A stretch of 64,000 bases of DNA, from assembly GCF_030732845.1 (NCBI RefSeq), contig NZ_JASHKA010000005.1, forward strand, positions 1 to 64,000. The letters run 5' to 3'. Positions within the stretch are counted from its first letter, which is position 1, and every line of letters starts with the position of its first letter. Position numbers and translations under genes: made by a program. This DNA is from Roseibium sp. MMSF_3544. GTDB lineage: Bacteria > Pseudomonadota > Alphaproteobacteria > Rhizobiales > Stappiaceae. This document shows positions 1-64,000 of this stretch, one piece after another. The notes under the pieces are model-generated. The model searched no databases. It was not told where the DNA came from and saw only the letters and a program-made list of their open reading frames with translations.

Positions 1-34
1 CGGTGACAGCGGTGGCAGTAGCTGGGGTGGCTAG
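1..34 (+). CDS. 3' end of a gene cut by the window edge
   Basis: The second frame reads Gly-Asp-Ser-Gly-Gly-Ser-Ser-Trp-Gly-Gly and then TAG at 32-34. A Gly/Ser-rich tail of this kind is a common protein C-terminus, so an upstream rightward gene may end here, 27 bases before the next start. Only ten codons are visible, so this could be chance. Confidence 0.35.
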   Translation, partial: GDSGGSSWGG

Positions 35-61
35 TCCGCAGTATCACTAGTTCAACCTGCC

Positions 62-1684
62 ATGTTTCAAAGATCCGGGCCTGATACGCTCAGGCGGTTC
101 ATCCGAACGATTTCCGGTGTGTTGGCGCTGTTCTTTTTTGCAGCGCCGGCATCAGCCGCCGAATGGCGTGCATTGGTGATCGGCATCGATGACTACCGGC
201 ACGTTTCCCCGCTCAAGGGGGCCGTGAATGATGCCAAGGACATTGCCAGCACGTTGAGCGCCGCCGGTGTCCGCGATCTCCAGACGCTTTACAACGAGGA
301 GGCAACCCGTTCGGGGGTTCTGACCGCTTGGCAGGAGCTGATTGAGAGATCCGCGGAAGACGACGTTCTTGTCCTGTCCTACGCAGGGCACGGAGCGCAG
401 GAGGACGAGTGGGTCGAAGGCTCGGAAACCGACGGTCTCGACGAGGTTTTCCTGCTGGCCGGATTTGATGTTTCCGCTCCAGGCAATGGAGAACGGCTTC
501 GCGACGATGATGTTGCCGCCATGCTTCGCGCGGCCGGTGGGCGCAGCGTCCTGGTTCTGGCTGACAGCTGTCACTCGGGCACCATGACAAGGTCTATCGA
601 TCCGCGCATTACCCGGCTCGGTACACGCCTGATCGGATTGCCGCCTTTTGAAAACGATGTATTGCGCGAACTGCCCTTGCACCCTGTTTTGGAGGACAAG
701 CAGACGGGAGGCAGTGATCTGCAAGAACTCCCGAACGTCATTTATGTCGGGGCGACCGTCGATGGTCAGGTGATCCCTGAATTGATGATCGCAGGCGAAC
801 CCCGCGGCGCTCTGAGCTGGTCCTTTGCCAGAGGCGTGGAGGGACGAGCCGACCTCAACAGGGACGGCGGCATTTCCATGCAGGAACTCACCCTGTTCTT
901 GAAGGAAACCGTGCGCGTTGCGACCGAGGGCAGGCAGACACCCAGCCTGACCGTTGGCGGCGAAACGCGTGCTGCGGTGCTGCCGCGTGTAAAGGACGAC
1001 ATTCTCGAGCGAGGCAACGCGCAGCTGACCATATCCGCAAGCACGAACGAAGCGCTGCCAGTTCTAAACAGTTTGTCTCAGCGCCATTCCGGGGCGCTCA
1101 GCATCGTGGATGACGGAAACGCGGATCTCTTCTGGGATGTGGAAGAAGGCGACGTTCTGACGAAGTTCGGCGATGTGGTCCTCAGAGAGAGAGCCAGCAA
1201 TGCCGACAGGTTCGGCGATGTCGTTTCCAAGTGGCTCTTTTTGTCCGAGCTTTACGCCCTGTCCCGCGAACGCCAACCGGTGGAAGGTTCATTGGCTCCG
1301 GCGGTCGGACACATTCCAGAAGGCTCGCCCTTGCGCGTCGGACTGAGATCGGAGGACAGCGGTTTCATGGCTGTCTTTGCGCTCGAAGCTGACGGGACAT
1401 TGCGTCTGTTGGCTCCGGACAAGAAAGCTGATCCGCTCGGCAAAGACACCAAGCTGGATGCCAATGCGCCCTACGTCCTGAACCTTCGTGCAGCTCTTCC
1501 GTTCGGCGCTGACCATATCGTGCTGATCCGCTCCCGCGAACCGATGCCACAGCTGGTTGGTGTCCTATCCGCGATGGAAGGGCGCCCGCTCGACCCGACC
1601 TTGTCTCCAAAGCTTCTGAGTCTCATCGGCAAATCGGCTGAAGCCTTGGGAATAACAGGCGTTTACACCGAGCCGGCCGGTTAA
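62..1684 (+). CDS. secreted caspase-like (C14) protease, T6SS-locus left end
   Basis: This is a caspase-fold (peptidase C14) protein of 540 residues. An N-terminal signal peptide (hydrophobic residues about 17-32, ending Ala-Ser-Ala) should send it to the periplasm. The fold begins at residue 36 (RALVIGIDDY). The catalytic His is His110 in SYAGHG and the catalytic Cys is Cys170 in ADSCHSG, so the dyad is intact. Residues of about 420-520 resemble the DUF4384 domain that often follows bacterial caspase domains (GLRSEDSGFMAVFALEADG, then LLAPDKK). The substrate is unknown. It is co-oriented with a FecR-like gene and a CHASE2 cyclase gene. A second caspase-like gene lies at 38133-39704, so the two bracket the T6SS locus. 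Family confidence is high; a link to secretion is inferred from position. Confidence 0.88.
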   Translation: MFQRSGPDTLRRFIRTISGVLALFFFAAPASAAEWRALVIGIDDYRHVSPLKGAVNDAKDIASTLSAAGVRDLQTLYNEEATRSGVLTAWQELIERSAEDDVLVLSYAGHGAQEDEWVEGSETDGLDEVFLLAGFDVSAPGNGERLRDDDVAAMLRAAGGRSVLVLADSCHSGTMTRSIDPRITRLGTRLIGLPPFENDVLRELPLHPVLEDKQTGGSDLQELPNVIYVGATVDGQVIPELMIAGEPRGALSWSFARGVEGRADLNRDGGISMQELTLFLKETVRVATEGRQTPSLTVGGETRAAVLPRVKDDILERGNAQLTISASTNEALPVLNSLSQRHSGALSIVDDGNADLFWDVEEGDVLTKFGDVVLRERASNADRFGDVVSKWLFLSELYALSRERQPVEGSLAPAVGHIPEGSPLRVGLRSEDSGFMAVFALEADGTLRLLAPDKKADPLGKDTKLDANAPYVLNLRAALPFGADHIVLIRSREPMPQLVGVLSAMEGRPLDPTLSPKLLSLIGKSAEALGITGVYTEPAG

Positions 1685-1719
1685 CAGAGCGCGTAAACGC
1701 GGGGTTTCTCAAGGGATTG

Positions 1720-1740
1720 GCCGCCAAAAAGCGGCTTTGT
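1720..1740 (+). terminator. weak terminator-like hairpin after the caspase gene
   Basis: GCCGC (1720-1724) and GCGGC (1731-1735) can pair around a CAAAAA loop, followed by TTTGTG. The stem is only five pairs and the T-run is short, so termination may be partial. Confidence 0.35.
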
Positions 1741-1850
1741 GTGACCATAGCCACATTCAAATCGCTATAGTCTGCTATTATTTAACAAGGATTGGCGCCG
1801 GCCTCGAAAACGAGAGCGTGGCGCAGAACGCTGATTGATTGGAGACTGTG

Positions 1851-2531
1851 ATGACACTTTTATTTAGTCGTTTCACCAAGCGAAGTTTGAACGCCAAGGG
1901 ATTGGCTGCTGCATTTGCGTTTTCCGCTGCCGCGACCGGGGCTGCTTTAGCCGAACCGGTTGCTCTGGTACTCGACAAGTCGGAAGGCGTTTCCGTCTCC
2001 GCATTCTCGGAGTTGGTGCCAGGCGACGTTGTCGACCTTGGCAAGGAAGGGCATATCGATCTGCTTGATTATTCCGCCTGCCAGGAAGTTCGCATCAAGT
2101 CAGGTACTTTGAGCGTTTCTTCGGAGAGCATTATTCTCGACGGCGGTGAAACGCAGGTTCTGCGTGCAGGCAATTGCCTTCAGGCCGACAGTGGTTCCAA
2201 TACGCAGACTGCCGACAAAGGGCTGACGGTGACGCTTCGCGGCCTGACGCTGGAAAACAAGAAAGCGGCATCTCTCATGCTGCGTTTCGACGAGAAGGCA
2301 AAGGACCAGTATGGTTCGGTATTCGTCTCCTTCGGTGGCGGTGAACCGAAGCGTTTTGACGTCCTCGATCATATCGTGACCGAGATGCCGGATCGAGGCA
2401 GCGAGGAAGAAGCCGTTGAAGTTGAACTGTTTCTTCAAGGAAAAGCGCCTGATTTTGGCGTTGAGATGCGCAAGATCACGATTGATCCGGTCCAGGTTGG
2501 ACGGAAGACTGCGGTCGTCATCGTGAAATGA
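1851..2531 (+). CDS. periplasmic FecR-like protein
   Basis: The protein has 226 residues and a clear signal peptide (positive start, hydrophobic core, cleavage near Ala-Leu-Ala-Glu). I chose ATG 1851 over the in-frame TTG at 1839 because GGAG (1841-1844) is well spaced from the ATG. The segment after the signal peptide (ELVPGDVVDLGKEGHIDLLD, then SACQEVRIKSGTLSV) has the rhythm of FecR-type domains: a threshold statement followed by short beta strands. The remainder is a beta-rich region without a domain I recognise. Its stop overlaps the start of the CHASE2 cyclase gene by four bases (ATGA), so the two are co-translated. FecR-like proteins are often paired with CHASE2 proteins, and the two may form a periplasmic sensing pair. 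The assignment is by pattern only. Confidence 0.6.
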   Translation: MTLLFSRFTKRSLNAKGLAAAFAFSAAATGAALAEPVALVLDKSEGVSVSAFSELVPGDVVDLGKEGHIDLLDYSACQEVRIKSGTLSVSSESIILDGGETQVLRAGNCLQADSGSNTQTADKGLTVTLRGLTLENKKAASLMLRFDEKAKDQYGSVFVSFGGGEPKRFDVLDHIVTEMPDRGSEEEAVEVELFLQGKAPDFGVEMRKITIDPVQVGRKTAVVIVK

Positions 2532-4462
2532 CCTCAGCGGGCCAGCCAGCGGATACAGCCTTTGGCCGAAAGCAGCTAGTTTTCCTGATTGCTCTTGTAG
2601 CGATAGCTGCCAGTATTGCCTTGGGCTTTTCTGCGAAAAAGGCCATTTGGGAAGGCTGGGTGATTGATCGCCTGTTTCAGGCCCGGACCATGCTCACGGA
2701 TGCAGGAGAAAACAATCCGGCTCCGGTTGCCGTGGTTGGCCTGGACCAGGCCTCGCTTGATTCTGAACGTCTGTCTCCCATACCCCGCGTCCTGATGACA
2801 CCCGTTCTTGCCGAGGCCGGGCAAGCGATACTTGATGCCGGAGCTGTGGCTCTGGGTTTCGATTTCGTTTTTGCCTACAGCGCCGACAGCTTTGCGGACC
2901 CGAGCACAGGCGAAGCGCGACTGAGCGGTTTCGATCGCCCGTTTCAGGCTTTTGTCTATCGAAACCGGGGACGGATCTTTATCGCCCACACGGAAATTGG
3001 TGTACCCCACCGCAGTTTTTCCGCGGCGATCGGGGAGGGCGGTGTCCGATCGGTCATCGTTTCGACGGACATTGACGGCGTTGTCAGGCAGCACACGCCG
3101 GAAACACCGCTGAATGACTCGGACCATCTGATAGACGCTTTGCTCGGTGTCGCGGGGTCCGATGTCTCCGAAGCCTATACCGCGATCCCGACCTCCAGGC
3201 TTGCGACATCTCTTCCGTATTTCTCTCTGATTGACGTTTTGACCCTGAAGCAGAACGAAGAAGGCCGGCAGCAGCTGAAGGAGTTCGCAAACGGCAGGAT
3301 CGTTCTGCTCGGAGGATTGCTTCCTTTCGAGGATGAGCATCTCTATTCGGACCGGTTCCTGCCGGCGACCGCAGATGACAATGCAGAAACGGGGCCGGGC
3401 GGCCGGCCAAGGGTTCAACCGCAAACCGCCGGTGTCTTCATTCTGGCTGACCTGATCGGGTCTGCCCTGTCAGGCCGCACAGCGATAGCACCCCCAGCCG
3501 GTGTCCTTAGTGTGATCGCGGCCCTATTTGCGGTTATCGGCGCTGTCGTCGGGCTGTTTCTGCCCCTGGTGGTGTTGCCGGTGGCAGCGGTGCTGGGAAC
3601 ATTGGCGGGTCTTTTCCTCAGCCTGGTTGGTCTGGAGCTGGGCATCCTCTTGTCTCCAGGCGTGGCACCGGTCAGTTGCGTCGGTGCGATGGTTATCTCC
3701 GCGGTCGGCAAGGTTATCGTTCTGCAGCGCCGCCAGCGGTCATTGGTCAGGCTGTTCGGGCACTATCTGGCTCCCGACGTGATCAAGCATATGGCTCGGT
3801 CCGAGCAATTGCCCGAGCTGGGAGGCGACACGCGTCATGTCGTCGTTGCCTTCATCGATATCGTCGGGTTTACGAAGATGTCGGAGAAGCTCGCGGACCA
3901 GGATGTGGTGCGCGTGGTCAATGCTTGTTTCGACGCAATCGGACAATCGATAACCAAGCATCAGGGCTACATCGACAAATACATTGGCGACGCCATCATG
4001 GCGGTCTGGAATGCTCCGAACACCGTTGAAAATCCCGAAAAGGCCGCCGTCGACGCGGCCCACGAAATCATCAACCTGCTCGACCATATCCGGCAGATCA
4101 CCGACCAGCAGGAGTTGGATTTGCGCATTGCCTTGAATGCGGGACCGGTTTTGGTCGGTGACATTGGCGGTGAACACCGCCGGTCATTTACGGTGATGGG
4201 CACGACCGTCAACACGGCAAGCAGGATCGAATCCGTTGCCAAGGACAAGAAAGTGCGCCTTGCCATCAGCCAGTCGGTCGCTGACGGATTGCCAAAAAGC
4301 TATCCCTTGAGTGAAATTTGGACGGGCCAGTTGCGCGGACTCAGCACGGACCTTTCCGTCTATACGCTTGATGTTGCTGAAATCTATATGGAATCTGCGC
4401 CGAAGGACGCCGAGCGGCAATCCGGGCAGGAGAGTTCCAATCTGGTTGAATTTCCACGCTGA
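2528..4462 (+). CDS. CHASE2-domain adenylate cyclase
   Basis: This is a membrane-bound class III nucleotide cyclase of 644 residues. An N-terminal transmembrane segment (about 15-33) precedes a periplasmic CHASE2 sensor (about 45-290). About three hydrophobic helices (320-400) follow, then the cyclase domain (about 435-620). The metal-binding aspartates are present: Asp444 in FIDIVGFT and Asp488 in IGDAIMAVW. Lys in YIDKYIGDA marks adenine recognition. The second adenine-specifying position is Thr (VMGTTVNTASR), as in class IIIb cyclases, and the transition-state Asn and Arg follow it. cAMP synthesis is therefore likely. The gene overlaps the FecR-like gene by four bases and lies beside a T6SS arm, so a role as envelope sensor for that system is plausible but unproven. 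Confidence 0.9.
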   Translation: MTSAGQPADTAFGRKQLVFLIALVAIAASIALGFSAKKAIWEGWVIDRLFQARTMLTDAGENNPAPVAVVGLDQASLDSERLSPIPRVLMTPVLAEAGQAILDAGAVALGFDFVFAYSADSFADPSTGEARLSGFDRPFQAFVYRNRGRIFIAHTEIGVPHRSFSAAIGEGGVRSVIVSTDIDGVVRQHTPETPLNDSDHLIDALLGVAGSDVSEAYTAIPTSRLATSLPYFSLIDVLTLKQNEEGRQQLKEFANGRIVLLGGLLPFEDEHLYSDRFLPATADDNAETGPGGRPRVQPQTAGVFILADLIGSALSGRTAIAPPAGVLSVIAALFAVIGAVVGLFLPLVVLPVAAVLGTLAGLFLSLVGLELGILLSPGVAPVSCVGAMVISAVGKVIVLQRRQRSLVRLFGHYLAPDVIKHMARSEQLPELGGDTRHVVVAFIDIVGFTKMSEKLADQDVVRVVNACFDAIGQSITKHQGYIDKYIGDAIMAVWNAPNTVENPEKAAVDAAHEIINLLDHIRQITDQQELDLRIALNAGPVLVGDIGGEHRRSFTVMGTTVNTASRIESVAKDKKVRLAISQSVADGLPKSYPLSEIWTGQLRGLSTDLSVYTLDVAEIYMESAPKDAERQSGQESSNLVEFPR

Positions 4463-4596
4463 TTGCCGCAGCGGCAATCCGACACCGGTCGCTTTGCATC
4501 TGGCGCTATCATCCGGCATGATCTGTAAAGTCGCTTGGACAAAAAAGGTGGCGATCTAGCCGCAAGAGCGCTCAGAACTGCGCCCGGGATACCCAG

Positions 4597-6591
4597 ATGG
4601 CTCAATGGCCTGACAACCAAAATGCCGGTCAACATCGCCCGGAATTCGACCGTACGGTGATCCGGCCCGCCGGACAGCCGGCGCCGCCGCCACCAATTGC
4701 GCCGGAAGCACAAGCCCCTCGTGTAACCGAAAGTCGCGCCCAGGCGCCAAAAAAGTCTCCGTTCTTTGTTTACGCCATTCTAGCGGTTCTGTTTCTGGTC
4801 ATCGGCGGTGGGATAGGAGGTCTGGCGCATCTCTTTTCCTCCGGTGCAATTTCCTTTTCTGCGCCTGATACGGCCGTGGTCGACCAGACAGCGCCGCCAA
4901 CACAAGAGACGGCACAAACCGAACCGAAGGCTGAGGATACGGTCGATGCCACCACTCCCGACGAGGTCATTGAGACAGTCACACCGGAGACGACTGCCGA
5001 TGCCGGTTTGACGTCCGATGAGGAACTGGACGTTCCGGCCGATCCGTTTTTCGACATGGCTGTTTCAGCCGTTATCCCCCTTGCTGGTGACCCGGTTTTG
5101 TTGAGCGATGGCGCATCGGCGGAGAGGATCGAGCTTTCCGAACGGTCTGTGCCGGAGAACACCGAAGCAAAGGGCGTTGCCAAACTGCCTACCCCAACCG
5201 CTTTCGTGCTCGACAGCCGGATGCTGAATGAAGACGGTGATCTGGTCATCCGGGCACCCGGCAGCGAAACGGATTTTCAGTTCGGCAACTTCGGCGGCGG
5301 AGAGGAATCCGACGGATTGGTAGTTGAAGACGAGGGCGAAACGGGAACTGAGGCCGCGCCTGATCTTCCGGTGTTTTTAAAGCCACCAACCGATACCCTG
5401 AACCTTTACCTGACCGAACGGCCCATTGGGCAAGGACCAAGCCGGATTGAAGTCCGCACCGAAGTCACCAAGGCCGGTAAGCTGGAAGCCTTTTTGAAGG
5501 ATCGCGGGTTTGACGGTGATGCCTCCAAGCCGCTTGTGACATTTGTCGAAGAGGAGTTCGGGAAAAGCGATTTGGTCGCGGGCGACAAGATCGCGATCAG
5601 AGGTTCGAGGATGCCCAACCGGCTTGGGCGCATCGGAGACTATTATCGTCCCGTTCAGCTGTCGCTCTATTCAACGGAGGGATATCTCGGAACGGCGTCC
5701 TACTCGGCAAACAGGGATGGCGAAGCCTATGTCCACGGTGCCGATCCCTGGTTCGGCAAGGAAATCGCGCGAAAGAAAGTCGCGGGCGATCAAAGCGCAA
5801 CAGCCGGCAAGACGCACCGGCTGATCGATGGGCTTTACGCGACCGCGGTAAGGAACGCCGTTCCCGCATCCATCGTCGGTGAGGCGATCGCCTATCTGGC
5901 GCCATCCACGGACCTCAAGAGAGCGATCAAACCGGATGAGCGGTTCACGCTTGTCTTTACCGACGCGCCACGCGATGAAAAGCGGGGCGGGGGCAGGGTG
6001 CTGTTTGCCGGCGTCCGCACGGGAGATGAATGGTCCGTCCGGTGTTATGTCCTGAAAGCGCCCGGCAACCGCGGCTTTGCCTGCGTCAGCGAAGGCGGCA
6101 AGATCAGTCTTTCCGGGGCGATGCTTGTTCCGGTGAAGGGTGTTTTGACATCAAAGTTCGGAATGCGGTTTCACCCGATCAAGAAAACGCAGCGCCTTCA
6201 CGCAGGCGTGGATTGGGCAGCACCGACCGGCACACCCATCCGGGCCGCGTTTTCCGGCAAGGTCACGTATAAGAACGTGCGCGGCGGATATGGAAACTTC
6301 ATTGAGCTCACGCACAAGGACGGCATCACCACCCGGTACGCCCACATGCACGAATATGCAGATGGTATCGAGATGGGTTCAGTTGTTCAGGCCGGCGACC
6401 TGATCGGTTATGTCGGAACAACAGGCCTTTCGACAGGACCGCATTTGCACTTCGAGATCCGGCAAAGAGGCGAGCCGACCGACCCGCTTGCTTTCGAAAT
6501 GGAAACCGGCGCAGACGCACCGCAATCGGTCGCGAGCAGCGACCTCAAGAACTACCGTGGCACAATCGGTGAAATCCTGAGCACGAACTGA
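4597..6591 (+). CDS. membrane-anchored M23 peptidoglycan endopeptidase
   Basis: This is an M23 (lysostaphin-type) zinc peptidase of 664 residues. It has a cytosolic Pro-rich N-terminus, one transmembrane helix at about 57-78, an acidic Thr/Glu-rich periplasmic linker to about 250, a LysM/OapA-like middle region (about 265-390) and the M23 domain at about 505-640. Zinc ligands are visible in LHAGVDWAAPTG (His and Asp) and GPHLHFEIR (last His), with the conserved His in RYAHMH. The expected activity is cleavage of peptidoglycan cross-links. It stands tail-to-tail with clpV and follows the cyclase gene after 134 bases. Secretion machines need local cell-wall opening, so service to the T6SS is plausible, but similar M23 proteins also act in ordinary growth. 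Confidence 0.87.
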   Translation: MAQWPDNQNAGQHRPEFDRTVIRPAGQPAPPPPIAPEAQAPRVTESRAQAPKKSPFFVYAILAVLFLVIGGGIGGLAHLFSSGAISFSAPDTAVVDQTAPPTQETAQTEPKAEDTVDATTPDEVIETVTPETTADAGLTSDEELDVPADPFFDMAVSAVIPLAGDPVLLSDGASAERIELSERSVPENTEAKGVAKLPTPTAFVLDSRMLNEDGDLVIRAPGSETDFQFGNFGGGEESDGLVVEDEGETGTEAAPDLPVFLKPPTDTLNLYLTERPIGQGPSRIEVRTEVTKAGKLEAFLKDRGFDGDASKPLVTFVEEEFGKSDLVAGDKIAIRGSRMPNRLGRIGDYYRPVQLSLYSTEGYLGTASYSANRDGEAYVHGADPWFGKEIARKKVAGDQSATAGKTHRLIDGLYATAVRNAVPASIVGEAIAYLAPSTDLKRAIKPDERFTLVFTDAPRDEKRGGGRVLFAGVRTGDEWSVRCYVLKAPGNRGFACVSEGGKISLSGAMLVPVKGVLTSKFGMRFHPIKKTQRLHAGVDWAAPTGTPIRAAFSGKVTYKNVRGGYGNFIELTHKDGITTRYAHMHEYADGIEMGSVVQAGDLIGYVGTTGLSTGPHLHFEIRQRGEPTDPLAFEMETGADAPQSVASSDLKNYRGTIGEILSTN

Positions 6592-6607
6592 GGCAGAACC
6601 ACAGCTG

Positions 6608-6639
6608 CCGGCAGCCGCAATATGGAGTGCGGCTGCCGG
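6608..6639. terminator. bidirectional hairpin between M23 gene and clpV
   Basis: A perfect 12-base inverted repeat (6608-6619 with 6628-6639, 8-base loop) lies between two convergent genes. A short T-rich stretch follows on the + strand only. It is well placed to end transcription from both sides. Confidence 0.65.
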
Positions 6640-6654
6640 AGTTTCTTGTCAGCT

Positions 6655-9471
6655 TCAGCTGGCGCCTTCCGGCTCGATCTCAAGCCCTTCGTCGCCTGCC
6701 TTGATCGAGACTTTCGATATCTCCTCGCCATTCATTTGTGCCGTCAAGAAGGCACGCGAGAGCTTGGGCAGGAGATCGTTCGTCAGGATGTTGTCGATCA
6801 TCCGTCCACCGCTGTCCGGATCCCGGCAAAGCGACACGATATGGGCGACCACGTCGTCGCCGAACGTCAGCTCCGCCTCCCTGTTCTCTTTCACCCGCTT
6901 GACGATCCGGTTGAGCTGCAGCCGTATGATGAAGCCGAGCATGGACGGCGACAGCGGGTAATACGGGATGGTGACAATCCGGCCAAGCAGGGCGGGCGGG
7001 AAGACGTCCAGCAGCGCAGGGCGCAGCGTTTCTGCAAGCTCTTCCGCGTCCGGTGCATTCGGGTCGGTCGCTGCCATGTTCGGGTCACTGGAAACCGGCG
7101 CGTCCAGCATGTGTCCCGCGGCATTCATGATGATGTCGGTACCGACATTGGACGTCAGCAGGATCAAGGTGTTGCGGAAATCGATCTTCCGCCCCATGCC
7201 GTCTTCCATCCAGCCCTTATCGAAGACCTGAAAGAAGATCTCGTGGACGTCGGGGTGAGCCTTTTCGACTTCATCGAGAAGCACAACAGAATAGGGCTTC
7301 CTTCTAACGGCCTCTGTCAGCCGTCCGCCTTCGCCATAACCGACATATCCTGGAGGGGCTCCCTTGAGGCCGGAAACCGAGTGGGCTTCCTGGAATTCGG
7401 ACATGTTGATCGTAATCAGGCTGTCCTCGCCCCCGTAAAGGGTCTCCGCCAGCGCAAGAGCCGTTTCCGTCTTACCGACACCTGACGGGCCGCACAGCAT
7501 GAACACGCCGATCGGCTTGTCCGGGTTCCCAAGTTGGGCACGGCTGGTCTCGATCCTCTTGGCGATCATGGCAAGTCCGTGTGCCTGGCCGATCACGCGC
7601 TTGTTGAGGCTGTCGGTGAGATTGAGAATGGTCTCCATCTCGTCCTGGACCATGCGGCCCACGGGAATGCCCGTCCAGTCGGAAATGATGCTGGCAACCG
7701 CCTCGTCATCCACATAGGCATAGACCATGCGGTCGTCCTCGGGGATCTGCGAAAGCTCGGCACGTTTTTCGGCAAGCGCGGTTTTGATCGCCTCTTCGTC
7801 TTCCAGATCAACGTCCAGATCGAGCTCGATATCGTCAATCGAAACGAGAGCCGGTCCTTCGTGCTCAGGATCTTCGATGTCGGAACTTTCCGGATGCGGG
7901 GCGGGTTCGCCGCCCCTTAGCTGCGTCAGCGCGGCATTAAGACGCCGGATGCCGGCAACCAGGTTGCGTTCGTGCTCCCAGTCCTCGCGAACCTTCTCGA
8001 TATCGTTTTCGGTCTCGTCAATGGCCACATTGAGCGCGTCAAGCTGCTCCTGATGCTCCATGCCGAGTTCCGTATCGTTGGTGAGCGCCTGTTTTTCGGT
8101 CTCCAAAAAGCCTTTTCTGGCAACAAGGTCAGACAGTTTCGCCGGTTGCGCTGCCTGGGAAATGTTAACCCGCGCAGAGGCCGTGTCCAGAACGCTGACC
8201 GCCTTGTCCGGAAGCTGGCGGGCCGGAATGTAGCGGTGTGACAGCGAGACGGCGGATTTGACGGCGCTGTCCAGGATCCGTACCTGGTGGTGCTCCTCCA
8301 TCGGCCCGAGCAGCCCGCGCACCATGGCAAAACACTTTTCCTCATCCGGCTCATCCACCTGGACGGGCTGGAAACGCCGGGTCAGGGCAGGGTCCTTTTC
8401 AAAATGCTGCCGGTACTCCGACCAGGTGGTGGCGGCAACAGTGCGCAGTGTTCCACGGGCAAGTGCCGGCTTGAGCAGGTTGGCCGCATCGCCTGTTCCG
8501 GCCGCGCCTCCCGCTCCAATCAGCGTATGCGCCTCATCGATGAAAAGAATGGTTGGAACGATCGAGGCGTGGACGGCGTCGATAACAGCCCTAAGGCGCT
8601 TTTCGAACTCGCCTTTCATGGAGGCACCCGCTTGCAGCAGGCCGAGGTCAAGAGCGCAAAGGCGCGTTCCAATCAGGGCCGGCGGCACATCGCCGGCAAC
8701 GATCTTCTGGGCAAAACCTTCAACGATTGCGGTTTTGCCGACACCCGCTTCCCCTGTCAGGATCGGGTTGTTCTGACGGCGACGCATCAGCACATCGATC
8801 ACCTGGCGGATCTCTTCGTCCCTGCCGACAATCGGATCGAATTCCTCCGCCCGCGCTCTCGCGGTGAAGTCGACGGTAAACTGCGTAAGGGCATCTTCAC
8901 CGACACCGCTTCCGGGGGCTGCTTCGGCCGCTTCAGCACCGGGAGCTGCTGCGGCTGTCGCCGGGCCCGACCCATCAATCGGTCTCGCTCCTGTTTCGGC
9001 AGAGGCGCCGGCAATCTTATCGAGATCCCTGATCAGGATGTCGCGGTTCAGGTTCTCCAGAGCTCCTGAATAGCTGCGGAACTGGCGCCACGTCGTCTTG
9101 TCGCCCATCGCCGCGATCAGCACATAGGCGGACCGTATCTTGTAGTCACCGTAGCGCAGCGTCCCCTCGAACCAGGCACGCTCAAGCGCCTCCTGGAACG
9201 GGGCCGCCATGGACGGAAGCTCCGTCTGATTGATCTTGAGCTCGGCGATGGCTTTTTGCAGATCGCCGTGAACCTCGCCGACATCAATACCGAAATGGCG
9301 CAGGATGTGAATGAAATCGGTGTTTTCGTCGCGCGCGAGATAGTAAAGCCAGTGCAGGATTTCCAGATGGCGGTGACCGGAACTTTTGGTCAGGCGCATC
9401 GCCTTTTCCAGGCAGTCGTAACTGACCGTCGTGAGTTTGTTGGCAACTGTTTCAACAAGAATGTCGCTCAT
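6655..9471 (-). CDS. clpV: T6SS sheath-disassembly ATPase ClpV (TssH)
   Basis: ClpV is a hexameric Clp/Hsp100 AAA+ ATPase that extracts and recycles contracted TssB/TssC sheath in the cytosol. The 938-residue length is normal for the family. An N-terminal Clp-N-like domain (1-150) is followed by an Ala/Gly/Pro-rich linker (about 155-190). The first AAA+ domain has Walker A GEAGVGKT at 240-247 and Walker [10 protein letters not shown] Glu/Asp-rich middle region precedes the second AAA+ domain with GPSGVGKT near 660 and [14 protein letters not shown]. The pore-loop motif [13 protein letters not shown] is present. It is the last gene of the leftward T6SS arm, 25 bases after tssG. The linker and acidic middle distinguish it from housekeeping ClpB. 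Confidence 0.96.
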
Positions 9472-9496
9472 GGCATCGGCCTTTCAAATTTGAGAC

Positions 9497-11020
9497 CTAT
9501 TGATAAACAGCGGTATGCCGGCGCACCGGACGGAAACGGGTGTCCGTCAGCATGTCGGCTTCTTCGTCGGTCTCGTCTTCTTCGGAAATTTCGGCTTCCG
9601 CGGGCTTGAGCCAACCGATATGGCCAAGGGTCGCGGAATTGTTTCGATCCATCTGGACCGCAGAGGCACATCGTCTGGGAAGAGCGAGTTCGATCTCGTA
9701 CTCGATCTCGAGGCCCAGATAAAAATCTATGAGATCAAAGAGTTTTTCGGTCCATGGGTTTGGTTTGGTTCGCGTTGGCGGGAGAAACTTGCGGTACTCC
9801 TCAAGAGATTTTGTGAAGATCCGGATGCGGATCTTGTCGCTAACGCTGTAGATCCTGGCTCCAACAATCGTGTCCCTACCAAGCTGCCCGACCCCGCCGG
9901 GGCCGAAGCCGCCGATGCTGAGCTGGTCATCAGGCTCAAGATGCAGCCAAGTTCCAACACATTGGTCGATATCCACCCTTACGCCGAAGACACCGGCAAT
10001 GAGTGACTTGAGGCGTGCCGCGCTCTTGACCTTAGGTGATGTCAGTCCTGCATAAAGAAGTTTCAGCCTGTCATCGATCCGGTCCAGATCGGAATAAACC
10101 GGACTGCCGATACCGATGCCTGAACCAAGATATGCAAGGAACCGGTCATCGTCCTGGCGGTCATGCTGCACGATCGGCCGGGCATCGGCCCAGGCGCGGA
10201 AAAAGAGCTGAATGAAGCGGTTGTTGAAGACGTCAAGGAAACGCGGAAAGCTGTCTTCGCCGCGCAACCCGCGCATGATCGCTTCATCAGTCAAGGCGGA
10301 GGGCAGCGCACCTTGCGGGCCAAGGAGCCCGAGGAAACGTTCCATCAAGACAAGTCCACCGTCTGCATCCCGAGTCGCGCGCTCAATCGTTGACGTTGCG
10401 AATTCGCTGGAAGGGTCTTGTCCGAAACGGACGATATCTTCCATCAGGCGCCGGCTTTTGCCGATCCGTGGGGGGGCGGGTTCGTCCTCTTTTTTGGGGT
10501 CAATGCCGTTGGTGTCGGCGCCGGGAGCTGTCTGTCCCTCCAGCATGCGCAAAACGGCAAGGAGATCATGCCCGCCGGGATGCTCTCGAATGCGCTCGCT
10601 AAGCGCTGCCAGCAAGGACGCATATTGCTGCTGCACCGGAACTTCTATCCGCGGTTCAGCTGGCGGTTCAGGCTCTTCCGCAGGGTCCTCCGTGACCGGG
10701 GCTTCAGCGGTTTCTTCCTGTTCCGAAGGGTCCGGTTCTGAGACGTCCGAAGGTGCCTCGGCTTCGGACGGCTCGACATCGCTTTCTACCGTGTGCGGTT
10801 CGGGCGCGGGCGATATTATCGCGTCTTCAGCCGCTTCAAGGCCATCAGGTGTTTCCGTCTCATCCGTATAGGGGGCGGGCAGGGGCTCCTGGTCGGTGTC
10901 TTCGCTATCGGGCCAGACGGAAGGAGACGATGCGAATTGCACAACGGTCTTGTCGCCCGATGCTGCGGGCGCCTTGGGTCTGACCTGCGTGGTCTCTTCC
11001 TTGTTGTCGGCGTCGCTCAT
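9497..11020 (-). CDS. tssG: T6SS baseplate protein TssG with long acidic N-terminal extension
   Basis: TssG (ImpH/VasB) is a wedge component of the T6SS baseplate, bound to TssF, TssE and TssK. The protein has 507 residues; typical TssG is about 330. The extra length is an N-terminal region (about 1-165) rich in Glu, Pro, Asp and Ala that looks disordered. The TssG core runs from about residue 175 to 490 (RIGKSRRLMEDIVRFGQDP, then FNNRFIQLFFRAW, then GGFGPGGVGQLGRDTIVGAR). ATG 11020 was chosen because it overlaps the tssF stop in an ATGA junction and has AAGGG upstream; an open frame continues further upstream but lies inside tssF. The function of the extension is unknown. Confidence 0.9.
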   Translation of the reverse strand: MSDADNKEETTQVRPKAPAASGDKTVVQFASSPSVWPDSEDTDQEPLPAPYTDETETPDGLEAAEDAIISPAPEPHTVESDVEPSEAEAPSDVSEPDPSEQEETAEAPVTEDPAEEPEPPAEPRIEVPVQQQYASLLAALSERIREHPGGHDLLAVLRMLEGQTAPGADTNGIDPKKEDEPAPPRIGKSRRLMEDIVRFGQDPSSEFATSTIERATRDADGGLVLMERFLGLLGPQGALPSALTDEAIMRGLRGEDSFPRFLDVFNNRFIQLFFRAWADARPIVQHDRQDDDRFLAYLGSGIGIGSPVYSDLDRIDDRLKLLYAGLTSPKVKSAARLKSLIAGVFGVRVDIDQCVGTWLHLEPDDQLSIGGFGPGGVGQLGRDTIVGARIYSVSDKIRIRIFTKSLEEYRKFLPPTRTKPNPWTEKLFDLIDFYLGLEIEYEIELALPRRCASAVQMDRNNSATLGHIGWLKPAEAEISEEDETDEEADMLTDTRFRPVRRHTAVYQ

Positions 11021-13014
11021 AGGATCCCTTTTGCGCCGATCCTCGGCGGCCACTTCATGATTGTGCCGCGTTCCGTCGTTGCGATCACGCATTGCGTGAA
11101 GTGATTGATGGACGCGTACTCGGCGATAAACCGGTCAAGAACAGCGCCGAGAAGAAATGCGCTCGCACCTTCGAAAGCCTTGTCGTCGAGCGTGACCGTG
11201 ACTTCAAGCCCGCGGGCGACACCTGTTCCCGATTTTTGCTGCAGGCGACGCACCACGGGACGTGTCGAAACAGATCTGACCGACTGCGCCTGGCGGTCGG
11301 CAGCATTGTCGGAAAGAGGCGCAAAAATGCTCAGGATATCCGCGAAGGACCGGCCGTCGCGGCCGGCGGCATCATGAATCAGCCCGGTGTGGTTGAGAGC
11401 AAGAATGTTGATAAGCCGCCAGGAAATTGCACCGGCATGCCCTTCTTCGCCAAGTCTTTCATTGTACGACAAGAGTGGCGGGCGAGGCGATGTTGGTCCG
11501 GCAACGCAATCGACCTTGAGGCTGACATCTTCCAGGATTCGAAAGTCGCCAATGGACGACTTATCCGGATTCGTGCCGACAGGCAGGTCTGCGGCCAGGG
11601 CCCGGTTGGAGGCCATGACTTTCAGAGAGAGTTCCGCAAGCCTCTTGTTGCCGCTTTGCAGAAGGGCTGCTGCTTGCGCCCCGCTTGAAATCGTGACGAA
11701 GGTTTCCGTACCGATATAGGAACTGGGCTGCATCCGCCGAACTTCGCTGGACGACTGGCGGCGAGGCAGGCGGCGAATGGTATAGAACCATTCATGTCCG
11801 GCTTTCTCCGTGTCCGGGGCAACGCTGTAAAGCGGTTCGACGACCCTTTTCTCGCCTCCTGAAAAATGTGCGTTCACCTCGGTGACGGAATGCACTTCGT
11901 AGTCGAGAGGGCGCGTCCGGTCCGTTATCACGGCGAACTCGTGTTGCCCTTTCTTGATCGGCACCCGGTCGGTAGGCCGCTCGAACAGATTGACGGCCGG
12001 TGCGCTATGGAGCGAGAAGATCTTGTGCTCGACATGGGCCGGCAGGCGCGTATCAGCCTCGTCAAATACGAAAACAATCTCGAATGACTTTGCCTTGACC
12101 CGATCCAGATAGCGGCGCAGACCGGTGAGGCGAAAGCCAAGAAAGCTGCGTGGAAAGTTGAAGTAGTCTCTGAGGTAATCGAAACCGACGAACATACGAC
12201 GGTCATTACGCAAGAGAGCGTCTTCCTCATCGAAGCCCAATTGTTCGATTGCGGTGATCGGCAGCCGCTGCAGGGTCGCTTGACCGAACGCATCTTCCGT
12301 TCGCAGGTAAACTGCGATCGTATGGCCGAAAATCTGTTCGTAGATTTTGGCAGCGAGGTCAATCGGGCCGATCAGCCGGATCGGTAGCTCGTCGATCCGG
12401 CAGCCGGAAACCTGGTATTCGGGTTTCTTGAGCGCCTCTTCCTCGGAGACTTCATTCTCCGGGTCTTCCGCCATCCGGTGCGTGAGCTTTATGGAAAGTC
12501 CGGCACGTGCGCGCCGGTCTTCCGCCATATCAGCACCCAGTCCGGACACCTGCGCTGCTGAGCTCAAATACTTGGCGCCCGTGAGTTGCAAGGGCGTCAT
12601 CACAATTGGGGCTGCCAAGGTGAAACGGCATCTGACTTCGCCCTGTCTTTCCCGAAAGACGGCCTCCATCGGCGCATGCCGGTCGATCTTGATCCCGGCC
12701 CTAAGGTTGGCATCGCCGTATTTGGGCGTAACGCGGGCGAGCACCATGGAAGGAATGGGGGCTAGTGCGGTCGGGTAAAGTTGCTCAAAAAGGTTGGACG
12801 TAAACTCGGCGAATTCATGCTTCATCTTGAGCTGAACGCGCGCCGCCAGGTAAGCGGTGCCTTCCAAGAGCCCCGACAGCATCGGGTCGGAGCGGTCTTC
12901 CAGCAGCCCGCCAAGACGTTCGGCAACGGCCGGGTAAGCCTCCGCAAAAGCTGCGCCCTGTTCGCGCAGATAGATCAGTTCCTGATTGTAAAGGTCCAGA
13001 AATTCCCGGTTCAT
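11017..13014 (-). CDS. tssF: T6SS baseplate protein TssF
   Basis: TssF (ImpG/VasA) is the large wedge subunit of the T6SS baseplate. The 665-residue length is normal. The N-terminus MNREFLDLYNQELIYLREQG and the nearby LYPTALAPIPSMVLA segment are typical of the family. The gene overlaps both neighbours by four bases (ATGA with tssE upstream and tssG downstream), so tssE-tssF-tssG are translationally coupled, as expected for subunits of one wedge. Confidence 0.96.
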   Translation of the reverse strand: MNREFLDLYNQELIYLREQGAAFAEAYPAVAERLGGLLEDRSDPMLSGLLEGTAYLAARVQLKMKHEFAEFTSNLFEQLYPTALAPIPSMVLARVTPKYGDANLRAGIKIDRHAPMEAVFRERQGEVRCRFTLAAPIVMTPLQLTGAKYLSSAAQVSGLGADMAEDRRARAGLSIKLTHRMAEDPENEVSEEEALKKPEYQVSGCRIDELPIRLIGPIDLAAKIYEQIFGHTIAVYLRTEDAFGQATLQRLPITAIEQLGFDEEDALLRNDRRMFVGFDYLRDYFNFPRSFLGFRLTGLRRYLDRVKAKSFEIVFVFDEADTRLPAHVEHKIFSLHSAPAVNLFERPTDRVPIKKGQHEFAVITDRTRPLDYEVHSVTEVNAHFSGGEKRVVEPLYSVAPDTEKAGHEWFYTIRRLPRRQSSSEVRRMQPSSYIGTETFVTISSGAQAAALLQSGNKRLAELSLKVMASNRALAADLPVGTNPDKSSIGDFRILEDVSLKVDCVAGPTSPRPPLLSYNERLGEEGHAGAISWRLINILALNHTGLIHDAAGRDGRSFADILSIFAPLSDNAADRQAQSVRSVSTRPVVRRLQQKSGTGVARGLEVTVTLDDKAFEGASAFLLGAVLDRFIAEYASINHFTQCVIATTERGTIMKWPPRIGAKGIL

Positions 13015-13562
13015 CCAGTCGCCCCGATAATCTTGATGCGACCGAAAGCAGGGTCGACATCAGCTATGAATTCGCTGCCGATCCGGACCGGATCGCAGCG
13101 GATCTCGGCCTTGATCAGGAACCGGACCTTGAAGGTTTCGCTCTCTACGTTTTCATCGCGCACGACCTGCAGGGTGCGCGGCTCCATCCGCGGCTCGAAG
13201 CGAATGAGCGCCTCACGGATATCGTCAGCCAGTCTTTCGATCCGGATCGTGTCGACGACATGCACCGAGAGGTCCGGGAGGCCGAAGTTCAAGATGGAGT
13301 TTTCCACTTCCGGAAAATCGGAAAGATCCTGGGTGGAATTGAGATTCACCGTATTGAGCAGCGCCTGGAGGTCGCGTCTGACTTCAGCCAGAAGGGTTTG
13401 TTCGGACACTCCGTAGGAGCGTGACAAGCGACGTCCCGATTTGAGCGATTTGGCCTTGGAGACCTCTTTCTGGCGCTCTTGTGCTGCCTTGTAGTCCGGG
13501 TCGTCCATCGCCCGGAAGGCCCACATCAGCGGCGAGTGCATTTTCACATTTGATTTTGCCAT
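13011..13562 (-). CDS. tssE: T6SS baseplate protein TssE
   Basis: TssE is the gp25-like baseplate protein that starts sheath polymerisation. It has 183 residues with the gp25 domain at about 70-175. The family signature is visible in the stretch ending DLSDFPEVENSILNFGLPDL and in IREALIRFEPRM, where the Glu of the EPR-type motif is kept. ATG 13562 was chosen over an in-frame TTG two codons upstream; neither has a strong ribosome-binding site. It is the first gene after the terminator that follows hcp, so it either has its own promoter nearby or depends on read-through. Confidence 0.93.
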   Translation of the reverse strand: MAKSNVKMHSPLMWAFRAMDDPDYKAAQERQKEVSKAKSLKSGRRLSRSYGVSEQTLLAEVRRDLQALLNTVNLNSTQDLSDFPEVENSILNFGLPDLSVHVVDTIRIERLADDIREALIRFEPRMEPRTLQVVRDENVESETFKVRFLIKAEIRCDPVRIGSEFIADVDPAFGRIKIIGATG

Positions 13563-13656
13563 CGGCAACGCTCACGCGACTCCAGCCCCGAATGATCCGC
13601 AAGAGGCCTGACGGCAAGAAACTGGTTCTTTCGCCCTGTTTGAAGACCACGCCCCT

Positions 13657-13690
13657 AAAAAACCGGCTGCCGCCCATGCGGGCGGCAGCC
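13657..13690 (-). terminator. strong intrinsic terminator after hcp
   Basis: On the minus strand a perfect 10-base stem (13681-13690 with 13665-13674, 6-base loop) is followed by GG and six T (13662-13657). It lies 16 bases past the hcp stop and upstream of tssE. It would separate abundant hcp message from the baseplate genes. Confidence 0.85.
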
Positions 13691-13705
13691 AACTCGGCAA
13701 ATGCC

Positions 13706-14191
13706 TTATTTCTTTTCGTTCGCAGCAATGTCCCATGCGAATTCCGGAGCTGCACCCTTGGAACCATCCGGCTTCTGTTCGGTGTAGATGAGTTTGTATT
13801 CACCGAAGTTCAGCGTGGTGTTTTCCGTGATGCGGTCGTCGGAACCGCTGCCGCCGGTCGAAATGCTGGTGACAATGATGTCCTTCATTTCGATCTTGAT
13901 GTACTCGAGCGGATTGTCGCCCGCAGCCTTGCGGCAGTAGAACCAGCCAGCCGGGATGTGTTTACCCGTCGACAGGTGCTGCATCAGAACCGGTGTCGAT
14001 TTGTCGACGTACTTGGTAATGCTCAGATCCTGGAAATGTGCCTTACCGGAACCGGAACCGGAACCCATGTGCGTGGTGCCGGACTGCGATGCGCCCCAGG
14101 ACCAGGACAGAATGTCGATCTCGTCCTTGTGGGTTTTGTCCTGAGCTTCACCCTTGATGCCTTCAAGTTTCAGAAAATAATCAACAGCCAT
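13706..14191 (-). CDS. hcp: T6SS inner-tube protein Hcp (TssD)
   Basis: Hcp forms the hexameric rings of the T6SS tube and is secreted with VgrG. The protein has 161 residues, normal for the family. The N-terminus MAVDYFLKLEGIKGE, the DILSWSWG strand and the HIPAGWFYCRKAAG strand are typical. A Ser/Gly-rich loop (GSGSGSGK) lies near residue 45. The start has an AGAGGA ribosome-binding site nine bases upstream. Two hairpins lie between tssC and this gene and a strong terminator follows it, so hcp can accumulate as its own short message. Confidence 0.96.
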   Translation of the reverse strand: MAVDYFLKLEGIKGEAQDKTHKDEIDILSWSWGASQSGTTHMGSGSGSGKAHFQDLSITKYVDKSTPVLMQHLSTGKHIPAGWFYCRKAAGDNPLEYIKIEMKDIIVTSISTGGSGSDDRITENTTLNFGEYKLIYTEQKPDGSKGAAPEFAWDIAANEKK

Positions 14192-14315
14192 TTTGAATAA
14201 TCCTCTTTGTAGTTATGCCGGAAATGATTGGCCGGCGTCGTAATTCCAATTATTGACATCTACCTCGGACCTTCTGGTCCAAACCCCTGGGCGCGTTCGC
14301 GTCTCGTTTGCACCT

Positions 14316-14385
14316 CCACCCGGTAAAACCGGGGTGCATCCTGGAGGGATGCCTGCCGGTCGGACGGGCAATCGCCCGACCGGCA
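14316..14385 (-). promoter_or_regulatory. two hairpins in the tssC-hcp spacer
   Basis: A perfect 10-base inverted repeat pairs 14354-14363 with 14376-14385. A second imperfect one lies between about 14316 and 14336 (CACCCGGT with ACCGGGGTG). Neither is followed by a clear T-run on the minus strand. They look more like RNA processing or stabilising structures than full terminators. The rest of the 205-base spacer shows nothing else I can name. Confidence 0.55.
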
Positions 14386-14396
14386 ATTCTTGAAAA

Positions 14397-15920
14397 TCAA
14401 TTGCCGTCTTGCGGAATTCTCGAGGCGAGGCTCATACCGATATCCATGCCTTCGAGTTGATAGTGCGGGCGCAGGAAGAACTGGGCCCTGTAGTAACCCG
14501 GATTTTCCTCGTCATCGATAATCGTGACCTTTGCCTCGCGGAGCGGCTTACGTGCTTTGGTTTCCTCGGTCGAATTGTCCGGGTCGCCGTCAACGTAGTC
14601 CATGATCCAGTCGTTCAGCCAACGCTGCAGCTGTGCAGATTCCTTGGTCGAACCGATCTTGTTGCGCACCATCACTTTCAGATAGTGGGCAAACCGCGTG
14701 GTTGCGAACATGTAGGGCAGCCTTGCTGAAAGGTTGTCCGAAGCGGTCGCATCCTTACCGTCAGGTCCGGAGAACTGACGCGGCTTGAAGACCGACTGTG
14801 CACCCAGGAAGGCAGCCTGGTCGGTGTTCTTGCGGTGGATCAGCGGGATCAGGCCAAGACGCGAAATCTCATGCTCGCGGCGATCGGAAATCGCGATCTC
14901 AGCCGGACATTTCTGATCAACGCCACCGTCATCCGTTTCAAAGACGTGCGTGGGCAGGTCTTCCACAAGCCCGCCGCTTTCAACGCCGCGGATACGAACA
15001 GTCCAGCCGTACTCCTTGTAGGCACGGTTGATGTTGGTTGCCATGGCGTAGGCGGAGCTCATCCAGCCATAGTTTTCGTGGCTGTCTTCGCCGAACTCTT
15101 CCTCGAACGCGAACTCTTCCACGGGATCGGATTTCGCGCCGTAGGGCTGACGTGCCAGGACACGCGGCAGCGAGAGGCCCAGATAGCGGGAATCTTCCGA
15201 TTCCCTGAGCGTACGCCACTGTGCATGGATTTCGGTGTCGAAAACTTTGGACAGGTCGCGCTTTGCCGGCAATTCAGTCCAGCTTTCCATTTGCATGAGC
15301 TGAGGATCAGCCGCTGCAAGGAAAGGAGCGTGTGCCGCTGCTGCGATCTTCGCCATACCGCGCAAGACTGTAATGTCCTGCGGGTCGTAGGAGAACTCGT
15401 AGTCGCCGACAAGACAACCATAAGGCTGACCGCCAAGTTGGCCGAATTCGGCTTCGTAGATCTGCTTGAACAGCGGGCTCTGGTCCCACTTGGCACCACG
15501 ATAGCTCTTGAAGACGCCGGCAAGTTCCCGTTTGGAAATGTTCAGGAACTGCAGTTTCAAAGACGCATCTGTTTCCGAATTGTGGACCAGATAGTCGATG
15601 CCACGCCACGCGCTTTCAAGTTTCTGGAACTTGGGAGCGTGGATGATCTCGTTCACCTGCGCCGTCAACTTCTCGTCAAGCTTGGCGATCATCTCGTCGA
15701 TCGTGTCATACACGTCGTCCTTGATCAGCGCCTGGTCCGAAAGAGCCTCCGACAGGAACGTCGACATCGCGTTGTCAACGAGTTCGTTGGCCGTTTCATT
15801 CTCGCTCTTGATGCGGAAATTCTGTTTCAGAATGGAAGCGAATTCCTCGGGGCTTTTTTCACCCGTGGCTTCGCCGGCAGCTGCACCACTCGTTTGAGCG
15901 CTCGTATCGGTGTTGCTCAT
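14397..15920 (-). CDS. tssC: T6SS sheath large subunit TssC
   Basis: TssC (VipB/ImpC) with TssB forms the contractile cytosolic sheath. The 507-residue length is normal. Recognisable stretches include FQKLESAWRGIDYLVHNSET, the YGCLVGDYEFSYDPQDITVL strand, and the C-terminal half with RLPYMFATTRFAHYLKVMVR and FFLRPHYQLEGMDIGMSLAS. The first 40 residues are acidic and Ala-rich. Its ATG directly follows the tssB stop (TAAATG), so the two subunits are coupled. A hairpin-rich spacer separates it from hcp. Confidence 0.97.
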   Translation of the reverse strand: MSNTDTSAQTSGAAAGEATGEKSPEEFASILKQNFRIKSENETANELVDNAMSTFLSEALSDQALIKDDVYDTIDEMIAKLDEKLTAQVNEIIHAPKFQKLESAWRGIDYLVHNSETDASLKLQFLNISKRELAGVFKSYRGAKWDQSPLFKQIYEAEFGQLGGQPYGCLVGDYEFSYDPQDITVLRGMAKIAAAAHAPFLAAADPQLMQMESWTELPAKRDLSKVFDTEIHAQWRTLRESEDSRYLGLSLPRVLARQPYGAKSDPVEEFAFEEEFGEDSHENYGWMSSAYAMATNINRAYKEYGWTVRIRGVESGGLVEDLPTHVFETDDGGVDQKCPAEIAISDRREHEISRLGLIPLIHRKNTDQAAFLGAQSVFKPRQFSGPDGKDATASDNLSARLPYMFATTRFAHYLKVMVRNKIGSTKESAQLQRWLNDWIMDYVDGDPDNSTEETKARKPLREAKVTIIDDEENPGYYRAQFFLRPHYQLEGMDIGMSLASRIPQDGN

Positions 15921-16472
15921 TTATGCCTCCTCTTTGTCGCCTTCCGCAGCGCCATCATCCGACTTCCCCTTGTCGGCTTCCATCTGCTGGGCAAGCGCAG
16001 CCATCAGCGCGGGGTCGCGTGTCAGCTCCTCCAGCTGACTGATTGCCTGAACACGACCGTCCATCATCGTGCGCAGTGACGCCAGGCTGTTGCGCGCATC
16101 CAGCAGTTTCTTGAGAGCCGGAACCTGCTCTGCAACCTTGCCGGGCGTGAAGTCGTCCATGTTCTTGAATTTCAACTGGACGCTCATCTTGGAATTGTCT
16201 TCACCTGAGAGCTTGTCTTCCACCGTGAAGGACGTGCCAGGTTCAATGGCTTCCATACGCTTGGTAAAATTGTCCATGTCGATATCGAGGAACTTGCGCT
16301 CATCAATGTCAGACTTTTCAACGCCAGGGCTATCTCCCGAAAGATCGGCCATAACGCCCATCACAAAGGGCAGCTCGACTTTCTGTTCCGCGTCAAATGG
16401 ATCTTCGTAAAAAATATGGACCCGCGGAGGCCTGTTGCGCTTAATGAAGCTTTGCCCGCTATTTGATGCCAT
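15921..16472 (-). CDS. tssB: T6SS sheath small subunit TssB
   Basis: TssB (VipA/ImpB) is the small sheath subunit that holds the ClpV-binding surface together with TssC. The protein has 183 residues. ATG 16472 was chosen because AAAGG lies eight bases upstream and the sequence then begins as family members do (SFIKRNRPPRVHIFYEDP). The open frame continues 15 codons upstream without family similarity. The segments DRKFLD-like ERKFLDIDMDNF and FKNMDDFTPGKVAEQVPAL are typical. The C-terminus is charged and Gly/Asp-rich. It is the first gene of the sheath-hcp unit. Confidence 0.96.
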   Translation of the reverse strand: MASNSGQSFIKRNRPPRVHIFYEDPFDAEQKVELPFVMGVMADLSGDSPGVEKSDIDERKFLDIDMDNFTKRMEAIEPGTSFTVEDKLSGEDNSKMSVQLKFKNMDDFTPGKVAEQVPALKKLLDARNSLASLRTMMDGRVQAISQLEELTRDPALMAALAQQMEADKGKSDDGAAEGDKEEA

Positions 16473-16753
16473 TGTACTTGCCTTTCGTATTCTTGACCTC
16501 GGAATAAAGTTGGTCAAATTCAGTCAAATACTCGCGCAGGGCGTATTTAATATTTTTGCCTGTTAATTCTGCGCTTTATCTAATGATTTACATTTACTTC
16601 GTTTGCTTCGGATTTGAAGTGATCACAGTCACATCATCGTCGCTTTACAATTTTTCCTCAAATATTGAGGACCTGTTGGGCTCCTGTGTCAAGGACAAGA
16701 GTGCAAACTCCAAATGCGTAAATGCCTCTCGTCCGATTGAGATGATCTTCACC
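16473..16753 (-). promoter_or_regulatory. AT-rich spacer upstream of tssB
   Basis: These 281 bases between tssA and tssB are visibly richer in A and T than the flanking genes and hold no credible gene. They very likely carry the promoter of the tssB-tssC-hcp unit. I looked for a sigma-54 type -24/-12 pattern and did not find a convincing one. Confidence 0.45.
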
Positions 16754-18037
16754 TCATTCATCTTCTGGTCGCAGGAACAGGTTGAGCAGGCCGGTAAAGG
16801 ATCCGGAACTCATGTTCTGAGCTTCGTCCAGAAGCATTGGTATCGGGCTCGTTGGCTCGTTTGCCGAGTAGTAGCCCTTGACTGCCGAGATACCCTTGAT
16901 CGCGTCAGCACGGCTTTCGATTACCAGAACGGAAAAGTCATCGATGTTGCCTAGATCACGTTCTTCGCCTTCGTTGAGTTCGAGCAGTCTGTCGTTTGAA
17001 AGCTGGAGTCCGCTGGCGCCGAGAATGAGCGAGACCTCATCAAATCTTCGCGGCATCAGTATCTTCAATGCGTCGAGGTAGGACTTGCCGACGAGACCAC
17101 GCGCCTCGCGCACCAGAAACAGGGCAGGGTGCGAGGGCTCACGATTGGCAAAATAATCTTCAACCGCGTCGAGGATCAGTTTGGCCTGGGCAGCATTCCT
17201 GATTTCCAGATTTGACGTCGCAGACGGACCGGCCTCGGCAGAGTCTTCTGAATCGGTTCCCTCAGCAGCCTCTTCAGCTTCTTCCGGGGACATGCGTCCC
17301 AGACGTAGATTCAGTTCAGCTTCCATTTCGTTCAGAAGCGTGCAGAGGTTCTCATAATTGGGAGGCGCAGCCTTTGCCTCGGCTTCCTTCAGCTTGTCGG
17401 TACAGGTCTGAGCGATTGCCTCAAGTTCGTCGGGCAATTCGGACAGATCCTTCAGGACATCGTCGATGACCTCCTGCTCCAGTTCGCCTGAGGTTAGCGC
17501 AGCCTCGATCGCGCCGAGGGAGATTGTATGTTCATCGGGGCGGGCGGTCGCATCACCATTTGCGATTTGTATTGCGCGGTAGCTGATCGGGCCGCTGCGC
17601 CGGGTCTTCAAGAGAGGTGCTGCTTCTAGCGGCAGAACAACGGTCGGGCGATTGTTGAGCGATTCGAGCGCTCCAACGCGCTCCATGAAGCCGAAGTCCG
17701 CATCCATCGGGTGAACGGTATCCCAATGGTCTTCGAGCAATTTTCGCACGATCCTGATGACGTTTGCGAACAGGTGCAACTGGCCGTTCAACAGGGCGAA
17801 CTGGGACAACATGATCAGCAACCGGAGGTCTCTCGATTGCTTGAGGAAGCCCTCCATTTGCTTGAAGATGTCGGTGAACTCGATTTCGGACCGGTCGAAG
17901 TCGGTAAAACGCTCGGGCAGCATCTCTTCGCAGGAATCCATGAGCGCTGCAAACGCCGGCTCTGTATCGTAGAGATCCGGGCCGCATCCGGCGCCAGGCG
18001 ACAATTCGCTGCCATATGTTTCCGGATCGAAATTCAT
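16754..18037 (-). CDS. tssA: T6SS protein TssA (ImpA family)
   Basis: TssA proteins prime or cap sheath-tube polymerisation. This one has 427 residues and a typical ImpA N-terminal domain at about 10-130: GCGPDLYDTEPAF near the start and LEDHWDTVHPMDAD near residue 103 are the family hallmarks. A Glu-rich segment (about 255-275) separates this from the C-terminal part, which I cannot assign to one of the described TssA subclasses. It is followed by the AT-rich spacer before tssB and preceded by the OmpA-like gene, all in one direction. Confidence 0.92.
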   Translation of the reverse strand: MNFDPETYGSELSPGAGCGPDLYDTEPAFAALMDSCEEMLPERFTDFDRSEIEFTDIFKQMEGFLKQSRDLRLLIMLSQFALLNGQLHLFANVIRIVRKLLEDHWDTVHPMDADFGFMERVGALESLNNRPTVVLPLEAAPLLKTRRSGPISYRAIQIANGDATARPDEHTISLGAIEAALTSGELEQEVIDDVLKDLSELPDELEAIAQTCTDKLKEAEAKAAPPNYENLCTLLNEMEAELNLRLGRMSPEEAEEAAEGTDSEDSAEAGPSATSNLEIRNAAQAKLILDAVEDYFANREPSHPALFLVREARGLVGKSYLDALKILMPRRFDEVSLILGASGLQLSNDRLLELNEGEERDLGNIDDFSVLVIESRADAIKGISAVKGYYSANEPTSPIPMLLDEAQNMSSGSFTGLLNLFLRPEDE

Positions 18038-18065
18038 CTAAATGCTCTGCCCCAAGAATGCATGT

Positions 18066-18091
18066 CCCTGCCGGATTTCGCTCCGGCAGGG
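18066..18091 (-). promoter_or_regulatory. hairpin between the OmpA-like gene and tssA
   Basis: A perfect 10-base stem (18066-18075 with 18082-18091, 6-base loop) lies between the two leftward genes. No T-run follows on the minus strand, so it may be an RNA processing or attenuation element rather than a terminator. Confidence 0.5.
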
Positions 18092-18107
18092 CAAATTTTG
18101 AAAAACT

Positions 18108-18830
18108 TTATTGTTCGAAAACCAGTTTGCTCTCGACCCGGCGGTTGGCGGGGTCATTGACGTCGGCGACCTTCGGACGCGTTTTACCGTATCCCACGGT
18201 TTTCAGACGGTCTCGGCCAACTCCGATTGAAACCAGAAACTCGGTAACTGCCTGTGCTCGATCTTCGGAAAGCCGCTGATTGTAATTCAGCGAGCCGATC
18301 CCGTCGGTATGACCTTCGATGACGAAAACTGCGCTCGAAAGTTCAGGATCGGCAATGCCCTTGGCAAATTCCCGCAGGTTCGCCTGTGCCGTCGGACTGA
18401 GACGTGCTGAAGCGTATTCGAAGGAAACAAGCAGGTTGAAGCCAGCGTCAATCGCTTTTGTGTCCGGATCGACAACGAGTGTTTCGGCGGTCTGGCCTTC
18501 ACCGTTTTGAGCATCCGGATTTTCGGGTGTGACGGCGACCTGGCCGCCTTCCTGTTTGGCGGCATCCGGGTTGCATTCGTCCCGTGTGCCGATGCAAAGG
18601 GCGCGTGTTGCGCCGCTTGGTTTCAGCGAACGGGTTTTAAGCTGTTTAAAGTGCTGGGACACTTCGTCGGCCGAGTATGTGGCATCTTGCGCAAAAGCGG
18701 TTCCAGCGCCAAGGCCGGAACCGGCAATGACGATCGAAAATGCTGCTGCAAGAAGCATCGGGCGCGGCCGAAAAAGACCAGTCACATTGTGCTTGCGCGT
18801 GCTTGCACAGGTGGTTTTGTGTTCGGTCAC
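18108..18830 (-). CDS. secreted OmpA-like peptidoglycan-binding protein
   Basis: The protein has 240 residues with a long signal peptide (hydrophobic core in about 24-44, ending GTAFA-QD). The OmpA_C-like domain occupies about 135-240; the binding residues are seen in VIEGHTDGIGSLNYNQRLSE and in the terminal ANRRVESKLVF. I chose GTG 18830 because GGGAGGA lies upstream with good spacing; the open frame extends 33 codons further without a ribosome-binding site. It is the first gene of the leftward T6SS arm, directly before tssA. It may anchor the machine to peptidoglycan in place of TssJ-linked components. There is no lipobox, so it is not TssJ. Confidence 0.85.
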   Translation of the reverse strand: MTEHKTTCASTRKHNVTGLFRPRPMLLAAAFSIVIAGSGLGAGTAFAQDATYSADEVSQHFKQLKTRSLKPSGATRALCIGTRDECNPDAAKQEGGQVAVTPENPDAQNGEGQTAETLVVDPDTKAIDAGFNLLVSFEYASARLSPTAQANLREFAKGIADPELSSAVFVIEGHTDGIGSLNYNQRLSEDRAQAVTEFLVSIGVGRDRLKTVGYGKTRPKVADVNDPANRRVESKLVFEQ

Positions 18831-19240
18831 GATTTCATTCCTCCCTGTTGGGGTTCGTGCGTGGTGTGTCGCTAGGGCGTCAACAAACATCGTGGCAGAA
18901 AATCTAAATATTACTGTGGCGAAAGTCACTAAAGTACGTTTTGATGAGAGTATGTCCGATTGCTGGGAATAAGCAAGAGGATTGAGGCGTGAGAATTTGG
19001 TGAGATAAGTGTGAAAATTTAGTCGGATGGTAAAGATTCTAAGGAGTCACCTTTTTTTATGCGATACATTTAGTTAAGCCGTCAAACAACGCTTGGTAAA
19101 TTTCGAAATCGGCGTTTAAACTATTTGCAACATTTGTGTTATCGAGCACATCATTTTTGCCGGAAACGCCGTAGGTATTTGTCAGACGGCTGCGTATTGA
19201 AGATGCCGTCGGCAACTGAAGTATTTCCGAGGAGAACTCC
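18831..19240. promoter_or_regulatory. divergent promoter region of the two T6SS arms
   Basis: These 410 bases lie between the OmpA-like gene (leftward) and vgrG (rightward) and hold no credible gene. The stretch from about 18900 to 19190 is AT-rich. CGGCGTTT (19110-19117) and AAACGCCG (19164-19171) form a spaced inverted repeat and are a possible regulator site. GAGGAG at 19229-19234 serves the GTG start of vgrG. Promoters for both arms are expected here, but I cannot place -35/-10 boxes with confidence. Confidence 0.5.
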
Positions 19241-21067
19241 GTGGCCACTGGACAACTCAGACAAACCAACCGAATGGCCGAATTGAAGACGGTCTTTGGC
19301 GAGGATGAGCTCTCCCTTGTCTCTATTGATTGCGACGAAGGATTGAGTGACGATTTTGAAATCCGGCTGGACGTTGTCAGCCAGCAGGAAGATTTGGATT
19401 TCGATCAGGCAATTGCGACACATATGACCGTGAGGGTCGACACCAATAATGGCGATACCCGGTTTTTCGACGGGCTTTTGACGGATGCCCGATGGGCTGG
19501 TCACAAGGACGGCTATTATCGGTACAAGCTGCTTCTTCGGCCCTGGTTCTGGCTTCTCACCAAGAATGCCAATTGCCGGATCTTCATGGACAAGTCGGCC
19601 CCCGAAATCATCAAGGAAGTTTTGGGCGAGCACGATTTCTCGGACTTCGAGGACAAGCTCACCGAATCATACGATCCCATCCACTACTGTGTGCAGTATC
19701 GGGAGTCGGATTACGACTTCTGTTGCCGTCTCATGGAAGAATTCGGGATGTCGTATTTCTTTGAGCACGATGACGGCAAGCACGTGATGATTTTGGCTGA
19801 TTCGAAGTCATCCTACAGTCCCATCGAGGGCGATCCGGAGATCCCGTTTATCCCGCTCGGCGGCGAAAGCCAGCGCGATGAGGAGCACCTGTACGACTGG
19901 GTTCCGGGCCGCAAGTTCAGGACCGGCAAATTCGCAGTCAACGACTACGATTTCGAAAAGCCGGGTGCCTCGCTTGAGGCGGACAAGGACGCCGGTTCCG
20001 CGTACCGTGCCGGATCTCTGGAAAATTATGACTATCCGGGTCGGTACAAGGAAAAGGACAAAGGCACAAAATACAGCAACATTCGTTTGGAAGCTGAGCA
20101 GGCCGCCGACAATCGCATCGAGACTGCCGGTGAAGTGGCACGTCTTTATCCAGGTGGTTTGTTCACTCTGAAGGACCATCCGCATGGCCCGCAGAACAAG
20201 GAATACCTTGTGGTCAGGGCAAACCATCACATCATTGCGGAAAGCTATCGCTCAGGCGAGGCTGGTACCCAGGGCGAGGCCTACACGGGCATCTACAATG
20301 TTCTGTCGACCGACATTCCGTTTCGCACACCGGCGCGAACAGCCAAACCGCGTATTCCCGGACCGCAGACAGCCAAGGTTGTCGGTCAGGGCGAAATCGA
20401 CGTCGACGAGTACGGTCAGATCATGGTCGAGTTTCACTGGGACCGTGACAAGACCCAATCGCGCCGCGTTCGCGTTGCGCAGGTCTGGTCCGGAAAAAAC
20501 TGGGGCGGCATCTATATTCCGCGCGTCGACCAGGAGGTGATCGTCCAATTCCTGGAAGGCGACCCCGACCAGCCGATCGTGATCGGAACGGTCTATAATG
20601 CCGACAACATGCCGCCTTACTCGCTGCCCGGTGAAAAGAATAAGGCCGGTGTAAAGTCAGACTCCACCGTCGGTGGCGGCGGTTACAACGAGTTTGTTCT
20701 GGACGATTCCAAGGGCCAGGAGAAAGTCGGTATCCACGCTCAGAAGGACATGGAAACCGTTGTAGAAAACAACGACGACCTTCACGTGAAAAACAACCGG
20801 ACGACAAAGATCGACATGAACCGAACCGAAGAAGTCGGTGTCAACGTCACCGAAGACATTGGTATGATGTGGACCGTTGAAGCTGGTGTGATGATCGAGT
20901 TCAAGGTCGGTTCCAGCAAGATCGTCATGACACCGGCATCCATCGATATCAAATCCCCGATCATCAACATTCAGGCGGACGGGTTTTTGAACGCCAAAGG
21001 TGCAATCACCACGGTTGAAGGCAGCGCATTCCACCTGGTCAAGGGCGGCGTGGTCATGATCAACTGA
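19241..21067 (+). CDS. vgrG: T6SS spike protein VgrG (TssI)
   Basis: VgrG trimers cap the Hcp tube and puncture the target cell. The protein has 608 residues: gp27-like base (about 1-370), gp5-like OB fold (about 375-460, with VAQVWSGKNWGGIYIPRVDQ) and a short beta-helix tail whose strands show repeats such as NNDDLHVKNNRTTKID. It ends at VKGGVVMIN, so there is no fused effector domain. The start is GTG with GGAG seven bases upstream. It opens the rightward T6SS arm. A PAAR tip protein is not visible nearby. Confidence 0.96.
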   Translation: MATGQLRQTNRMAELKTVFGEDELSLVSIDCDEGLSDDFEIRLDVVSQQEDLDFDQAIATHMTVRVDTNNGDTRFFDGLLTDARWAGHKDGYYRYKLLLRPWFWLLTKNANCRIFMDKSAPEIIKEVLGEHDFSDFEDKLTESYDPIHYCVQYRESDYDFCCRLMEEFGMSYFFEHDDGKHVMILADSKSSYSPIEGDPEIPFIPLGGESQRDEEHLYDWVPGRKFRTGKFAVNDYDFEKPGASLEADKDAGSAYRAGSLENYDYPGRYKEKDKGTKYSNIRLEAEQAADNRIETAGEVARLYPGGLFTLKDHPHGPQNKEYLVVRANHHIIAESYRSGEAGTQGEAYTGIYNVLSTDIPFRTPARTAKPRIPGPQTAKVVGQGEIDVDEYGQIMVEFHWDRDKTQSRRVRVAQVWSGKNWGGIYIPRVDQEVIVQFLEGDPDQPIVIGTVYNADNMPPYSLPGEKNKAGVKSDSTVGGGGYNEFVLDDSKGQEKVGIHAQKDMETVVENNDDLHVKNNRTTKIDMNRTEEVGVNVTEDIGMMWTVEAGVMIEFKVGSSKIVMTPASIDIKSPIINIQADGFLNAKGAITTVEGSAFHLVKGGVVMIN

Positions 21068-21113
21068 TGCTGACATTCGATGAAACTGTTGGACCGCACA
21101 CGGAGCAAGTTTG

Positions 21114-21704
21114 ATGGGATCTCGTATCCGCTTCACAAAGGCAAAACAGGTTTTTGAAACCTATCCGGAGCTTTCGGAAAAAGTAGCGCTTCCCACTGCT
21201 GACCCGACGCCCCAGGAGTATGCGCAGTCGTTGCTCCAGGGGACGGAGCCGACATCGTCCCTGACGTTTTTCGCGCATGCGCTGCCGAAGAGGGAAGCCG
21301 TCTGGTGGGGCACAAAATGCGTGACCGGTCTTGACGACAAAAGGAGCGCAGAGGACGAGGCGGTGCTCGAACTGGTGGAAAACTGGGTCCGCGAGGGCGA
21401 TGAAGAGGCGCGTGTCGCCGTTCACAACGCGGTAGAAGATATGAACGGCAACAGTCCGTCGCTGTGGATCGGCCGCGCTGCGAGCTGGTCGGGCGGCTCG
21501 CTTTCTCCCAATCCCGATTATCGTGTGGACATGCCACCACATCTGACGGCCGTCGGCGTAAATGTCGCCATGCAGGTTGCGATAGGATCGCTCGGTCCAA
21601 AAGCCCGCACAGATGCGCTTGAAACCTGCATATCTGCAGGACTGTCCTTCGCAGAAGGCGGTGTCATGCCCGTCGTGCATGTTAAAGGTCAAGACGTCAC
21701 TTGA
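21114..21704 (+). CDS. unknown T6SS-locus protein (possibly DUF6931-like)
   Basis: A 196-residue protein with no signal peptide or membrane helix, so it is probably cytosolic. Visible features are an Ala-rich helical start, a central segment with two adjacent tryptophans (REAVWWGTKCVTG) followed by acidic helices, and a Gly-rich part (SWSGGSLSPNP). From memory this layout resembles proteins labelled DUF6931 in T6SS-related clusters; I cannot verify that. ATG 21114 follows GGAG by eight bases. Its place between vgrG and tagH suggests an accessory role, for example as a VgrG adaptor or chaperone, but nothing in the sequence proves it. Confidence 0.6.
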   Translation: MGSRIRFTKAKQVFETYPELSEKVALPTADPTPQEYAQSLLQGTEPTSSLTFFAHALPKREAVWWGTKCVTGLDDKRSAEDEAVLELVENWVREGDEEARVAVHNAVEDMNGNSPSLWIGRAASWSGGSLSPNPDYRVDMPPHLTAVGVNVAMQVAIGSLGPKARTDALETCISAGLSFAEGGVMPVVHVKGQDVT

Positions 21705-21726
21705 ATCGGCCGGGAGAACGGTGGGA

Positions 21727-23499
21727 ATGCGCATAACGCTCCAGATCGAAAACGTGGACCGGTTACAGACCGGTGGACAGGTGTCCTATTCCTGTTCCGA
21801 TCGCGGATTCGATATCGGCCGTCACGAGCATCTAGACTGGAGCCTGCCCGACCCGCAGCGCGTTGTTTCGGGTAAGCATTGCGAGGTCCGCTACGAGAGT
21901 GGACAGTTCGTACTCGTTGACGTTTCGACAAACGGCACGTTTCTCAACGGCAGCCCGAACCGGATGGACAAGGCGCATGTGCTGCGCTCGGGCGACCGTG
22001 TCATGATCGGCGATTATATCATTGCCGTGACGCTGGACGGCGAGGCAAGTGCCGGAGCCGGGTTCGGCGGCGCGGCAACTGCAGCCCCCGAACCGGCCTT
22101 TCAAGCCCAAACACCACACTGGCAATCGCCGGAACCTGCTGCTCCGGCAGCACACGAATCGCAATGGCCCTCAGCGTCACCCTCTGCACCGCCTCCGTAT
22201 CCTGTTCAGGAGGGCGGTGGTCCCTGGGGGCCTCCGACAACAGGCATGGAAGGGCGCCACGCTCCGCCATCCCAGGCGCCGGGTATCGGCACGCCGGCTG
22301 ACGACGTCTGGAGCCAGCAGGGACACGGCTGGGGCAGTGCCGACCCCGGGCTCTACGATCCGCAATCGCGCCCCCCGGACGCGCAACCGGTAAGACCCGC
22401 GCAAGCCGATCCGATGGATCACCTGGCCGCACAGCCGGAGCTGCATTCGCCGGAGCCGACGCCGCAGCCGCCGGCACCGGCCGCAAGCGTTTCTCCGCAG
22501 GCACCTGCTTTCCCGGCAGCCCCGGACGCACCGGCATCACAGGAGCCGTCCGAGCCCTTGTTCAAAATGCCGGACTTGGCTGCCGCGGAAGAACCGGTTG
22601 CACCTGCGGACGAGGACAAGGCGCCACCACCACCACCGCCGCCGCCGCCTGTACCGGAGCCCGCGCCTGAAATCGTAGCCCGCGAATCCGTTCCAGCCGA
22701 TCCGATTGATTCACCGTTTCCAGAAGCGCCGGCAAAGAGTGAACCAGCGGCGGAAGAAACGCCTGCCCAACTTTCAGAAACGGCGCCTGAAAGCAACGTC
22801 CAGACAGAACCGGACGTCGCACCAGAGGCAGCGCCGGCAAGTCCTGCAGCGCAACCCACACAAGCCGAAAACGCCGTCTCGCCTGAGCAGCAATCAGGTG
22901 CACCCGTCAGCAGCCCGGATCTTCTGAAGGCCTTTGCAGAAGGTGCGGGTATTCCCGAGGCCGTGCTTGCGGACCGTGACCCGGAAGAATTTGCGAAGGA
23001 ACTCGGTGAAATACTCCAAGGCGTTACCGGCGATCTGATGGGGTTGCTTCAGGCCCGCAGTCAGGTGAAGGCCATGACCCGCAACGCCAACCGCACGCTT
23101 ATCAGCCGCAGCGGTAACAACGCGCTGAAGTTCTCGCCGACCCCGCAGATGGCGCTGCAAACAATGTTGGCGCATAATGTCGAGGAAACCGGTTATCTGC
23201 CCATGTCCAAAGCCATGAGCGAATCGTTCAAGGACATCCAGAAACACCATGTCTGGACCTATGCCGCCATGCAAAAGGCGGCAGCACGTTTCGACAGCAC
23301 CTTGTCGCCTGGCGCGATTGAGGAAGAAGGGCAGGTCGCCAAAAGTACTTTTGGAAGCCAGAAGGCCAAACTCTGGGAGCGCATGCAGGAGCGTTGGAAC
23401 TCGCTCTCCAGTGCGTATGATGATGGTCTGGTCGGCGTTTTCACGCAATACTTCACGGAAAGCTACGAAGAATTATCAAGTCAAGAACCCGAGCAATAA
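21727..23499 (+). CDS. tagH: T6SS FHA-domain protein TagH (Fha)
   Basis: TagH/Fha proteins bind phospho-threonine and pass the PpkA kinase signal to the T6SS. Residues 1-100 form the FHA domain (DIGRHEHLDWSLPDPQRVVS, then HCEVRYESG and STNGTFLNG, which hold the phosphopeptide-binding Arg, Ser, His and Asn). Residues about 110-390 are Pro/Ala/Glu-rich with a run of nine prolines. The C-terminal 180 residues match the T6SS-associated FHA C-terminal domain (LLQARSQVKAMTRNANRTLI). ATG 21727 begins the FHA fold; GTG 21721 is an equally possible start two codons upstream. It sits in the rightward arm just before tssK. Confidence 0.93.
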   Translation: MRITLQIENVDRLQTGGQVSYSCSDRGFDIGRHEHLDWSLPDPQRVVSGKHCEVRYESGQFVLVDVSTNGTFLNGSPNRMDKAHVLRSGDRVMIGDYIIAVTLDGEASAGAGFGGAATAAPEPAFQAQTPHWQSPEPAAPAAHESQWPSASPSAPPPYPVQEGGGPWGPPTTGMEGRHAPPSQAPGIGTPADDVWSQQGHGWGSADPGLYDPQSRPPDAQPVRPAQADPMDHLAAQPELHSPEPTPQPPAPAASVSPQAPAFPAAPDAPASQEPSEPLFKMPDLAAAEEPVAPADEDKAPPPPPPPPPVPEPAPEIVARESVPADPIDSPFPEAPAKSEPAAEETPAQLSETAPESNVQTEPDVAPEAAPASPAAQPTQAENAVSPEQQSGAPVSSPDLLKAFAEGAGIPEAVLADRDPEEFAKELGEILQGVTGDLMGLLQARSQVKAMTRNANRTLISRSGNNALKFSPTPQMALQTMLAHNVEETGYLPMSKAMSESFKDIQKHHVWTYAAMQKAAARFDSTLSPGAIEEEGQVAKSTFGSQKAKLWERMQERWNSLSSAYDDGLVGVFTQYFTESYEELSSQEPEQ

Positions 23500-23577
23500 T
23501 CCGGGCGATCATACTTTAAGAATTTTTGACATTCCAAGGACGCGCCGGCGCCTGAAAGTTAAGGGAGCAGAGCCTTT

Positions 23578-24912
23578 ATGTCGTGGTATAGCAAGGTTGC
23601 ATGGACCGAGGGCCTGTTTTTAAGGCCGCATCATCTACAGCAAAGCGACCGCTATGCGGAGCATTTGCTGGATGAACGTGTCAGGCTTGCCTCGCCTTAT
23701 CCCTGGGGTTTTTCGGAAATCGAGATTGACCAGGATGTCGGCCAGCAGTGCCGATTTGCGCTGCGTTATGGCCGGGGGATCTTTCCGGACGGTACGGTGT
23801 TCAATTTCCCTGCGGACGGCACGCCACCTCCGGCAATCGATGTTCCTGAGGACGCTGCCGGCCAGATCGTCTGGCTGGGTATTCCGGAAACGACCGTGAA
23901 CGCGGTGGAGGTGTCCAACGGCAGGGAAGATGCGGCAACGCGTTACATGCAGGGCCGTGAGACGATCATCGATTCGACTTCCGCCATTCGGCAGGAAGAG
24001 GAAATCGACGTCGCTCATCCGCGTCTGGTTTATTCCATTCGCTCGACGCCTCATCCAGGTCATGTCTGCCTGCCGGTTGCCCGGATCACCGAGATCAAGG
24101 ACCGCATTGTCATAACGGATGGAACGTTTGCACCACCTGTTCTTGCGTGTCATGTCCATCCGGTCGTCACAGGCTGGATCGATTCCGTCATCGGCTGGGT
24201 CGAACGCAAGCTCAGCGAACTGGCGCGATATGCTGCCGATACGTCTGCCGGAGGCGGTTTGCAGAATTTCGATTATCTGACGCTGCAGATGCTCAACCGG
24301 CTTCATCCCCAGCTCATGCATTTGAGAAAATCGGCCTACGTGCATCCGGAGCGGCTCTATTCTGAGTTCCTTATGCTGGCCGGTGAACTGGCAACCTTTG
24401 CCACTGAGGAGCGCCGTGCGCGGAATTATCCGGTTTATGATCACGATAAGCTGCACGACATCTTCAAGCCGGTTCTCGCAGACATTCAGGCGTTTCTGTC
24501 CGCCGGCTACGACCGCAGGGCGATCCGGCTGCCGCTGGAACAGCTTGCGCCGAACGCTTTCAAGTCGACCATTGTCGACCGCAATCTGTTCTCTCAGGCG
24601 AGCTTTGTCATCGAAGTCGCCGCACGCCGCCCATTGACGGAAATCCAGAACGAGTTTCCGCGACTGTTCAAGGTCGGGCCGTTCGGCCAGATGCGGCAGA
24701 TCGTCTATTCAAACTTGCCGGGCATTCCACTGATCCATATGCCCGTGCCGCCCGCGCAGATCCGCGCTCTCACGGACCGGGTCTATTTCCGGCTCGACAA
24801 GACCACGCCGCTTTGGCGCGAGTTCAGTCAGGATTCGGCAATCGGACTGCAGTTTTCAGGCAACTGGCCGGACTTGCAGCTTGAATTCTATGCAATTCGG
24901 GAGGGCCGGTAA
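23578..24912 (+). CDS. tssK: T6SS baseplate-membrane connector TssK
   Basis: TssK (ImpJ/VasE) forms trimers that link the baseplate to TssL and TssM. The 444 residues are normal length. The family N-terminus is clear (VAWTEGLFLRPHHLQQSDRY), as are the shoulder segment with GRGIFPDGTVF and the C-terminal GNWPDLQLEFYAIREGR. The stop TAA shares its last A with the tssL start (TAATG), so the two are coupled. Confidence 0.96.
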   Translation: MSWYSKVAWTEGLFLRPHHLQQSDRYAEHLLDERVRLASPYPWGFSEIEIDQDVGQQCRFALRYGRGIFPDGTVFNFPADGTPPPAIDVPEDAAGQIVWLGIPETTVNAVEVSNGREDAATRYMQGRETIIDSTSAIRQEEEIDVAHPRLVYSIRSTPHPGHVCLPVARITEIKDRIVITDGTFAPPVLACHVHPVVTGWIDSVIGWVERKLSELARYAADTSAGGGLQNFDYLTLQMLNRLHPQLMHLRKSAYVHPERLYSEFLMLAGELATFATEERRARNYPVYDHDKLHDIFKPVLADIQAFLSAGYDRRAIRLPLEQLAPNAFKSTIVDRNLFSQASFVIEVAARRPLTEIQNEFPRLFKVGPFGQMRQIVYSNLPGIPLIHMPVPPAQIRALTDRVYFRLDKTTPLWREFSQDSAIGLQFSGNWPDLQLEFYAIREGR

Positions 24913-26525
24913 TGTCCGACAGCGACGATCCCTTTGGCGTTTCCAAACGCAAGGGAAAAACGATTGTCCGGCCCAATCCCGGTGGCCGTTGGAGCGAAAC
25001 ACCTCCGGCGAACGCACCGCAACAGCCCTCTGCGCCGCCGCCACCTGCTTCGCCGCCTGGACAGGCAGCACCGCCGCCGCCACCGCCGTCTTCTCAGCCG
25101 CCGGGAGCACCGGACCCTTGGCAGGGTGGTCGCGGAACCGGACCAGATCCTTATGCACCGACACCGGCTGGCTATGAGTATGGTCAGCAAAAGGCGCCGG
25201 ACATCAGAACGCCACCACCGGCGCAGCCGACACCGCCACCTCCGCAGCAACCTGCTGCCGCATCGCCGCCTCCCGGACACCAGCCTGCAGGCCAGTTGGC
25301 ACAGACGCCGGACATAAATCAGATACGGGTCGCCAATCGCAATCCGATTTCGCGCGCCGCCGCTCCCTTGCTTCTCCTGTTGGGTCGTCTGCATCTGACA
25401 ATGACCGACGCCCAGTTCGATGCCTTGATGCGCGACGTCTACAACGCAATCAAGACGTTTGAAAAGGAGCTGCGCAACGCGGGCATCACCGACGACCAGA
25501 TCCAGTCGGCTGCCTACGCGCTTTGCGCGACGTCGGACGATATCGTCCAGAACCTGCCTTCGGCGGGCCGGCATCAGTGGACGCAATATTCCATGCTGAC
25601 CCAGTTCTTCGGGCAGGCGACCGGTGGTGTCGAGTTCTTCCAGGTTCTGGAAAAGGCCAAGCAGGACCCGGGGCGCAATTACGGCGTTCTTGAAGTCATG
25701 CACTCCTGTTTGTCGCTCGGGTTTTACGGCAAATACCGGGCAATCCAGGGAGGACAGCAAGGGCTCGAACGCGAACGCCGGGACCTGCATGAAATTCTGA
25801 GACGTGTGCGGCCCCGTCCGGGCGACGATCTGTCTCCGCACTGGCGCGGACTGGAACTTCTGCAAAAGCGGACCCGGTTCTCGGTACCGATCTGGTCTGT
25901 CGCAGCAGTCGCCGGTGCCTTGCTGCTCGGTGGGTATGTCACCTTGATGCTGCTGCTATCCAGCGGAAGTGAAGTGTTGGCGAGCCGGGCTGTGGCACTC
26001 TACCCGACAGGACCGATTGAACTTGCCCGTGAGGGCTATCAGCCGAAGCCGCCGCCGCCATTGGCTCCACCTGCAGATGCGACGATCGATACGGTGTCCG
26101 CGCAGCTTGCCGGTATCGACGGATTGGAAATCTCCCAGGCCGGACCGGCGATCATGCTCAGGATGCGTGCACAATTCGATGTCGCCGCAGCGACGTTGCG
26201 TCCGGAATTCCAGCTGCTGGTTGAACAGGTCAGTCAGACCCTGGACAATGTCGACGGCGAAATTCTTGTGGTCGGCCACACGGACAGTGACCCGATCCGC
26301 AACAATCCGCGCTTCCCGACCAATTGGCATCTGTCTGTAGAGCGCGCGAAGAGCGTCGCAGGGGTGATGCAATCCATCCTGCAGACACCGGACAGGGTCC
26401 AGGTGGAAGGCCGCGGCGCAGACGAGCCCATCGCTCCCAATACCAGCCGCGACGGCAAGGCGCTCAACCGCCGGGTGGAGGTGTTCCTGAAGCCTCCCAC
26501 CAAGGGTTTGGTGATCAATAACTAA
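24912..26525 (+). CDS. tssL: T6SS membrane protein TssL with C-terminal OmpA domain
   Basis: TssL (DotU/ImpK) anchors the T6SS membrane complex. This 537-residue version has a Pro-rich cytosolic N-terminus (1-135) and a DotU domain (about 150-310, including SAAYALCATSDDIVQNLP and FFQVLEKAKQDP). One transmembrane helix lies at about 325-347. The periplasmic OmpA-like peptidoglycan-binding domain is at about 410-530 (VVGHTDSDPIRNNPRFPTNW and ALNRRVEVFL). Such fused TssL proteins are known as evolved TssL and supply the cell-wall anchor. The Pro-rich part resembles the linker of TagH in composition only. Confidence 0.96.
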   Translation: MSDSDDPFGVSKRKGKTIVRPNPGGRWSETPPANAPQQPSAPPPPASPPGQAAPPPPPPSSQPPGAPDPWQGGRGTGPDPYAPTPAGYEYGQQKAPDIRTPPPAQPTPPPPQQPAAASPPPGHQPAGQLAQTPDINQIRVANRNPISRAAAPLLLLLGRLHLTMTDAQFDALMRDVYNAIKTFEKELRNAGITDDQIQSAAYALCATSDDIVQNLPSAGRHQWTQYSMLTQFFGQATGGVEFFQVLEKAKQDPGRNYGVLEVMHSCLSLGFYGKYRAIQGGQQGLERERRDLHEILRRVRPRPGDDLSPHWRGLELLQKRTRFSVPIWSVAAVAGALLLGGYVTLMLLLSSGSEVLASRAVALYPTGPIELAREGYQPKPPPPLAPPADATIDTVSAQLAGIDGLEISQAGPAIMLRMRAQFDVAAATLRPEFQLLVEQVSQTLDNVDGEILVVGHTDSDPIRNNPRFPTNWHLSVERAKSVAGVMQSILQTPDRVQVEGRGADEPIAPNTSRDGKALNRRVEVFLKPPTKGLVINN

Positions 26526-26561
26526 AGCTACTCCGGGACAACGCAGAACAAGGCAACATCA

Positions 26562-29500
26562 ATGAAATTCTGGCTCGGAATAACTGCAATTGTGATCGGC
26601 ATTATTGCCCTTATCGCCCTTATCTGGTTCGGCGGGCCGTTTCTTGCCATCGCGGGTGTGCGTCCGTTCGAACCGCTCTGGGTGAGATTGCTTCTGGCGT
26701 TTCTCATTCTGGCGACCATTGGTGGCTGGACGGCTTACAGGATCTACAAGCGCATTGCGGCCAATCGGGCACTGGAACAAGAAATCCTTCAGCCCAAGGC
26801 CAGTGAGGAAGATCTTCAGATCATGTCGGAGCGCATGAAAGATGCGCTGAAGACACTCAAGACTGCCAGCGGCAATACGCGGACCTATCTCTACGATTTG
26901 CCTTGGTATCTGATGATCGGTCCTCCCGGCTCCGGGAAAACCACGGCGCTGATGCATTCCGGTCTGAAATTCGCCAATTCCAGAGGCAAGGGTGAAGCCC
27001 AGAAGCTCGAAGGCCTTGGCGGCACGCGCTACTGCGACTGGTGGTTTGCGGAAAACGCGGTTCTGATCGATACCGCGGGCCGGTATACGACGCAGGATTC
27101 CGACGAGGAACACGACAGCGAATCCTGGCTCGGTTTCCTAAAGATCCTGCGCAAGGCCAGACCGCGCCAACCTGTCAACGGCGTGATGGTTTCCATCAGT
27201 CTAGAAGACCTGATGACGCTTTCCGATGCGGAGTTGAAGCTCCATACGGACGCGATCCGGGCTCGGCTGATTGAACTCTACAAAACGCTGAAGATCGACT
27301 TTCCGGTCTATGTGATTTTCACCAAGGCCGACACGATTGCGGGCTTCATGGAGTTCTTCGGCTCCTATCCGGAGAGCCGGCGCAATCTCGTCTGGGGCGC
27401 GACCTTCCAGACGCGCGAAAAAAACAAGAACATGGTCGCCGAAACGCCGGCGGAGTTCGATCTGCTGATCGAGCGTCTCAATGAGGAAATGGCCGACAGA
27501 CTTCAGGAAGAACCCGACCCAAGGGCACGCCTGATGCTCTACGGTTTCCCGACGCAGGTGGCCGCACTCAAGGATCGCATTACCGGTTTTCTGAACGCCA
27601 TTTTCGAACCCAGCCGCTATTACCCGAACGCGGTGCTCAGAGGGTTCTATTTCACCTCCGGTACGCAAACCGGTACGGCGATCGACCGCGTCATCGGGTC
27701 AATGAAACAGGCGTTCGGCACGGCCTATCAGGCTGCAGCGCTTTCGGGTCAAGGCAAGAGCTATTTTCTGCGTGATCTGCTCACCAAGGTGATCATTGGG
27801 GAAGCCGGTTGGGTCAGTCACAATCGCCAGGCCGTGCGCATGGCAACCGCGGCACGTATTGCGGCTTATTCGGCCATTGTTTTGCTCACGCTTGGGCTCG
27901 GCAGCTTATGGGCGGTCAGCTATTTCAACAACCGCGCGCTGATCGATGAAACCGCCAAGGCCATGGCTGCCGTGCGGGCCGAAGGCGAGGGGGTGCTGGA
28001 GCAAAGGGTCGTGCGCGACGATGCCTTGCGCGATTCAGCCTACATCCTGTCGCTTCTGCGCGCGCTTCCGGCCGGCTATGACAGCCGAAACGATCCGACG
28101 CCGCTTATGGAAAAATTCGGCCTGAGCCAACGCGAACGGCTGGAAGCGGCCGGTATCACGTCCTACCGCAGCGGGCTGGAACGGCTCTTGCGGCCGCGTC
28201 TTCTGCTTCGGATCGAAGAGCAGATGACCGACGTCCTGGATAACCGGACAGGACCGGGCGGCCAGGATATCGATACTCTCTACAATCTGATCAAGCTCTA
28301 TCGCATGGTTGCCGGCGACGCGCCGGAAATCGACAAGGACCAGATCAAGAATTCCTTCCGCGCCGACTTCCTGCAAAGTTTCCCGGGACGCCAGGGAGAA
28401 GTGCTCCGCAACGAGCTGAATGCCCATATTGCCGCGATGCTGGATCTTGATTTCGGTGGCAACGTGCTAACGGACCAGCTTGACGGCGTGCTTGTAGCCG
28501 AGGTCCAGCGGGAACTGGCCAGGGTCAGCCTCGCGGAACGCGGCTACGCCTTGCTGAAATCGAGGTCGAAGGGCCTGACCAGCGAAGACTGGATCGCCGA
28601 ACAACGCGGCGGTCCGGACATGGAAACCGTGTTCGAGACGGAAAACGGCGATACGCTCGATACTGTCGTTGTCGACCGGTTTTACACCTATCCCGGCTTC
28701 CATTTGTCGGTCCTGCCAAATCTGGCAGGCATTCGCGAAGAACTCGAACGTGACAAATGGGTCTTTGGCGACATCAGCGAGGCCGATGCGTTTTCCGACC
28801 AGTACCAGTCGCTTCCCTCTGAAATCCTTGCGCTTTACACCAAGGATTACATAGCGGCCTGGGAAGGCGCGCTCAGCAACTTGAAATTCAAGTCGATGCG
28901 CAATGACAAGCCGCTCTACACGACGCTGCAGGCAGTCTCCGCGCCGACGTCGCCCGTGGTCCAGTTGCTGGAAAGCATCCGCAATGAAACCCTTTTGACG
29001 CAAGACCTCTCCGAGCAAGGCATCGCCGGTTCTCTTGGTGGCGGAAATGCCGGGGAGGCGGGAACGGAAGCCGCGCAGAAAATTTTCCAGTACTACGTTC
29101 TGGACAGGTCAGGAGGACTGAAGCGTATCGGTCTTGAAGCCGGTATCAAGGCGCTCGCGCCGGGCGGTGTGTCGAGTGCACTCGATGCCGCGACCGGCGG
29201 TGACGGCCCGGCCATCATTCCGGGCAAGGCAGTTGAGGACCATTTCCGTCCCTATCACGTGCTTGTCGAGGGGGAGAACAGCCGTAAGATCGACGCACTG
29301 CTACTCAACTTCAAGAACATCCTCGACAATCTGCTGGTCGTTGCCAACAACCCGGTCCAGAGCGAGACCGCCAATTCCAATGTGCAGATCCAGGCATCAC
29401 TTCTCAGAAGCAACGCCACGCGTTTCCCGCAACCGTTCGACAAGCTGATCCTGCAGTCGGCCAAGGAATTTGATGAGGAGTACAAGGAAACCTCGATCAC

Positions 29501-30215
29501 GCAGCTCAACGAAAAACTGAAGTCCCAGGTAGTTGAAGAGTGCCGCCGGATCGTCGCGCGCAACTATCCGTTCACGAACGGGCGGTCGGAAGTGCCGATG
29601 ACGGAGTTCGCCAAGCTCTTCTCGCCGAACGGCATCATGCAACAGTTTTTCGATCAGAACCTGAAAGCGCTCGTCGACACATCTTCTCGGCCCTGGAACT
29701 GGAAACCCGAAGTCACGCAGGCCGACCGTCTGTCCAACGCGACGTTGCGCCAATTCGAGCGTGCGGATCTCATCAAGCAGGCGTTCTTCCCGACCGGCAA
29801 CGCGTTTCCTTCTATCGGTCTGCAGGTCGTGCCAAGGGCTTTGTCCCAGCAGGCCGACGCAGCAAGCCTTGAAGTCAACGGCAATCTGGTTCTGGTCACG
29901 CGCGGCCCCGGCTTCAATGCAGACATTGAACCGCTGCCTGCAAGCTTCGATTGGCCGAGCAATACTGCCACACCGCGTGTCGTATTGGTCATTCAGCCGG
30001 AAGTTCCGGGCTACCGTTCCCGCCAGGAGGTGCATGGTGATTGGGCGTTTTACCGGTTCGTTCGCGCCAACAGGGTCAGCTCGGGCCAGAACAAATTTGT
30101 TATTCGGAAAACGCTCGGCGGAAGACAGGTTGCCTTCACGGTGACACTCCGCACAAAACCGAACCCGTTCTTCCTGTCCGCCGTCGGCGACTTTACGTGC
30201 CCGACGAGTTTCTGA
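26562..30215 (+). CDS. tssM: T6SS inner-membrane protein TssM (IcmF)
   Basis: TssM (IcmF/VasK) is the large trans-envelope strut of the T6SS membrane complex. It has 1217 residues. Two N-terminal transmembrane helices (about 5-28 and 40-60) flank a short periplasmic loop. A cytosolic domain with an intact Walker A (GPPGSGKT, 120-127) and WWFAENAVLIDTAGRY follows, so it may hydrolyse nucleotide. A third helix lies at about 433-452. The rest is the periplasmic TssM domain, ending in a beta-rich C-terminus that in other systems contacts TssJ. No TssJ gene is recognisable in the window. It lies between tssL and tagF, with ten bases to tagF. Confidence 0.97.
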   Translation: MKFWLGITAIVIGIIALIALIWFGGPFLAIAGVRPFEPLWVRLLLAFLILATIGGWTAYRIYKRIAANRALEQEILQPKASEEDLQIMSERMKDALKTLKTASGNTRTYLYDLPWYLMIGPPGSGKTTALMHSGLKFANSRGKGEAQKLEGLGGTRYCDWWFAENAVLIDTAGRYTTQDSDEEHDSESWLGFLKILRKARPRQPVNGVMVSISLEDLMTLSDAELKLHTDAIRARLIELYKTLKIDFPVYVIFTKADTIAGFMEFFGSYPESRRNLVWGATFQTREKNKNMVAETPAEFDLLIERLNEEMADRLQEEPDPRARLMLYGFPTQVAALKDRITGFLNAIFEPSRYYPNAVLRGFYFTSGTQTGTAIDRVIGSMKQAFGTAYQAAALSGQGKSYFLRDLLTKVIIGEAGWVSHNRQAVRMATAARIAAYSAIVLLTLGLGSLWAVSYFNNRALIDETAKAMAAVRAEGEGVLEQRVVRDDALRDSAYILSLLRALPAGYDSRNDPTPLMEKFGLSQRERLEAAGITSYRSGLERLLRPRLLLRIEEQMTDVLDNRTGPGGQDIDTLYNLIKLYRMVAGDAPEIDKDQIKNSFRADFLQSFPGRQGEVLRNELNAHIAAMLDLDFGGNVLTDQLDGVLVAEVQRELARVSLAERGYALLKSRSKGLTSEDWIAEQRGGPDMETVFETENGDTLDTVVVDRFYTYPGFHLSVLPNLAGIREELERDKWVFGDISEADAFSDQYQSLPSEILALYTKDYIAAWEGALSNLKFKSMRNDKPLYTTLQAVSAPTSPVVQLLESIRNETLLTQDLSEQGIAGSLGGGNAGEAGTEAAQKIFQYYVLDRSGGLKRIGLEAGIKALAPGGVSSALDAATGGDGPAIIPGKAVEDHFRPYHVLVEGENSRKIDALLLNFKNILDNLLVVANNPVQSETANSNVQIQASLLRSNATRFPQPFDKLILQSAKEFDEEYKETSITQLNEKLKSQVVEECRRIVARNYPFTNGRSEVPMTEFAKLFSPNGIMQQFFDQNLKALVDTSSRPWNWKPEVTQADRLSNATLRQFERADLIKQAFFPTGNAFPSIGLQVVPRALSQQADAASLEVNGNLVLVTRGPGFNADIEPLPASFDWPSNTATPRVVLVIQPEVPGYRSRQEVHGDWAFYRFVRANRVSSGQNKFVIRKTLGGRQVAFTVTLRTKPNPFFLSAVGDFTCPTSF

Positions 30216-30225
30216 AGGACGCTGA

Positions 30226-30909
30226 ATGGACATTCAGAACGGATATTTCGGAAAGCTGCCTGACCGGGCCGACTTTGTGATTGGGAGATGTCCGGAGGGC
30301 TTCCTGCGACATTGGGAACCGTTTTTGATGAAGGGACTTGCACAGTCGAGACAAGACTTGGGCAGCGCGTGGGAAGAAACTTATATGACCATGCCTGTCT
30401 GGCGGTTCTGGCTGGTTCCGGAGATCGAAGGCGGGACGATGCGCGACGCGGTTGCCGGCGCTCTCATGCCGAGTGTCGACAAGGTCGGGCGAAAGTTCCC
30501 GCTGACGGTTGCCTCGCCGGCCAGGACGGGAGACGACAACGGCAGACCGGAGGAGGCCTGGTATGACCGGGTCGAGACGGTTCTTCTCGACGTCCTTGAT
30601 GAGGAAAGCAGCCTCCAGGCGTTCCAACAAGCTGTCGCCACACTTGAGGACCCCTCGGCCGTCAGCGCCGATGATCCATCGCTGGCATACAGCACCCTTG
30701 CGGCGGCACCGGAAACTGATGGCAAGATCCAATCGTTTTTCTGGTGCCGGGCGGGCGACCAATTTTTTGGATTTCAGTGTTCCGGATTACCGGACGCGGA
30801 AGCATTTCGCTGGCTGCTCCTCCCTGAAGAGCATGGCGAAGACACGAGCGAAAGTGAAACGGCAGGGCACACGCATGGGCGATATCATCCGGAGGATAAT
30901 CGGACATGA
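30226..30909 (+). CDS. tagF: T6SS-associated regulator TagF
   Basis: TagF proteins repress T6SS assembly after translation; in some species the repressor is fused with PppA. The protein has 227 residues. The start is diagnostic (GYFGKLPDRADFVIGR), as is the following VWRFWLVPEIEGG and ALMPSVDKVGRKFPLTV. Its stop overlaps the pppA start by four bases (ATGA), matching the close functional link of TagF and PppA. Confidence 0.93.
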   Translation: MDIQNGYFGKLPDRADFVIGRCPEGFLRHWEPFLMKGLAQSRQDLGSAWEETYMTMPVWRFWLVPEIEGGTMRDAVAGALMPSVDKVGRKFPLTVASPARTGDDNGRPEEAWYDRVETVLLDVLDEESSLQAFQQAVATLEDPSAVSADDPSLAYSTLAAAPETDGKIQSFFWCRAGDQFFGFQCSGLPDAEAFRWLLLPEEHGEDTSESETAGHTHGRYHPEDNRT

Positions 30910-31670
30910 CACTTTCAGTGCACGAGGATTTGCAAGGATTTTCGTTCGGATTGACCCATGTCGGGCGTGTTCGCGAAGAAAACCAGGATGCCTTTTACTG
31001 CGACGAGAACAAGGGTGTCTTTGCAGTCATGGACGGAGCGGGTGGTCTGAACGGTGGAGCCATTGCCTCCGGGCTCGTGAAAGAAGCTTTGACAACGATC
31101 AGAGTGCCGCAAAATGCAGTGGATCTGCTTGATCAGTTCGAAGGCCGGGTGATCGACGCCAAAGAGCAGATCGAGAAAGCGTCTGCAAAAGCAAACGGTG
31201 CTGCGATGGGAACAACGATCGCCGCGCTTTTAACCTTCGGCTCCAATTTCGCCTGTCTGTGGGCCGGTGACAGCCGGGTCTACCGGTTCCGGGACGGGAA
31301 AATGGAGCAACTGACAACGGATCACACAGAGGCCCAGGAACTGGTCGATCAGAATGTGCTTACGGAAGAAGAAGCCAAGCTGTTTTCAAGGCGCCACGTG
31401 ATCACCCGCGCAATCGGATCCGGCGTTGACCTTGAGCTGGAGCTGGTCTCCGGAAATCTGCGGCTCGGTGATCGCTTTCTTTTGTGCTCGGATGGCTTGA
31501 CGGGGCATCTCGACGATACAGTTATTTCAACATTCATGCTGGACGGTACCAAGAAATCGGTCGCACAGGGTCTGCTGAACGGAGCACTGGACCAGGGGGG
31601 CGCAGACAACGTAACCGTGGTCGTCGTGGATATTGACCGCGTCTCTTATGATGAAGGAGAAGTCCGCTGA
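30906..31670 (+). CDS. pppA: PP2C-type Ser/Thr phosphatase PppA
   Basis: PppA removes phosphate from T6SS targets of PpkA and so switches the machine off. The 254-residue protein is a complete PP2C domain. Metal-binding acidic residues are visible in REENQDAFY, VMDGAGG, LCSDGLTGHL and GGADNVTVVVV. The second motif reads MDGAGG, close to the usual D-G-x-G. The gene overlaps tagF by four bases and ppkA by one base (TGATG), so tagF-pppA-ppkA form one translational unit. Confidence 0.95.
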   Translation: MTLSVHEDLQGFSFGLTHVGRVREENQDAFYCDENKGVFAVMDGAGGLNGGAIASGLVKEALTTIRVPQNAVDLLDQFEGRVIDAKEQIEKASAKANGAAMGTTIAALLTFGSNFACLWAGDSRVYRFRDGKMEQLTTDHTEAQELVDQNVLTEEEAKLFSRRHVITRAIGSGVDLELELVSGNLRLGDRFLLCSDGLTGHLDDTVISTFMLDGTKKSVAQGLLNGALDQGGADNVTVVVVDIDRVSYDEGEVR

Positions 31671-33562
31671 TGAATCCCGACGATCATTTGCTGCCGTCCG
31701 GGTCCAGGCTCAACAATCTTTACGAGATTGAAGAGCATATTGCCGACGGCGGTATCGGGACAGTGTATCGTGCGAGGGACGTTGAGAGCGGCGATCCGGT
31801 TGCCATCAAGGTTCTTCTTGCTCGAATGGCAAAGGATCCTCTGATCCTCGATCTTTTCAAGCGTGAAGCCAAGATCCTTCGAAAACTGAAGCACGATGCG
31901 CTGACGCAATACTTTGTTTTCGCCAAGGAGCCGACGCTCGGTGTCTATTACCTTGCGATGGAATTTGTCGCTGGTCCCTCGCTTAAGTCGCGCCTGGAAG
32001 CTGGGCCACTTGAACCGGAGGCTGTCTACCGGCTGGTCATCAGGCTCGCGTCCGCGCTTCAGGCCGTGCATGATCGGGAGGTCATCCACCGCGACCTGTC
32101 CCCGGACAATATCATTCTCCAGAACGGTGACGTTGGCCAGGCGAAAATCATCGATTTCGGTATATCGCGCGCCAATACGGCCGGACCGACAATCATCGGC
32201 GACGGCTTTGCCGGCAAGGTCAACTATGTCTCGCCGGAACAGGTCGGTCTGTTCGACGGCAAAGTGACGGCGAGAAGCGACATTTATTCGCTGGGGCTCG
32301 TCATCACCGAGGCACTGACCGGCAAACAGCCCGATATGGGGGGCACCCAGGTCGAGATGGTTGAAAAGCGGCGGGCGGTGCCGTCGCTTGAGGGGGTAGA
32401 CAACCGGTTTCGACCGCTTCTTGAAGCCATGCTTCAGCCTGAACCGGCGAACAGGCCTGCCTCCATGGCGGAGATCGCGGAATGGACGCTTGGTGCTCCT
32501 ATGCGCCAGCCGATTGAAGACAAGACAATCATCAGACCTTCGGGACCACCTCCAGAGCAGTCCGTTCTGGACCAACCTAACCAGCCGGCGCAATGGGGAC
32601 GCCGTGTGCTTGTCGCCCTGTCTCTTCTTGGATTTGCAGGAGCAGGTGCGGCGGGGGTCTATTTCCTCGTCGGACAAACGGTCCCCGACCCGAACCAGAA
32701 ACCTGTTTTGATCGCTGAGCCGCGCGAAAACGCGCCGCCGAAGCCGATCGCTCAGATCGACGATGGGGCAGAGGACGACGACGGCGGCGGCTCGACAGCC
32801 CAATCGGGTGGCTCCGGAGAGGGAACGGACGCCACTGGTAACAGCGAGGATTTGACCTCCCAAAAGGGAACCGAGATTGCTTCGCTGCCGCCCAATACCC
32901 TGGATAACGGGCAACAGCAAAATACTCCCCCCTCAACAAACCTGAGGCCGGAAGATCGTATCCGGAACTATGTGAACAACTACCAGGCGGGCGACTGTAT
33001 GTATCTGCAGCCTGTCCAGATCGCCAGCAGGTCCGCCGAAATCGAAGGCTTTGCATCCAGAACGCCGCCATTCATCACTTTCGACAGCGAGTTCACCCAG
33101 ACGCAGGGCTTTGAGGCCAAGATCCAGGTCAATCTTGTGAGCGATGCGCAATGCCCGGCGATTTCCTTTCTGAGGGCGACACCACAAGGCAATGAGCAGA
33201 CTGAACTGCGCCTTGATATGCAAAGAACGGTCATTCCGAACGGGGAAAATATGGCCGGAAGAATCTCCGGCTATGATCCCTCGACCGGTGAATTGGGTCT
33301 GATTTTCGTCACCAGCAACGGAGAAGTCGTCAATCTGTCTCCCTATTTGCAGAGCGATGACGGCGGTGCAGGATTTGTTGTCCCGCTGAACCTGAAAACA
33401 CCGTCCGACGAGACGGGGTTGATTATTTCAATGGTTGGGTCGGACATGGCTGCAAATTTGTCGAAGCGCCGGGAAAAGCAGGCAAATGCCTATTTTGAAG
33501 CCCTGCAGCAGGATCTGCCGGTCTTGCGGGCAACGGCAACGACGGTCAAAGTGGTGCCTTGA
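31670..33562 (+). CDS. ppkA: transmembrane Ser/Thr kinase PpkA with a periplasmic domain shared with the TonB-like protein
   Basis: PpkA phosphorylates T6SS regulators such as Fha. It has 630 residues. The kinase domain is at 17-275 with Gly-rich loop ADGGIGTVY, Lys47 in VAIK, catalytic Asp142 in HRDLSPDN and Asp162 in DFG, so it should be active. A single transmembrane helix lies at about 313-335, then an acidic Gly/Ser-rich linker, then a periplasmic domain (about 428-605). That domain aligns without gaps over about 62 residues with the TonB-like protein two genes downstream, including two cysteines 52 residues apart (Cys443, Cys495). It is therefore probably a sensor module specific to this locus rather than a von Willebrand-type domain as in Pseudomonas PpkA. 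Confidence 0.94.
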   Translation: MNPDDHLLPSGSRLNNLYEIEEHIADGGIGTVYRARDVESGDPVAIKVLLARMAKDPLILDLFKREAKILRKLKHDALTQYFVFAKEPTLGVYYLAMEFVAGPSLKSRLEAGPLEPEAVYRLVIRLASALQAVHDREVIHRDLSPDNIILQNGDVGQAKIIDFGISRANTAGPTIIGDGFAGKVNYVSPEQVGLFDGKVTARSDIYSLGLVITEALTGKQPDMGGTQVEMVEKRRAVPSLEGVDNRFRPLLEAMLQPEPANRPASMAEIAEWTLGAPMRQPIEDKTIIRPSGPPPEQSVLDQPNQPAQWGRRVLVALSLLGFAGAGAAGVYFLVGQTVPDPNQKPVLIAEPRENAPPKPIAQIDDGAEDDDGGGSTAQSGGSGEGTDATGNSEDLTSQKGTEIASLPPNTLDNGQQQNTPPSTNLRPEDRIRNYVNNYQAGDCMYLQPVQIASRSAEIEGFASRTPPFITFDSEFTQTQGFEAKIQVNLVSDAQCPAISFLRATPQGNEQTELRLDMQRTVIPNGENMAGRISGYDPSTGELGLIFVTSNGEVVNLSPYLQSDDGGAGFVVPLNLKTPSDETGLIISMVGSDMAANLSKRREKQANAYFEALQQDLPVLRATATTVKVVP

Positions 33563-33599
33563 CCCGTTTGCTTGACCGGGACCTGACGACGTTGACCTG

Positions 33600-34022
33600 A
33601 TGAAGCGCTATACGAAACCGATCCATGTACCGCAGCCGTTGAAGCATCGCACCGCGGACAGTTCGCTGGCCTTGATCAACGTCGTCTTTTTGCTGCTGCT
33701 GTTCCTGCTCGTGTCGGGCACGCTTCGTCCGCCGCTGCCGGAAGAGTTCGAATGGGCGGAGACGATCTCTGAGGACGGAAGGGGAGACATTCAGAACAGC
33801 CTTGTTCTGTCGCGAACCGGTGCCGTTTGGTTCGATGGCAATGCGCTCGAAGATGAAGACCTCGAAACAACGCTCGCTGACCTCGCTCAAACCCGGGACA
33901 GCTTGTCGGTGCAGGTGGATCGCAGAGCGAAGATGGAAGCCGTTGCGATGCTCGCGAAACAGCTTCAATCGGCAGGTATCAAACAGCTGAGTTTCGTCAC
34001 AATTGAAACGGATCGACCGTGA
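33600..34022 (+). CDS. ExbD-like protein lacking the proton-pathway aspartate
   Basis: A 140-residue ExbD/TolR-type protein: short cytosolic N-terminus, one transmembrane helix (about 22-42) and a periplasmic domain. ExbD/TolR proteins carry one essential Asp in this helix for proton flow. Here the equivalent position is Asn27 (codon AAC at 33678-33680, context LALINVVFLLLLFLLV), whereas the second ExbD of this locus keeps Asp21. The gene lies 37 bases after ppkA and overlaps the TonB-like gene by four bases (GTGA). It probably pairs with the other ExbD or acts as a structural subunit. The family call is firm; an inactive-subunit role is inferred. Confidence 0.82.
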   Translation: MKRYTKPIHVPQPLKHRTADSSLALINVVFLLLLFLLVSGTLRPPLPEEFEWAETISEDGRGDIQNSLVLSRTGAVWFDGNALEDEDLETTLADLAQTRDSLSVQVDRRAKMEAVAMLAKQLQSAGIKQLSFVTIETDRP

Positions 34023-35842
34023 CGACCGCCGTCTACAATCAAACCGGCGAAGCGCGGATACCCGCCTATGTCTGGACGGCGGGGCTGGGCTTGTCGGTCG
34101 GGGCCCACCTTGCGGTGGTCATTTACGGGCTGCCCTATTTGTCGTGGGATACGGAGCAGCTTCCCGAACCGGCTGCGACCGAAATCACCATCGAGAGCAA
34201 TGATCTGAATTTTGAAACCGCGGCGGTCGTGGAGTCGGTCGCTGCAGAAACCGCAACGCCGGATGCTGTCGCGGTTCCACCTTCTGAAGCAGTACCGGTA
34301 CCCGTCGAACCGTTGCCGAGCGTTGAAACGGTACCCGATTCAAGCGATGTCCTGACACCGGCAGAAACCGTCGCGGCAAATCCGGAAACCGTGCTGCCTG
34401 ACCAGGTTGAAACCAGTCAGGTGGAGCCGGGCGCGGCTGTTTTGCCGGAGCGTATCGAAACGAGCGAGGCCCAAGCCGTTCCTCAATCAGCCGCTGAGCC
34501 CCTCACAAGCGCGGCCGCTGAACAGGTTGTTGCAACAGCGCCGGAAACCGCAGCCGTTGCGCCGAGCCAATCAGTGGCCGTCAGCGTCGCTCCGCCTGTA
34601 AGCACTGTTGTCGTCGGTAAAGAGATCGAACCTGCGGCCGTCCAGCAGGTGCCTGAAACCCCCACGGTCGTGACTGCGCAGCCGTCAACCGCGATTGTAC
34701 TACCTTCAACGGTCCCAACCGATGATGAAGGGATCGTGGTCGTGACCGCACCGGCGACGACGGCTCAGCCGACAAACACCACGCAAACCCAGGCAGAAAC
34801 GGCCAATGTGAGCTCGGTAACTCCCGTCCAGTCCGTTGAGCAGGCGTCAAGCCCGGTTGCAGTGGCCCCCGGATCGGTTGTCGCTCCGGTGACTGCCGCA
34901 CCTGCGACCGCCCCGTCCGTTGCCGTTTCCAGCAGTTCTCAGGTCAGTACCGTGACTTCTGTTACGGCGCCGGTGGTCACGTCGAACACGCTGCAGGTCG
35001 AAGCCGGATCAGTGCAGGCGGTTGATCCGGTCGAAGAGCAGATTGCGGCGATACGGCCGTCTGAAATAGGTTTGCCGTCAATCGAGCCGAGCGATCCCGA
35101 TCCGTCGAATGTGCCTGCGGCGCCTGTTACCACCGACCCGGCGTCGAATGTGTCACCAACGGAAATCGCGACAATCGATCCGCTTGCGGACGTTACGGCC
35201 TATGTTTCCAGCTATAACGTTGGCGAATGCGCGCATTTGACTGTCATGTCCGCGGGGACCGACACCGCGCAGGTGACAGCCTTCGGTGCGACCATCGCGC
35301 CGTTTGTTCAGTTTGATCAGAAGTTCAAGGCCGACCAGGGCTACGAGGCTAATATTGAAGTGCGTCTCGTCACGGGACGGCAATGCGCGCTTCTGAATGC
35401 ACTCGGACCCGAAAACGGCGTCGAAGCTGCTGGCCTTGTTGAGCTGGACAACACCGTTGTGAAAAGCGGCACGCGCGTTTCTGGAGTCATCCAGCGAGAT
35501 TTGCCGATCGGTCGCATCGCACAGGCGGAAGCTGCTGGTCTTGAGCTGAACGGGAAGGGACCGCCCGAGCTCTATCTCATTGACGATGCCGGCCAGATCC
35601 ACGACGGCAGGAGTTTCGTGCGCCATGAGACAAGCACTGTGAGGGTTGGAGGGTGGCGATTTGCGGTTCCCGTGACGCTTATCTCTGGAAGTCCATCCGA
35701 GACCGCGCTGATCTTGACGGTCTGGAACCGGCCGAAGAGCAATCAGCCACCGGAGTTCAGAAGCTTGCCGGCGGATCGCATTGCAAGCGTGCTCGCTGAA
35801 CCCGGCGTTTACTCGCTGTCCGCCTTCAAGGTCTCACGTTGA
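34019..35842 (+). CDS. TonB-like envelope-spanning protein with PpkA-type C-terminal domain
   Basis: A 607-residue protein with a cytosolic N-terminus, a transmembrane helix at about 18-41 and a periplasmic stretch of roughly 340 residues rich in Val, Ala, Pro, Thr and Glu. A folded C-terminal domain spans about 388-600. Layout and gene neighbours (ExbD before it, ExbB after it) are those of TonB or TolA, but the C-terminus is not a standard TonB domain. Instead it matches the periplasmic domain of PpkA (23 of 62 identical by eye, Cys404 and Cys456 at the same 52-residue spacing). The start is GTG within the GTGA overlap. It could transmit proton-motive force to, or read, the T6SS envelope complex. 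No function is proven. Confidence 0.75.
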
Positions 35843-36505
35843 CGGCGCCGGACTTGCAGCACCGGCAGTGAAAACGCCGGTCAGCAGAACTTCAAGCGCC
35901 GCACGTTCCTTTTCCAGCCGGGTTTCGAACCAGGTCACCGCGACGGAAACGGGGATAGCGACGGCCAGCCCGCAGGCCGTGGTCAAGAGAGCAACCCAGA
36001 TGCCACCTGCAAGTGTCGCCGGGTTTGCAGAAGATCCGGATTCCTGGAGCGTCTGGAAGGTGTCGATCATCCCGAGCACGGTCCCGAACAGGCCGAGCAA
36101 AGGCGCGATCTGAGTAACAAGGTCGAGGGCCTTGAGCCAGCTTGCCAGGTGAAACAGGCGGTCAGCCGCACGCGCGGAAATCTCCTCGCGCAAACGTTCC
36201 TCGCGAATATCGCGTTCCTGCGCATTCATGGGTTGCTGGTCCAGCATCTGGATCGCATCCATGGCGCCGCGCACGAGAGCGGCTGACAAGGACCTGTCTT
36301 TCAAAAGCGCCTGGGTAGCCTTGGCACGTTCTCCGGTCCGCCACAACGTAACAGCCTGCCTGACAAGAACATGACGCCCGACCCGCGCATTTGAGAACTG
36401 GAAAGCCTTTGCAAGAATGGCGGCAAGCGCAAGAACGGAGATGGCCAGGAGAACCAGAACCACCGGTCCTCCAAGTTCGAGCAGCGAAGAAGACGACTCA
36501 ACCAT
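35834..36505 (-). CDS. exbB: ExbB/TolQ-type proton channel protein
   Basis: A 223-residue MotA/TolQ/ExbB family protein with transmembrane helices at about 10-32, 125-150 and 165-190. The pore-lining signature is present ([20 protein letters not shown] and [17 protein letters not shown]), including the small polar residues that face the ExbD helix. The gene converges on the TonB-like gene and their ends overlap by nine bases on opposite strands. It is therefore not in the same transcript as the first ExbD. Together with two ExbD-like genes it would form one proton-driven motor. Confidence 0.9.
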
Positions 36506-36540
36506 TCAACGACCGTTCCTTCCGGCAGGTAGTGTCACGA

Positions 36541-36972
36541 TCAGTCTCCGAACTGGATTGCGGTACGGTTCTTCAAATCGAGGAGATCCGGGCAGTAAAC
36601 ATCCGTGACGCTTGCAGGCACACAGTTCAGAACGTCATTGATATGCAGCCTGGAAAGGCTGTCGCAGGCCTTGCCGGCAAGGTCAAACTGCAGGACTTTG
36701 GTCTTTCCGGCCGAAATGCGTGAAAAATCAAGGCGAAGAAACTGATCGACCAGACCGTCGACATTAAAGGCCACGATTTCCAGGCCAAGCTGGTTGATGG
36801 GTCTCTCAAGGCCATTGGTCGCGATTACGGAGAGCCGGCAGCCGCCATCTTGTGTCGGTTGGACATGGTTGAGTTCAAGACTGATCTTGCCGGTCGGATC
36901 CTGTGCCTGCGCCGGCGCCGCCAAAACGGCCAGAACATACCCCAGTAAAATCAGACAAGCCGGTATTCGCAT
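36541..36972 (-). CDS. small secreted protein of unknown function
   Basis: A 143-residue protein with a signal peptide (residues 1-23, ending AQA-QD). ATG 36972 was chosen because it starts the signal peptide and a G-run lies upstream; the frame continues 22 codons further. The mature part is beta-rich and has four cysteines (in GGCRL, GKACDS, LNCVPA and VYCPDL), enough for two disulfides. I do not recognise a domain. It follows the exbB gene on the same strand within 70 bases of the next gene and is likely part of the Ton-like module. Confidence 0.7.
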   Translation of the reverse strand: MRIPACLILLGYVLAVLAAPAQAQDPTGKISLELNHVQPTQDGGCRLSVIATNGLERPINQLGLEIVAFNVDGLVDQFLRLDFSRISAGKTKVLQFDLAGKACDSLSRLHINDVLNCVPASVTDVYCPDLLDLKNRTAIQFGD

Positions 36973-37043
36973 GTAACCCCCCAAAAAACTCCAAGTCGAA
37001 AACCTTGGCTGAAACAGCCTGTTGCGGTCATCAGACACAAATA

Positions 37044-37502
37044 TCAGTCATAAGACAACAGCACTGTCCAGTCTTCTGCACCGTCTGTTTCAATCTTGAA
37101 AAAATCGGCTTCGATCAAGCCCCGTTGCCAGCACTGATCCCCGTCGAACAAGACAAATTTCTCTTCACGTATGCAGAGTGTGATGTCACCCCCGAGGCGG
37201 CTTTCACCAAAACCGTCGGCAACGTGAAGATAATATTTTTCTTGCTTAAGCGGTTCCTGAAGGATCTGACTGCAGGCATTGGCCGTGATTGTCCACCAGC
37301 CCTCCGTGCGCAATCCGTCTTCCGTGTCAAAACCGATCGCAACATTCACCAGATCGACAGATCCATTGCACACTCTGAGGCCTGCCTGCGCCGGCAAAGC
37401 ACCAAGCAAACCCGACAGGAAGACAGAGACCGCAAACGTCAGCCCCACGGGCCATCGATTGCCCGATCGTAAAAGACTTCTGGACGAGAATGTTTGTGCC
37501 AT
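37044..37502 (-). CDS. secreted DUF1036-family protein
   Basis: A 152-residue protein with a signal peptide (hydrophobic core about 21-36, cleavage near AQA-GL). The mature start RVCNGSVDLVNVAIGFDTED and the later EGWWTITANACSQIL match the DUF1036 family, whose function is unknown. Four cysteines are visible in the mature part. It is transcribed leftward toward the four-Cys protein and exbB, forming a three-gene unit opposite the second ExbD gene. Confidence 0.8.
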   Translation of the reverse strand: MAQTFSSRSLLRSGNRWPVGLTFAVSVFLSGLLGALPAQAGLRVCNGSVDLVNVAIGFDTEDGLRTEGWWTITANACSQILQEPLKQEKYYLHVADGFGESRLGGDITLCIREEKFVLFDGDQCWQRGLIEADFFKIETDGAEDWTVLLSYD

Positions 37503-37645
37503 AAACGGGTCACCAGGTCGGTATTCGTACCGTAACGCTAAGGAAATAAAGGCTTATGGTCAATTTGGCTTTTCCTGTTGAGCTTTATAGCGAAGTACGT
37601 GACATTAACGGGATCAGTGTTGCGGAAAATCTTTAAGAACCACCG

Positions 37646-38068
37646 ATGCTTTCGATACACAGTCCAATTGGCAAACGACGGCGGATACCGCTGACGCCGC
37701 TGATCGACGTGATTTTCATCCTCGTCATGTTTTTCCTGCTGTCTTCGTCATTCGGGATATGGCGCCCGCTGGATATCAGCTTGGGCGGAGAGGAGGTTGC
37801 GGAACGCACCGAAAGCACGGCTGTTTCCACGCCGCCGGTCCTGATTGTTTTGAAGGTTCTGCCGGCAACAGGGGCCCAAGAGCTGATCGTGAACGGGCTG
37901 ACCATAGAACTTGACGGACTGGCCGGGGAGCTGAACAGGCTTGCCGACGCCGGTGCCCAGACCGCGGTGCTGGTTCCGGACGATGCCACGGACTTTCAGC
38001 AAGTTGTCCGTATTCTCGATGAAGCGAAATCCTCCCGGATCAAAAGCGTCAGCCTGAAGCTGCAATAA
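37646..38068 (+). CDS. exbD: ExbD/TolR-type protein with intact proton-pathway aspartate
   Basis: A 140-residue ExbD family protein with a basic N-terminus (GKRRR), one transmembrane helix (about 18-38) and a periplasmic domain ending VSLKLQ. The essential Asp is present as Asp21 in TPLIDVIFILVMFFLLSS. This contrasts with the other ExbD-like protein at 33600-34022, which has Asn there. It is divergent from the DUF1036 gene across 143 bases. It is the likely working partner of the ExbB-like protein. Confidence 0.9.
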   Translation: MLSIHSPIGKRRRIPLTPLIDVIFILVMFFLLSSSFGIWRPLDISLGGEEVAERTESTAVSTPPVLIVLKVLPATGAQELIVNGLTIELDGLAGELNRLADAGAQTAVLVPDDATDFQQVVRILDEAKSSRIKSVSLKLQ

Positions 38069-38085
38069 ACGCGGGGCAAAACAAA

Positions 38086-38110
38086 ACGGCCCGGCGTGTT
38101 GCCGGGCCGT
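38086..38110. terminator. bidirectional terminator between exbD and the caspase gene
   Basis: A perfect stem (38086-38095 with 38101-38110, 5-base loop) lies between convergent genes. It is followed by TCTATGTTTTT on the + strand and by GTTTTGTTTT on the minus strand, so it can serve both directions. Confidence 0.85.
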
Positions 38111-38132
38111 CTATGTTTTTCAGGTGGCTGGC

Positions 38133-39704
38133 TCAGCGGCCGATTGCGCCACCGATGATGCCACCGACAACACCGCCGATGAAGGCTGCGCCTGCAGGGT
38201 TCACGCCACCGCCGCGATTGTTGTTCTGCGTGTTCGTGGCGCGCTGTGGCTGTCTGTTGTTGTTGGTCGTGGTCGTCTGCCGCGTTGTTGTGCTCCGCGA
38301 CGCCGAAGCCGCCCGCTGCTTGCGCTTGATTTCAGCGATGTAGGCAGTGTACTGCGCGGCCGTCTGGTTGGTCAGCAGCAACTGCTGTGCCGCGGTGAAG
38401 TATCCGGACGGAACCTGACCGTTAGCCGTCTGCCAGGCAACGATGCCGGCACGTGTCTTCGGACCGAAGGCACCATCAGGACGGCCGACATTGTGTCCCG
38501 TAAGGTTCAGGCGTGTCTGGATTTCCCGCCGTGCAGAGCGGTTCCATCCAAGCGCTGCTTCTGTTTCTGCCGTACCGGGAATTGCGGTCTGCGGGTTCGG
38601 CAGGGTCGCACTCGCACCGGCGGCATTCGCTGCCGGAGCTGCTCCAGGCGTGGTCGCCGGGTTGACTGCGGCCACCTGAGAGCTGGTGCTCAGGCGCTTG
38701 ATCGAGTTGCGCGCAAAGTCAGCGAACGTACCGTTCGGATAGGCCGACAGGTAGGATTCGTAGTCGGCAATCGTGTCGCTTGATTTGGCAGCTTCCCAGA
38801 TCAGCTTTTCACGTTCCCAGTCAAGATTGCGCTGTGCGGTTGCCGGAGCAGGTGCTGCAACAGCCGGCTGCTGCGGAACTTCGGTGGCCGTGTTGCCCAG
38901 GGAGGCGACTTCGGTGCCCTCAGCGGACGCGACGCTCTTGTTCAGGAAGACTTCGCCGATAAGGGAAGCATTCACCCAGGGGCGCTGACGCTTTTCCGTG
39001 GCATCATAGACATCACCGGTAACGCGGGTCATCACGGTCTGGATGGAGGCGTTGGGCGTATCGATGTGGCGGATGAGAGCCGACGTGAACGGGGAATTGC
39101 TGCCTTCGCCGTCGAGCGCAACATCGCCCGGGCTGGTCGCAAACGCTATCACGGAACCTTCACCGCCGGTTTCCTCGACCTTGATCTCGGCAAGACCTGC
39201 GCCGACGTTACCAGACCGGCTGGGGCCCATGCGGCGAGCGAGTGTGCGCGCCAGCGGGTTGTCGCGGCAGGCATCCAGGAACACCATCTGAACCTTCACG
39301 TCCTTGGACATCTGGCGCATGATGAAGTCGACCGAGATCGTTTCGAAATCGAGAGACGTTTCGTCTTCGATCTTGGCGTCGATCGGAACCAGCAGGTTCT
39401 GTCCGGCAACCTGCATGCCGTGGCCGGCATAAAACAGGAGCGCGATTTCCGCACCGTAGGCTTTCTTGGCGAACTCCATCACGGAACGGCGCATGTCGTT
39501 ATAGGTTTGGTCCTGACCCGCGACGACTTCGAAGCCGAGACTCTTCAGCTTTGTAGCCATCTGTTCCGCGTCGTTTGACGGGTTGGGAAGGGGTACTGTG
39601 TGTTCGTAAGCACCGTTGCCGATAACCAGGGCAACGCGCTTTGCAAGTGCCGGGGCTGTTCCCGCAATGAGTATTGCCAGCACGGCGATCATTCGTGTGA
39701 ACAT
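38133..39704 (-). CDS. secreted caspase-like (C14) protease with peptidoglycan-binding-like domain
   Basis: A 523-residue protein with a signal peptide (ending APALA-KR). The caspase fold is at 22-255 with His95 in FYAGHGMQ and Cys146 in LDACRDNP; both catalytic residues are intact. A linker leads to a helical segment (about 295-345) and a PG_binding_1-like domain at about 385-445 (LTGHNVGRPDGAFGPKTRAG). The tail is Arg/Asn/Thr-rich, then a glycine-zipper end (GGVVGGIIGGAIG) that could insert in a membrane. Its caspase domain differs clearly from that of the 62-1684 protein, so the two are not recent duplicates. It ends the T6SS/Ton region. Its substrate is unknown. Confidence 0.92.
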   Translation of the reverse strand: MFTRMIAVLAILIAGTAPALAKRVALVIGNGAYEHTVPLPNPSNDAEQMATKLKSLGFEVVAGQDQTYNDMRRSVMEFAKKAYGAEIALLFYAGHGMQVAGQNLLVPIDAKIEDETSLDFETISVDFIMRQMSKDVKVQMVFLDACRDNPLARTLARRMGPSRSGNVGAGLAEIKVEETGGEGSVIAFATSPGDVALDGEGSNSPFTSALIRHIDTPNASIQTVMTRVTGDVYDATEKRQRPWVNASLIGEVFLNKSVASAEGTEVASLGNTATEVPQQPAVAAPAPATAQRNLDWEREKLIWEAAKSSDTIADYESYLSAYPNGTFADFARNSIKRLSTSSQVAAVNPATTPGAAPAANAAGASATLPNPQTAIPGTAETEAALGWNRSARREIQTRLNLTGHNVGRPDGAFGPKTRAGIVAWQTANGQVPSGYFTAAQQLLLTNQTAAQYTAYIAEIKRKQRAASASRSTTTRQTTTTNNNRQPQRATNTQNNNRGGGVNPAGAAFIGGVVGGIIGGAIGR

Positions 39705-40311
39705 GTCCTGTCCTCTCGTCGATCAATGTTGCCTGTCGGATTTTCCGATCTTCGTTGGAGGTTTGTTTCCTCTTGTTTCCAGAGTTACCCCTGCGGCATG
39801 AATTCTTCTGTAATACGTGTCACAACTATTTGTTTTGGTGAAATCATACTTAAAACCAATGGATCGCTGTTCCACCCAACAGCTTCCGTATTATTTCGAA
39901 TTCCGCATCGCATTATATCCAATCTCAATTCGCAATACCACGATTCCTCGCAGTTTTCCGGGCTTTTTTCTATCACATCTGTGTAGGTTCCGAGGCACCT
40001 TTGACAAATTTAGAAAAGTTGACTGGTTCCGGCGAGTCAGATCCCGAAAGATTTCTCGTTTTTTCCCGAAACACCAATTGAGTGACGAAGATCACGCTTC
40101 CTTGCGACCCGGGTCCAAGTTCGTGCCGAGCTGTCATTTGCGGACAATCACTTTGGATATCCAGGCTCGACTGGAAGCGTTACAGCAATCTTTGACTGTC
40201 GGGATGTGCAGACGGAGTATCTAGATCAGCTGATACGGCACGGCAGCACACGGGCAGGCAGTTCATGCCCACCGGCAGCGGATATCGAAATAGAATTTGT
40301 AGAAGAGAAAA
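39705..40311. other. 607-base spacer without a gene
   Basis: The stretch is AT-richer than its surroundings between about 39740 and 40080 and contains only short, unsupported open frames. It must hold the promoter of the leftward caspase gene. I see no RNA gene, repeat or insertion sequence in it. Confidence 0.5.
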
Positions 40312-40387
40312 TGGCACGCCCAACGGGACTCGAACCCGTGTTTCCGCCGTGAAAGGGCGGCGTCCTAGACCGCTAGACGATGGGCGC
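40312..40387 (-). tRNA. tRNA-Glu (anticodon TTC)
   Basis: The minus strand folds as a cloverleaf: acceptor GCGCCCA with TGGGCGT, anticodon stem CCGCC/GGCGG around loop CTTTCAC, and T-arm ACGGG-TTCGAGT-CCCGT. The CCA end is encoded. The 76 bases are normal length. Confidence 0.97.
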
Positions 40388-40512
40388 GCGGTCGACGCGG
40401 CTGCGTCGTGGGGAGGCTTATAGGCGGGAATGAACCCGCCCGCAAGAGCCTTCGTGACAATTTTTTGCAGGCCCGGCATTCCGGGCCCGCGTGTGTTGCA
40501 AAAGTCCCGGAA

Positions 40513-40953
40513 TCACCACTCGCCGGTGTTCGGCATGGAAGCCCAGGGCTCTTTGATTTCAAGAGCTTCGCCCTTCTGAAGCAATTCGAAGGAAATATTG
40601 TCCGGCGAACGAACAAACGCCATGTGACCGTCGCGCGGCGGGCGGTTGATCGTTACGCCCTTGCTCTGAAGGTTTTCACAGAAGGCATAGATGTCATCGA
40701 CCTCAAAAGCCAGGTGACCGAAGTTGCGGCCGCCCGAGTATTCTTCCGGATCCCAATTGTAAGTCAGTTCAAGCAACGGAGCCTTGTTTGCCTTGGCAGC
40801 ATGGATGTCGTGCGGCCCGGCAAGAAAGATCAGCGTGAAGCGTCCCTTTTCGCTTTCGTGACGGCGGATTTCCGTCATGCCCATCTTGTTGCAATAAAAG
40901 TCGAGGGATTCTTCAATGTCGGTTACACGAACCATCGTGTGCAGATAACGCAT
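40513..40953 (-). CDS. gloA: lactoylglutathione lyase (glyoxalase I)
   Basis: GloA converts the hemithioacetal of methylglyoxal and glutathione to S-lactoylglutathione in the cytosol. The 146-residue protein starts [20 protein letters not shown], which is diagnostic. The four metal ligands are in place: His5, Glu62, His80 and Glu123. The pattern (no long insertion) is that of the Ni-dependent bacterial type. It is divergent from the sirtuin gene across about 50 bases. Confidence 0.96.
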
Positions 40954-41006
40954 AGCTTGTCCTTTTCCTCAGACGAGGGATCTAGCGAGAGGTGGCCGGC
41001 CGGCTC

Positions 41007-41768
41007 ATGACACTCATCACCAGCCTTTCAGATGCCAGGGACTTTGTCGCCCATTTATTCAAGGATGACGGCCTCAGCATCGTGGCGTTGACCGGTGCGG
41101 GAATTTCAACGGAATCGGGAATTCCGGATTTCCGGTCCCCGGGAGGGATATGGTCCCAGCGACAACCGGTTCAATACCAGGATTTCATAGTTTCTGAAAA
41201 GAGCCGGCTCAAGGATTGGGATCAGCGCTTTGAAATGATGCGTTTTTTCGACCAGGCCGAGCCGAACGCAGCACATCTTGCGCTCACCGCGCTCGCCCAT
41301 AAAGGCGCACTAAGGTGTCTCATCACGCAGAATGTTGACGGACTGCATCGAAAAGCAGGTTTCCCGGCGGACAAGCTGATCGAGATTCACGGCAACTCGA
41401 CCTATGCCACGTGTCTTGACTGTGGCAGGCGGGCCGAACTGGAGGGGCAACGCACATATGTGGACGCCGGCCAAAGCCCGCGTTGTGACGAATGCGGCGG
41501 CTTGCTCAAGGCCGCTGTTGTCAATTTCGGCCAACAGATGCCCGAGGCTGAACTGGAACGGGCATTTCAGGCTGCCCAGACCTGCGACCTGTTCCTGGTG
41601 CTCGGATCGTCCCTGGTCGTCCATCCCGTCGCCCAGTTGCCGGTGACCGCCGTGCGCTACCGTGCCGAACTCGTGATTCTCAACGGGCAAGAAACACCGC
41701 TCGATTCGCTCGCTTCTACTGTCATTCGGACACCATTGGCGCAAACTTTTGCAAATTTCGGCGAATAA
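41007..41768 (+). CDS. NAD-dependent protein deacylase (sirtuin)
   Basis: A class Sir2 NAD-dependent lysine deacylase of about 253 residues. The NAD-binding motifs GAGISTESGIPDFRSPGG and TQNVDGLH are intact, as are the catalytic His in EIHGNS and the two zinc Cys pairs (CLDC and CDEC). Start choice is uncertain: ATG 41007 is given; GTG 40992 is in frame, but its purine-rich upstream run sits too close. The bacterial CobB-type tyrosine/arginine pair for desuccinylation is not obvious, so deacetylation is the safer prediction. Confidence 0.92.
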   Translation: MTLITSLSDARDFVAHLFKDDGLSIVALTGAGISTESGIPDFRSPGGIWSQRQPVQYQDFIVSEKSRLKDWDQRFEMMRFFDQAEPNAAHLALTALAHKGALRCLITQNVDGLHRKAGFPADKLIEIHGNSTYATCLDCGRRAELEGQRTYVDAGQSPRCDECGGLLKAAVVNFGQQMPEAELERAFQAAQTCDLFLVLGSSLVVHPVAQLPVTAVRYRAELVILNGQETPLDSLASTVIRTPLAQTFANFGE

Positions 41769-41923
41769 AAAGCGCAAAACCTGTAAATGGTCTGTGGTTA
41801 GTTCCACAATTTCGCTTCTCGCAATTAGTCGCAATGTTATCCTTTTATTAGGAATCGGCTGTGAGGTGAGTCGCAACTTGCCCTCAGCTTAATGATGCGG
41901 ACGAGAGACGGGATAAAATCGCT

Positions 41924-42505
41924 ATGGGGGTCAAAACCGCACGCGAACCCCGCGCGCTAGACACGGCAACAGAAGACGTAGCCGTTGATGTATTCGAGGT
42001 TGCCGGAACCATAAAATGGTTCGATGTCGGAAAGGGCTACGGCTTCATCGTACCGGACAACGGCGAAGGCGACATACTGCTTCACGTGACCTGCCTCAGG
42101 CGGGACGGTTACCAGACAGCATATGAAGGGGCACGCGTCGTTTGCGAGGTTCTGGATCGTCCGCGCGGACTTCAGGCCTTTCGCATTCTGTCGATGGACG
42201 AAACAACTGCGACCCATCCTTCGCAGCTGCCACCGTCCAGAACCCATGTTCAGGTCGTTCCCGAAGGCGGCTTTGAAAAGGCGACCGTCAAGTGGTTCAA
42301 TCGGGTCAAGGGCTTCGGCTTCCTGACCCAGGGCGAGGGCACCGAAGACATTTTCATTCATATGGAAACACTGCGCCGGTTCGGGATTACGGAATTGCGT
42401 CCTGGCCAGGATGTGATGGTGCGCTTCGGCGAAGGCCCGAAAGGCCGGATGGCCGCCGAAATCCGGCCAATGGGAGCAGGGACCCACATCCCGGCGTCGC
42501 ACTAG
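41924..42505 (+). CDS. double cold-shock-domain protein
   Basis: A 193-residue protein with two cold-shock domains (about 25-92 and 117-185). Each has RNP1-type motifs: IKWFDVGKGYGFIVPD with DILLHV, and VKWFNRVKGFGFLTQG with DIFIHM. Two-domain proteins of this kind are typical of alphaproteobacteria and bind single-stranded nucleic acid. The gene stands alone, with a strong terminator after it. Confidence 0.95.
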   Translation: MGVKTAREPRALDTATEDVAVDVFEVAGTIKWFDVGKGYGFIVPDNGEGDILLHVTCLRRDGYQTAYEGARVVCEVLDRPRGLQAFRILSMDETTATHPSQLPPSRTHVQVVPEGGFEKATVKWFNRVKGFGFLTQGEGTEDIFIHMETLRRFGITELRPGQDVMVRFGEGPKGRMAAEIRPMGAGTHIPASH

Positions 42506-42533
42506 CGGCCACGCTCATTCATCGTTACTTTGC

Positions 42534-42560
42534 GGCCGGACCTGATCCGGCCTTTTGTTT
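42534..42560 (+). terminator. intrinsic terminator of the cold-shock gene
   Basis: GGCCGGA (42534-42540) pairs with TCCGGCC (42546-42552) around a 5-base loop, followed by TTTTGTTT. Confidence 0.9.
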
Positions 42561-42665
42561 GCCGCTCTTCTGCGCTGAATTGAAACAAAGACACAGCTTC
42601 GATAAAGACCAGGGACGCCGGTCCGGATGGCACCGGATGTCTGTCTGGCACGAATAAGGTTCAGC

Positions 42666-43154
42666 ATGGTTTTTCGTATTTTCCGAGTGATAACGCCTTT
42701 TTTCCTCGCACTCCTCGTTAGTGTCGCGGCAATGACAACCGCCTCCCGGTCGCAAAACGCACAAGAAACGCTGCGCCAGGAAAACCTCGTGGTTCAGTCC
42801 GGAGACCAGACCCACCGGTTCTTGGTCGAGGTGGCCGAAACCGATAGGCAACGCTCGCGCGGGCTGATGTACCGCGAAGAAATGGCGGCCGACCACGGCA
42901 TGCTCTTTATTTTCGACGGCGAGGGCGAGCGGTTTTTCTGGATGAAGAACACACCGCTGCCGCTGGACATTATCTATATTGGCGCGACCGGTGAGATCGT
43001 CAGCATCGCCGCAGACACGACACCCTTTTCCGAAAAGGTCATCCCGTCGGGCGAAGCGGCGAAATTCGTGCTGGAACTCAACGCCGGCACGTCAGCGAGC
43101 CTGGGCATTGATGTCGGCGACAAGGTTTCGAGCCCGTCGATGGCGGGTGAGTGA
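42666..43154 (+). CDS. secreted DUF192-family protein
   Basis: A 162-residue protein with an N-terminal signal or anchor segment (about 5-27). The DUF192 hallmarks are all visible: RSRGLMYREEM, HGMLFIFDG, FFWMKNTPLPLDIIYI and LELNAG. The family's function is not established. ATG 42666 was chosen because AAGG lies six bases upstream; the frame continues 13 codons further. It lies between the cold-shock gene and tRNA-Pro. Confidence 0.92.
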   Translation: MVFRIFRVITPFFLALLVSVAAMTTASRSQNAQETLRQENLVVQSGDQTHRFLVEVAETDRQRSRGLMYREEMAADHGMLFIFDGEGERFFWMKNTPLPLDIIYIGATGEIVSIAADTTPFSEKVIPSGEAAKFVLELNAGTSASLGIDVGDKVSSPSMAGE

Positions 43155-43260
43155 AAGGCAACCACAGTTATGATCCGACTGTTCTTAGCAGTGGGAAAAC
43201 CGATATGACGCCTCTTGACGCCTGCACCGAACGCGGATACACCGCACGCATTCAACGGAT

Positions 43261-43337
<77 letters not shown>

Positions 43338-43649
43338 TTTTCTCCTGACAGTTTCATTACTTGACCGCGCCGGGTGCCGCGCTTTTCTGTCGCTTGTTGG
43401 CGCTTTGGTCAGGGTTAAAAAACACTTAATAAACGGTGTCGAAACGAGAAGCCGGTGGCTCGGTTTGTTCGAATTTGGGACGAAAATCGCTCGATTGACG
43501 AACCAAAATAAAATCGTCCTCGACGCTCGCTATCGCGTGCACGCTAAACTTCTGAAAAATATAAGAAAAAACATTTGGCCAGAAACGGTGTGCTTTGGCC
43601 GGACACTTGCTTTGGATCCCTCAAAACAAGGGACTGAAGGAGTAGCGCC
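43338..43649 (+). other. 312-base spacer after tRNA-Pro
   Basis: No credible gene. GCGC-CGGGTGCC-GCGC followed by TTTT (about 43370-43393) may be a weak terminator for the tRNA. The middle is AT-rich and likely holds the promoter for the next gene; AAGGAG at 43637-43642 is its ribosome-binding site. Confidence 0.45.
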
Positions 43650-44504
43650 GTGTTCCCGAAAACCTCTAAGCAACCTGCCGGCGGCTTTTTCGGCAGATCG
43701 AAGACACCGAAGAAACCGAAAACACCACTCTTGGAAGATGTGTACCTGTTCGACTTGAATGCCGTTGCACCGGGTGCCTTCGGGCAGATCGACAACGACT
43801 TTGCCGACTACGTTCAAAGCTTTGCCCGCTTCAGGTCCTGCTATCTGATTTCGAGCCTGAGCTACAACGAGGTGATGCTCAGACTACCGGAACGGTTGAG
43901 GCAGGCCTTCAAGGGCGTTTATGTCTCTTCTGGAGCCGAATACTGGAGCGGCGACGAGGTGGTCGAACGGCAGGACCACGAGTTTTCAGACGACCTCTAT
44001 GAGTTTCTTGCAAAAGCTGTTCAAAGCAGCAACTACCCGGACAAAAAGCCTCCGCTGATCGAGCAGGGGCCCTCCACATTGCGGGTCTGTCTTGCCGGCA
44101 CGCAGTCGACAATCGGCGAGCTGAAGGCCTACCTGCAGTGGGAGACCGAACACCGGGAGATCCCGGTGCTCATCCGGGAACTCAAGGCACGGTTTCCGGA
44201 TCACAACGTCTACCAGGATACGGGCGAGAGTTTTGTGATCATGCCCGATTCCTTTTCGAGCGCGCAGGTTCATGAAAGCATTACAAGCCGGCACAAGAAC
44301 GTCCGGCTGATCGGATGTTTTTCACCTGGGTCCGTCGAAAGCTTCGCAGATCCTCTGTGCAAGATGTTGAGCAGCGCCGGTCTGCTGACGGTCGTAGGCG
44401 GGCCGAGCGATCTCAGTCATCTCCTGAGCTACGAATTCCGGCGCAATTCGGAGCACGCCCGGCTATCTCTTCCGGCCCGGCGTCACGCGTCCGGAGTGCA
44501 CTAG
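43650..44504 (+). CDS. unknown protein with degenerate HAD-IIB (phosphomannomutase-like) look
   Basis: A 284-residue, probably cytosolic protein with a basic Lys/Pro-rich start. GTG 43650 is supported by AAGGAG seven bases upstream. The segment VYLFDLNAVAPGAFG, then a helix, then CYLISSLSYNEVMLRLPE and VYVSSGAEYW follow the layout of HAD-IIB phosphomannomutase-like folds. The second catalytic Asp of DxDGT is replaced: Asp35-Leu-Asn37-Ala-Val. A C-terminal VVGGPSDLSHLL also fits a HAD core. If the fold is right, the protein has probably lost phosphatase or mutase chemistry. The assignment rests on pattern only. Confidence 0.5.
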   Translation: MFPKTSKQPAGGFFGRSKTPKKPKTPLLEDVYLFDLNAVAPGAFGQIDNDFADYVQSFARFRSCYLISSLSYNEVMLRLPERLRQAFKGVYVSSGAEYWSGDEVVERQDHEFSDDLYEFLAKAVQSSNYPDKKPPLIEQGPSTLRVCLAGTQSTIGELKAYLQWETEHREIPVLIRELKARFPDHNVYQDTGESFVIMPDSFSSAQVHESITSRHKNVRLIGCFSPGSVESFADPLCKMLSSAGLLTVVGGPSDLSHLLSYEFRRNSEHARLSLPARRHASGVH

Positions 44505-44649
44505 CTGCCCATTGTTCGATGCGTTATCGGCGACGAGGCCGTAGCGGCGAAGCCCGTACCTGGACTTCTCGTTGTTCCTTGCCGGCTTGAGTTTCCGTTT
44601 GAGTTGCACTCAGATGGACCATCTTTGCTCAAACAGAAACAGGGATACC

Positions 44650-45690
44650 ATGGACACTTGGGTGGCGCAGGCAGTTGGCAGGATCAACGCGGATTCGCAC
44701 AGGTCCGCGGACACACACCTGTTCAAACTGCAGGTGCCGCGCCTTGAAGGCGTGGACATTTATCTGAAAGACGAAAGCACGCACCCGACCGGCAGCCTGA
44801 AACACAGGCTGGCGCGCTCGCTATTTCTCTATGCCTTGTGCAACGGCAAGATCAGGGAAGGGACGACCGTGGTGGAGGCGTCCTCCGGCAGCACCGCCGT
44901 GTCTGAAGCCTATTTTGCAAGAATGATCGGCGCACCGTTCATTGCTGTCGTGCCGGAAAGCACGGCGCACAGCAAAATCCGCCTGATCGAGCTTTATGGA
45001 GGAAAGATCCACTTTGTCGGGTCTGCACCCGAAATGCATGACGCTGCTGTCGAGCTGGCGCGCTCGATTGACGGCTATTTCATGGATCAGTTCACTTATG
45101 CGGAACGGGCGACGGACTGGCGCGGCAACAACAACATCGCCGAAAGTATTTTCCGGCAGATGGAATTCGAACCGCATCCCGTTCCCAAAAGGATTGTGAT
45201 GAGCGCCGGGACAGGAGGCACGTCCGCAACGCTTGGCCGGTACGTGCGCTACAAAGGTTTCGACACGGCATTGACGGTGGTCGACCCGGAATACTCGGTG
45301 TTTTACGACAGCTACTTCACCGGCGACAGCACGCTGACCTCGGACAAGTCGAGCCGCATTGAAGGCATTGGTAGACCGGAAGTGGAACACTCGTTTCAGC
45401 CCGATGTCATCGACGACATGATGAAAGTGCCCGATGCCGCCAGTGTTGCGACAATCCTGTGGCTGGAAAAACTGATCGGGCGCAAGGCCGGTGGCTCGAC
45501 CGGAACAAACCTCTGGGGCGTCCTGTCATTTGCCAGGAACATGATGGACGCCGGCGAGCACGGCTCGCTTGTGACCCTGATGTGCGACAGCGGTCAACGC
45601 TACCTGGACACCTATTACGATCCGGACTGGGTGCGCGACCATATCGGTGATTTGAGTGCGTATGAAAACGAATTGGAGAGCTGGAACTAG
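44650..45690 (+). CDS. PLP-dependent enzyme of the Cds1 (cysteine desulfhydrase) type
   Basis: A fold-type II PLP enzyme of 346 residues, the same length as mycobacterial Cds1 (Rv3684), which it closely resembles as I recall that sequence. The PLP Lys lies in PTGSLKHRLARSLF. The phosphate and substrate loops are EASSGSTAVSEAYF and SAGTGGTSATLGRY. Cds1 breaks cysteine to sulfide, pyruvate and ammonia, and that is the likely activity here; cysteine synthase chemistry is the alternative. ATG 44650 was chosen because AGGG lies just upstream and the similarity begins there; the frame extends 26 codons further. Confidence 0.88.
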   Translation: MDTWVAQAVGRINADSHRSADTHLFKLQVPRLEGVDIYLKDESTHPTGSLKHRLARSLFLYALCNGKIREGTTVVEASSGSTAVSEAYFARMIGAPFIAVVPESTAHSKIRLIELYGGKIHFVGSAPEMHDAAVELARSIDGYFMDQFTYAERATDWRGNNNIAESIFRQMEFEPHPVPKRIVMSAGTGGTSATLGRYVRYKGFDTALTVVDPEYSVFYDSYFTGDSTLTSDKSSRIEGIGRPEVEHSFQPDVIDDMMKVPDAASVATILWLEKLIGRKAGGSTGTNLWGVLSFARNMMDAGEHGSLVTLMCDSGQRYLDTYYDPDWVRDHIGDLSAYENELESWN

Positions 45691-45786
45691 ACCGTTTCCT
45701 TTGCGCAAGGAGCGGTACCCGGCGAACTGTGCTTGCAAAGTCAGCTTTCTGAAAATCGGGCGGACCTCAGTTCAACCGGTCGAACT

Positions 45787-46020
45787 TCAGCGGTCAAACG
45801 CCTGCAGCAACAGCGACATGACATTCAAAAATTCGTCCTGACGATCCTGCGGCAGTTCGTTCACACTGGAAACGCCGTAGTCCAGGGTCAGGATCATGTC
45901 CCACATTTCGCCGAGATTTGCCTCGTCTACCGCAGCCTTCAGCTTGATCGGAGACGGCGATGACGGAATGGCATGCTCGGGAACATACGCTCCGATATTT
46001 TTGTATAGTTTATGATGCAT
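45787..46020 (-). CDS. small unknown protein, 77 residues
   Basis: A small acidic protein with no signal peptide. The C-terminal half (AVDEANLGEMWDMILTLDYG and LPQDRQDEFLNVMSLLLQAF) looks like amphipathic helices, and codon use resembles the neighbours, which supports a real gene. The ribosome-binding site is weak (GAGCGGGA). I recognise no family. It converges with the Cds1-like gene. Confidence 0.45.
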   Translation of the reverse strand: MHHKLYKNIGAYVPEHAIPSSPSPIKLKAAVDEANLGEMWDMILTLDYGVSSVNELPQDRQDEFLNVMSLLLQAFDR

Positions 46021-46357
46021 ATGTCCCGCTCTTTGTTTCTTGAGTGCTTCGACTTCTCGTATGGCCGTGGAACCGGCTCTTGAAAATCGTTGAAGTCAGC
46101 AGGCTGCAAAGCTCAACGGTCGGTATCGAACTTCACGCTAAAGTAGCTACTAGCACACAATGCAGGTAACTGTCATCTCAAGCACGGACGATAATCCTCA
46201 GAGTGTAAACAGCTATTTTGCCCACGCACAGTTGAGGTCCCACGCGGGTCTTTGCGGCGGGCAAGTCCAACAACGGTGTTGACTTCCGGCCAAAAGGCGG
46301 GAAAAAGCTCCTAAGAGAATGTGAGACCTTGAAGATCTGTTTTAGGGACACCGTCAT
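46021..46357. other. 337-base divergent spacer
   Basis: It separates the leftward small gene from the rightward NDUFS4-like gene. No open frame or RNA gene is convincing. AGGGA at 46344-46348 is the ribosome-binding site of the latter. Confidence 0.4.
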
Positions 46358-46663
46358 ATGGTTGCGCGCATCTATCGTCCGGCGAAAACAGCAATGCAGT
46401 CCGGCAAGGCCAAGACCCACCGCTGGGTCCTGGACTATGAGCCGGAAGTCGCAAAGTCTGTGGAACCGCTGATGGGTTACACGTCGTCTTCCGACATGAA
46501 GCAGCAGGTTCGCCTGTACTTCGACACGCAGGAAGAAGCCGTCGCTTATGCCAAGCGCCATGGTATCGCCCACCGTGTCGAGAAAGCTCATGAGCGCAAG
46601 GTCAAGGGCGCGGCCTACGCGGATAATTTCAAGTTCAACCGGGTCGCCCCCTGGACACACTGA
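46358..46663 (+). CDS. NDUFS4-like accessory subunit of complex I
   Basis: A 101-residue protein of the ETC complex I NDUFS4 (18 kDa, AQDQ) family, an accessory subunit of respiratory NADH dehydrogenase kept in alphaproteobacteria and mitochondria. Diagnostic parts are RIYRPAKTAMQSGKAKTHRW, then LMGYTSSSDMKQQVRLYFDT, and the C-terminal YADNFKFNRVAPWTH. It stands alone upstream of tRNA-Arg, away from the main complex I operon, which is usual. Confidence 0.96.
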   Translation: MVARIYRPAKTAMQSGKAKTHRWVLDYEPEVAKSVEPLMGYTSSSDMKQQVRLYFDTQEEAVAYAKRHGIAHRVEKAHERKVKGAAYADNFKFNRVAPWTH

Positions 46664-46805
46664 GACGCGGTTTCCGCATTGCGCGGTTCTGACGCTTTTG
46701 GTCCGAAATGGATTGCCTGTTGAAAGCGTCATACACGGATCGACATGATCCGCACAACCGTTGTTTAAGAACATGCGCAGCCGGTTTTCGGCTGTTACAC
46801 AATCA

Positions 46806-46882
46806 GGCCCCGTAGCTCAGCTGGATAGAGCACTCGCCTTCTAAGCGAATGGTCGCAGGTTCGAATCCTGCCGGGGTCGCCA
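46806..46882 (+). tRNA. tRNA-Arg (anticodon TCT)
   Basis: Acceptor GGCCCCG/CGGGGTC, anticodon loop CTTCTAA, T-arm GCAGG-TTCGAAT-CCTGC, encoded CCA. The outermost anticodon-stem pair is C-A, otherwise the cloverleaf is regular. 77 bases. Confidence 0.96.
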
Positions 46883-46962
46883 TTCTCCCGCCAAGTATCT
46901 GAAAAACATGAGTTATCGCAACCTGTGTATCCAGGTTGTTTAACGTCACGATGATGACGAAG

Positions 46963-48591
46963 TCATAGCCGCATGCGCGGAACATCGTCCGGATCGAGCT
47001 TCAACTCGATCAAAAGCGGCCGGTCGCGCGCTTCAATCGCCAAAAGAGCGGCGTCCAGATCCTCGGCAGAGGCAACCACAAGGCCTTTGCCGCCTAGCGC
47101 AGTGGCAACCTCCGCAAAGGAGGGCCAGTCGAACATGGACAAACCCGGATCCATCTTGCGGTCAAGGAACTGAATGTGTTCAGCACCGTAAGCGGAATCG
47201 TTACACAGGATTACGATGAGGTCCTGTTTGAGCCTGACGGCCGTGTTGAATTCGTTGACCCCGCCCATCATGAAGCCACCGTCACCGGTGAAGAGCACAA
47301 CCGGTCTGTCGGGCGCAGCAAGCGCGGCGCCGATTGCTTCCTGCAGACCCAGGCCGATCGATCCGAAATTGACCGTTGCGAGAAAGCTCTTGGGGCCGGG
47401 GGCTGAGATCCGGCACCAGACCTCGGTCATGAAGCGCCCACCGTCGGTGGCAAGGACCCGGTCCTTGGGCAGGATTTCCTCGAGCCGGTCGAGAGCATGT
47501 TCGAAGTTCACGAAACCGGGTTTGGCCTTTGCCGGATCTCCGGCCGGATGGGCTGTAAGAGCCGGGACGTCCAGTTCTCCTGTAAATCCGCTCGGTGGAA
47601 TTTCCGCTTCATCGAGCCACCAGACGATGTTATCGGCCGTCAGGCCCGCATCGGCGATCAAGGCTGCATCCGGGTGGTAATTCCGGGCGACTTCAGTACC
47701 GCTTTCGTTGACTTGAACCACGCGCTTGTTCTTCATCAGCTTGCCCTGATCGGTGGTGAAATGGTGCAGGCTGGCTCCGAAGGCGACGACGCAGTCGCAC
47801 TTGTCGATAACCTCATAGGCGGCGGGTGTGCTGAGCGTGCCGAAGATATCGATGTTGTAGGGATGGCCGTTGAAGAGGCCCTTTGCCTTTAGCGTCGTCG
47901 CAAGCGGGGCCTCGAGCCGGTCCGCGAGACGGATGATCTGGTCGCGCGCGCTTGTCGCGCCACCACCCGCCAGGATGATCGGGCGCTTGGCCGAGGCGAT
48001 CATGCCGATGGCAGCATCCACATTGTCTCCTTCGGGCACATAGGCGGGATTGTCGAAAACCTCGAAGACTTTTGTCTCGTGCGTTGCTTCCTGCCACATG
48101 TGGTCGGCGGGCATGTTGAGCACGATCGGGCGCTTTTCGATCCGGGCACGGTAAAAGGCGTGGGCGATATCGTAGGAGGCAGTATGCGGCGCGCGGACCT
48201 GCTCAAAGCCGGCGCCTGCGACTTTGGCGAGCTCGCGCTGATCGATGTTCTGCAGGTTCTGCGGTGTCATGACGGGCGTATCGCCCGCCAGCAGCACCAT
48301 CGGGATATTGCCGCGCGCGCCCTCGGCAAGCGCCGTGATGCAGTTGGTGAGAGCCGGGCCGTGGGTTACTGTTGCAACACCCATCCGGCCGGAAACATGG
48401 GAATAGGCAAGGGCCATCAACACCGCGCTGCCCTCATAGGCGACCGGCACGAATGTGCCGCCGCAGGCGCGCACATAATGGTCCACCATGAACAGGTTGG
48501 CGTCGCCCATGAGACCGAACAGCGTATCGATGTCGTGATCCTGTATAGATCGCGCAATCGACTGAAAGGCATAGGTTTTTTCATCGCTCAT
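46963..48591 (-). CDS. thiamine-diphosphate enzyme, acetolactate-synthase-like
   Basis: A 542-residue ThDP-dependent enzyme of the acetolactate synthase/oxalyl-CoA decarboxylase superfamily. The catalytic Glu is in VAYEGSAVLMA. The ThDP/Mg motif is GDGGFMMGGVNEFNTA, and NFGSIGLGLQEAIGAA also fits. The middle domain has AGGGATSARDQ. Substrate cannot be read from sequence. It is the last gene of an operon with TctABC, a CoA-transferase and a CitE-like lyase, so it probably acts on a keto acid or acyl-CoA product of that pathway. ATG 48591 is given; GTG 48618 is an alternative, and neither has a good ribosome-binding site. Confidence 0.85.
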   Translation of the reverse strand: MSDEKTYAFQSIARSIQDHDIDTLFGLMGDANLFMVDHYVRACGGTFVPVAYEGSAVLMALAYSHVSGRMGVATVTHGPALTNCITALAEGARGNIPMVLLAGDTPVMTPQNLQNIDQRELAKVAGAGFEQVRAPHTASYDIAHAFYRARIEKRPIVLNMPADHMWQEATHETKVFEVFDNPAYVPEGDNVDAAIGMIASAKRPIILAGGGATSARDQIIRLADRLEAPLATTLKAKGLFNGHPYNIDIFGTLSTPAAYEVIDKCDCVVAFGASLHHFTTDQGKLMKNKRVVQVNESGTEVARNYHPDAALIADAGLTADNIVWWLDEAEIPPSGFTGELDVPALTAHPAGDPAKAKPGFVNFEHALDRLEEILPKDRVLATDGGRFMTEVWCRISAPGPKSFLATVNFGSIGLGLQEAIGAALAAPDRPVVLFTGDGGFMMGGVNEFNTAVRLKQDLIVILCNDSAYGAEHIQFLDRKMDPGLSMFDWPSFAEVATALGGKGLVVASAEDLDAALLAIEARDRPLLIELKLDPDDVPRMRL

Positions 48592-48652
48592 TTTCGAACC
48601 CGAAGCTTGCTGGTTCACGATTGAATTCGCAGGAACCGGAAGAGAGATGCAC

Positions 48653-49495
48653 TCACCGGTTGGCGGCGATCCGTTTGGCTCGATTTATGAGCGGTAGGTC
48701 AATCATTTGTCCAGCCACCTGAAAGACAGCCTTGCCCGAGGTCGCGGCGTCTTCACTGGCCGCCAGCACACGGTCAGCCCAGTCGAGTTCTTCAGCGGTC
48801 GGCGCAAAGACCTCGTTCAGCACTTTCACCTGAGCCGGATGAACCGCATAACCTCCCGAAGACCCGAGGCTTCTGGCATAACGCGCCGCGGTTTCCAGTG
48901 CGTCCAGATCCCGGAAATCAGCCATGGAGGCCGGGACAACAAGAGGGGAAATATGCGCTGCGCGAGCTGCCTGGATTACGTCGAATCCGGCCCGGCGGAG
49001 CAGGTCTTCGCTCGTCTTTGTGCCCATCTCGGTGGCGTAATCCTCGACCCCCAATGTCAGTCCTACCATTCTGGGGGACGCCGCTGCGATTTTTTCCGCG
49101 CTGAGCACCGCACCGGGAGATTCCAGCATTGCGACCAATCGGATCGACCCCTTGGCAAGGCCGCGTTCCACCTCCAGTTCGCCCACGACATTGTCGATGG
49201 CGGCGACATCGCCGGCGCTGTTGCAACGCGCCAGATGAAGCGCCGAAACACCTGCAATCACCGATGCTTCCAGATCTCGGATCGCGTCCAGCCAGAGCGG
49301 ATTGATCCGCACCGTCACATCGACGTCAGGCGAGAGCTGCTTGACGGCGTGCGCTAGTGCGTTGCGTGCTTCTGTCTTGCGGTCTTGCGCAATGCTGGCC
49401 TCAAGATCAAGCACAACGGCGCTAGCGCCGCGCGATGGAACGCTTTTTACGAAACGGTCTTCCAGAACCGGCACAAAGAGCAGGGACTTCCACAT
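48653..49495 (-). CDS. CitE-like (HpcH/HpaI family) acyl-CoA lyase
   Basis: A 280-residue member of the citrate lyase beta/HpcH-HpaI family, which cleaves malyl-CoA-type substrates in a retro-Claisen reaction. Typical features are SLLFVPVLEDRFVKSVPSRG, the metal and Arg motif VVLDLEASI with VTVRINP, the metal Glu in MLESPGAV, and GGYAVHPAQVKVLNE. Its ATG overlaps the stop of the CoA-transferase gene (TGATG), so the CoA ester made by that enzyme is its likely substrate. Confidence 0.9.
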   Translation of the reverse strand: MWKSLLFVPVLEDRFVKSVPSRGASAVVLDLEASIAQDRKTEARNALAHAVKQLSPDVDVTVRINPLWLDAIRDLEASVIAGVSALHLARCNSAGDVAAIDNVVGELEVERGLAKGSIRLVAMLESPGAVLSAEKIAAASPRMVGLTLGVEDYATEMGTKTSEDLLRRAGFDVIQAARAAHISPLVVPASMADFRDLDALETAARYARSLGSSGGYAVHPAQVKVLNEVFAPTAEELDWADRVLAASEDAATSGKAVFQVAGQMIDLPLINRAKRIAANR

Positions 49496-50697
49496 CAGAA
49501 AATGCCCCTTTCTGCGAGCAGGGCGCGCTCTTTGGCGTTATAGCCGAGCTCGGCCAGCAAATCGGCCGTATCCTGACCAAGCCCGGGCGCGGGCCGCCGG
49601 ACCGTCCCGGGCGTCTCACTGAGGCGCGGAAACACCTGGTGCATGGGTAAGCGCTCCATGTCCGGATCGTCATAGTCCTGCAGGACGCCGCGGCCGCGGA
49701 TATAGGGATGATCAATCAGGTCGGCGATGTCGCAGATGGGGCCGACGGTGACACCTTCGGCTTCGTAATAATCGAGGTTCTCTTCCAGGGTGCGTGTCTG
49801 CATTGCCTCTGAAATGATCGCGTCGAGGCTCTCATGGTTCTCCACGCGGGCACGGGACGTCGCATAGCGTGGATCCTCGATAAGCTCCGGTCGTCCAATG
49901 GCGTGGGCGAGTTTCTCCCACATGGATTGCATGGAGGCCGACATCACCACGTGTTTGCCATCCTTTGTTGGGTAGAGATTGCGTGGTGCGGCGACGTCGC
50001 TGCTGTTGCCGCGCCGGACCGGGCCCTTGCCGGTGGCCTCATAGGCGGCGGCCCAGGGACCGAGAATGCCGAACAAGGGCTCGAACAGGGAAAGGTCGAT
50101 CACCTGGCCTTTCGTGTCTCCCTTCATGCGCGCGATAACGGCGGCGAGCACCCCGCCAAAGCCGGCCATGCCTGCGACCATGTCGGCCAGCGCCAACGGT
50201 GGCAGGAGCGGGGGCTTGTCTTCCCATCCGGTCATGGTGGCAAAGCCCGACATGCCCTCGATCAGGCTGCCAAAGCCGGGCTTCTTGGCATAAGGGCCTG
50301 TCTGACCCCATCCGGAAACGCGCGTGATGATCAGGTTCTCGTTGCGTTGCCACAGAACGTCCGGACCGAGGTTCCACTTTTCAAGGGTTCCAGGGACAAA
50401 GTTCTCGGTCAGGATATCGGCCGTCTCCACCAGCTTCAGCAGGATTTCGCGCCCTTCTTCGCTGCGAACGTCCAGCGACAGGCTCTTCTTGGAACGGGCA
50501 TAGACTTTCCACCAGGCCTCGGCTTCGCCGAAACGGCGCAGGTCGTCACCGGTGCCGGGCCGTTCGATCTTGATGACTTCGGCGCCGAAATCGGCCAGCA
50601 TGTGCGTCATCATGTTGCCTGCCGCGAGACGGGTCATATCGACCACACGCAGCCCGTGGATCGGACCTTCGGCATCTGGGGTGTAGGGCGTTTTCAT
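49495..50697 (-). CDS. class III CoA-transferase (CaiB/BaiF family)
   Basis: A 400-residue CaiB/BaiF CoA-transferase, which moves CoA between carboxylic acids. The N-terminal LRVVDMTRLAAGNMMTHMLA and ADFGAEVIKIERPGTGDDLR are diagnostic. The catalytic Asp is expected in SKKSLSLDVRSEEG or the nearby FVPGTLEKWNL region. ATG 50697 is supported by AAGGGAA upstream. It lies 15 bases after tctA and overlaps the CitE-like gene, so it probably activates the acid imported by TctABC. Confidence 0.93.
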   Translation of the reverse strand: MKTPYTPDAEGPIHGLRVVDMTRLAAGNMMTHMLADFGAEVIKIERPGTGDDLRRFGEAEAWWKVYARSKKSLSLDVRSEEGREILLKLVETADILTENFVPGTLEKWNLGPDVLWQRNENLIITRVSGWGQTGPYAKKPGFGSLIEGMSGFATMTGWEDKPPLLPPLALADMVAGMAGFGGVLAAVIARMKGDTKGQVIDLSLFEPLFGILGPWAAAYEATGKGPVRRGNSSDVAAPRNLYPTKDGKHVVMSASMQSMWEKLAHAIGRPELIEDPRYATSRARVENHESLDAIISEAMQTRTLEENLDYYEAEGVTVGPICDIADLIDHPYIRGRGVLQDYDDPDMERLPMHQVFPRLSETPGTVRRPAPGLGQDTADLLAELGYNAKERALLAERGIF

Positions 50698-50712
50698 CGA
50701 CAATTCCCTTGA

Positions 50713-52203
50713 TTATCCGTCGGAAAGACGTGCGCGGTCGCGGACCAGGATCCAGGCGACGAACGGCGTCGCAACGACAAGGACGAGGGCGAAGACATGA
50801 TCGAAAATGGCTGCCGGATTGCGGCTGAGCAGCACGACGGACTGCCGGATCGAGAGCTCGATCATTGGTCCGAGCACCAGTCCGATGATGAAACACACCA
50901 CGGAAATCTCGAGCCGGACCATCAGGTATCCCAGCACTGCGAAACCCAGCATCAGCCAGACTGCAAAGAAGCCGCCCTGGCTGACATATATGCCGACCAC
51001 GCAAAGCAGCAGTACGATCGGGTAGACCACATAGGGCGGAACTTTGACGATCAGGGCAAAGACGCGGAGGCCAAAGCTGCCAATAACCAGAACCATGACA
51101 TTCGCCATGATCATCGCGGCAAAGAGGCCATAGATGAGCTGCGCGTCGCGTTGGAAGATCAGCGGACCCGGTGTGACGCCGTGAATAAGGAATGCCCCGA
51201 CCAGAAGGGCTGCCGTGAGATTTCCCGGAATGCCCAGTGTCAGCAACGGGATCAGGTTCGCGCCGGAAACAGCGGAATTGGCACTCTCGGTGGCTGCGAT
51301 GCCCTCAGTCGCACCGGTTCCGAGTTTCTCCGGTTGCTTGGAAAATCGCTTGGTTGCTGCATAGCTGAGGAAGGCGGCAAGCGTGGTGCCGAGGCCCGGC
51401 AAGGCGCCGATGGCCGTGCCGATCCCTGCACCTCGGAATATCGGCATCTTCAACGCGAGGAATTCGGAGAGGGTTAGCCGGTCTTGCCTGGCTTCCGTGG
51501 CGACCGCTTCGACATCGCGGCGACGGTAGTGACGGCCTTCTTGCAGACGCATGATAATTTCCGGCACTGCAAGCACGCCGATGGCAACGGCGGCCAGCGG
51601 CAAGCCGTCGAACAGTTCCACAAAGCCGAAAGTGAAGCGGGGCGACGCGGTTTCCGGATCGACGCCGACCGTTGCCAGGAGCGCGCCGAACGCAGCCGCA
51701 AAAATTCCTTTTGCCAGGGACTTGCCGGAGAGCGAGGCGATCAGGGTCAGCGATATGATCAGGATCGCGGCAAGTTCCACCGGTCCCGCCTGAAGGGCGA
51801 AGATCGCAAGGGTTGGTGCAAGCAGGATAAGCACCAGGTCAGAGCAGCTGTCGCCGACAACGGATGAATAGAGTGCCGTTTGCAAGGCCTTGCGGGGCTT
51901 GCCAGACTTGGCAAGCGGATGGCCGTCGAGGGTCGTCGCAGCCGAATGCGGTTCACCTGGCGTGTTCAGAAGGATCGCACCGATGGCGCCGCCAAAGCCA
52001 CCTCCCTTCATCACGCCGACCAGCATGCCGATCGCGGCAAGCGGGGCCATGGTGAAGGTGAGGGGGATGGCAACTGCAATGGCCATCGGCGCGTTTAGAC
52101 CCGGGATCGCACCGATCACGATCCCGATCAGGACGCCGAGCGCCACCGACAGGAAAGTGGTCAACGACAAGGCATCCAAGAGGGCGGTGATAATGAAATC
52201 CAT
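50713..52203 (-). CDS. tctA: tripartite tricarboxylate transporter large membrane subunit TctA
   Basis: TctA is the 12-helix channel subunit of a tripartite carboxylate transporter. It has 496 residues and is almost wholly hydrophobic. The family signature is near residues 75-105 (ILLNTPGEPHSAATTLDGHP), with GAIPGLNAPMAIAVAIPLTF earlier and GAGIGTAIGALPGLGTTLAA in the second half repeating the motif. It follows tctB and precedes the CoA-transferase gene. Confidence 0.95.
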   Translation of the reverse strand: MDFIITALLDALSLTTFLSVALGVLIGIVIGAIPGLNAPMAIAVAIPLTFTMAPLAAIGMLVGVMKGGGFGGAIGAILLNTPGEPHSAATTLDGHPLAKSGKPRKALQTALYSSVVGDSCSDLVLILLAPTLAIFALQAGPVELAAILIISLTLIASLSGKSLAKGIFAAAFGALLATVGVDPETASPRFTFGFVELFDGLPLAAVAIGVLAVPEIIMRLQEGRHYRRRDVEAVATEARQDRLTLSEFLALKMPIFRGAGIGTAIGALPGLGTTLAAFLSYAATKRFSKQPEKLGTGATEGIAATESANSAVSGANLIPLLTLGIPGNLTAALLVGAFLIHGVTPGPLIFQRDAQLIYGLFAAMIMANVMVLVIGSFGLRVFALIVKVPPYVVYPIVLLLCVVGIYVSQGGFFAVWLMLGFAVLGYLMVRLEISVVCFIIGLVLGPMIELSIRQSVVLLSRNPAAIFDHVFALVLVVATPFVAWILVRDRARLSDG

Positions 52204-52238
52204 CAGGGGTTCCTCAGAACGGATCTTTCAACGCGTCT

Positions 52239-52754
52239 TCACGGGAGCGGCAGGCGCAGGCCCCACCAAAATCCTATGTAGATTGCCAGTGGTGCGGCGA
52301 CGGCATTGAACAGATAGACCCACAGTGGTGCGCCGGTATGCAGCAACGTGAAAAGAACCAGACCCGCGGGCGCGGCAACGAGAAAACCGACATAGGGTCG
52401 TCCGGCCCAGTCTCCGACCCATTGCATAAGTACCAGCATGAAAGCCACAGAGAGCACAGAGGCGGCCAGATAAGCGACGTCTACCCGCGTCAAACCTCGG
52501 CCCGGATCGCCATGAATCTTCAGGTTTTGAACCGTCAGCACGGCACCCATGGCGACCATCAACCATGCAAGGGATTTCGGTGCCAGACTTGGTGGCAGGC
52601 CGAAGCTGCCGCCGTCATTCACCTGTGCCGGAATAATCCAGAAGATCAGCAACAGACCGAAGCCCGTGATCACAAGACCGAGGACAAGATCCTGGTTGAG
52701 TTCCACCGGCCGGGTAGGGCCGGTGGTGCGCTTCGTTCCACCTTTGCCGGCCAT
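52239..52754 (-). CDS. tctB: tripartite tricarboxylate transporter small membrane subunit TctB
   Basis: A 171-residue protein with four hydrophobic segments (about 22-40, 60-78, 100-118 and 130-165), the layout of TctB. ATG 52754 is supported by AAGGAG eight bases upstream; that site overlaps the tctC stop codon. Sequence is poorly conserved in this family, so the call rests on topology and position between tctC and tctA. Confidence 0.88.
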   Translation of the reverse strand: MAGKGGTKRTTGPTRPVELNQDLVLGLVITGFGLLLIFWIIPAQVNDGGSFGLPPSLAPKSLAWLMVAMGAVLTVQNLKIHGDPGRGLTRVDVAYLAASVLSVAFMLVLMQWVGDWAGRPYVGFLVAAPAGLVLFTLLHTGAPLWVYLFNAVAAPLAIYIGFWWGLRLPLP

Positions 52755-52759
52755 TGGAG

Positions 52760-53698
52760 TCACTCCTTGATGGCGGCCAGGAGCTCTTGATAGGCGACTG
52801 CATCTTCGGCAATGGAAGCTGCAGTGGCTGCACCGTCCTGGAAGGTCTCGAAGCCACGAAACTTGTTGTTGACGAAGTCGCGGAACGCTTCGGACTTAAC
52901 AGCTTCTTCAAGGGCGGATTCGAGCTTTGCCCGCGCTTCCGGATCCATATCCTTCGGGCCAAAGAACACGGCAGCTTCGCTTGCCGCTACATCGTACCCG
53001 AGGTTCGACAGCGTCGGAATGGAAGTGTGTTCAGCAATACCTTCCGGGTTCAGGGCAGCAACCACCTTGAGTGCGCCGTCCTCATACATGGGGAGAGCGT
53101 TCGAACCGGAAAAGGCAAGGTCGACATGGCCACCAAGGACCGCTTGCCGCGCGCCAGCGCCTCCGCGGGTTGGAACAATGTTCACCTCGATACCCTCTTT
53201 GTTACCGATGTATTTGATGATGGCGCGGTCGAGCGGGATGATGGAAGCATAGTTCAGCCAACCGCGATCCTTTGCGGTCGCGATCATCCCGGCCCAGTCA
53301 TCAAAAGTGGCGTCCTTCGGGCTCGCGAATACGGTACGGTAGCCATGCGTGGTGGCAACGAAGTCTACATCGTCTGCCGTGTAAGCAACATTGCCGGTAA
53401 GCGGCGTAAAGGCAAAGGTTGTCGCAACCGCGAAACCGATCGTGTAGCCGTCAGGCTTCTGCCTGCGTACATATTCGGTAGCGACAGCACCACCGGCGCC
53501 CCCCTTGTTTTCAACGATCAGTTTCTGGCCCAGGATGCTTTCCATCTCGGTTGCAAGAATGCGCGCAGCAGTGTCGCTGCCACCGCCTGCGCGGAAACCG
53601 ACGACGAGCGTGATCGGCTTGTCGGGATATTCGGCATAGGCCGGAGCGACCATCGTGAACGCGGCGGCTGCGGCCAGTATGGTTCTCAAGATTTTCAT
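52760..53698 (-). CDS. tctC: tripartite tricarboxylate transporter binding protein TctC
   Basis: A periplasmic solute-binding protein of the Bug/TctC family, 312 residues, with a signal peptide ending AYA-EYP. The family start YPDKPITLVVGFRAGGGSDT is clear, and so are KGGAGGAVATEYV and the GHVDLAFSGS segment. The bound ligand is probably a carboxylate but cannot be named. GGGAGGAG precedes the ATG. It is the first gene of the operon, divergent from the LysR gene. Confidence 0.95.
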   Translation of the reverse strand: MKILRTILAAAAAFTMVAPAYAEYPDKPITLVVGFRAGGGSDTAARILATEMESILGQKLIVENKGGAGGAVATEYVRRQKPDGYTIGFAVATTFAFTPLTGNVAYTADDVDFVATTHGYRTVFASPKDATFDDWAGMIATAKDRGWLNYASIIPLDRAIIKYIGNKEGIEVNIVPTRGGAGARQAVLGGHVDLAFSGSNALPMYEDGALKVVAALNPEGIAEHTSIPTLSNLGYDVAASEAAVFFGPKDMDPEARAKLESALEEAVKSEAFRDFVNNKFRGFETFQDGAATAASIAEDAVAYQELLAAIKE

Positions 53699-53833
53699 GT
53701 GTCTCCTCCCGGAAATTCCGCCGAAGTTGATCCGGCGTCTGATGCCGGACACTAGGTGACTTTCACGTTAGCGAGAAATACAATATTAGAATACTGACTA
53801 TTTCAAAATGCAATGGCTTTGGAGGCTGTATAC

Positions 53834-54787
53834 GTGATCGAGAATAAGCACCTGCGCAGCTTTCTGCGGGTTCTGGATCTCGGTGGGTTCTCGCGCGCTT
53901 CCCGCTCTCTCAACATCGCCCAGCCGGCGTTGAGCCAGCACGTACGGCGTCTCGAAGAGCAACTCGGCGTCGCTCTTCTGATAAGAGGTGCTCAGGGCGT
54001 TACACCAACGCGCGCAGGGCGCCAGTTTGCAGAAAAAGCGCGCGCCATCCTGGATATGGTCGATAGTGCGGAGCGTCAGTTCAAAGGGGGACCGGACACA
54101 TTGTTCGGTGAGGTGTCACTCGGTCTTCCAGGGTCTGTCTGTCCTGTTCTGGCGAGCCCGGTTATCGTTGCGGCAAAACAGCAGTTTCCGAACATACGGC
54201 TGATCGTTTCCGAGCTTATGAGCGGAGATCTTGCGGACATGCTGCGCGAAGGCCGCATGGACATTGCTGTCCTGTTCAATGTCCTGGAGACCGACGACTT
54301 CACCTCATGTCCGCTCGCGGTCGAAAACCTTCACCTCGTGGGTGCGCCGGCAGACCGCCTTCTTTCCGGGGAAACTGTCAAGGCGGGTCAAATCTCCAAA
54401 TTGCCCTTGGTCGGAACGCGGCCGCCGCACGGATTGCGGCTGCTGGTCGAACGATGGTCCAACGAAACCGGGATTCCACTCGATTTCGACGTCGAAGCCG
54501 ATGCGCCGGCAGTTTTGACCAACATGGCCGCGGAAGGGGTGTGTTATTCCATCCTGTCGCCCGCCGCGATCCAGCGGGACCTTGAGACAGGACATCTTGC
54601 CAGCGCCAGGGTGGTCGATCCGCCAATTGAACGCACAGCGTGCCTATGCAGTTCCAAGCGATTGGCCCCGGACCCCGCACGTACCGCGATTTTCGACCTG
54701 GTCCGGGAAACCGCGCAAGAAATGCTGAAGACCGGCGTATGGAGTGCAACTCCATTCGAGCCAAAAGAGGCGAAGCAAGTGCCCTGA
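53834..54787 (+). CDS. LysR-type regulator, divergent from tctC
   Basis: A 317-residue LysR family regulator: winged helix at 1-60 (SFLRVLDLGGFSRASRSLNI and QPALSQHVRRLEEQLG) and an effector-binding domain after residue 85. I chose GTG 53834 because GGAGG lies eight bases upstream and it gives the usual short LysR start; ATG 53813 is in frame. It shares about 135 bases of divergent control region with tctC and so probably regulates the tct operon in response to its substrate. Confidence 0.92.
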   Translation: MIENKHLRSFLRVLDLGGFSRASRSLNIAQPALSQHVRRLEEQLGVALLIRGAQGVTPTRAGRQFAEKARAILDMVDSAERQFKGGPDTLFGEVSLGLPGSVCPVLASPVIVAAKQQFPNIRLIVSELMSGDLADMLREGRMDIAVLFNVLETDDFTSCPLAVENLHLVGAPADRLLSGETVKAGQISKLPLVGTRPPHGLRLLVERWSNETGIPLDFDVEADAPAVLTNMAAEGVCYSILSPAAIQRDLETGHLASARVVDPPIERTACLCSSKRLAPDPARTAIFDLVRETAQEMLKTGVWSATPFEPKEAKQVP

Positions 54788-54845
54788 CGGGATTCAAAAT
54801 GGCTATACGCAGGAAAGTGCTGCGGTGCTTTTGAATGTTCCTCAA

Positions 54846-55583
54846 CTAGCGCGTGGCGTATTGACGGATCATGTGTCCGCCGTCGACGTCGAGGATTTGT
54901 CCAGTCAGATAACCGTTCGTCAGTGACGACAAGACTGCATGCGCAATCTCGGTCGGAACACCAACGCGTCCGACCAGCAAACTTTCACCCGTGCTCTGAT
55001 ACATTGCTTCGCGTGCGTCATCGGGCATAGAGGAATAGGCTTCGGAGCGGACCATGCCGGGCGACATGCAGTTGACGCGCACATTGGGACCAAGCTCCAG
55101 CGCCATGGCACGCGTCAGAGCCTCGACCGCTCCGTTGACGGCTCCGAGGCCGGCGCAGTTTTCGCCGGGGCGGCGGCTGAGGACACCTGAAAACAGCATG
55201 ATTGATCCGCCAGAACGTATCTTGGGCAACACCTCGCGCGCGGTAACGTATGGCCCGAAGAATTTGGCATCGAACATTGCGCGTAAAGGCCCTGTTTCTG
55301 CCGTCGCAAAGGGTCCGTGAGCTGCGCTGGACGCTGAGATGACCAGGTAGTCGATCTCCGGCAAGGCTGTGGCCCAGGCTTTCACGGCGGCCTCGTTGGT
55401 CATGTCAACCTCGGTGTGGGCCGTGCCATTGCCAATCTCTTCGGCGGCCATGGCAAGCCTGGAGGCATTTCGGCTTGCAAGAATGACCTTTGCGCCCTGA
55501 TGAGCAGCCATTTCTGCGACTGATCGTCCGATACCGGAGGCACCGCCGACAACCAGGATGGTTTTTCCTTCAAGAGTGAACAT
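54846..55583 (-). CDS. atypical short-chain dehydrogenase/reductase lacking catalytic Tyr and Lys
   Basis: A 245-residue SDR-fold protein. The NAD(P) motif is GGASGIG near the N-terminus and the C-terminal GQILDVDGGH is standard. In the active-site region the usual YxxxK is replaced: the sequence reads NCAGLGAVNGAVEALTRAMA, so both Tyr and Lys are missing, while the Ser in MLFSGVLSRR is kept. A subfamily of SDR proteins with this change exists. Function is therefore not a standard oxidoreductase or is very weak. ATG 55583 has AAGGA seven bases upstream. It lies just after the beta-propeller gene on the same strand. Confidence 0.88.
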   Translation of the reverse strand: MFTLEGKTILVVGGASGIGRSVAEMAAHQGAKVILASRNASRLAMAAEEIGNGTAHTEVDMTNEAAVKAWATALPEIDYLVISASSAAHGPFATAETGPLRAMFDAKFFGPYVTAREVLPKIRSGGSIMLFSGVLSRRPGENCAGLGAVNGAVEALTRAMALELGPNVRVNCMSPGMVRSEAYSSMPDDAREAMYQSTGESLLVGRVGVPTEIAHAVLSSLTNGYLTGQILDVDGGHMIRQYATR

Positions 55584-55593
55584 CACGATTTCC

Positions 55594-56490
55594 TTATTCT
55601 GCGGAGAGTTCCAGAACGCGAGCCGGTTTGGCCTTTCCCTCGAGCATTCCGCCGGTGGTCAGCACGATGTAGCTGCGCCCTCGCTTGGTCACGGCCGTAC
55701 ATCCGTCACAACCCTGTGCGAGCAACGTTGACATGTTTCCGCTCGGATCGACCGCCAGCAATTTCTCGGCATGGGTCGTGAAAATCACGCGGTCGCCATC
55801 GATCCAAAAATCATCGATCGGACCAGTTTGCGCGAACATCTCGATATCCGAGCATGGCTCTCCAGCCCTGACGGAGACGGTGTAAATCGCGCCGCGGCCG
55901 CTGTTTGACATCAACAAACGATCGCCGTCCAACTTCAGTCCGTTGACACCTGGTATCGAAGAGGGAAGGTCCGGGTTCTGTGCCAAGGTTTCATGTTTCA
56001 ACCAGGCTGCGACGGATTTCGATTTCGGGTCGTAGACCCAGATCTTTCCTGCAATGGAATCGGCGATCAGAACGCGCCCGTCCGGTAGCGCGGTCATGCC
56101 GTTCAGGAAGAGGGCATCAGGCATCATTATTGTGTCGATCACCGCGCCGGTGCTGTCCAGATGAAGCAGTTGCTGGGTCCGGGTAAAGCTGGGCCCTTCG
56201 GTGAAAGATGTCCCATGTGCAGCAATCAGGTATCCGTCGCCTTGACTTAAGATACTGACTGGATGCACCTCCAATGTCGTGAAGGTGCTTTGCACATTTT
56301 CGGCGTTCAGTCTCAGCAGCTCTCGCCCAAAGTAACTGGTGACCGTCAGGTCGCCGTTCTCTGAAGTGGTAAGGTTTTCCAGAAAGGTCCCGGCAGGAAA
56401 CTCGGCGAGTGTCCTGGCAGTCTCAGACAATGCAGGCGTCGTGCTCAAGAGTGTGGCCAGAAGCAATCCTGAGAGTTTCCAAGTCGACAT
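55594..56490 (-). CDS. secreted SMP-30/strictosidine-synthase-like beta-propeller protein
   Basis: A 298-residue protein with a signal peptide (ending PALS-ET). Repeated blade-like stretches (NGDLTVTSYFGRELLRL, NGMTALPDGRVLIADSIAGK, VNGLKLDGDRLLMSNSGRG) indicate a six-bladed SMP-30-like propeller in the periplasm. Such proteins include lactonases, but no catalytic set can be confirmed here. ATG 56490 follows GGGAG. The gene is divergent from the second LysR gene and lies 10 bases before the atypical SDR gene. Confidence 0.8.
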   Translation of the reverse strand: MSTWKLSGLLLATLLSTTPALSETARTLAEFPAGTFLENLTTSENGDLTVTSYFGRELLRLNAENVQSTFTTLEVHPVSILSQGDGYLIAAHGTSFTEGPSFTRTQQLLHLDSTGAVIDTIMMPDALFLNGMTALPDGRVLIADSIAGKIWVYDPKSKSVAAWLKHETLAQNPDLPSSIPGVNGLKLDGDRLLMSNSGRGAIYTVSVRAGEPCSDIEMFAQTGPIDDFWIDGDRVIFTTHAEKLLAVDPSGNMSTLLAQGCDGCTAVTKRGRSYIVLTTGGMLEGKAKPARVLELSAE

Positions 56491-56567
56491 AGGTGTCTCC
56501 CAATCCGTGTCTGCGAAAGGACTAGTCAGGAGATTGCCATAAGTGAAATGCATAATTATCATGCAGT

Positions 56568-57485
56568 ATGCATCAGAATAATCTTCGTTCGATTGATCTG
56601 AACCTGCTCAAGGTTCTGAGTGAAATAGAAAGACAGGGTAGCGTGACGGGCGCAGCGCACGCCCTGGGTTTGGGACAGCCAGCAGTGAGCCAGTCCCTTG
56701 CAAGGCTACGCGCAACATTGCAGGACGACCTCTTTGTGCGCGGACCGAACGGCATGACCCCAACTCCCCGCATGCTTGAACTGATCGGGCCCATGCGCAC
56801 TGCTCTCGACCAGATCGAAGACACGCTTTTCGGGTCGCAAACCTTTGATCCATTAGCCACGGACACGCGGTTTATGGTCGGCGCAACGGACTACACCGCT
56901 GTTATGCTCGGTTCCAGGATCATGCAGATCCTGGCTTTGGAGATGCCCCAGGCAAATCTTTCGATCCTGCGCACAGACAAATTCGATGCGGAAAAAATGC
57001 TCGCAAGTGGCGAAGTCGACATTGCACTTGGCATGTTCCCGAAGAAGGGCGACTGGATAAAGCGCAGGCGCTTGTTCAGCGAGCGTCATGTCTGTGTCTT
57101 CAATCCGAGCCTGTTGACGTTGCCAACCCGCTTGAGTGTCGAAGACTATGTTGCACATGACCATCTTCTCATCTCGCTCGATGGATCGCCCAGCGGGTTT
57201 GTGGATGGCATTCTGGAGACGCTGGGTCATCGGAGACGCGTTGCAATCACCTCTCCGTATTTCCTACAAAGCGCCTATATCCTTGAAAGCCTTCCTTTAA
57301 TCGCCACACTTCCGGAGCGCTTCGTGCGCTGTTGCCCGAGCCTCTCCCACATGGCGTTGAGAGATTTGCCGTTTGATGTGCCGAGCTTCGACATTTCCGC
57401 TGCCTGGCGCGGGGGCGATGAACGCAATCCCAGACTGGCGGCTTTGATCAAGGTTGTTTTGGAGGCGGCCCGGCAAAGCGATTGA
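56568..57485 (+). CDS. LysR-type regulator
   Basis: A 305-residue LysR regulator of the NodD/LinR-like branch (start RSIDLNLLKVLSEIERQGSV, then LGLGQPAVSQSLARLRATLQ). The effector domain follows residue 90. It is divergent from the beta-propeller gene across about 77 bases that contain ATGCATAATTATCATGCAT-like AT-rich sequence, and it probably controls that gene and the SDR gene. Confidence 0.92.
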   Translation: MHQNNLRSIDLNLLKVLSEIERQGSVTGAAHALGLGQPAVSQSLARLRATLQDDLFVRGPNGMTPTPRMLELIGPMRTALDQIEDTLFGSQTFDPLATDTRFMVGATDYTAVMLGSRIMQILALEMPQANLSILRTDKFDAEKMLASGEVDIALGMFPKKGDWIKRRRLFSERHVCVFNPSLLTLPTRLSVEDYVAHDHLLISLDGSPSGFVDGILETLGHRRRVAITSPYFLQSAYILESLPLIATLPERFVRCCPSLSHMALRDLPFDVPSFDISAAWRGGDERNPRLAALIKVVLEAARQSD

Positions 57486-57768
57486 GTTCGGCGTTGCAGC
57501 GAAGAACGGTCCGTTTTACCGAAAGATAGGCGCACTGGTTGCGCGTAAAGTGACTGTTAGTCATTCAATCGCAGCCCTTGATATCCAATGTTGAGAGTTT
57601 GTCGAGAGCGGATATCGTCGAAAAAACAACGCTCTCCGAAAGCTGAATTTTTTGATTGTTTGGTCAAGTTTTAAAGCAAATCTTTTGTGCGGTGCAAGAT
57701 TCGAGGAAAGATTAACTTATTCACATCTTATCAACATCTACGTATTCAGCTGTTGAAAGTCACGAATT

Positions 57769-58023
57769 CTACTGGACCTCAACGGCAGATGAGAGCACCA
57801 TAATACCCACTACTGGTTCGGAACCGATGGCGGGGTGGCAACCGCATAACGGCCCGAAACGCCAGTAGCCCATGCCGGGGCTGGTGAGCAATCCGTCACA
57901 CGATTGTGCAAGCAGGTTTCCGGGTGCCACATGGGATGCGCCGGACGCATTCACGTGAAGCGAAGGGCGTCCCGGTAGTCCGGTTAGCGGCGGGTAATCC
58001 GCAAGATCGGCGCGGACTTGAGA
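57769..58023 (-). pseudogene. possible gene remnant, open frame of about 84 codons
   Basis: The leftward frame is open from 58023 to the stop at 57769. It encodes a Pro/Gly-rich sequence with plausible coding character (PPLTGLPGRPSLHVNASGAS, then HVAPGNLLAQSCDG, then YWRFGPLCGCHPAIGSEPVV). The only start codon is an internal GTG at 57954 without a good ribosome-binding site. It may be the end of a gene that lost its beginning. I do not recognise the family. Confidence 0.3.
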
Positions 58024-58387
58024 TCATTCGGTCTTATGGCCGTGGGCCAGGAGTTCTCTGACGAGGGTTCTGGTCAGTGTAAAAGCGGAGAGTTTTGGCG
58101 CGTGTCGACTGCTCAGCGTCATGAGTCAAAGCACAATCTTCCTTTCACGCAGGGGGGCGCTGGTTTCGGCCAGCGTCCTTTTTCTTTGCCAATTTTGTGA
58201 GTGGCTCAGTTGGAAAGGCACAGCCAGGCAAGCGCCGCGAGCCTTTGAGTGCAGCGCGCTATCGAAAATACAAATGGCGTGAGGGTAGATGGGCTCGTGC
58301 CGACGTCCAGGTCGCAGAGCCGAGCGGCAAGGCAGAGGAGACTGGTACCTCTTGCCATTTGCGCTTAGTGCAAACTAACGGGAAAAT

Positions 58388-58413
58388 CACCGGCCCAATC
58401 CCGCAGGCCGGTG
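58388..58413 (-). terminator. hairpin downstream of the 85-residue gene
   Basis: CACCGGCC (58388-58395) and GGCCGGTG (58406-58413) pair around a 10-base loop. On the minus strand the stem is followed by ATTTTCCC. It lies 28 bases past the stop of the leftward small gene. Confidence 0.6.
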
Positions 58414-58440
58414 CTTTCCGTTTCTGCGTGAGAAGTACCT

Positions 58441-58698
58441 TTAGACTCTTTCGGCCTTGCTTTGTTCAGCGTTCGACTGACCGACCATCAGCGGAGTGAT
58501 TTTGGTTTTCAAAATCATGTCCAGTTCTTCGGAGCCGTCTTCCAGCGATTGGAGCGCCATGTCGAGGCAGTAGGAGCAGAACGTGCGTCCGTCCTTGTCC
58601 GCCTCTTTTTTCGTGTAGCGGATCATCCGCTTGATCGCTTCGACCGCTGGTTCCTGCTCAACCGCAGGGCGATCTGATTTAGTGACTGTCTTTGACAT
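58441..58698 (-). CDS. small unknown protein, 85 residues, with a CSYC motif
   Basis: A small charged cytosolic protein. The first 25 residues are likely disordered; the middle is helical (VEAIKRMIRYTKKEADKDGR) and includes FCSYCLDMALQSLED, whose Cys-x-x-Cys could bind metal or be redox active. ATG 58698 lies shortly after GGTGGG. It is divergent from the BTAD regulator gene across 180 bases and next to the YcaO locus, but nothing shows it belongs to it. I recognise no family. Confidence 0.6.
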   Translation of the reverse strand: MSKTVTKSDRPAVEQEPAVEAIKRMIRYTKKEADKDGRTFCSYCLDMALQSLEDGSEELDMILKTKITPLMVGQSNAEQSKAERV

Positions 58699-58878
58699 TA
58701 TACTACCCACCAGTATTCGATTTTCATTTCGCAGCATAGCTGCCGTAACCATCCAAGAGAAGCATGATGTTGCAGCGTGACATGAGCGTGATAAGGTATT
58801 GTTGTAGTTCAGGTTGTGTGGCATTCGCGGTTGCGTTTCCAAGCTTCTGACAACGTGTGATTCAAATACGGGGAATTG

Positions 58879-60867
58879 ATGGCAAACGCCTCCTGCTTTG
58901 CATGTCTTGGGCGTCCTTTGCTCCTGAGCAAGAACGAAGAACCTGTAGCAGTCAAAACTCGTAAAGCATTGGCGATTATGGGTTATTTGAGCCGCGTAAG
59001 CGGCATGAGTTCGCCGAGGGAATCACTCGCCGACTTGCTGTGGAGCAGTGCCGAGCGGGCCAAGGCCATGCAGTCTCTCCGACAGGCCTTGCGCCAGTTG
59101 AAGACGGCTGAAGAGGAAGCGGGATTCGATGTTGTCCAGTCCTCGAGCGGGCACGTAAAACTCGATCAATCTGCATTTTCATGCGACCTGACACAGCTTT
59201 TGCTGCTGTTAGAGAACGGCCGGGCAGAAGATTTCCGGAAGGCTGAAGAGCTCTGGCGTGGAGATTTTCTGGCTGGATTCGACGATATCGATCCGGAGTT
59301 CTCCGACTGGCTTCAAGTTGAGCGGGAGCGCGTACGCTCCGAGGTGGTTACAGCCGCATTCAGGCATCTGAACCAGATTTCGACAGTCGACGGCGGACTT
59401 CAGGTCGAGGCCGGTGCACGCTTCCTGTTGAAAATTGACCCAGCGCTCGAAGCAGCTCACCGCGTTCTGATCCGCCTTTACCTGAAACTTGGTCAGCGCG
59501 AACGCGCCGAACAGCAACTCAAAACCTGCGAGCGCGAGATGCGCCTGCATCTGGACGCCGAGCCCGATCAGGAAACACGGGCCCTTTTGGTGGAAGACGC
59601 CCCGTCCGGCGAGGCACCATTAGTGGCCAGCAGCGACAGCGCGACCAGCTCCGTTGTCCTCAACAACAACGACAACGTCATTCGCTTGCCGGAAATCTCG
59701 ATTGTCACCACCGCGCTGACGGAAGGGACAATGATTGACGCCCGAAATCTCAAAGATGAGATCGTGGCTGGGTTGTCGTCGTTCAGATCGTATGACCTCT
59801 ATCAGGCTGAATATTTCGGCGATGCTTCCATGCCCGATTCGACCCTCGTGCAAGGTCACGATCTTGGGAGTTACCTGCTTCGCTTCCGGCATAACGAACG
59901 AAATGGCAAGATTGCAATTCAATACGAAGACAGAACCGATGGGCGGATCATCTTCAACGAGATTGTGGATCTGACGCAGTGGGAGAGCTTGCAGGCTGCC
60001 GCAAGTCAGACAATCAGCCGAATTCATTTGTTTACGACCGGAAAGCTTAGAAATCCGAGCAACAGCGCGGCGTTTGCCCGCTGGTGTCAGGCTGAGGCGC
60101 TGATGTGGGACTTTGATCCCCAGTCGGATTGGAAAGCGCTGCAGCTGCTCAACGAGCTGGAGGAGAAGCACAGCAACTTCTCAATGGTTTTTTCCGCAAA
60201 AGCCATGATCAACATGAAACAGCTGACCCACTATCCGATCGAAAATCAGCAACTGGGTTTGGCCATGGACGAGATCCTGTCACTCAGCGAGCACGCTGTG
60301 ATGCTTGATCCCTGGCAGCCCATGAACCAGCGCGCCTATGGTTGGGCTCTGATGCAGTCCAATATGTCGGATCAGGCAAGAAGGGCTTTCTTGCAGGCGG
60401 GCCGTCTCAATTCCGTGGATCCTGCAAACCTGATGTCCGTTGCAGAAGGACTTGCCCTGTCGGGAGACGTGCAGCAGGCAAAGGAAAAAGCACAGTTGGC
60501 CATGTCCTTGTTTACGACAGTGCCGCGGGTCTTTTTCGAATATTACTCGAACATTCTGTTTGCAGCCGAAGACTATGAAGCTTCATTGCAGTTCATTGAA
60601 AAAACATCACTGAAGAGCATGTCCGGACTGACGACGCGGATTGCGGCACTCATTTGCGCCGGAAAAGAACGCGAAGCCCTGGAAGTGCTTCAACGATACA
60701 ATGACCGATACGCGAACGTGGTTCAAAACACGGGGTTGGGTCAGCAGGACCCGGATGAATGGGGCAAACAGGTCAACTTCTTTCAAGATCCCAAGACGCG
60801 CCAGAACTACGAGAAGGGCGTGGATCTAGTTAAGCGGTTTTTCTTTGGAGATCGCGCCTGTTTCTGA
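58879..60867 (+). CDS. BTAD-domain (SARP-like) transcriptional regulator
   Basis: A 662-residue regulator. The N-terminal winged helix (about 10-95; TRKALAIMGYLSRVSGMSSP, then LLWSSAERAKAMQSLRQALR) is followed by a bacterial transcriptional activation domain (about 100-245; LWRGDFLAGFDDIDPEFSDW and ALEAAHRVLIRLYLKLGQRE). This is the SARP layout. The C-terminal 400 residues hold an alpha/beta part like that seen between BTAD and TPR domains of large regulators, then TPR-like helices (about 440-630). ATG 58879 follows GGGGA. Its end overlaps the end of the convergent second precursor-like gene by 42 bases. SARP/BTAD proteins often govern natural-product genes, so control of the YcaO locus is likely. 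Confidence 0.88.
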   Translation: MANASCFACLGRPLLLSKNEEPVAVKTRKALAIMGYLSRVSGMSSPRESLADLLWSSAERAKAMQSLRQALRQLKTAEEEAGFDVVQSSSGHVKLDQSAFSCDLTQLLLLLENGRAEDFRKAEELWRGDFLAGFDDIDPEFSDWLQVERERVRSEVVTAAFRHLNQISTVDGGLQVEAGARFLLKIDPALEAAHRVLIRLYLKLGQRERAEQQLKTCEREMRLHLDAEPDQETRALLVEDAPSGEAPLVASSDSATSSVVLNNNDNVIRLPEISIVTTALTEGTMIDARNLKDEIVAGLSSFRSYDLYQAEYFGDASMPDSTLVQGHDLGSYLLRFRHNERNGKIAIQYEDRTDGRIIFNEIVDLTQWESLQAAASQTISRIHLFTTGKLRNPSNSAAFARWCQAEALMWDFDPQSDWKALQLLNELEEKHSNFSMVFSAKAMINMKQLTHYPIENQQLGLAMDEILSLSEHAVMLDPWQPMNQRAYGWALMQSNMSDQARRAFLQAGRLNSVDPANLMSVAEGLALSGDVQQAKEKAQLAMSLFTTVPRVFFEYYSNILFAAEDYEASLQFIEKTSLKSMSGLTTRIAALICAGKEREALEVLQRYNDRYANVVQNTGLGQQDPDEWGKQVNFFQDPKTRQNYEKGVDLVKRFFFGDRACF

Positions 60868-61152
60868 TGATGCGTCTGAAAACATCCCCGCCACAGATGC
60901 CAGGTACTCGCTGTCGCCTTCTGACAACCGGCTTTGATTGAGGCGGTAGGGCAACGCCACGGGATTGTGGTGATCACCGTCAACGATTTCAAACTGGATG
61001 AGGCTGGTCACCTGCTTCGGCAGCCCGATTTCGGCAAGCGTTTTTTCCGGCGCGCTTTTCAGTTTCCGGAATTTGTCAGGATCAAGCCGTGCTTCGGCCA
61101 ACAATCTCCCCAGAGCGGCGATGTTTCGTTGATGATAGGGAAAGCGCGCCAT
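60826..61152 (-). CDS. second NHLP-like precursor peptide candidate, no cysteine
   Basis: A 108-residue protein. Residues 1-55 have the helical start and the segment LKSAPEKTLAEIGLP typical of nitrile-hydratase-like leader peptides (NHLP), followed by a strand SLIQFEIVDGD. The tail EGDSEYLASVAGMFSDASSE parallels GDESYFEELGRLALG of the neighbouring precursor. There is no Cys, so any YcaO chemistry would have to use Ser or Thr, of which the tail has several. ATG 61152 is preceded by GAGGA. It lies downstream of the first precursor-like gene after a strong hairpin. A non-peptide role for this protein remains possible. Confidence 0.65.
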   Translation of the reverse strand: MARFPYHQRNIAALGRLLAEARLDPDKFRKLKSAPEKTLAEIGLPKQVTSLIQFEIVDGDHHNPVALPYRLNQSRLSEGDSEYLASVAGMFSDASSETGAISKEKPLN

Positions 61153-61183
61153 CAGATAATCCTCGCCTTTGGGAAAACAGTTA

Positions 61184-61210
61184 AGCCCAGCAGACGTGGT
61201 CTGCTGGGCT
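61184..61210 (-). terminator. perfect 12-base hairpin between the two precursor-like genes
   Basis: 61184-61195 pairs perfectly with 61199-61210 around a 3-base loop. On the minus strand it is followed by TAACTGTTTTCCC. It lies eight bases after the stop of the first precursor-like gene and probably acts as a partial terminator, giving more message for the first peptide than the second. Confidence 0.75.
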
Positions 61211-61217
61211 GCAACTT

Positions 61218-61508
61218 TTACTCAGGAATGTCGTCATACATGCAGGTGCCGAGCGCAAGTCTTCCGAGTTCTTCGAAATAAGACTCGTCACCGGTTTCAA
61301 CACGATGCGCATCGATTTCAGCCGGAACGATGAGGTGAACCAGGTCGGCTGTGTCGGCATAAATTGTGACGTCTGCTTTGACACCGATTTCGTTCAAAAC
61401 TTCACTTGGGTTTTCAACGAGCTGCTCGCGAGAAGCAGTATCCTGGATGATGGCACCAAGTTTCGCGCCAATTTCCATTTCACTTTTTGATGTCGTTCCT
61501 GCGTGCAT
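61218..61508 (-). CDS. NHLP-like RiPP precursor peptide candidate with one C-terminal Cys
   Basis: A 96-residue protein. ATG 61508 follows AGGAGG by six bases, the strongest ribosome-binding site in this locus. Residues about 13-70 match the nitrile-hydratase-like leader peptide pattern (KLGAIIQDTASREQLVENPS, EVLNEIGV, then TIYADTADLVHLIVPAEID). The C-terminal part (ESYFEELGRLALGTCMYDD and IPE) would be the core and holds one Cys, preceded by Gly-Thr. No Gly-Gly cleavage site is visible. It is divergent from the YcaO gene across 271 bases. The leader resemblance is strong by eye; the product is unknown. Confidence 0.75.
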   Translation of the reverse strand: MHAGTTSKSEMEIGAKLGAIIQDTASREQLVENPSEVLNEIGVKADVTIYADTADLVHLIVPAEIDAHRVETGDESYFEELGRLALGTCMYDDIPE

Positions 61509-61625
61509 AGTGAGCCTCCTGAAGTTAAAGTTGCTTTTTGACTTAGCAGGTGGGTGGATGGTCACGTCGCTAAGTCGAAATAAGTCAAACTTTAGTAAAA
61601 ATTAATTAGATAACTATTTTTACTG

Positions 61626-61655
61626 TTGCTTGACCGCTTTCGAGAAGACTATAGA
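61626..61655 (+). promoter_or_regulatory. candidate sigma-70 promoter upstream of ycaO
   Basis: TTGCTT (61626-61631) and TATAGA (61650-61655) are 18 bases apart on the + strand in an AT-rich spacer. This is a fair but not exact match to -35/-10 boxes. Confidence 0.4.
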
Positions 61656-61723
61656 ACGAAGAAAAAATATTGCTCAATAGAGGGAAAGTCTTTTTGCAAT
61701 CAATGCAATTGTAAGGCGAGGGC

Positions 61724-61754
61724 AAGTATTTTGAAGATACTTAAGTGCACTTAA
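61724..61754 (+). promoter_or_regulatory. two overlapping inverted repeats upstream of ycaO
   Basis: AAGTAT (61724-61729) and ATACTT (61737-61742) form a spaced repeat. TTAAGTGCACTTAA (61741-61754) is a perfect 14-base palindrome that overlaps it by two bases. They end 25 bases before the ycaO start, where a regulator could bind or where an RNA structure could form. Confidence 0.5.
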
Positions 61755-61779
61755 TCCGAAGAGCAGAAAGGAAGCGGTC

Positions 61780-63168
61780 ATGAGGGCAGATCAGACGGAT
61801 GGACCGCATCTATCGGACCAGGTGAAATCTGATCTGAGGCGAGTAGGTCTATTGCTGCCAAGCACGCATCCTCAATCATCCGACGTCGAGCAAGTGCATG
61901 GCGATCTGGGTTTGTTTTTGCCGCTGCTTGCTCGATATGATGTGCGCTTGGTGCCTTTCGCGAGAAAGGGCTGCCCGATCCGTTTTTGCACGGCTATTCT
62001 GAAGCAGCAGCGTGGTGAGAGCCGTGCCGAATTGAGCTTGCCGAAACCTATTCCAGCAGGCGGGCAAGGCAACACGTTAGTTGTTGCAGCTCTTGGTTGT
62101 TTGGGGGAACTAGCTGAGCGATTGAGTCTTTGTTCGCTTGGGCAGGACGATCCGCGGGGTAAGGCTCGTGAGGGCCTGCTACCAGAAGTAGAAATTGCAA
62201 AGGTCTTCGGCTTAAGTGAAACTCCTTTAGGAAACTCTGATGCACATGTTGGGCCAGTTGGCGGCAAATCTGCTAAGGGCGAGGCCAGTTGGCGGGAAGT
62301 GCCAGAAAATCTGGTTGATTTGACGCTGCTCGGAGGAGGGGGCAAGGCTCAATTTCCGAGCACTGGTGTTCTGTTCGGCGATCTTGGAGGTATTGCCAAT
62401 AAGAAGGCCGGATTTGCCTCCACGGTCGGCTGCGCAGTTTGGAGCGATCGCGACGGCGCAAGAAGCCGGGCGCTATTGGAATTGGTTGAGCGGGATGCCG
62501 TAGCGCAAGCCTGGTACAACCGCCTGGGGATAACTCGACTGAATCAGGATCAAGTTAGGTCGATTTTGCCGGATTTGCTCGTCGAATTTTTGGAGCAGGA
62601 GTCTCGTCAATGGACACTCTGCAGGGTTGATACGGACCTTTGTGCTCATGCAATGATTGCGGTCTCCTGCGAGGCCGACGGAAAAAATGCGGCATTTGGC
62701 TCGGCGGCAGGTTGGACGATGACCGAAGCCGCCAATGCTGCTCTCCGGGAAATGCTTCAATCGGAAAATGCGCTTCAGTTAATGGCAAGGGCATATCCCG
62801 AGCACGACGGAAAACCCTCCAAACGACTGACGCCTCCGAGACAGCTCGTCTACGCGCGGCAAAAATCCATTCTTGATGACTTGCCGTTTGCTTGGAACGG
62901 CCCTTTTTGTGACGAGCAACTGGATAGTACCAGATTTACTTACGAAGATCTTGTGCAAAGCTGCTTGGAACAGGGCCTTGAAATCTGGGAGTTCGACGCA
63001 ACACGGCCCGATCTGAATATTCCATGCATAAAGCTGCTGTCCAAGGATCTATGCAGTTGGGAGCCCAGGTTTGGCAAACGAAGACTGTTTGAGGGAGTTG
63101 TTGAGCGCGGATTGCGGGCCCAGCCTGCTACAGAGGCTGAATTCGCACGCCGGCCATTCCCATTTTGA
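61780..63168 (+). CDS. YcaO-domain cyclodehydratase-like protein
   Basis: YcaO proteins use ATP to activate peptide backbone amides, forming azolines or thioamides in RiPPs. This one has 462 residues. ATP-binding motifs are visible: GCLGELAERLS (Glu110, Glu113, Arg114), ALLELVERDAV (Glu234, Glu237, Arg238, Asp239) and LREMLQSEN (Glu324, Gln327). TVGCAVWSDRDGARSRALLE is the family core. The protein ends Pro-Phe-Pro-Phe, like the Pro-rich C-terminus important in azoline-forming YcaOs. There is no fused E1-like domain, and no E1/ocin-ThiF or flavin dehydrogenase gene is visible in the window. ATG 61780 follows AAGGAAG. It stands opposite the two NHLP-like genes and is followed by a strong terminator. 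Confidence 0.92.
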   Translation: MRADQTDGPHLSDQVKSDLRRVGLLLPSTHPQSSDVEQVHGDLGLFLPLLARYDVRLVPFARKGCPIRFCTAILKQQRGESRAELSLPKPIPAGGQGNTLVVAALGCLGELAERLSLCSLGQDDPRGKAREGLLPEVEIAKVFGLSETPLGNSDAHVGPVGGKSAKGEASWREVPENLVDLTLLGGGGKAQFPSTGVLFGDLGGIANKKAGFASTVGCAVWSDRDGARSRALLELVERDAVAQAWYNRLGITRLNQDQVRSILPDLLVEFLEQESRQWTLCRVDTDLCAHAMIAVSCEADGKNAAFGSAAGWTMTEAANAALREMLQSENALQLMARAYPEHDGKPSKRLTPPRQLVYARQKSILDDLPFAWNGPFCDEQLDSTRFTYEDLVQSCLEQGLEIWEFDATRPDLNIPCIKLLSKDLCSWEPRFGKRRLFEGVVERGLRAQPATEAEFARRPFPF

Positions 63169-63295
63169 GGCCGTCGTAGAAGAAGCAATTGACAGGGTGC
63201 AGGCCTGGCAGTAGAAAAACCTGACTCTCGAACTCAGCTTTTTTTGAGGCGAGTGTCCGGGCGATAACTGGGTCGTCCGATCTCTGGAAGAAACT

Positions 63296-63321
63296 GGGCG
63301 GGGACAAACCCGCCCTTTTTT
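63296..63321 (+). terminator. intrinsic terminator after ycaO
   Basis: GGGCGGG (63296-63302) pairs with CCCGCCC (63309-63315) around GACAAA, followed by six T. It also touches the stop of the convergent CAP gene. Confidence 0.92.
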
Positions 63322-63871
63322 ATTGCGGCGCCGGACGACCATCCGACACGGGTCTAGAAAGCGTCATGACCCAGAAATTGCGCCACTTGCCGTCGTTGCG
63401 GTTTGTCCTGGCGATGCCAACCCTTGTGACATAGGGATTAAGCAGATTTTTGTTGTGACCTGCTGATCCTTGCCAACCCCGGAAGGCGGCTGGGAGATCC
63501 GCATACCCCGCCCCAAGATTTTCCGCGCCTGCATAGTTTGCGTAGCCGGCCTTGTCGAGCCTCTGTGACAGGCCAAAGGCACTGTGTGCCCATGTGTCCA
63601 TACTGTCCCGCTCGGCGATATGCCGTGCCATGTTTTGTGAAACGCCATCGAGCGCAGCGTCATGTCGAAGAGCGGGAAGTCCGTTTTCTTGTCTGTAGGC
63701 ATTGATCAGCGACAGCATTTGAGAGGTGTTGACGGGCTGATCTGTCAGGACGGTCGTGTCTTCCAGATCGCTTCCACCCGGCAGAACTCCGCATGCCGTA
63801 ATAGCAAAGCAGGTAATGACTACAAACAAAAAACGCGTCGATAGAGTGCGCATGGCGGCAAGTTGGTTCAC
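63320..63871 (-). CDS. CAP-domain (SCP-like) lipoprotein
   Basis: A 183-residue protein with a lipoprotein signal peptide (hydrophobic core then ITAC, lipid Cys near residue 27). The CAP domain at about 48-175 has the expected elements: LSLINAYRQENGLPALRHD, the His and Glu pair in WAHSAFG and GAENLGAG, and SAGHNKNLLNP. CAP proteins in bacteria are secreted and of mostly unknown role. GTG 63871 overlaps the stop of the upstream gene (ATGTGA); ATG 63853 is an alternative start. Confidence 0.88.
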   Translation of the reverse strand: MNQLAAMRTLSTRFLFVVITCFAITACGVLPGGSDLEDTTVLTDQPVNTSQMLSLINAYRQENGLPALRHDAALDGVSQNMARHIAERDSMDTWAHSAFGLSQRLDKAGYANYAGAENLGAGYADLPAAFRGWQGSAGHNKNLLNPYVTRVGIARTNRNDGKWRNFWVMTLSRPVSDGRPAPQ

Positions 63872-64000
63872 ATCTCGTCTCCGGGCCAGGTGACGCCTTC
63901 GTCGGCAAAGAAATGGTACGGGCCCGGGAAATTCTCAACATAGGCCATGTGCGTTACGATTCCGGTCTTTTCCGTATGGTAATGCAGGAAGTATGCGGCC
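63868..64000 (-). CDS. 3' end of a leftward gene cut by the window edge
   Basis: The minus strand is open from the edge to TGA at 63870-63868. The visible 43 or so residues read in part YFLHYHTEKTGIVTHMAYVE and end WPGDEM. Its last codon overlaps the CAP gene start, so the two are coupled. I cannot name the family from this fragment. Confidence 0.6.
   Translation of the reverse strand, partial: AAYFLHYHTEKTGIVTHMAYVENFPGPYHFFADEGVTWPGDEM

Follow-up and report, generated by a model that had tools for sequence, protein, structure and literature searches.

A C-terminal domain common to the T6SS kinase PpkA and a TonB-like rod, and a candidate proton-driven input module in T6SSs without recognisable TssJ

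The T6SS locus studied here encodes the Ser/Thr kinase PpkA and, next to it, a TonB-like protein, and an earlier note, made from the sequence alone, had claimed that the two share a periplasmic domain. This raises the question of whether the resemblance is real and what a kinase and a putative proton-driven rod might do with a common head. The window, that is, the whole stretch of 64,000 nucleotides of Roseibium sp. MMSF_3544 DNA that was analysed, contains the T6SS core VipA, VipB, ImpA_N, TssF, TssG, gp25, VgrG, TssK, TssL, TssM, Fha and a ClpV-type ATPase. PpkA (31670..33562, + strand) has 630 amino acids with a kinase domain at residues 18-265 (Pfam Pkinase, 6.3e-39), one transmembrane helix at about residues 312-331 according to hydropathy, and a periplasmic C-terminal domain. 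Its assignment to the T6SS locus is borne out by this architecture and by the nearby genes on the + strand for the phosphatase PppA (30906..31670; Pfam PP2C_2, 8.5e-12), TagF (30226..30909; Pfam TagF_N, 7.2e-40) and Fha (21613..23499; FHA domain and T6SS_FHA_C in a domain search). The same strand encodes TssM (26562..30215; Pfam IcmF-related_N, 6.6e-87, and IcmF-related, 2.4e-66) and a TssL with a C-terminal OmpA-type domain (24912..26525; Pfam DotU, 2e-57, and OmpA, 7.7e-12).

The domain shared by PpkA and the TonB-like rod

The earlier note had aligned residues 434-495 of PpkA without a gap to residues 395-456 of the TonB-like protein, and recomputation of this alignment again gave 23 identical residues at 62 positions. 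Cys443 and Cys495 of PpkA and Cys404 and Cys456 of the TonB-like protein are the sole cysteines of both proteins. The common domain is thus real, but it extends over around 190 residues instead of 62: the earlier match is the N-terminal third of a unit that continues towards both C-termini and covers about residues 424-630 of PpkA (32939..33559, + strand) and 385-607 of the rod (35171..35839, + strand). The two proteins match with E = 2e-16 over 200 columns in BLASTP and with 1.4e-17 in phmmer, and their local score is 169 as compared to 31.4 ± 5.1 in shuffles (n = 1000, maximum 54). A profile-profile comparison of 35 rods with 36 kinases, which had been named as a check of the claim, yielded a probability of 99.7% over 174 columns (hhalign). 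A chance or compositional match of the two domains is excluded by BLASTP, phmmer, the shuffles and hhalign. With the rod as query, these two were the only copies of the domain in the Roseibium genome. Both cysteines are invariant in kinase copies (74/74) and in rod copies (79/79), and the mean pairwise identity is similar for the two, with 0.335 among kinase copies and 0.374 among rod copies of 49 loci.

AlphaFold2 models of the PpkA copy (pLDDT 89.8, pTM 0.86) and the rod copy (pLDDT 89.5, pTM 0.87) agree in the order of their secondary structure elements and consist of an alpha-beta-beta-alpha-beta-alpha half and a beta-sandwich half. The C-terminal half appears Ig-like in structure comparison, where Ig-like matches filled the result lists; the Ig-like fold is a common binding fold. 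Nothing in Pfam or NCBIfam matches the shared domain or the rod, and no sequence relatives of the domain were found in the PDB, where matches to aldehyde dehydrogenase (E 0.15) were taken as noise. Profile comparison gave no similarity to BON domains (hhalign 0.1-0.2% for the N-terminal half; 91.5% for BON against BON as positive control). TonB_C was rejected as rod head, with hhalign values of 0.1-1.3% against the TonB_C of relatives, and hmmscan found no TonB_C (PF03544) in the window's rod or in five rods of other loci; the positive control, the TonB of locus L154, gave 5.5e-15.

An Exb module with an Asp/Asn pair of ExbDs

The rod (34019..35842, + strand; 607 amino acids, GTG start) is composed of an N-terminal helix, a linker rich in Ala, Pro, Val, Thr and Ser, and the shared domain at its C-terminus. 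The TonB-like layout ascribed to it is supported by the transmembrane signature S26-x-x-x-H30, which corresponds to the motif of E. coli TonB, and by ExbB and ExbD partners encoded alongside. The helix His is kept in 84 of 87 rods and the Ser at position -4 in 67 of 87; one of the three rods without the His is cut by a contig end (L073), and in the other two (L094 and L173) the stretch that was scored falls in the linker. The median linker length is 52 residues in the kinases and 220 in the rods, and the two domains could therefore lie at different heights.

The ExbB/TolQ-type proton channel subunit is encoded at 35834..36505 (- strand; Pfam MotA_ExbB, 8.5e-28). Both ExbDs pass the Pfam ExbD cut-off and are encoded on the + strand: ExbD-D (37646..38068; 1.5e-16) contains the normal transmembrane Asp as Asp21 (codon 37706-37708), which is replaced by Asn27 (codon 33678-33680) in ExbD-N (33600..34022; 5.9e-12). 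Two further genes on the - strand are conserved with the module, namely hyp165 (36541..37038), which encodes a small protein without a Pfam or NCBIfam family whose N-terminus looks secreted by eye, and the gene for a DUF1036 protein (37044..37502; Pfam, 2.4e-29). A protein with caspase (Peptidase_C14) and PG_binding_1 domains (38133..39704, - strand; Pfam) adjoins the module in Roseibium loci and is present in just 10 of 80 named loci. PADLOC, run on eight proteins, gave kinase and caspase matches only and no sign of a defence system.

These 80 loci were retained from 156 relatives and were selected by the Asn, which is hence no evidence in this set. ExbB is present in 77 of them, hyp165 in 70 and the DUF1036 protein, which is also found beside several kinase-only loci, in 61. 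The gene order of the module is DUF1036/hyp165/ExbB/ExbD-D/ExbD-N/rod, and it often adjoins PpkA/PppA/TagF/TssM/TssL. Pattern scoring placed an Asp-type ahead of an Asn-type ExbD in 76 loci; the four unscored loci are two in which the Asn motif was missed (L097, L127), one at a contig start (L151) and one in which both residues were seen on inspection (L168). The Asn was also present in each of 34 rod loci that had been retrieved by the domain and not by the Asn (five read by eye), some of these genomes being among the 80 loci as well. As a hallmark of T6SSs, the Asp/Asn pair is ruled out by two of the 80 loci, in which it is combined with other rods: in L154, an Alcanivorax MAG, it serves a rod with a TonB_C domain, and in L168 it occurs with another, different rod.

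Distribution of the domain and its separation from TssJ

The rod copy of the domain was found in 75 of the 80 loci obtained through the Asn-type ExbD, a count that leaves out L095, where the domain is a contig-end piece of the kinase, and all 49 kinases visible in these loci carry the domain. In Alphaproteobacteria, one class of T6SS PpkA kinases ends with this domain. The earlier note had known of no described T6SS with such an arrangement; it is not confined to the present locus and recurs in Rhodobacterales and Rhizobiales. In the samples searched, the domain was seen on kinases and this type of rod only, mostly near T6SS genes, and none of the outcomes that the earlier note had named as refuting it was obtained; other protein types carrying it were not found in the stretches searched, and weak matches in L084-L086 look like chance.

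Among 292 Rhodobacterales genomes, 36 contain the domain, 34 of them with exactly two copies, and both copies are present in 34 of the 35 genomes with a rod copy. In the family sample, both were found in 10 of 10 genomes of the window's genus, and in the class sample G312 was the only strong genome besides that of the window. The first-look filter missed a rod in G610 that was later found in the neighbourhood, and first-look counts are consequently lower bounds. The copies are sometimes far apart (G790, G691, G695, G828), and five split pairs that were fetched each comprise one kinase and one module; at locus L232 the module lies away from T6SS genes. No T6SS core gene was seen in 19 of the 80 module loci, six of which have full 20-kb stretches. 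No rod was seen in 20 of the 24 kinase-copy genomes from the order to which the window belongs, and PpkA therefore does not need the rod.

In the Rhodobacterales sample, TssC is found in 35 of 36 genomes with the domain, against 79 in the whole set of 292 (Fisher p = 4e-22). A separation is seen for TssJ, which occurs in none of the 35 TssC-positive genomes with the domain and in 16 of the 44 without it (p = 2.6e-5). The genome lists for the domain, TssC and TssJ were compared by eye, and the Fisher tests used these counts. The sole TssJ match in the Roseibium genome (PF12790, with a cut-off of E 0.001) lies on contig C33 inside a second T6SS locus, although a very divergent TssJ might have escaped this search. 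This second T6SS has TssJ in its locus; its kinases lack the domain, and the stretch fetched contained no Exb module.

A possible input for PpkA and its rivals

We consider it plausible, at slightly less than an even chance, that the module is a proton-driven, TonB-like input to PpkA in those T6SSs that lack a recognisable TssJ. The common outward-facing domain on both proteins suggests that a motor supplies a signal to the kinase that would trigger the T6SS. ExbB, the Asp-type ExbD and the Asn-type ExbD would form a proton channel, which would act on the N-terminal helix of the rod, and the long linker would carry the tip domain across the periplasm, while PpkA would hold a sister copy of this domain outside the inner membrane. 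Kinase and rod copies might bind one envelope partner, or each other. The energised state of the rod, that is, its reach, its load or the proton-motive force, would then raise or lower the activity of PpkA, and this change could be relayed via phosphorylation of TssL or Fha to T6SS firing. A stronger version, which we think doubtful, holds that a TssJ-less class of alphaproteobacterial T6SSs is gated by the proton-motive force: the ExbB-ExbD(Asp)-ExbD(Asn) rotary motor would move the rod, and the rod head would physically engage the paralogous PpkA head, thereby supplying the missing upstream signal. With TssM and PppA controlled for, the divergence of kinase and rod copies of the domain remains correlated (0.45; 0.10 for the kinase catalytic domain and the rod domain); however, the kinase copy co-diverges with ExbB too (partial 0.35), and the correlation is thus not specific to that pair. 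The comparison used 52 loci in which all control genes and a single copy each of the kinase and rod domains were present, and it removes shared ancestry incompletely.

The module could instead belong to the trans-envelope complex and provide no sensor input: in TssJ-less T6SSs, the energised rod tip would help TssM and TssL to cross or grip the peptidoglycan and outer membrane, and PpkA would read docking by means of its own domain copy. This is unlikely in our view. It would account for the separation of domain and TssJ in TssC-positive Rhodobacterales genomes (0/35 versus 16/44) and agrees with the length of the rod linkers, which suffices to cross the periplasm, and with the OmpA-type domain of the window's TssL; however, the lack of a rod in 20 of 24 kinase-copy genomes of the window's order argues against it, and a recognisable TssJ is missing not only where the module occurs but also in 28 of the 44 genomes that have TssC without the domain. 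The shared domain might also be a generic envelope-binding head, for example for glycan or peptidoglycan, which places both proteins together without crosstalk to PpkA, the Exb/TonB-like motor driving another step. We rate this as quite unlikely: neither the restriction of the domain to kinases and rods in the stretches searched nor the rarity of a rod copy without a kinase copy (34/35 genomes with both in Rhodobacterales, 10/10 in the window's genus) would be expected of a general address, even if the apparently Ig-like C-terminal half, the module standing apart from T6SS genes at L232 and the other heads on the related Asp/Asn motors of L154 and L168 fit such a role.

Phylogenies bear on a further alternative, an incidental duplication of the domain within the locus that was retained by linkage and has no joint function. 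In a tree of 106 rows kept after a 62% identity cut, from which near-copies (L090-L094, L150, L095, L107) were left out and four contig-end kinase pieces set apart, the rod domain found in the window's genus branches together with the local PpkA domain (SH-aLRT 92), as local copying would give, and this grouping suggests a separate origin of the rod domain in this genus; a single clade for all rods was not rejected (AU p = 0.154). However, 47 of 51 rods form a main clade with a support of 99, which is old, both copies persist when unlinked, and both cysteines are invariant in all rod and kinase copies, making an incidental duplication highly improbable. A TonB-type proton motor that shares the sensor head of the kinase offers a concrete and conserved candidate input for PpkA, and T6SSs without recognisable TssJ are the set in which to examine it. 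The conserved Asp/Asn ExbD pair also lends itself to testing models of two ExbDs that alternate within one ExbB ring.

The module resembles the TonB-ExbB-ExbD system in its ExbB, ExbD, S-x-x-x-H helix, long linker and C-terminal periplasmic head; however, the rod lacks TonB_C and has the PpkA domain as head, and the module, which is linked to a T6SS, has a second ExbD in which Asn replaces Asp. In TolQ-TolR-TolA and other two-ExbD systems, an inner-membrane proton motor pulls a periplasmic rod, whereas the head of the module described here differs from that of TolQ-TolR-TolA and the Pal/TolB setting is missing. Agrobacterium tumefaciens likewise has an alphaproteobacterial T6SS with PpkA and a TssL with a peptidoglycan-binding domain (PMC3953482). 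PpkA of this bacterium phosphorylates TssL; the parts of the source available to us state that TagQRST is absent and the stimulus of PpkA phosphorylation unknown, and they mention no Exb module in the PpkA-TssL-Fha pathway (PMC3953482). The PpkA-PppA-Fha pathway of P. aeruginosa shares with the present locus a membrane Ser/Thr kinase and a phosphatase beside T6SS genes. According to the same source, TagQRST is the membrane input upstream of PpkA in P. aeruginosa (PMC3953482), whereas in the locus described here this input would be the Exb/TonB-like module.

A domain common to PpkA and the TonB-like rod

The kinase PpkA (31670-33562) and the TonB-like protein (34019-35842; hereafter the rod), both placed as in the earlier note, had been described there as sharing an ungapped block of 62 residues (434-495 of PpkA and 395-456 of the rod) with 23 identities counted by eye and two equivalent cysteines (443/495 and 404/456). 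A recount returned the same 23 identities, and the cysteines lie where they had been assigned. The likeness extends beyond this block toward the C-termini of both proteins: BLASTP aligned 200 columns (E = 2e-16), and a profile of 35 rods matched a profile of 36 kinases over 174 columns at 99.7%. These two copies are the only ones found in the 6.9-Mb genome of the organism. No model in Pfam or NCBIfam matches the domain, no related sequence was found in the PDB, and no profile likeness of its first half to TonB_C or BON was seen. AlphaFold2 gave confident models of the kinase copy (pLDDT 89.8, pTM 0.86) and the rod copy (pLDDT 89.5, pTM 0.87). The predicted elements are arranged alike in both, with an alpha-beta-beta-alpha-beta-alpha half followed by a beta-sandwich; by structure comparison, the modelled sandwich appears Ig-like, the likeness being clearer in the kinase copy than in the rod copy. 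Since both cysteines are invariant (79/79 rod copies and 74/74 kinase copies) and the setting is periplasmic, the pair suggests a disulfide.

Distribution of the two copies

The domain was detected in 25 of 249 sampled genomes of Rhizobiales, the order of the window, and in 36 of 292 genomes of Rhodobacterales. In a class-wide sample, 5 of 385 genomes matched it at E 0.001; three of these matches are weak and by appearance due to chance, which leaves the window's genome and G312, a member of Rhodobacterales. T6SS core genes were seen in 21 of the 27 stretches fetched around domain matches (L057-L083); of the other six, four lie on contigs only 3-8 kb long (L060, L068, L074, L078), and L061 and L064 contain no T6SS core gene within 19.5 kb.

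The rod is almost always accompanied by a kinase copy, but the reverse does not hold, because exactly two copies are present in 34 of the 36 domain-bearing Rhodobacterales genomes and no rod was seen in 20 of the 24 genomes of the window's order that have a kinase copy. The rod is optional in the latter order. One of its genomes, G498 (83% complete), shows a rod only. In Rhodobacterales, single copies are found in G825 (kinase only) and G957 (rod only, on an 11-kb contig). In five genomes of that order (G768, G790, G861, G756 and G901) the copies lie apart or on separate contigs, and the fetched stretches hold one module and one kinase each. TssC was found in 79 of the 292 Rhodobacterales genomes, among them 35 of the 36 that carry the domain.

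The kinase with the shared domain in L061 (9484-11952) belongs to genome G499, in which a second such kinase adjoins T6SS genes. A kinase copy of Mesorhizobium ciceri and a rod of Paracoccus, annotated as hypothetical protein, are located on named plasmid records. In one Roseibium genome, the PpkA frame is interrupted, so that kinase and shared domain are encoded by separate pieces (L090, 7132-9200).

The Exb module and its gene set

The rod has ExbB and two ExbDs as neighbours, one ExbD with the usual transmembrane Asp and the other with an Asn. A scan of genomes of named species, for which the query alignment contained only the Asn-type ExbD, yielded 411 stretches, 156 relatives and finally 80 loci that were kept. 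Among these 80, ExbB occurs in 77, hyp165 in 70, DUF1036 in 61, PppA in 51 and a T6SS core gene in 61, none being seen in the other 19; the rod carries the shared domain in 75, and so do all 49 kinases visible in these loci. The five loci without a visible rod domain comprise three contig ends (L095, L102, L119) and two loci with other rods (L154, L168). When rod loci were fetched by way of the domain instead of the Asn, this residue was present in 34/34 (five read by eye after the pattern had missed them), and the Asp of the other ExbD in 33/33 loci in which the gene falls within the stretch.

Several further features were observed around the module. The hyp165 and DUF1036 genes (36541-37502) are conserved partners, and DUF1036 is also found beside several kinase-only loci. 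In the Asn-type ExbD (33600-34022), Asp20, seven residues ahead of Asn27, is kept in 6/6 rows of its alignment (A6) and may be a displaced protonation site. A caspase-like protein with a peptidoglycan-binding domain (38133-39704) adjoins the module in Roseibium and was also seen at several further T6SS loci within Rhizobiales; a BTAD-domain regulator and a YcaO protein (58876-63168) lie downstream of the T6SS region. The Asp/Asn ExbD pair as a T6SS-only feature is ruled out by L154 (2112-3633, an Alcanivorax MAG), where both ExbD types accompany ExbB and a TonB_C rod, and by L168 (9950-11666), where they accompany ExbB and yet another rod. This pair, wider than T6SS, seems to merit separate study.

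History and possible working

When 106 domain copies were placed on a tree, a single clade (support 99) took in 47 of the 51 rods. The remaining four, namely the window's, those of two other Roseibium and copy P0080, group with Roseibium PpkA (support 92); this may represent a second acquisition or a replacement, but a single common origin of all rods is not rejected (p = 0.154). Across 52 loci, the correlation between the distances of kinase copies and those of rod copies is 0.82, falling to 0.45 when controlled for TssM and PppA; the kinase catalytic domain gives 0.10 against the rod copy under the same control, and the kinase copy gives 0.35 against ExbB. With Roseibium left out (45 loci), the two values for kinase and rod copies are 0.65 and, under the same control, 0.31. 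As related species are not independent, co-divergence of the two copies is suggestive only.

According to the account of Agrobacterium in PMC3953482, PpkA phosphorylates TssL, leading to T6SS activation, and that organism lacks TagQRST, the stimulus of the PpkA pathway being unknown there. We propose that the energised rod and PpkA would share a binding partner or contact each other directly, and that such binding would set the kinase activity of PpkA. Competing readings are neutral duplication of the domain, and a domain that serves as an address common to both proteins, without crosstalk. The module might otherwise have a structural role in TssJ-less systems: TssJ was found in 16 of the 292 Rhodobacterales genomes and in 0 of the 36 with the domain, but 28 of the 44 genomes that have TssC and lack the domain are likewise without a recognisable TssJ. 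The window's own genome provides a natural control in its second T6SS (contig C33, 396000-430000; L228, L229). TssJ and PppA are encoded at this locus together with two kinases, neither of which carries the domain, and the 34 kb fetched showed no Exb module.

ExbB and ExbDs form inner-membrane proton channels driving TonB-type rods. The rod has a linker with a median of 220 residues (range 111-610, n = 86), sufficient to cross the periplasm; that of the kinase is shorter (median 52, range 25-389, n = 78). The first helix of the rod contains a His in 84/87 rods and, four residues ahead of it, a Ser in 67/87. Judged by this signature helix, the rod would be driven by the Exb proton channel, and its Ser/His pattern is like the Ser-His helix motif of TonB.
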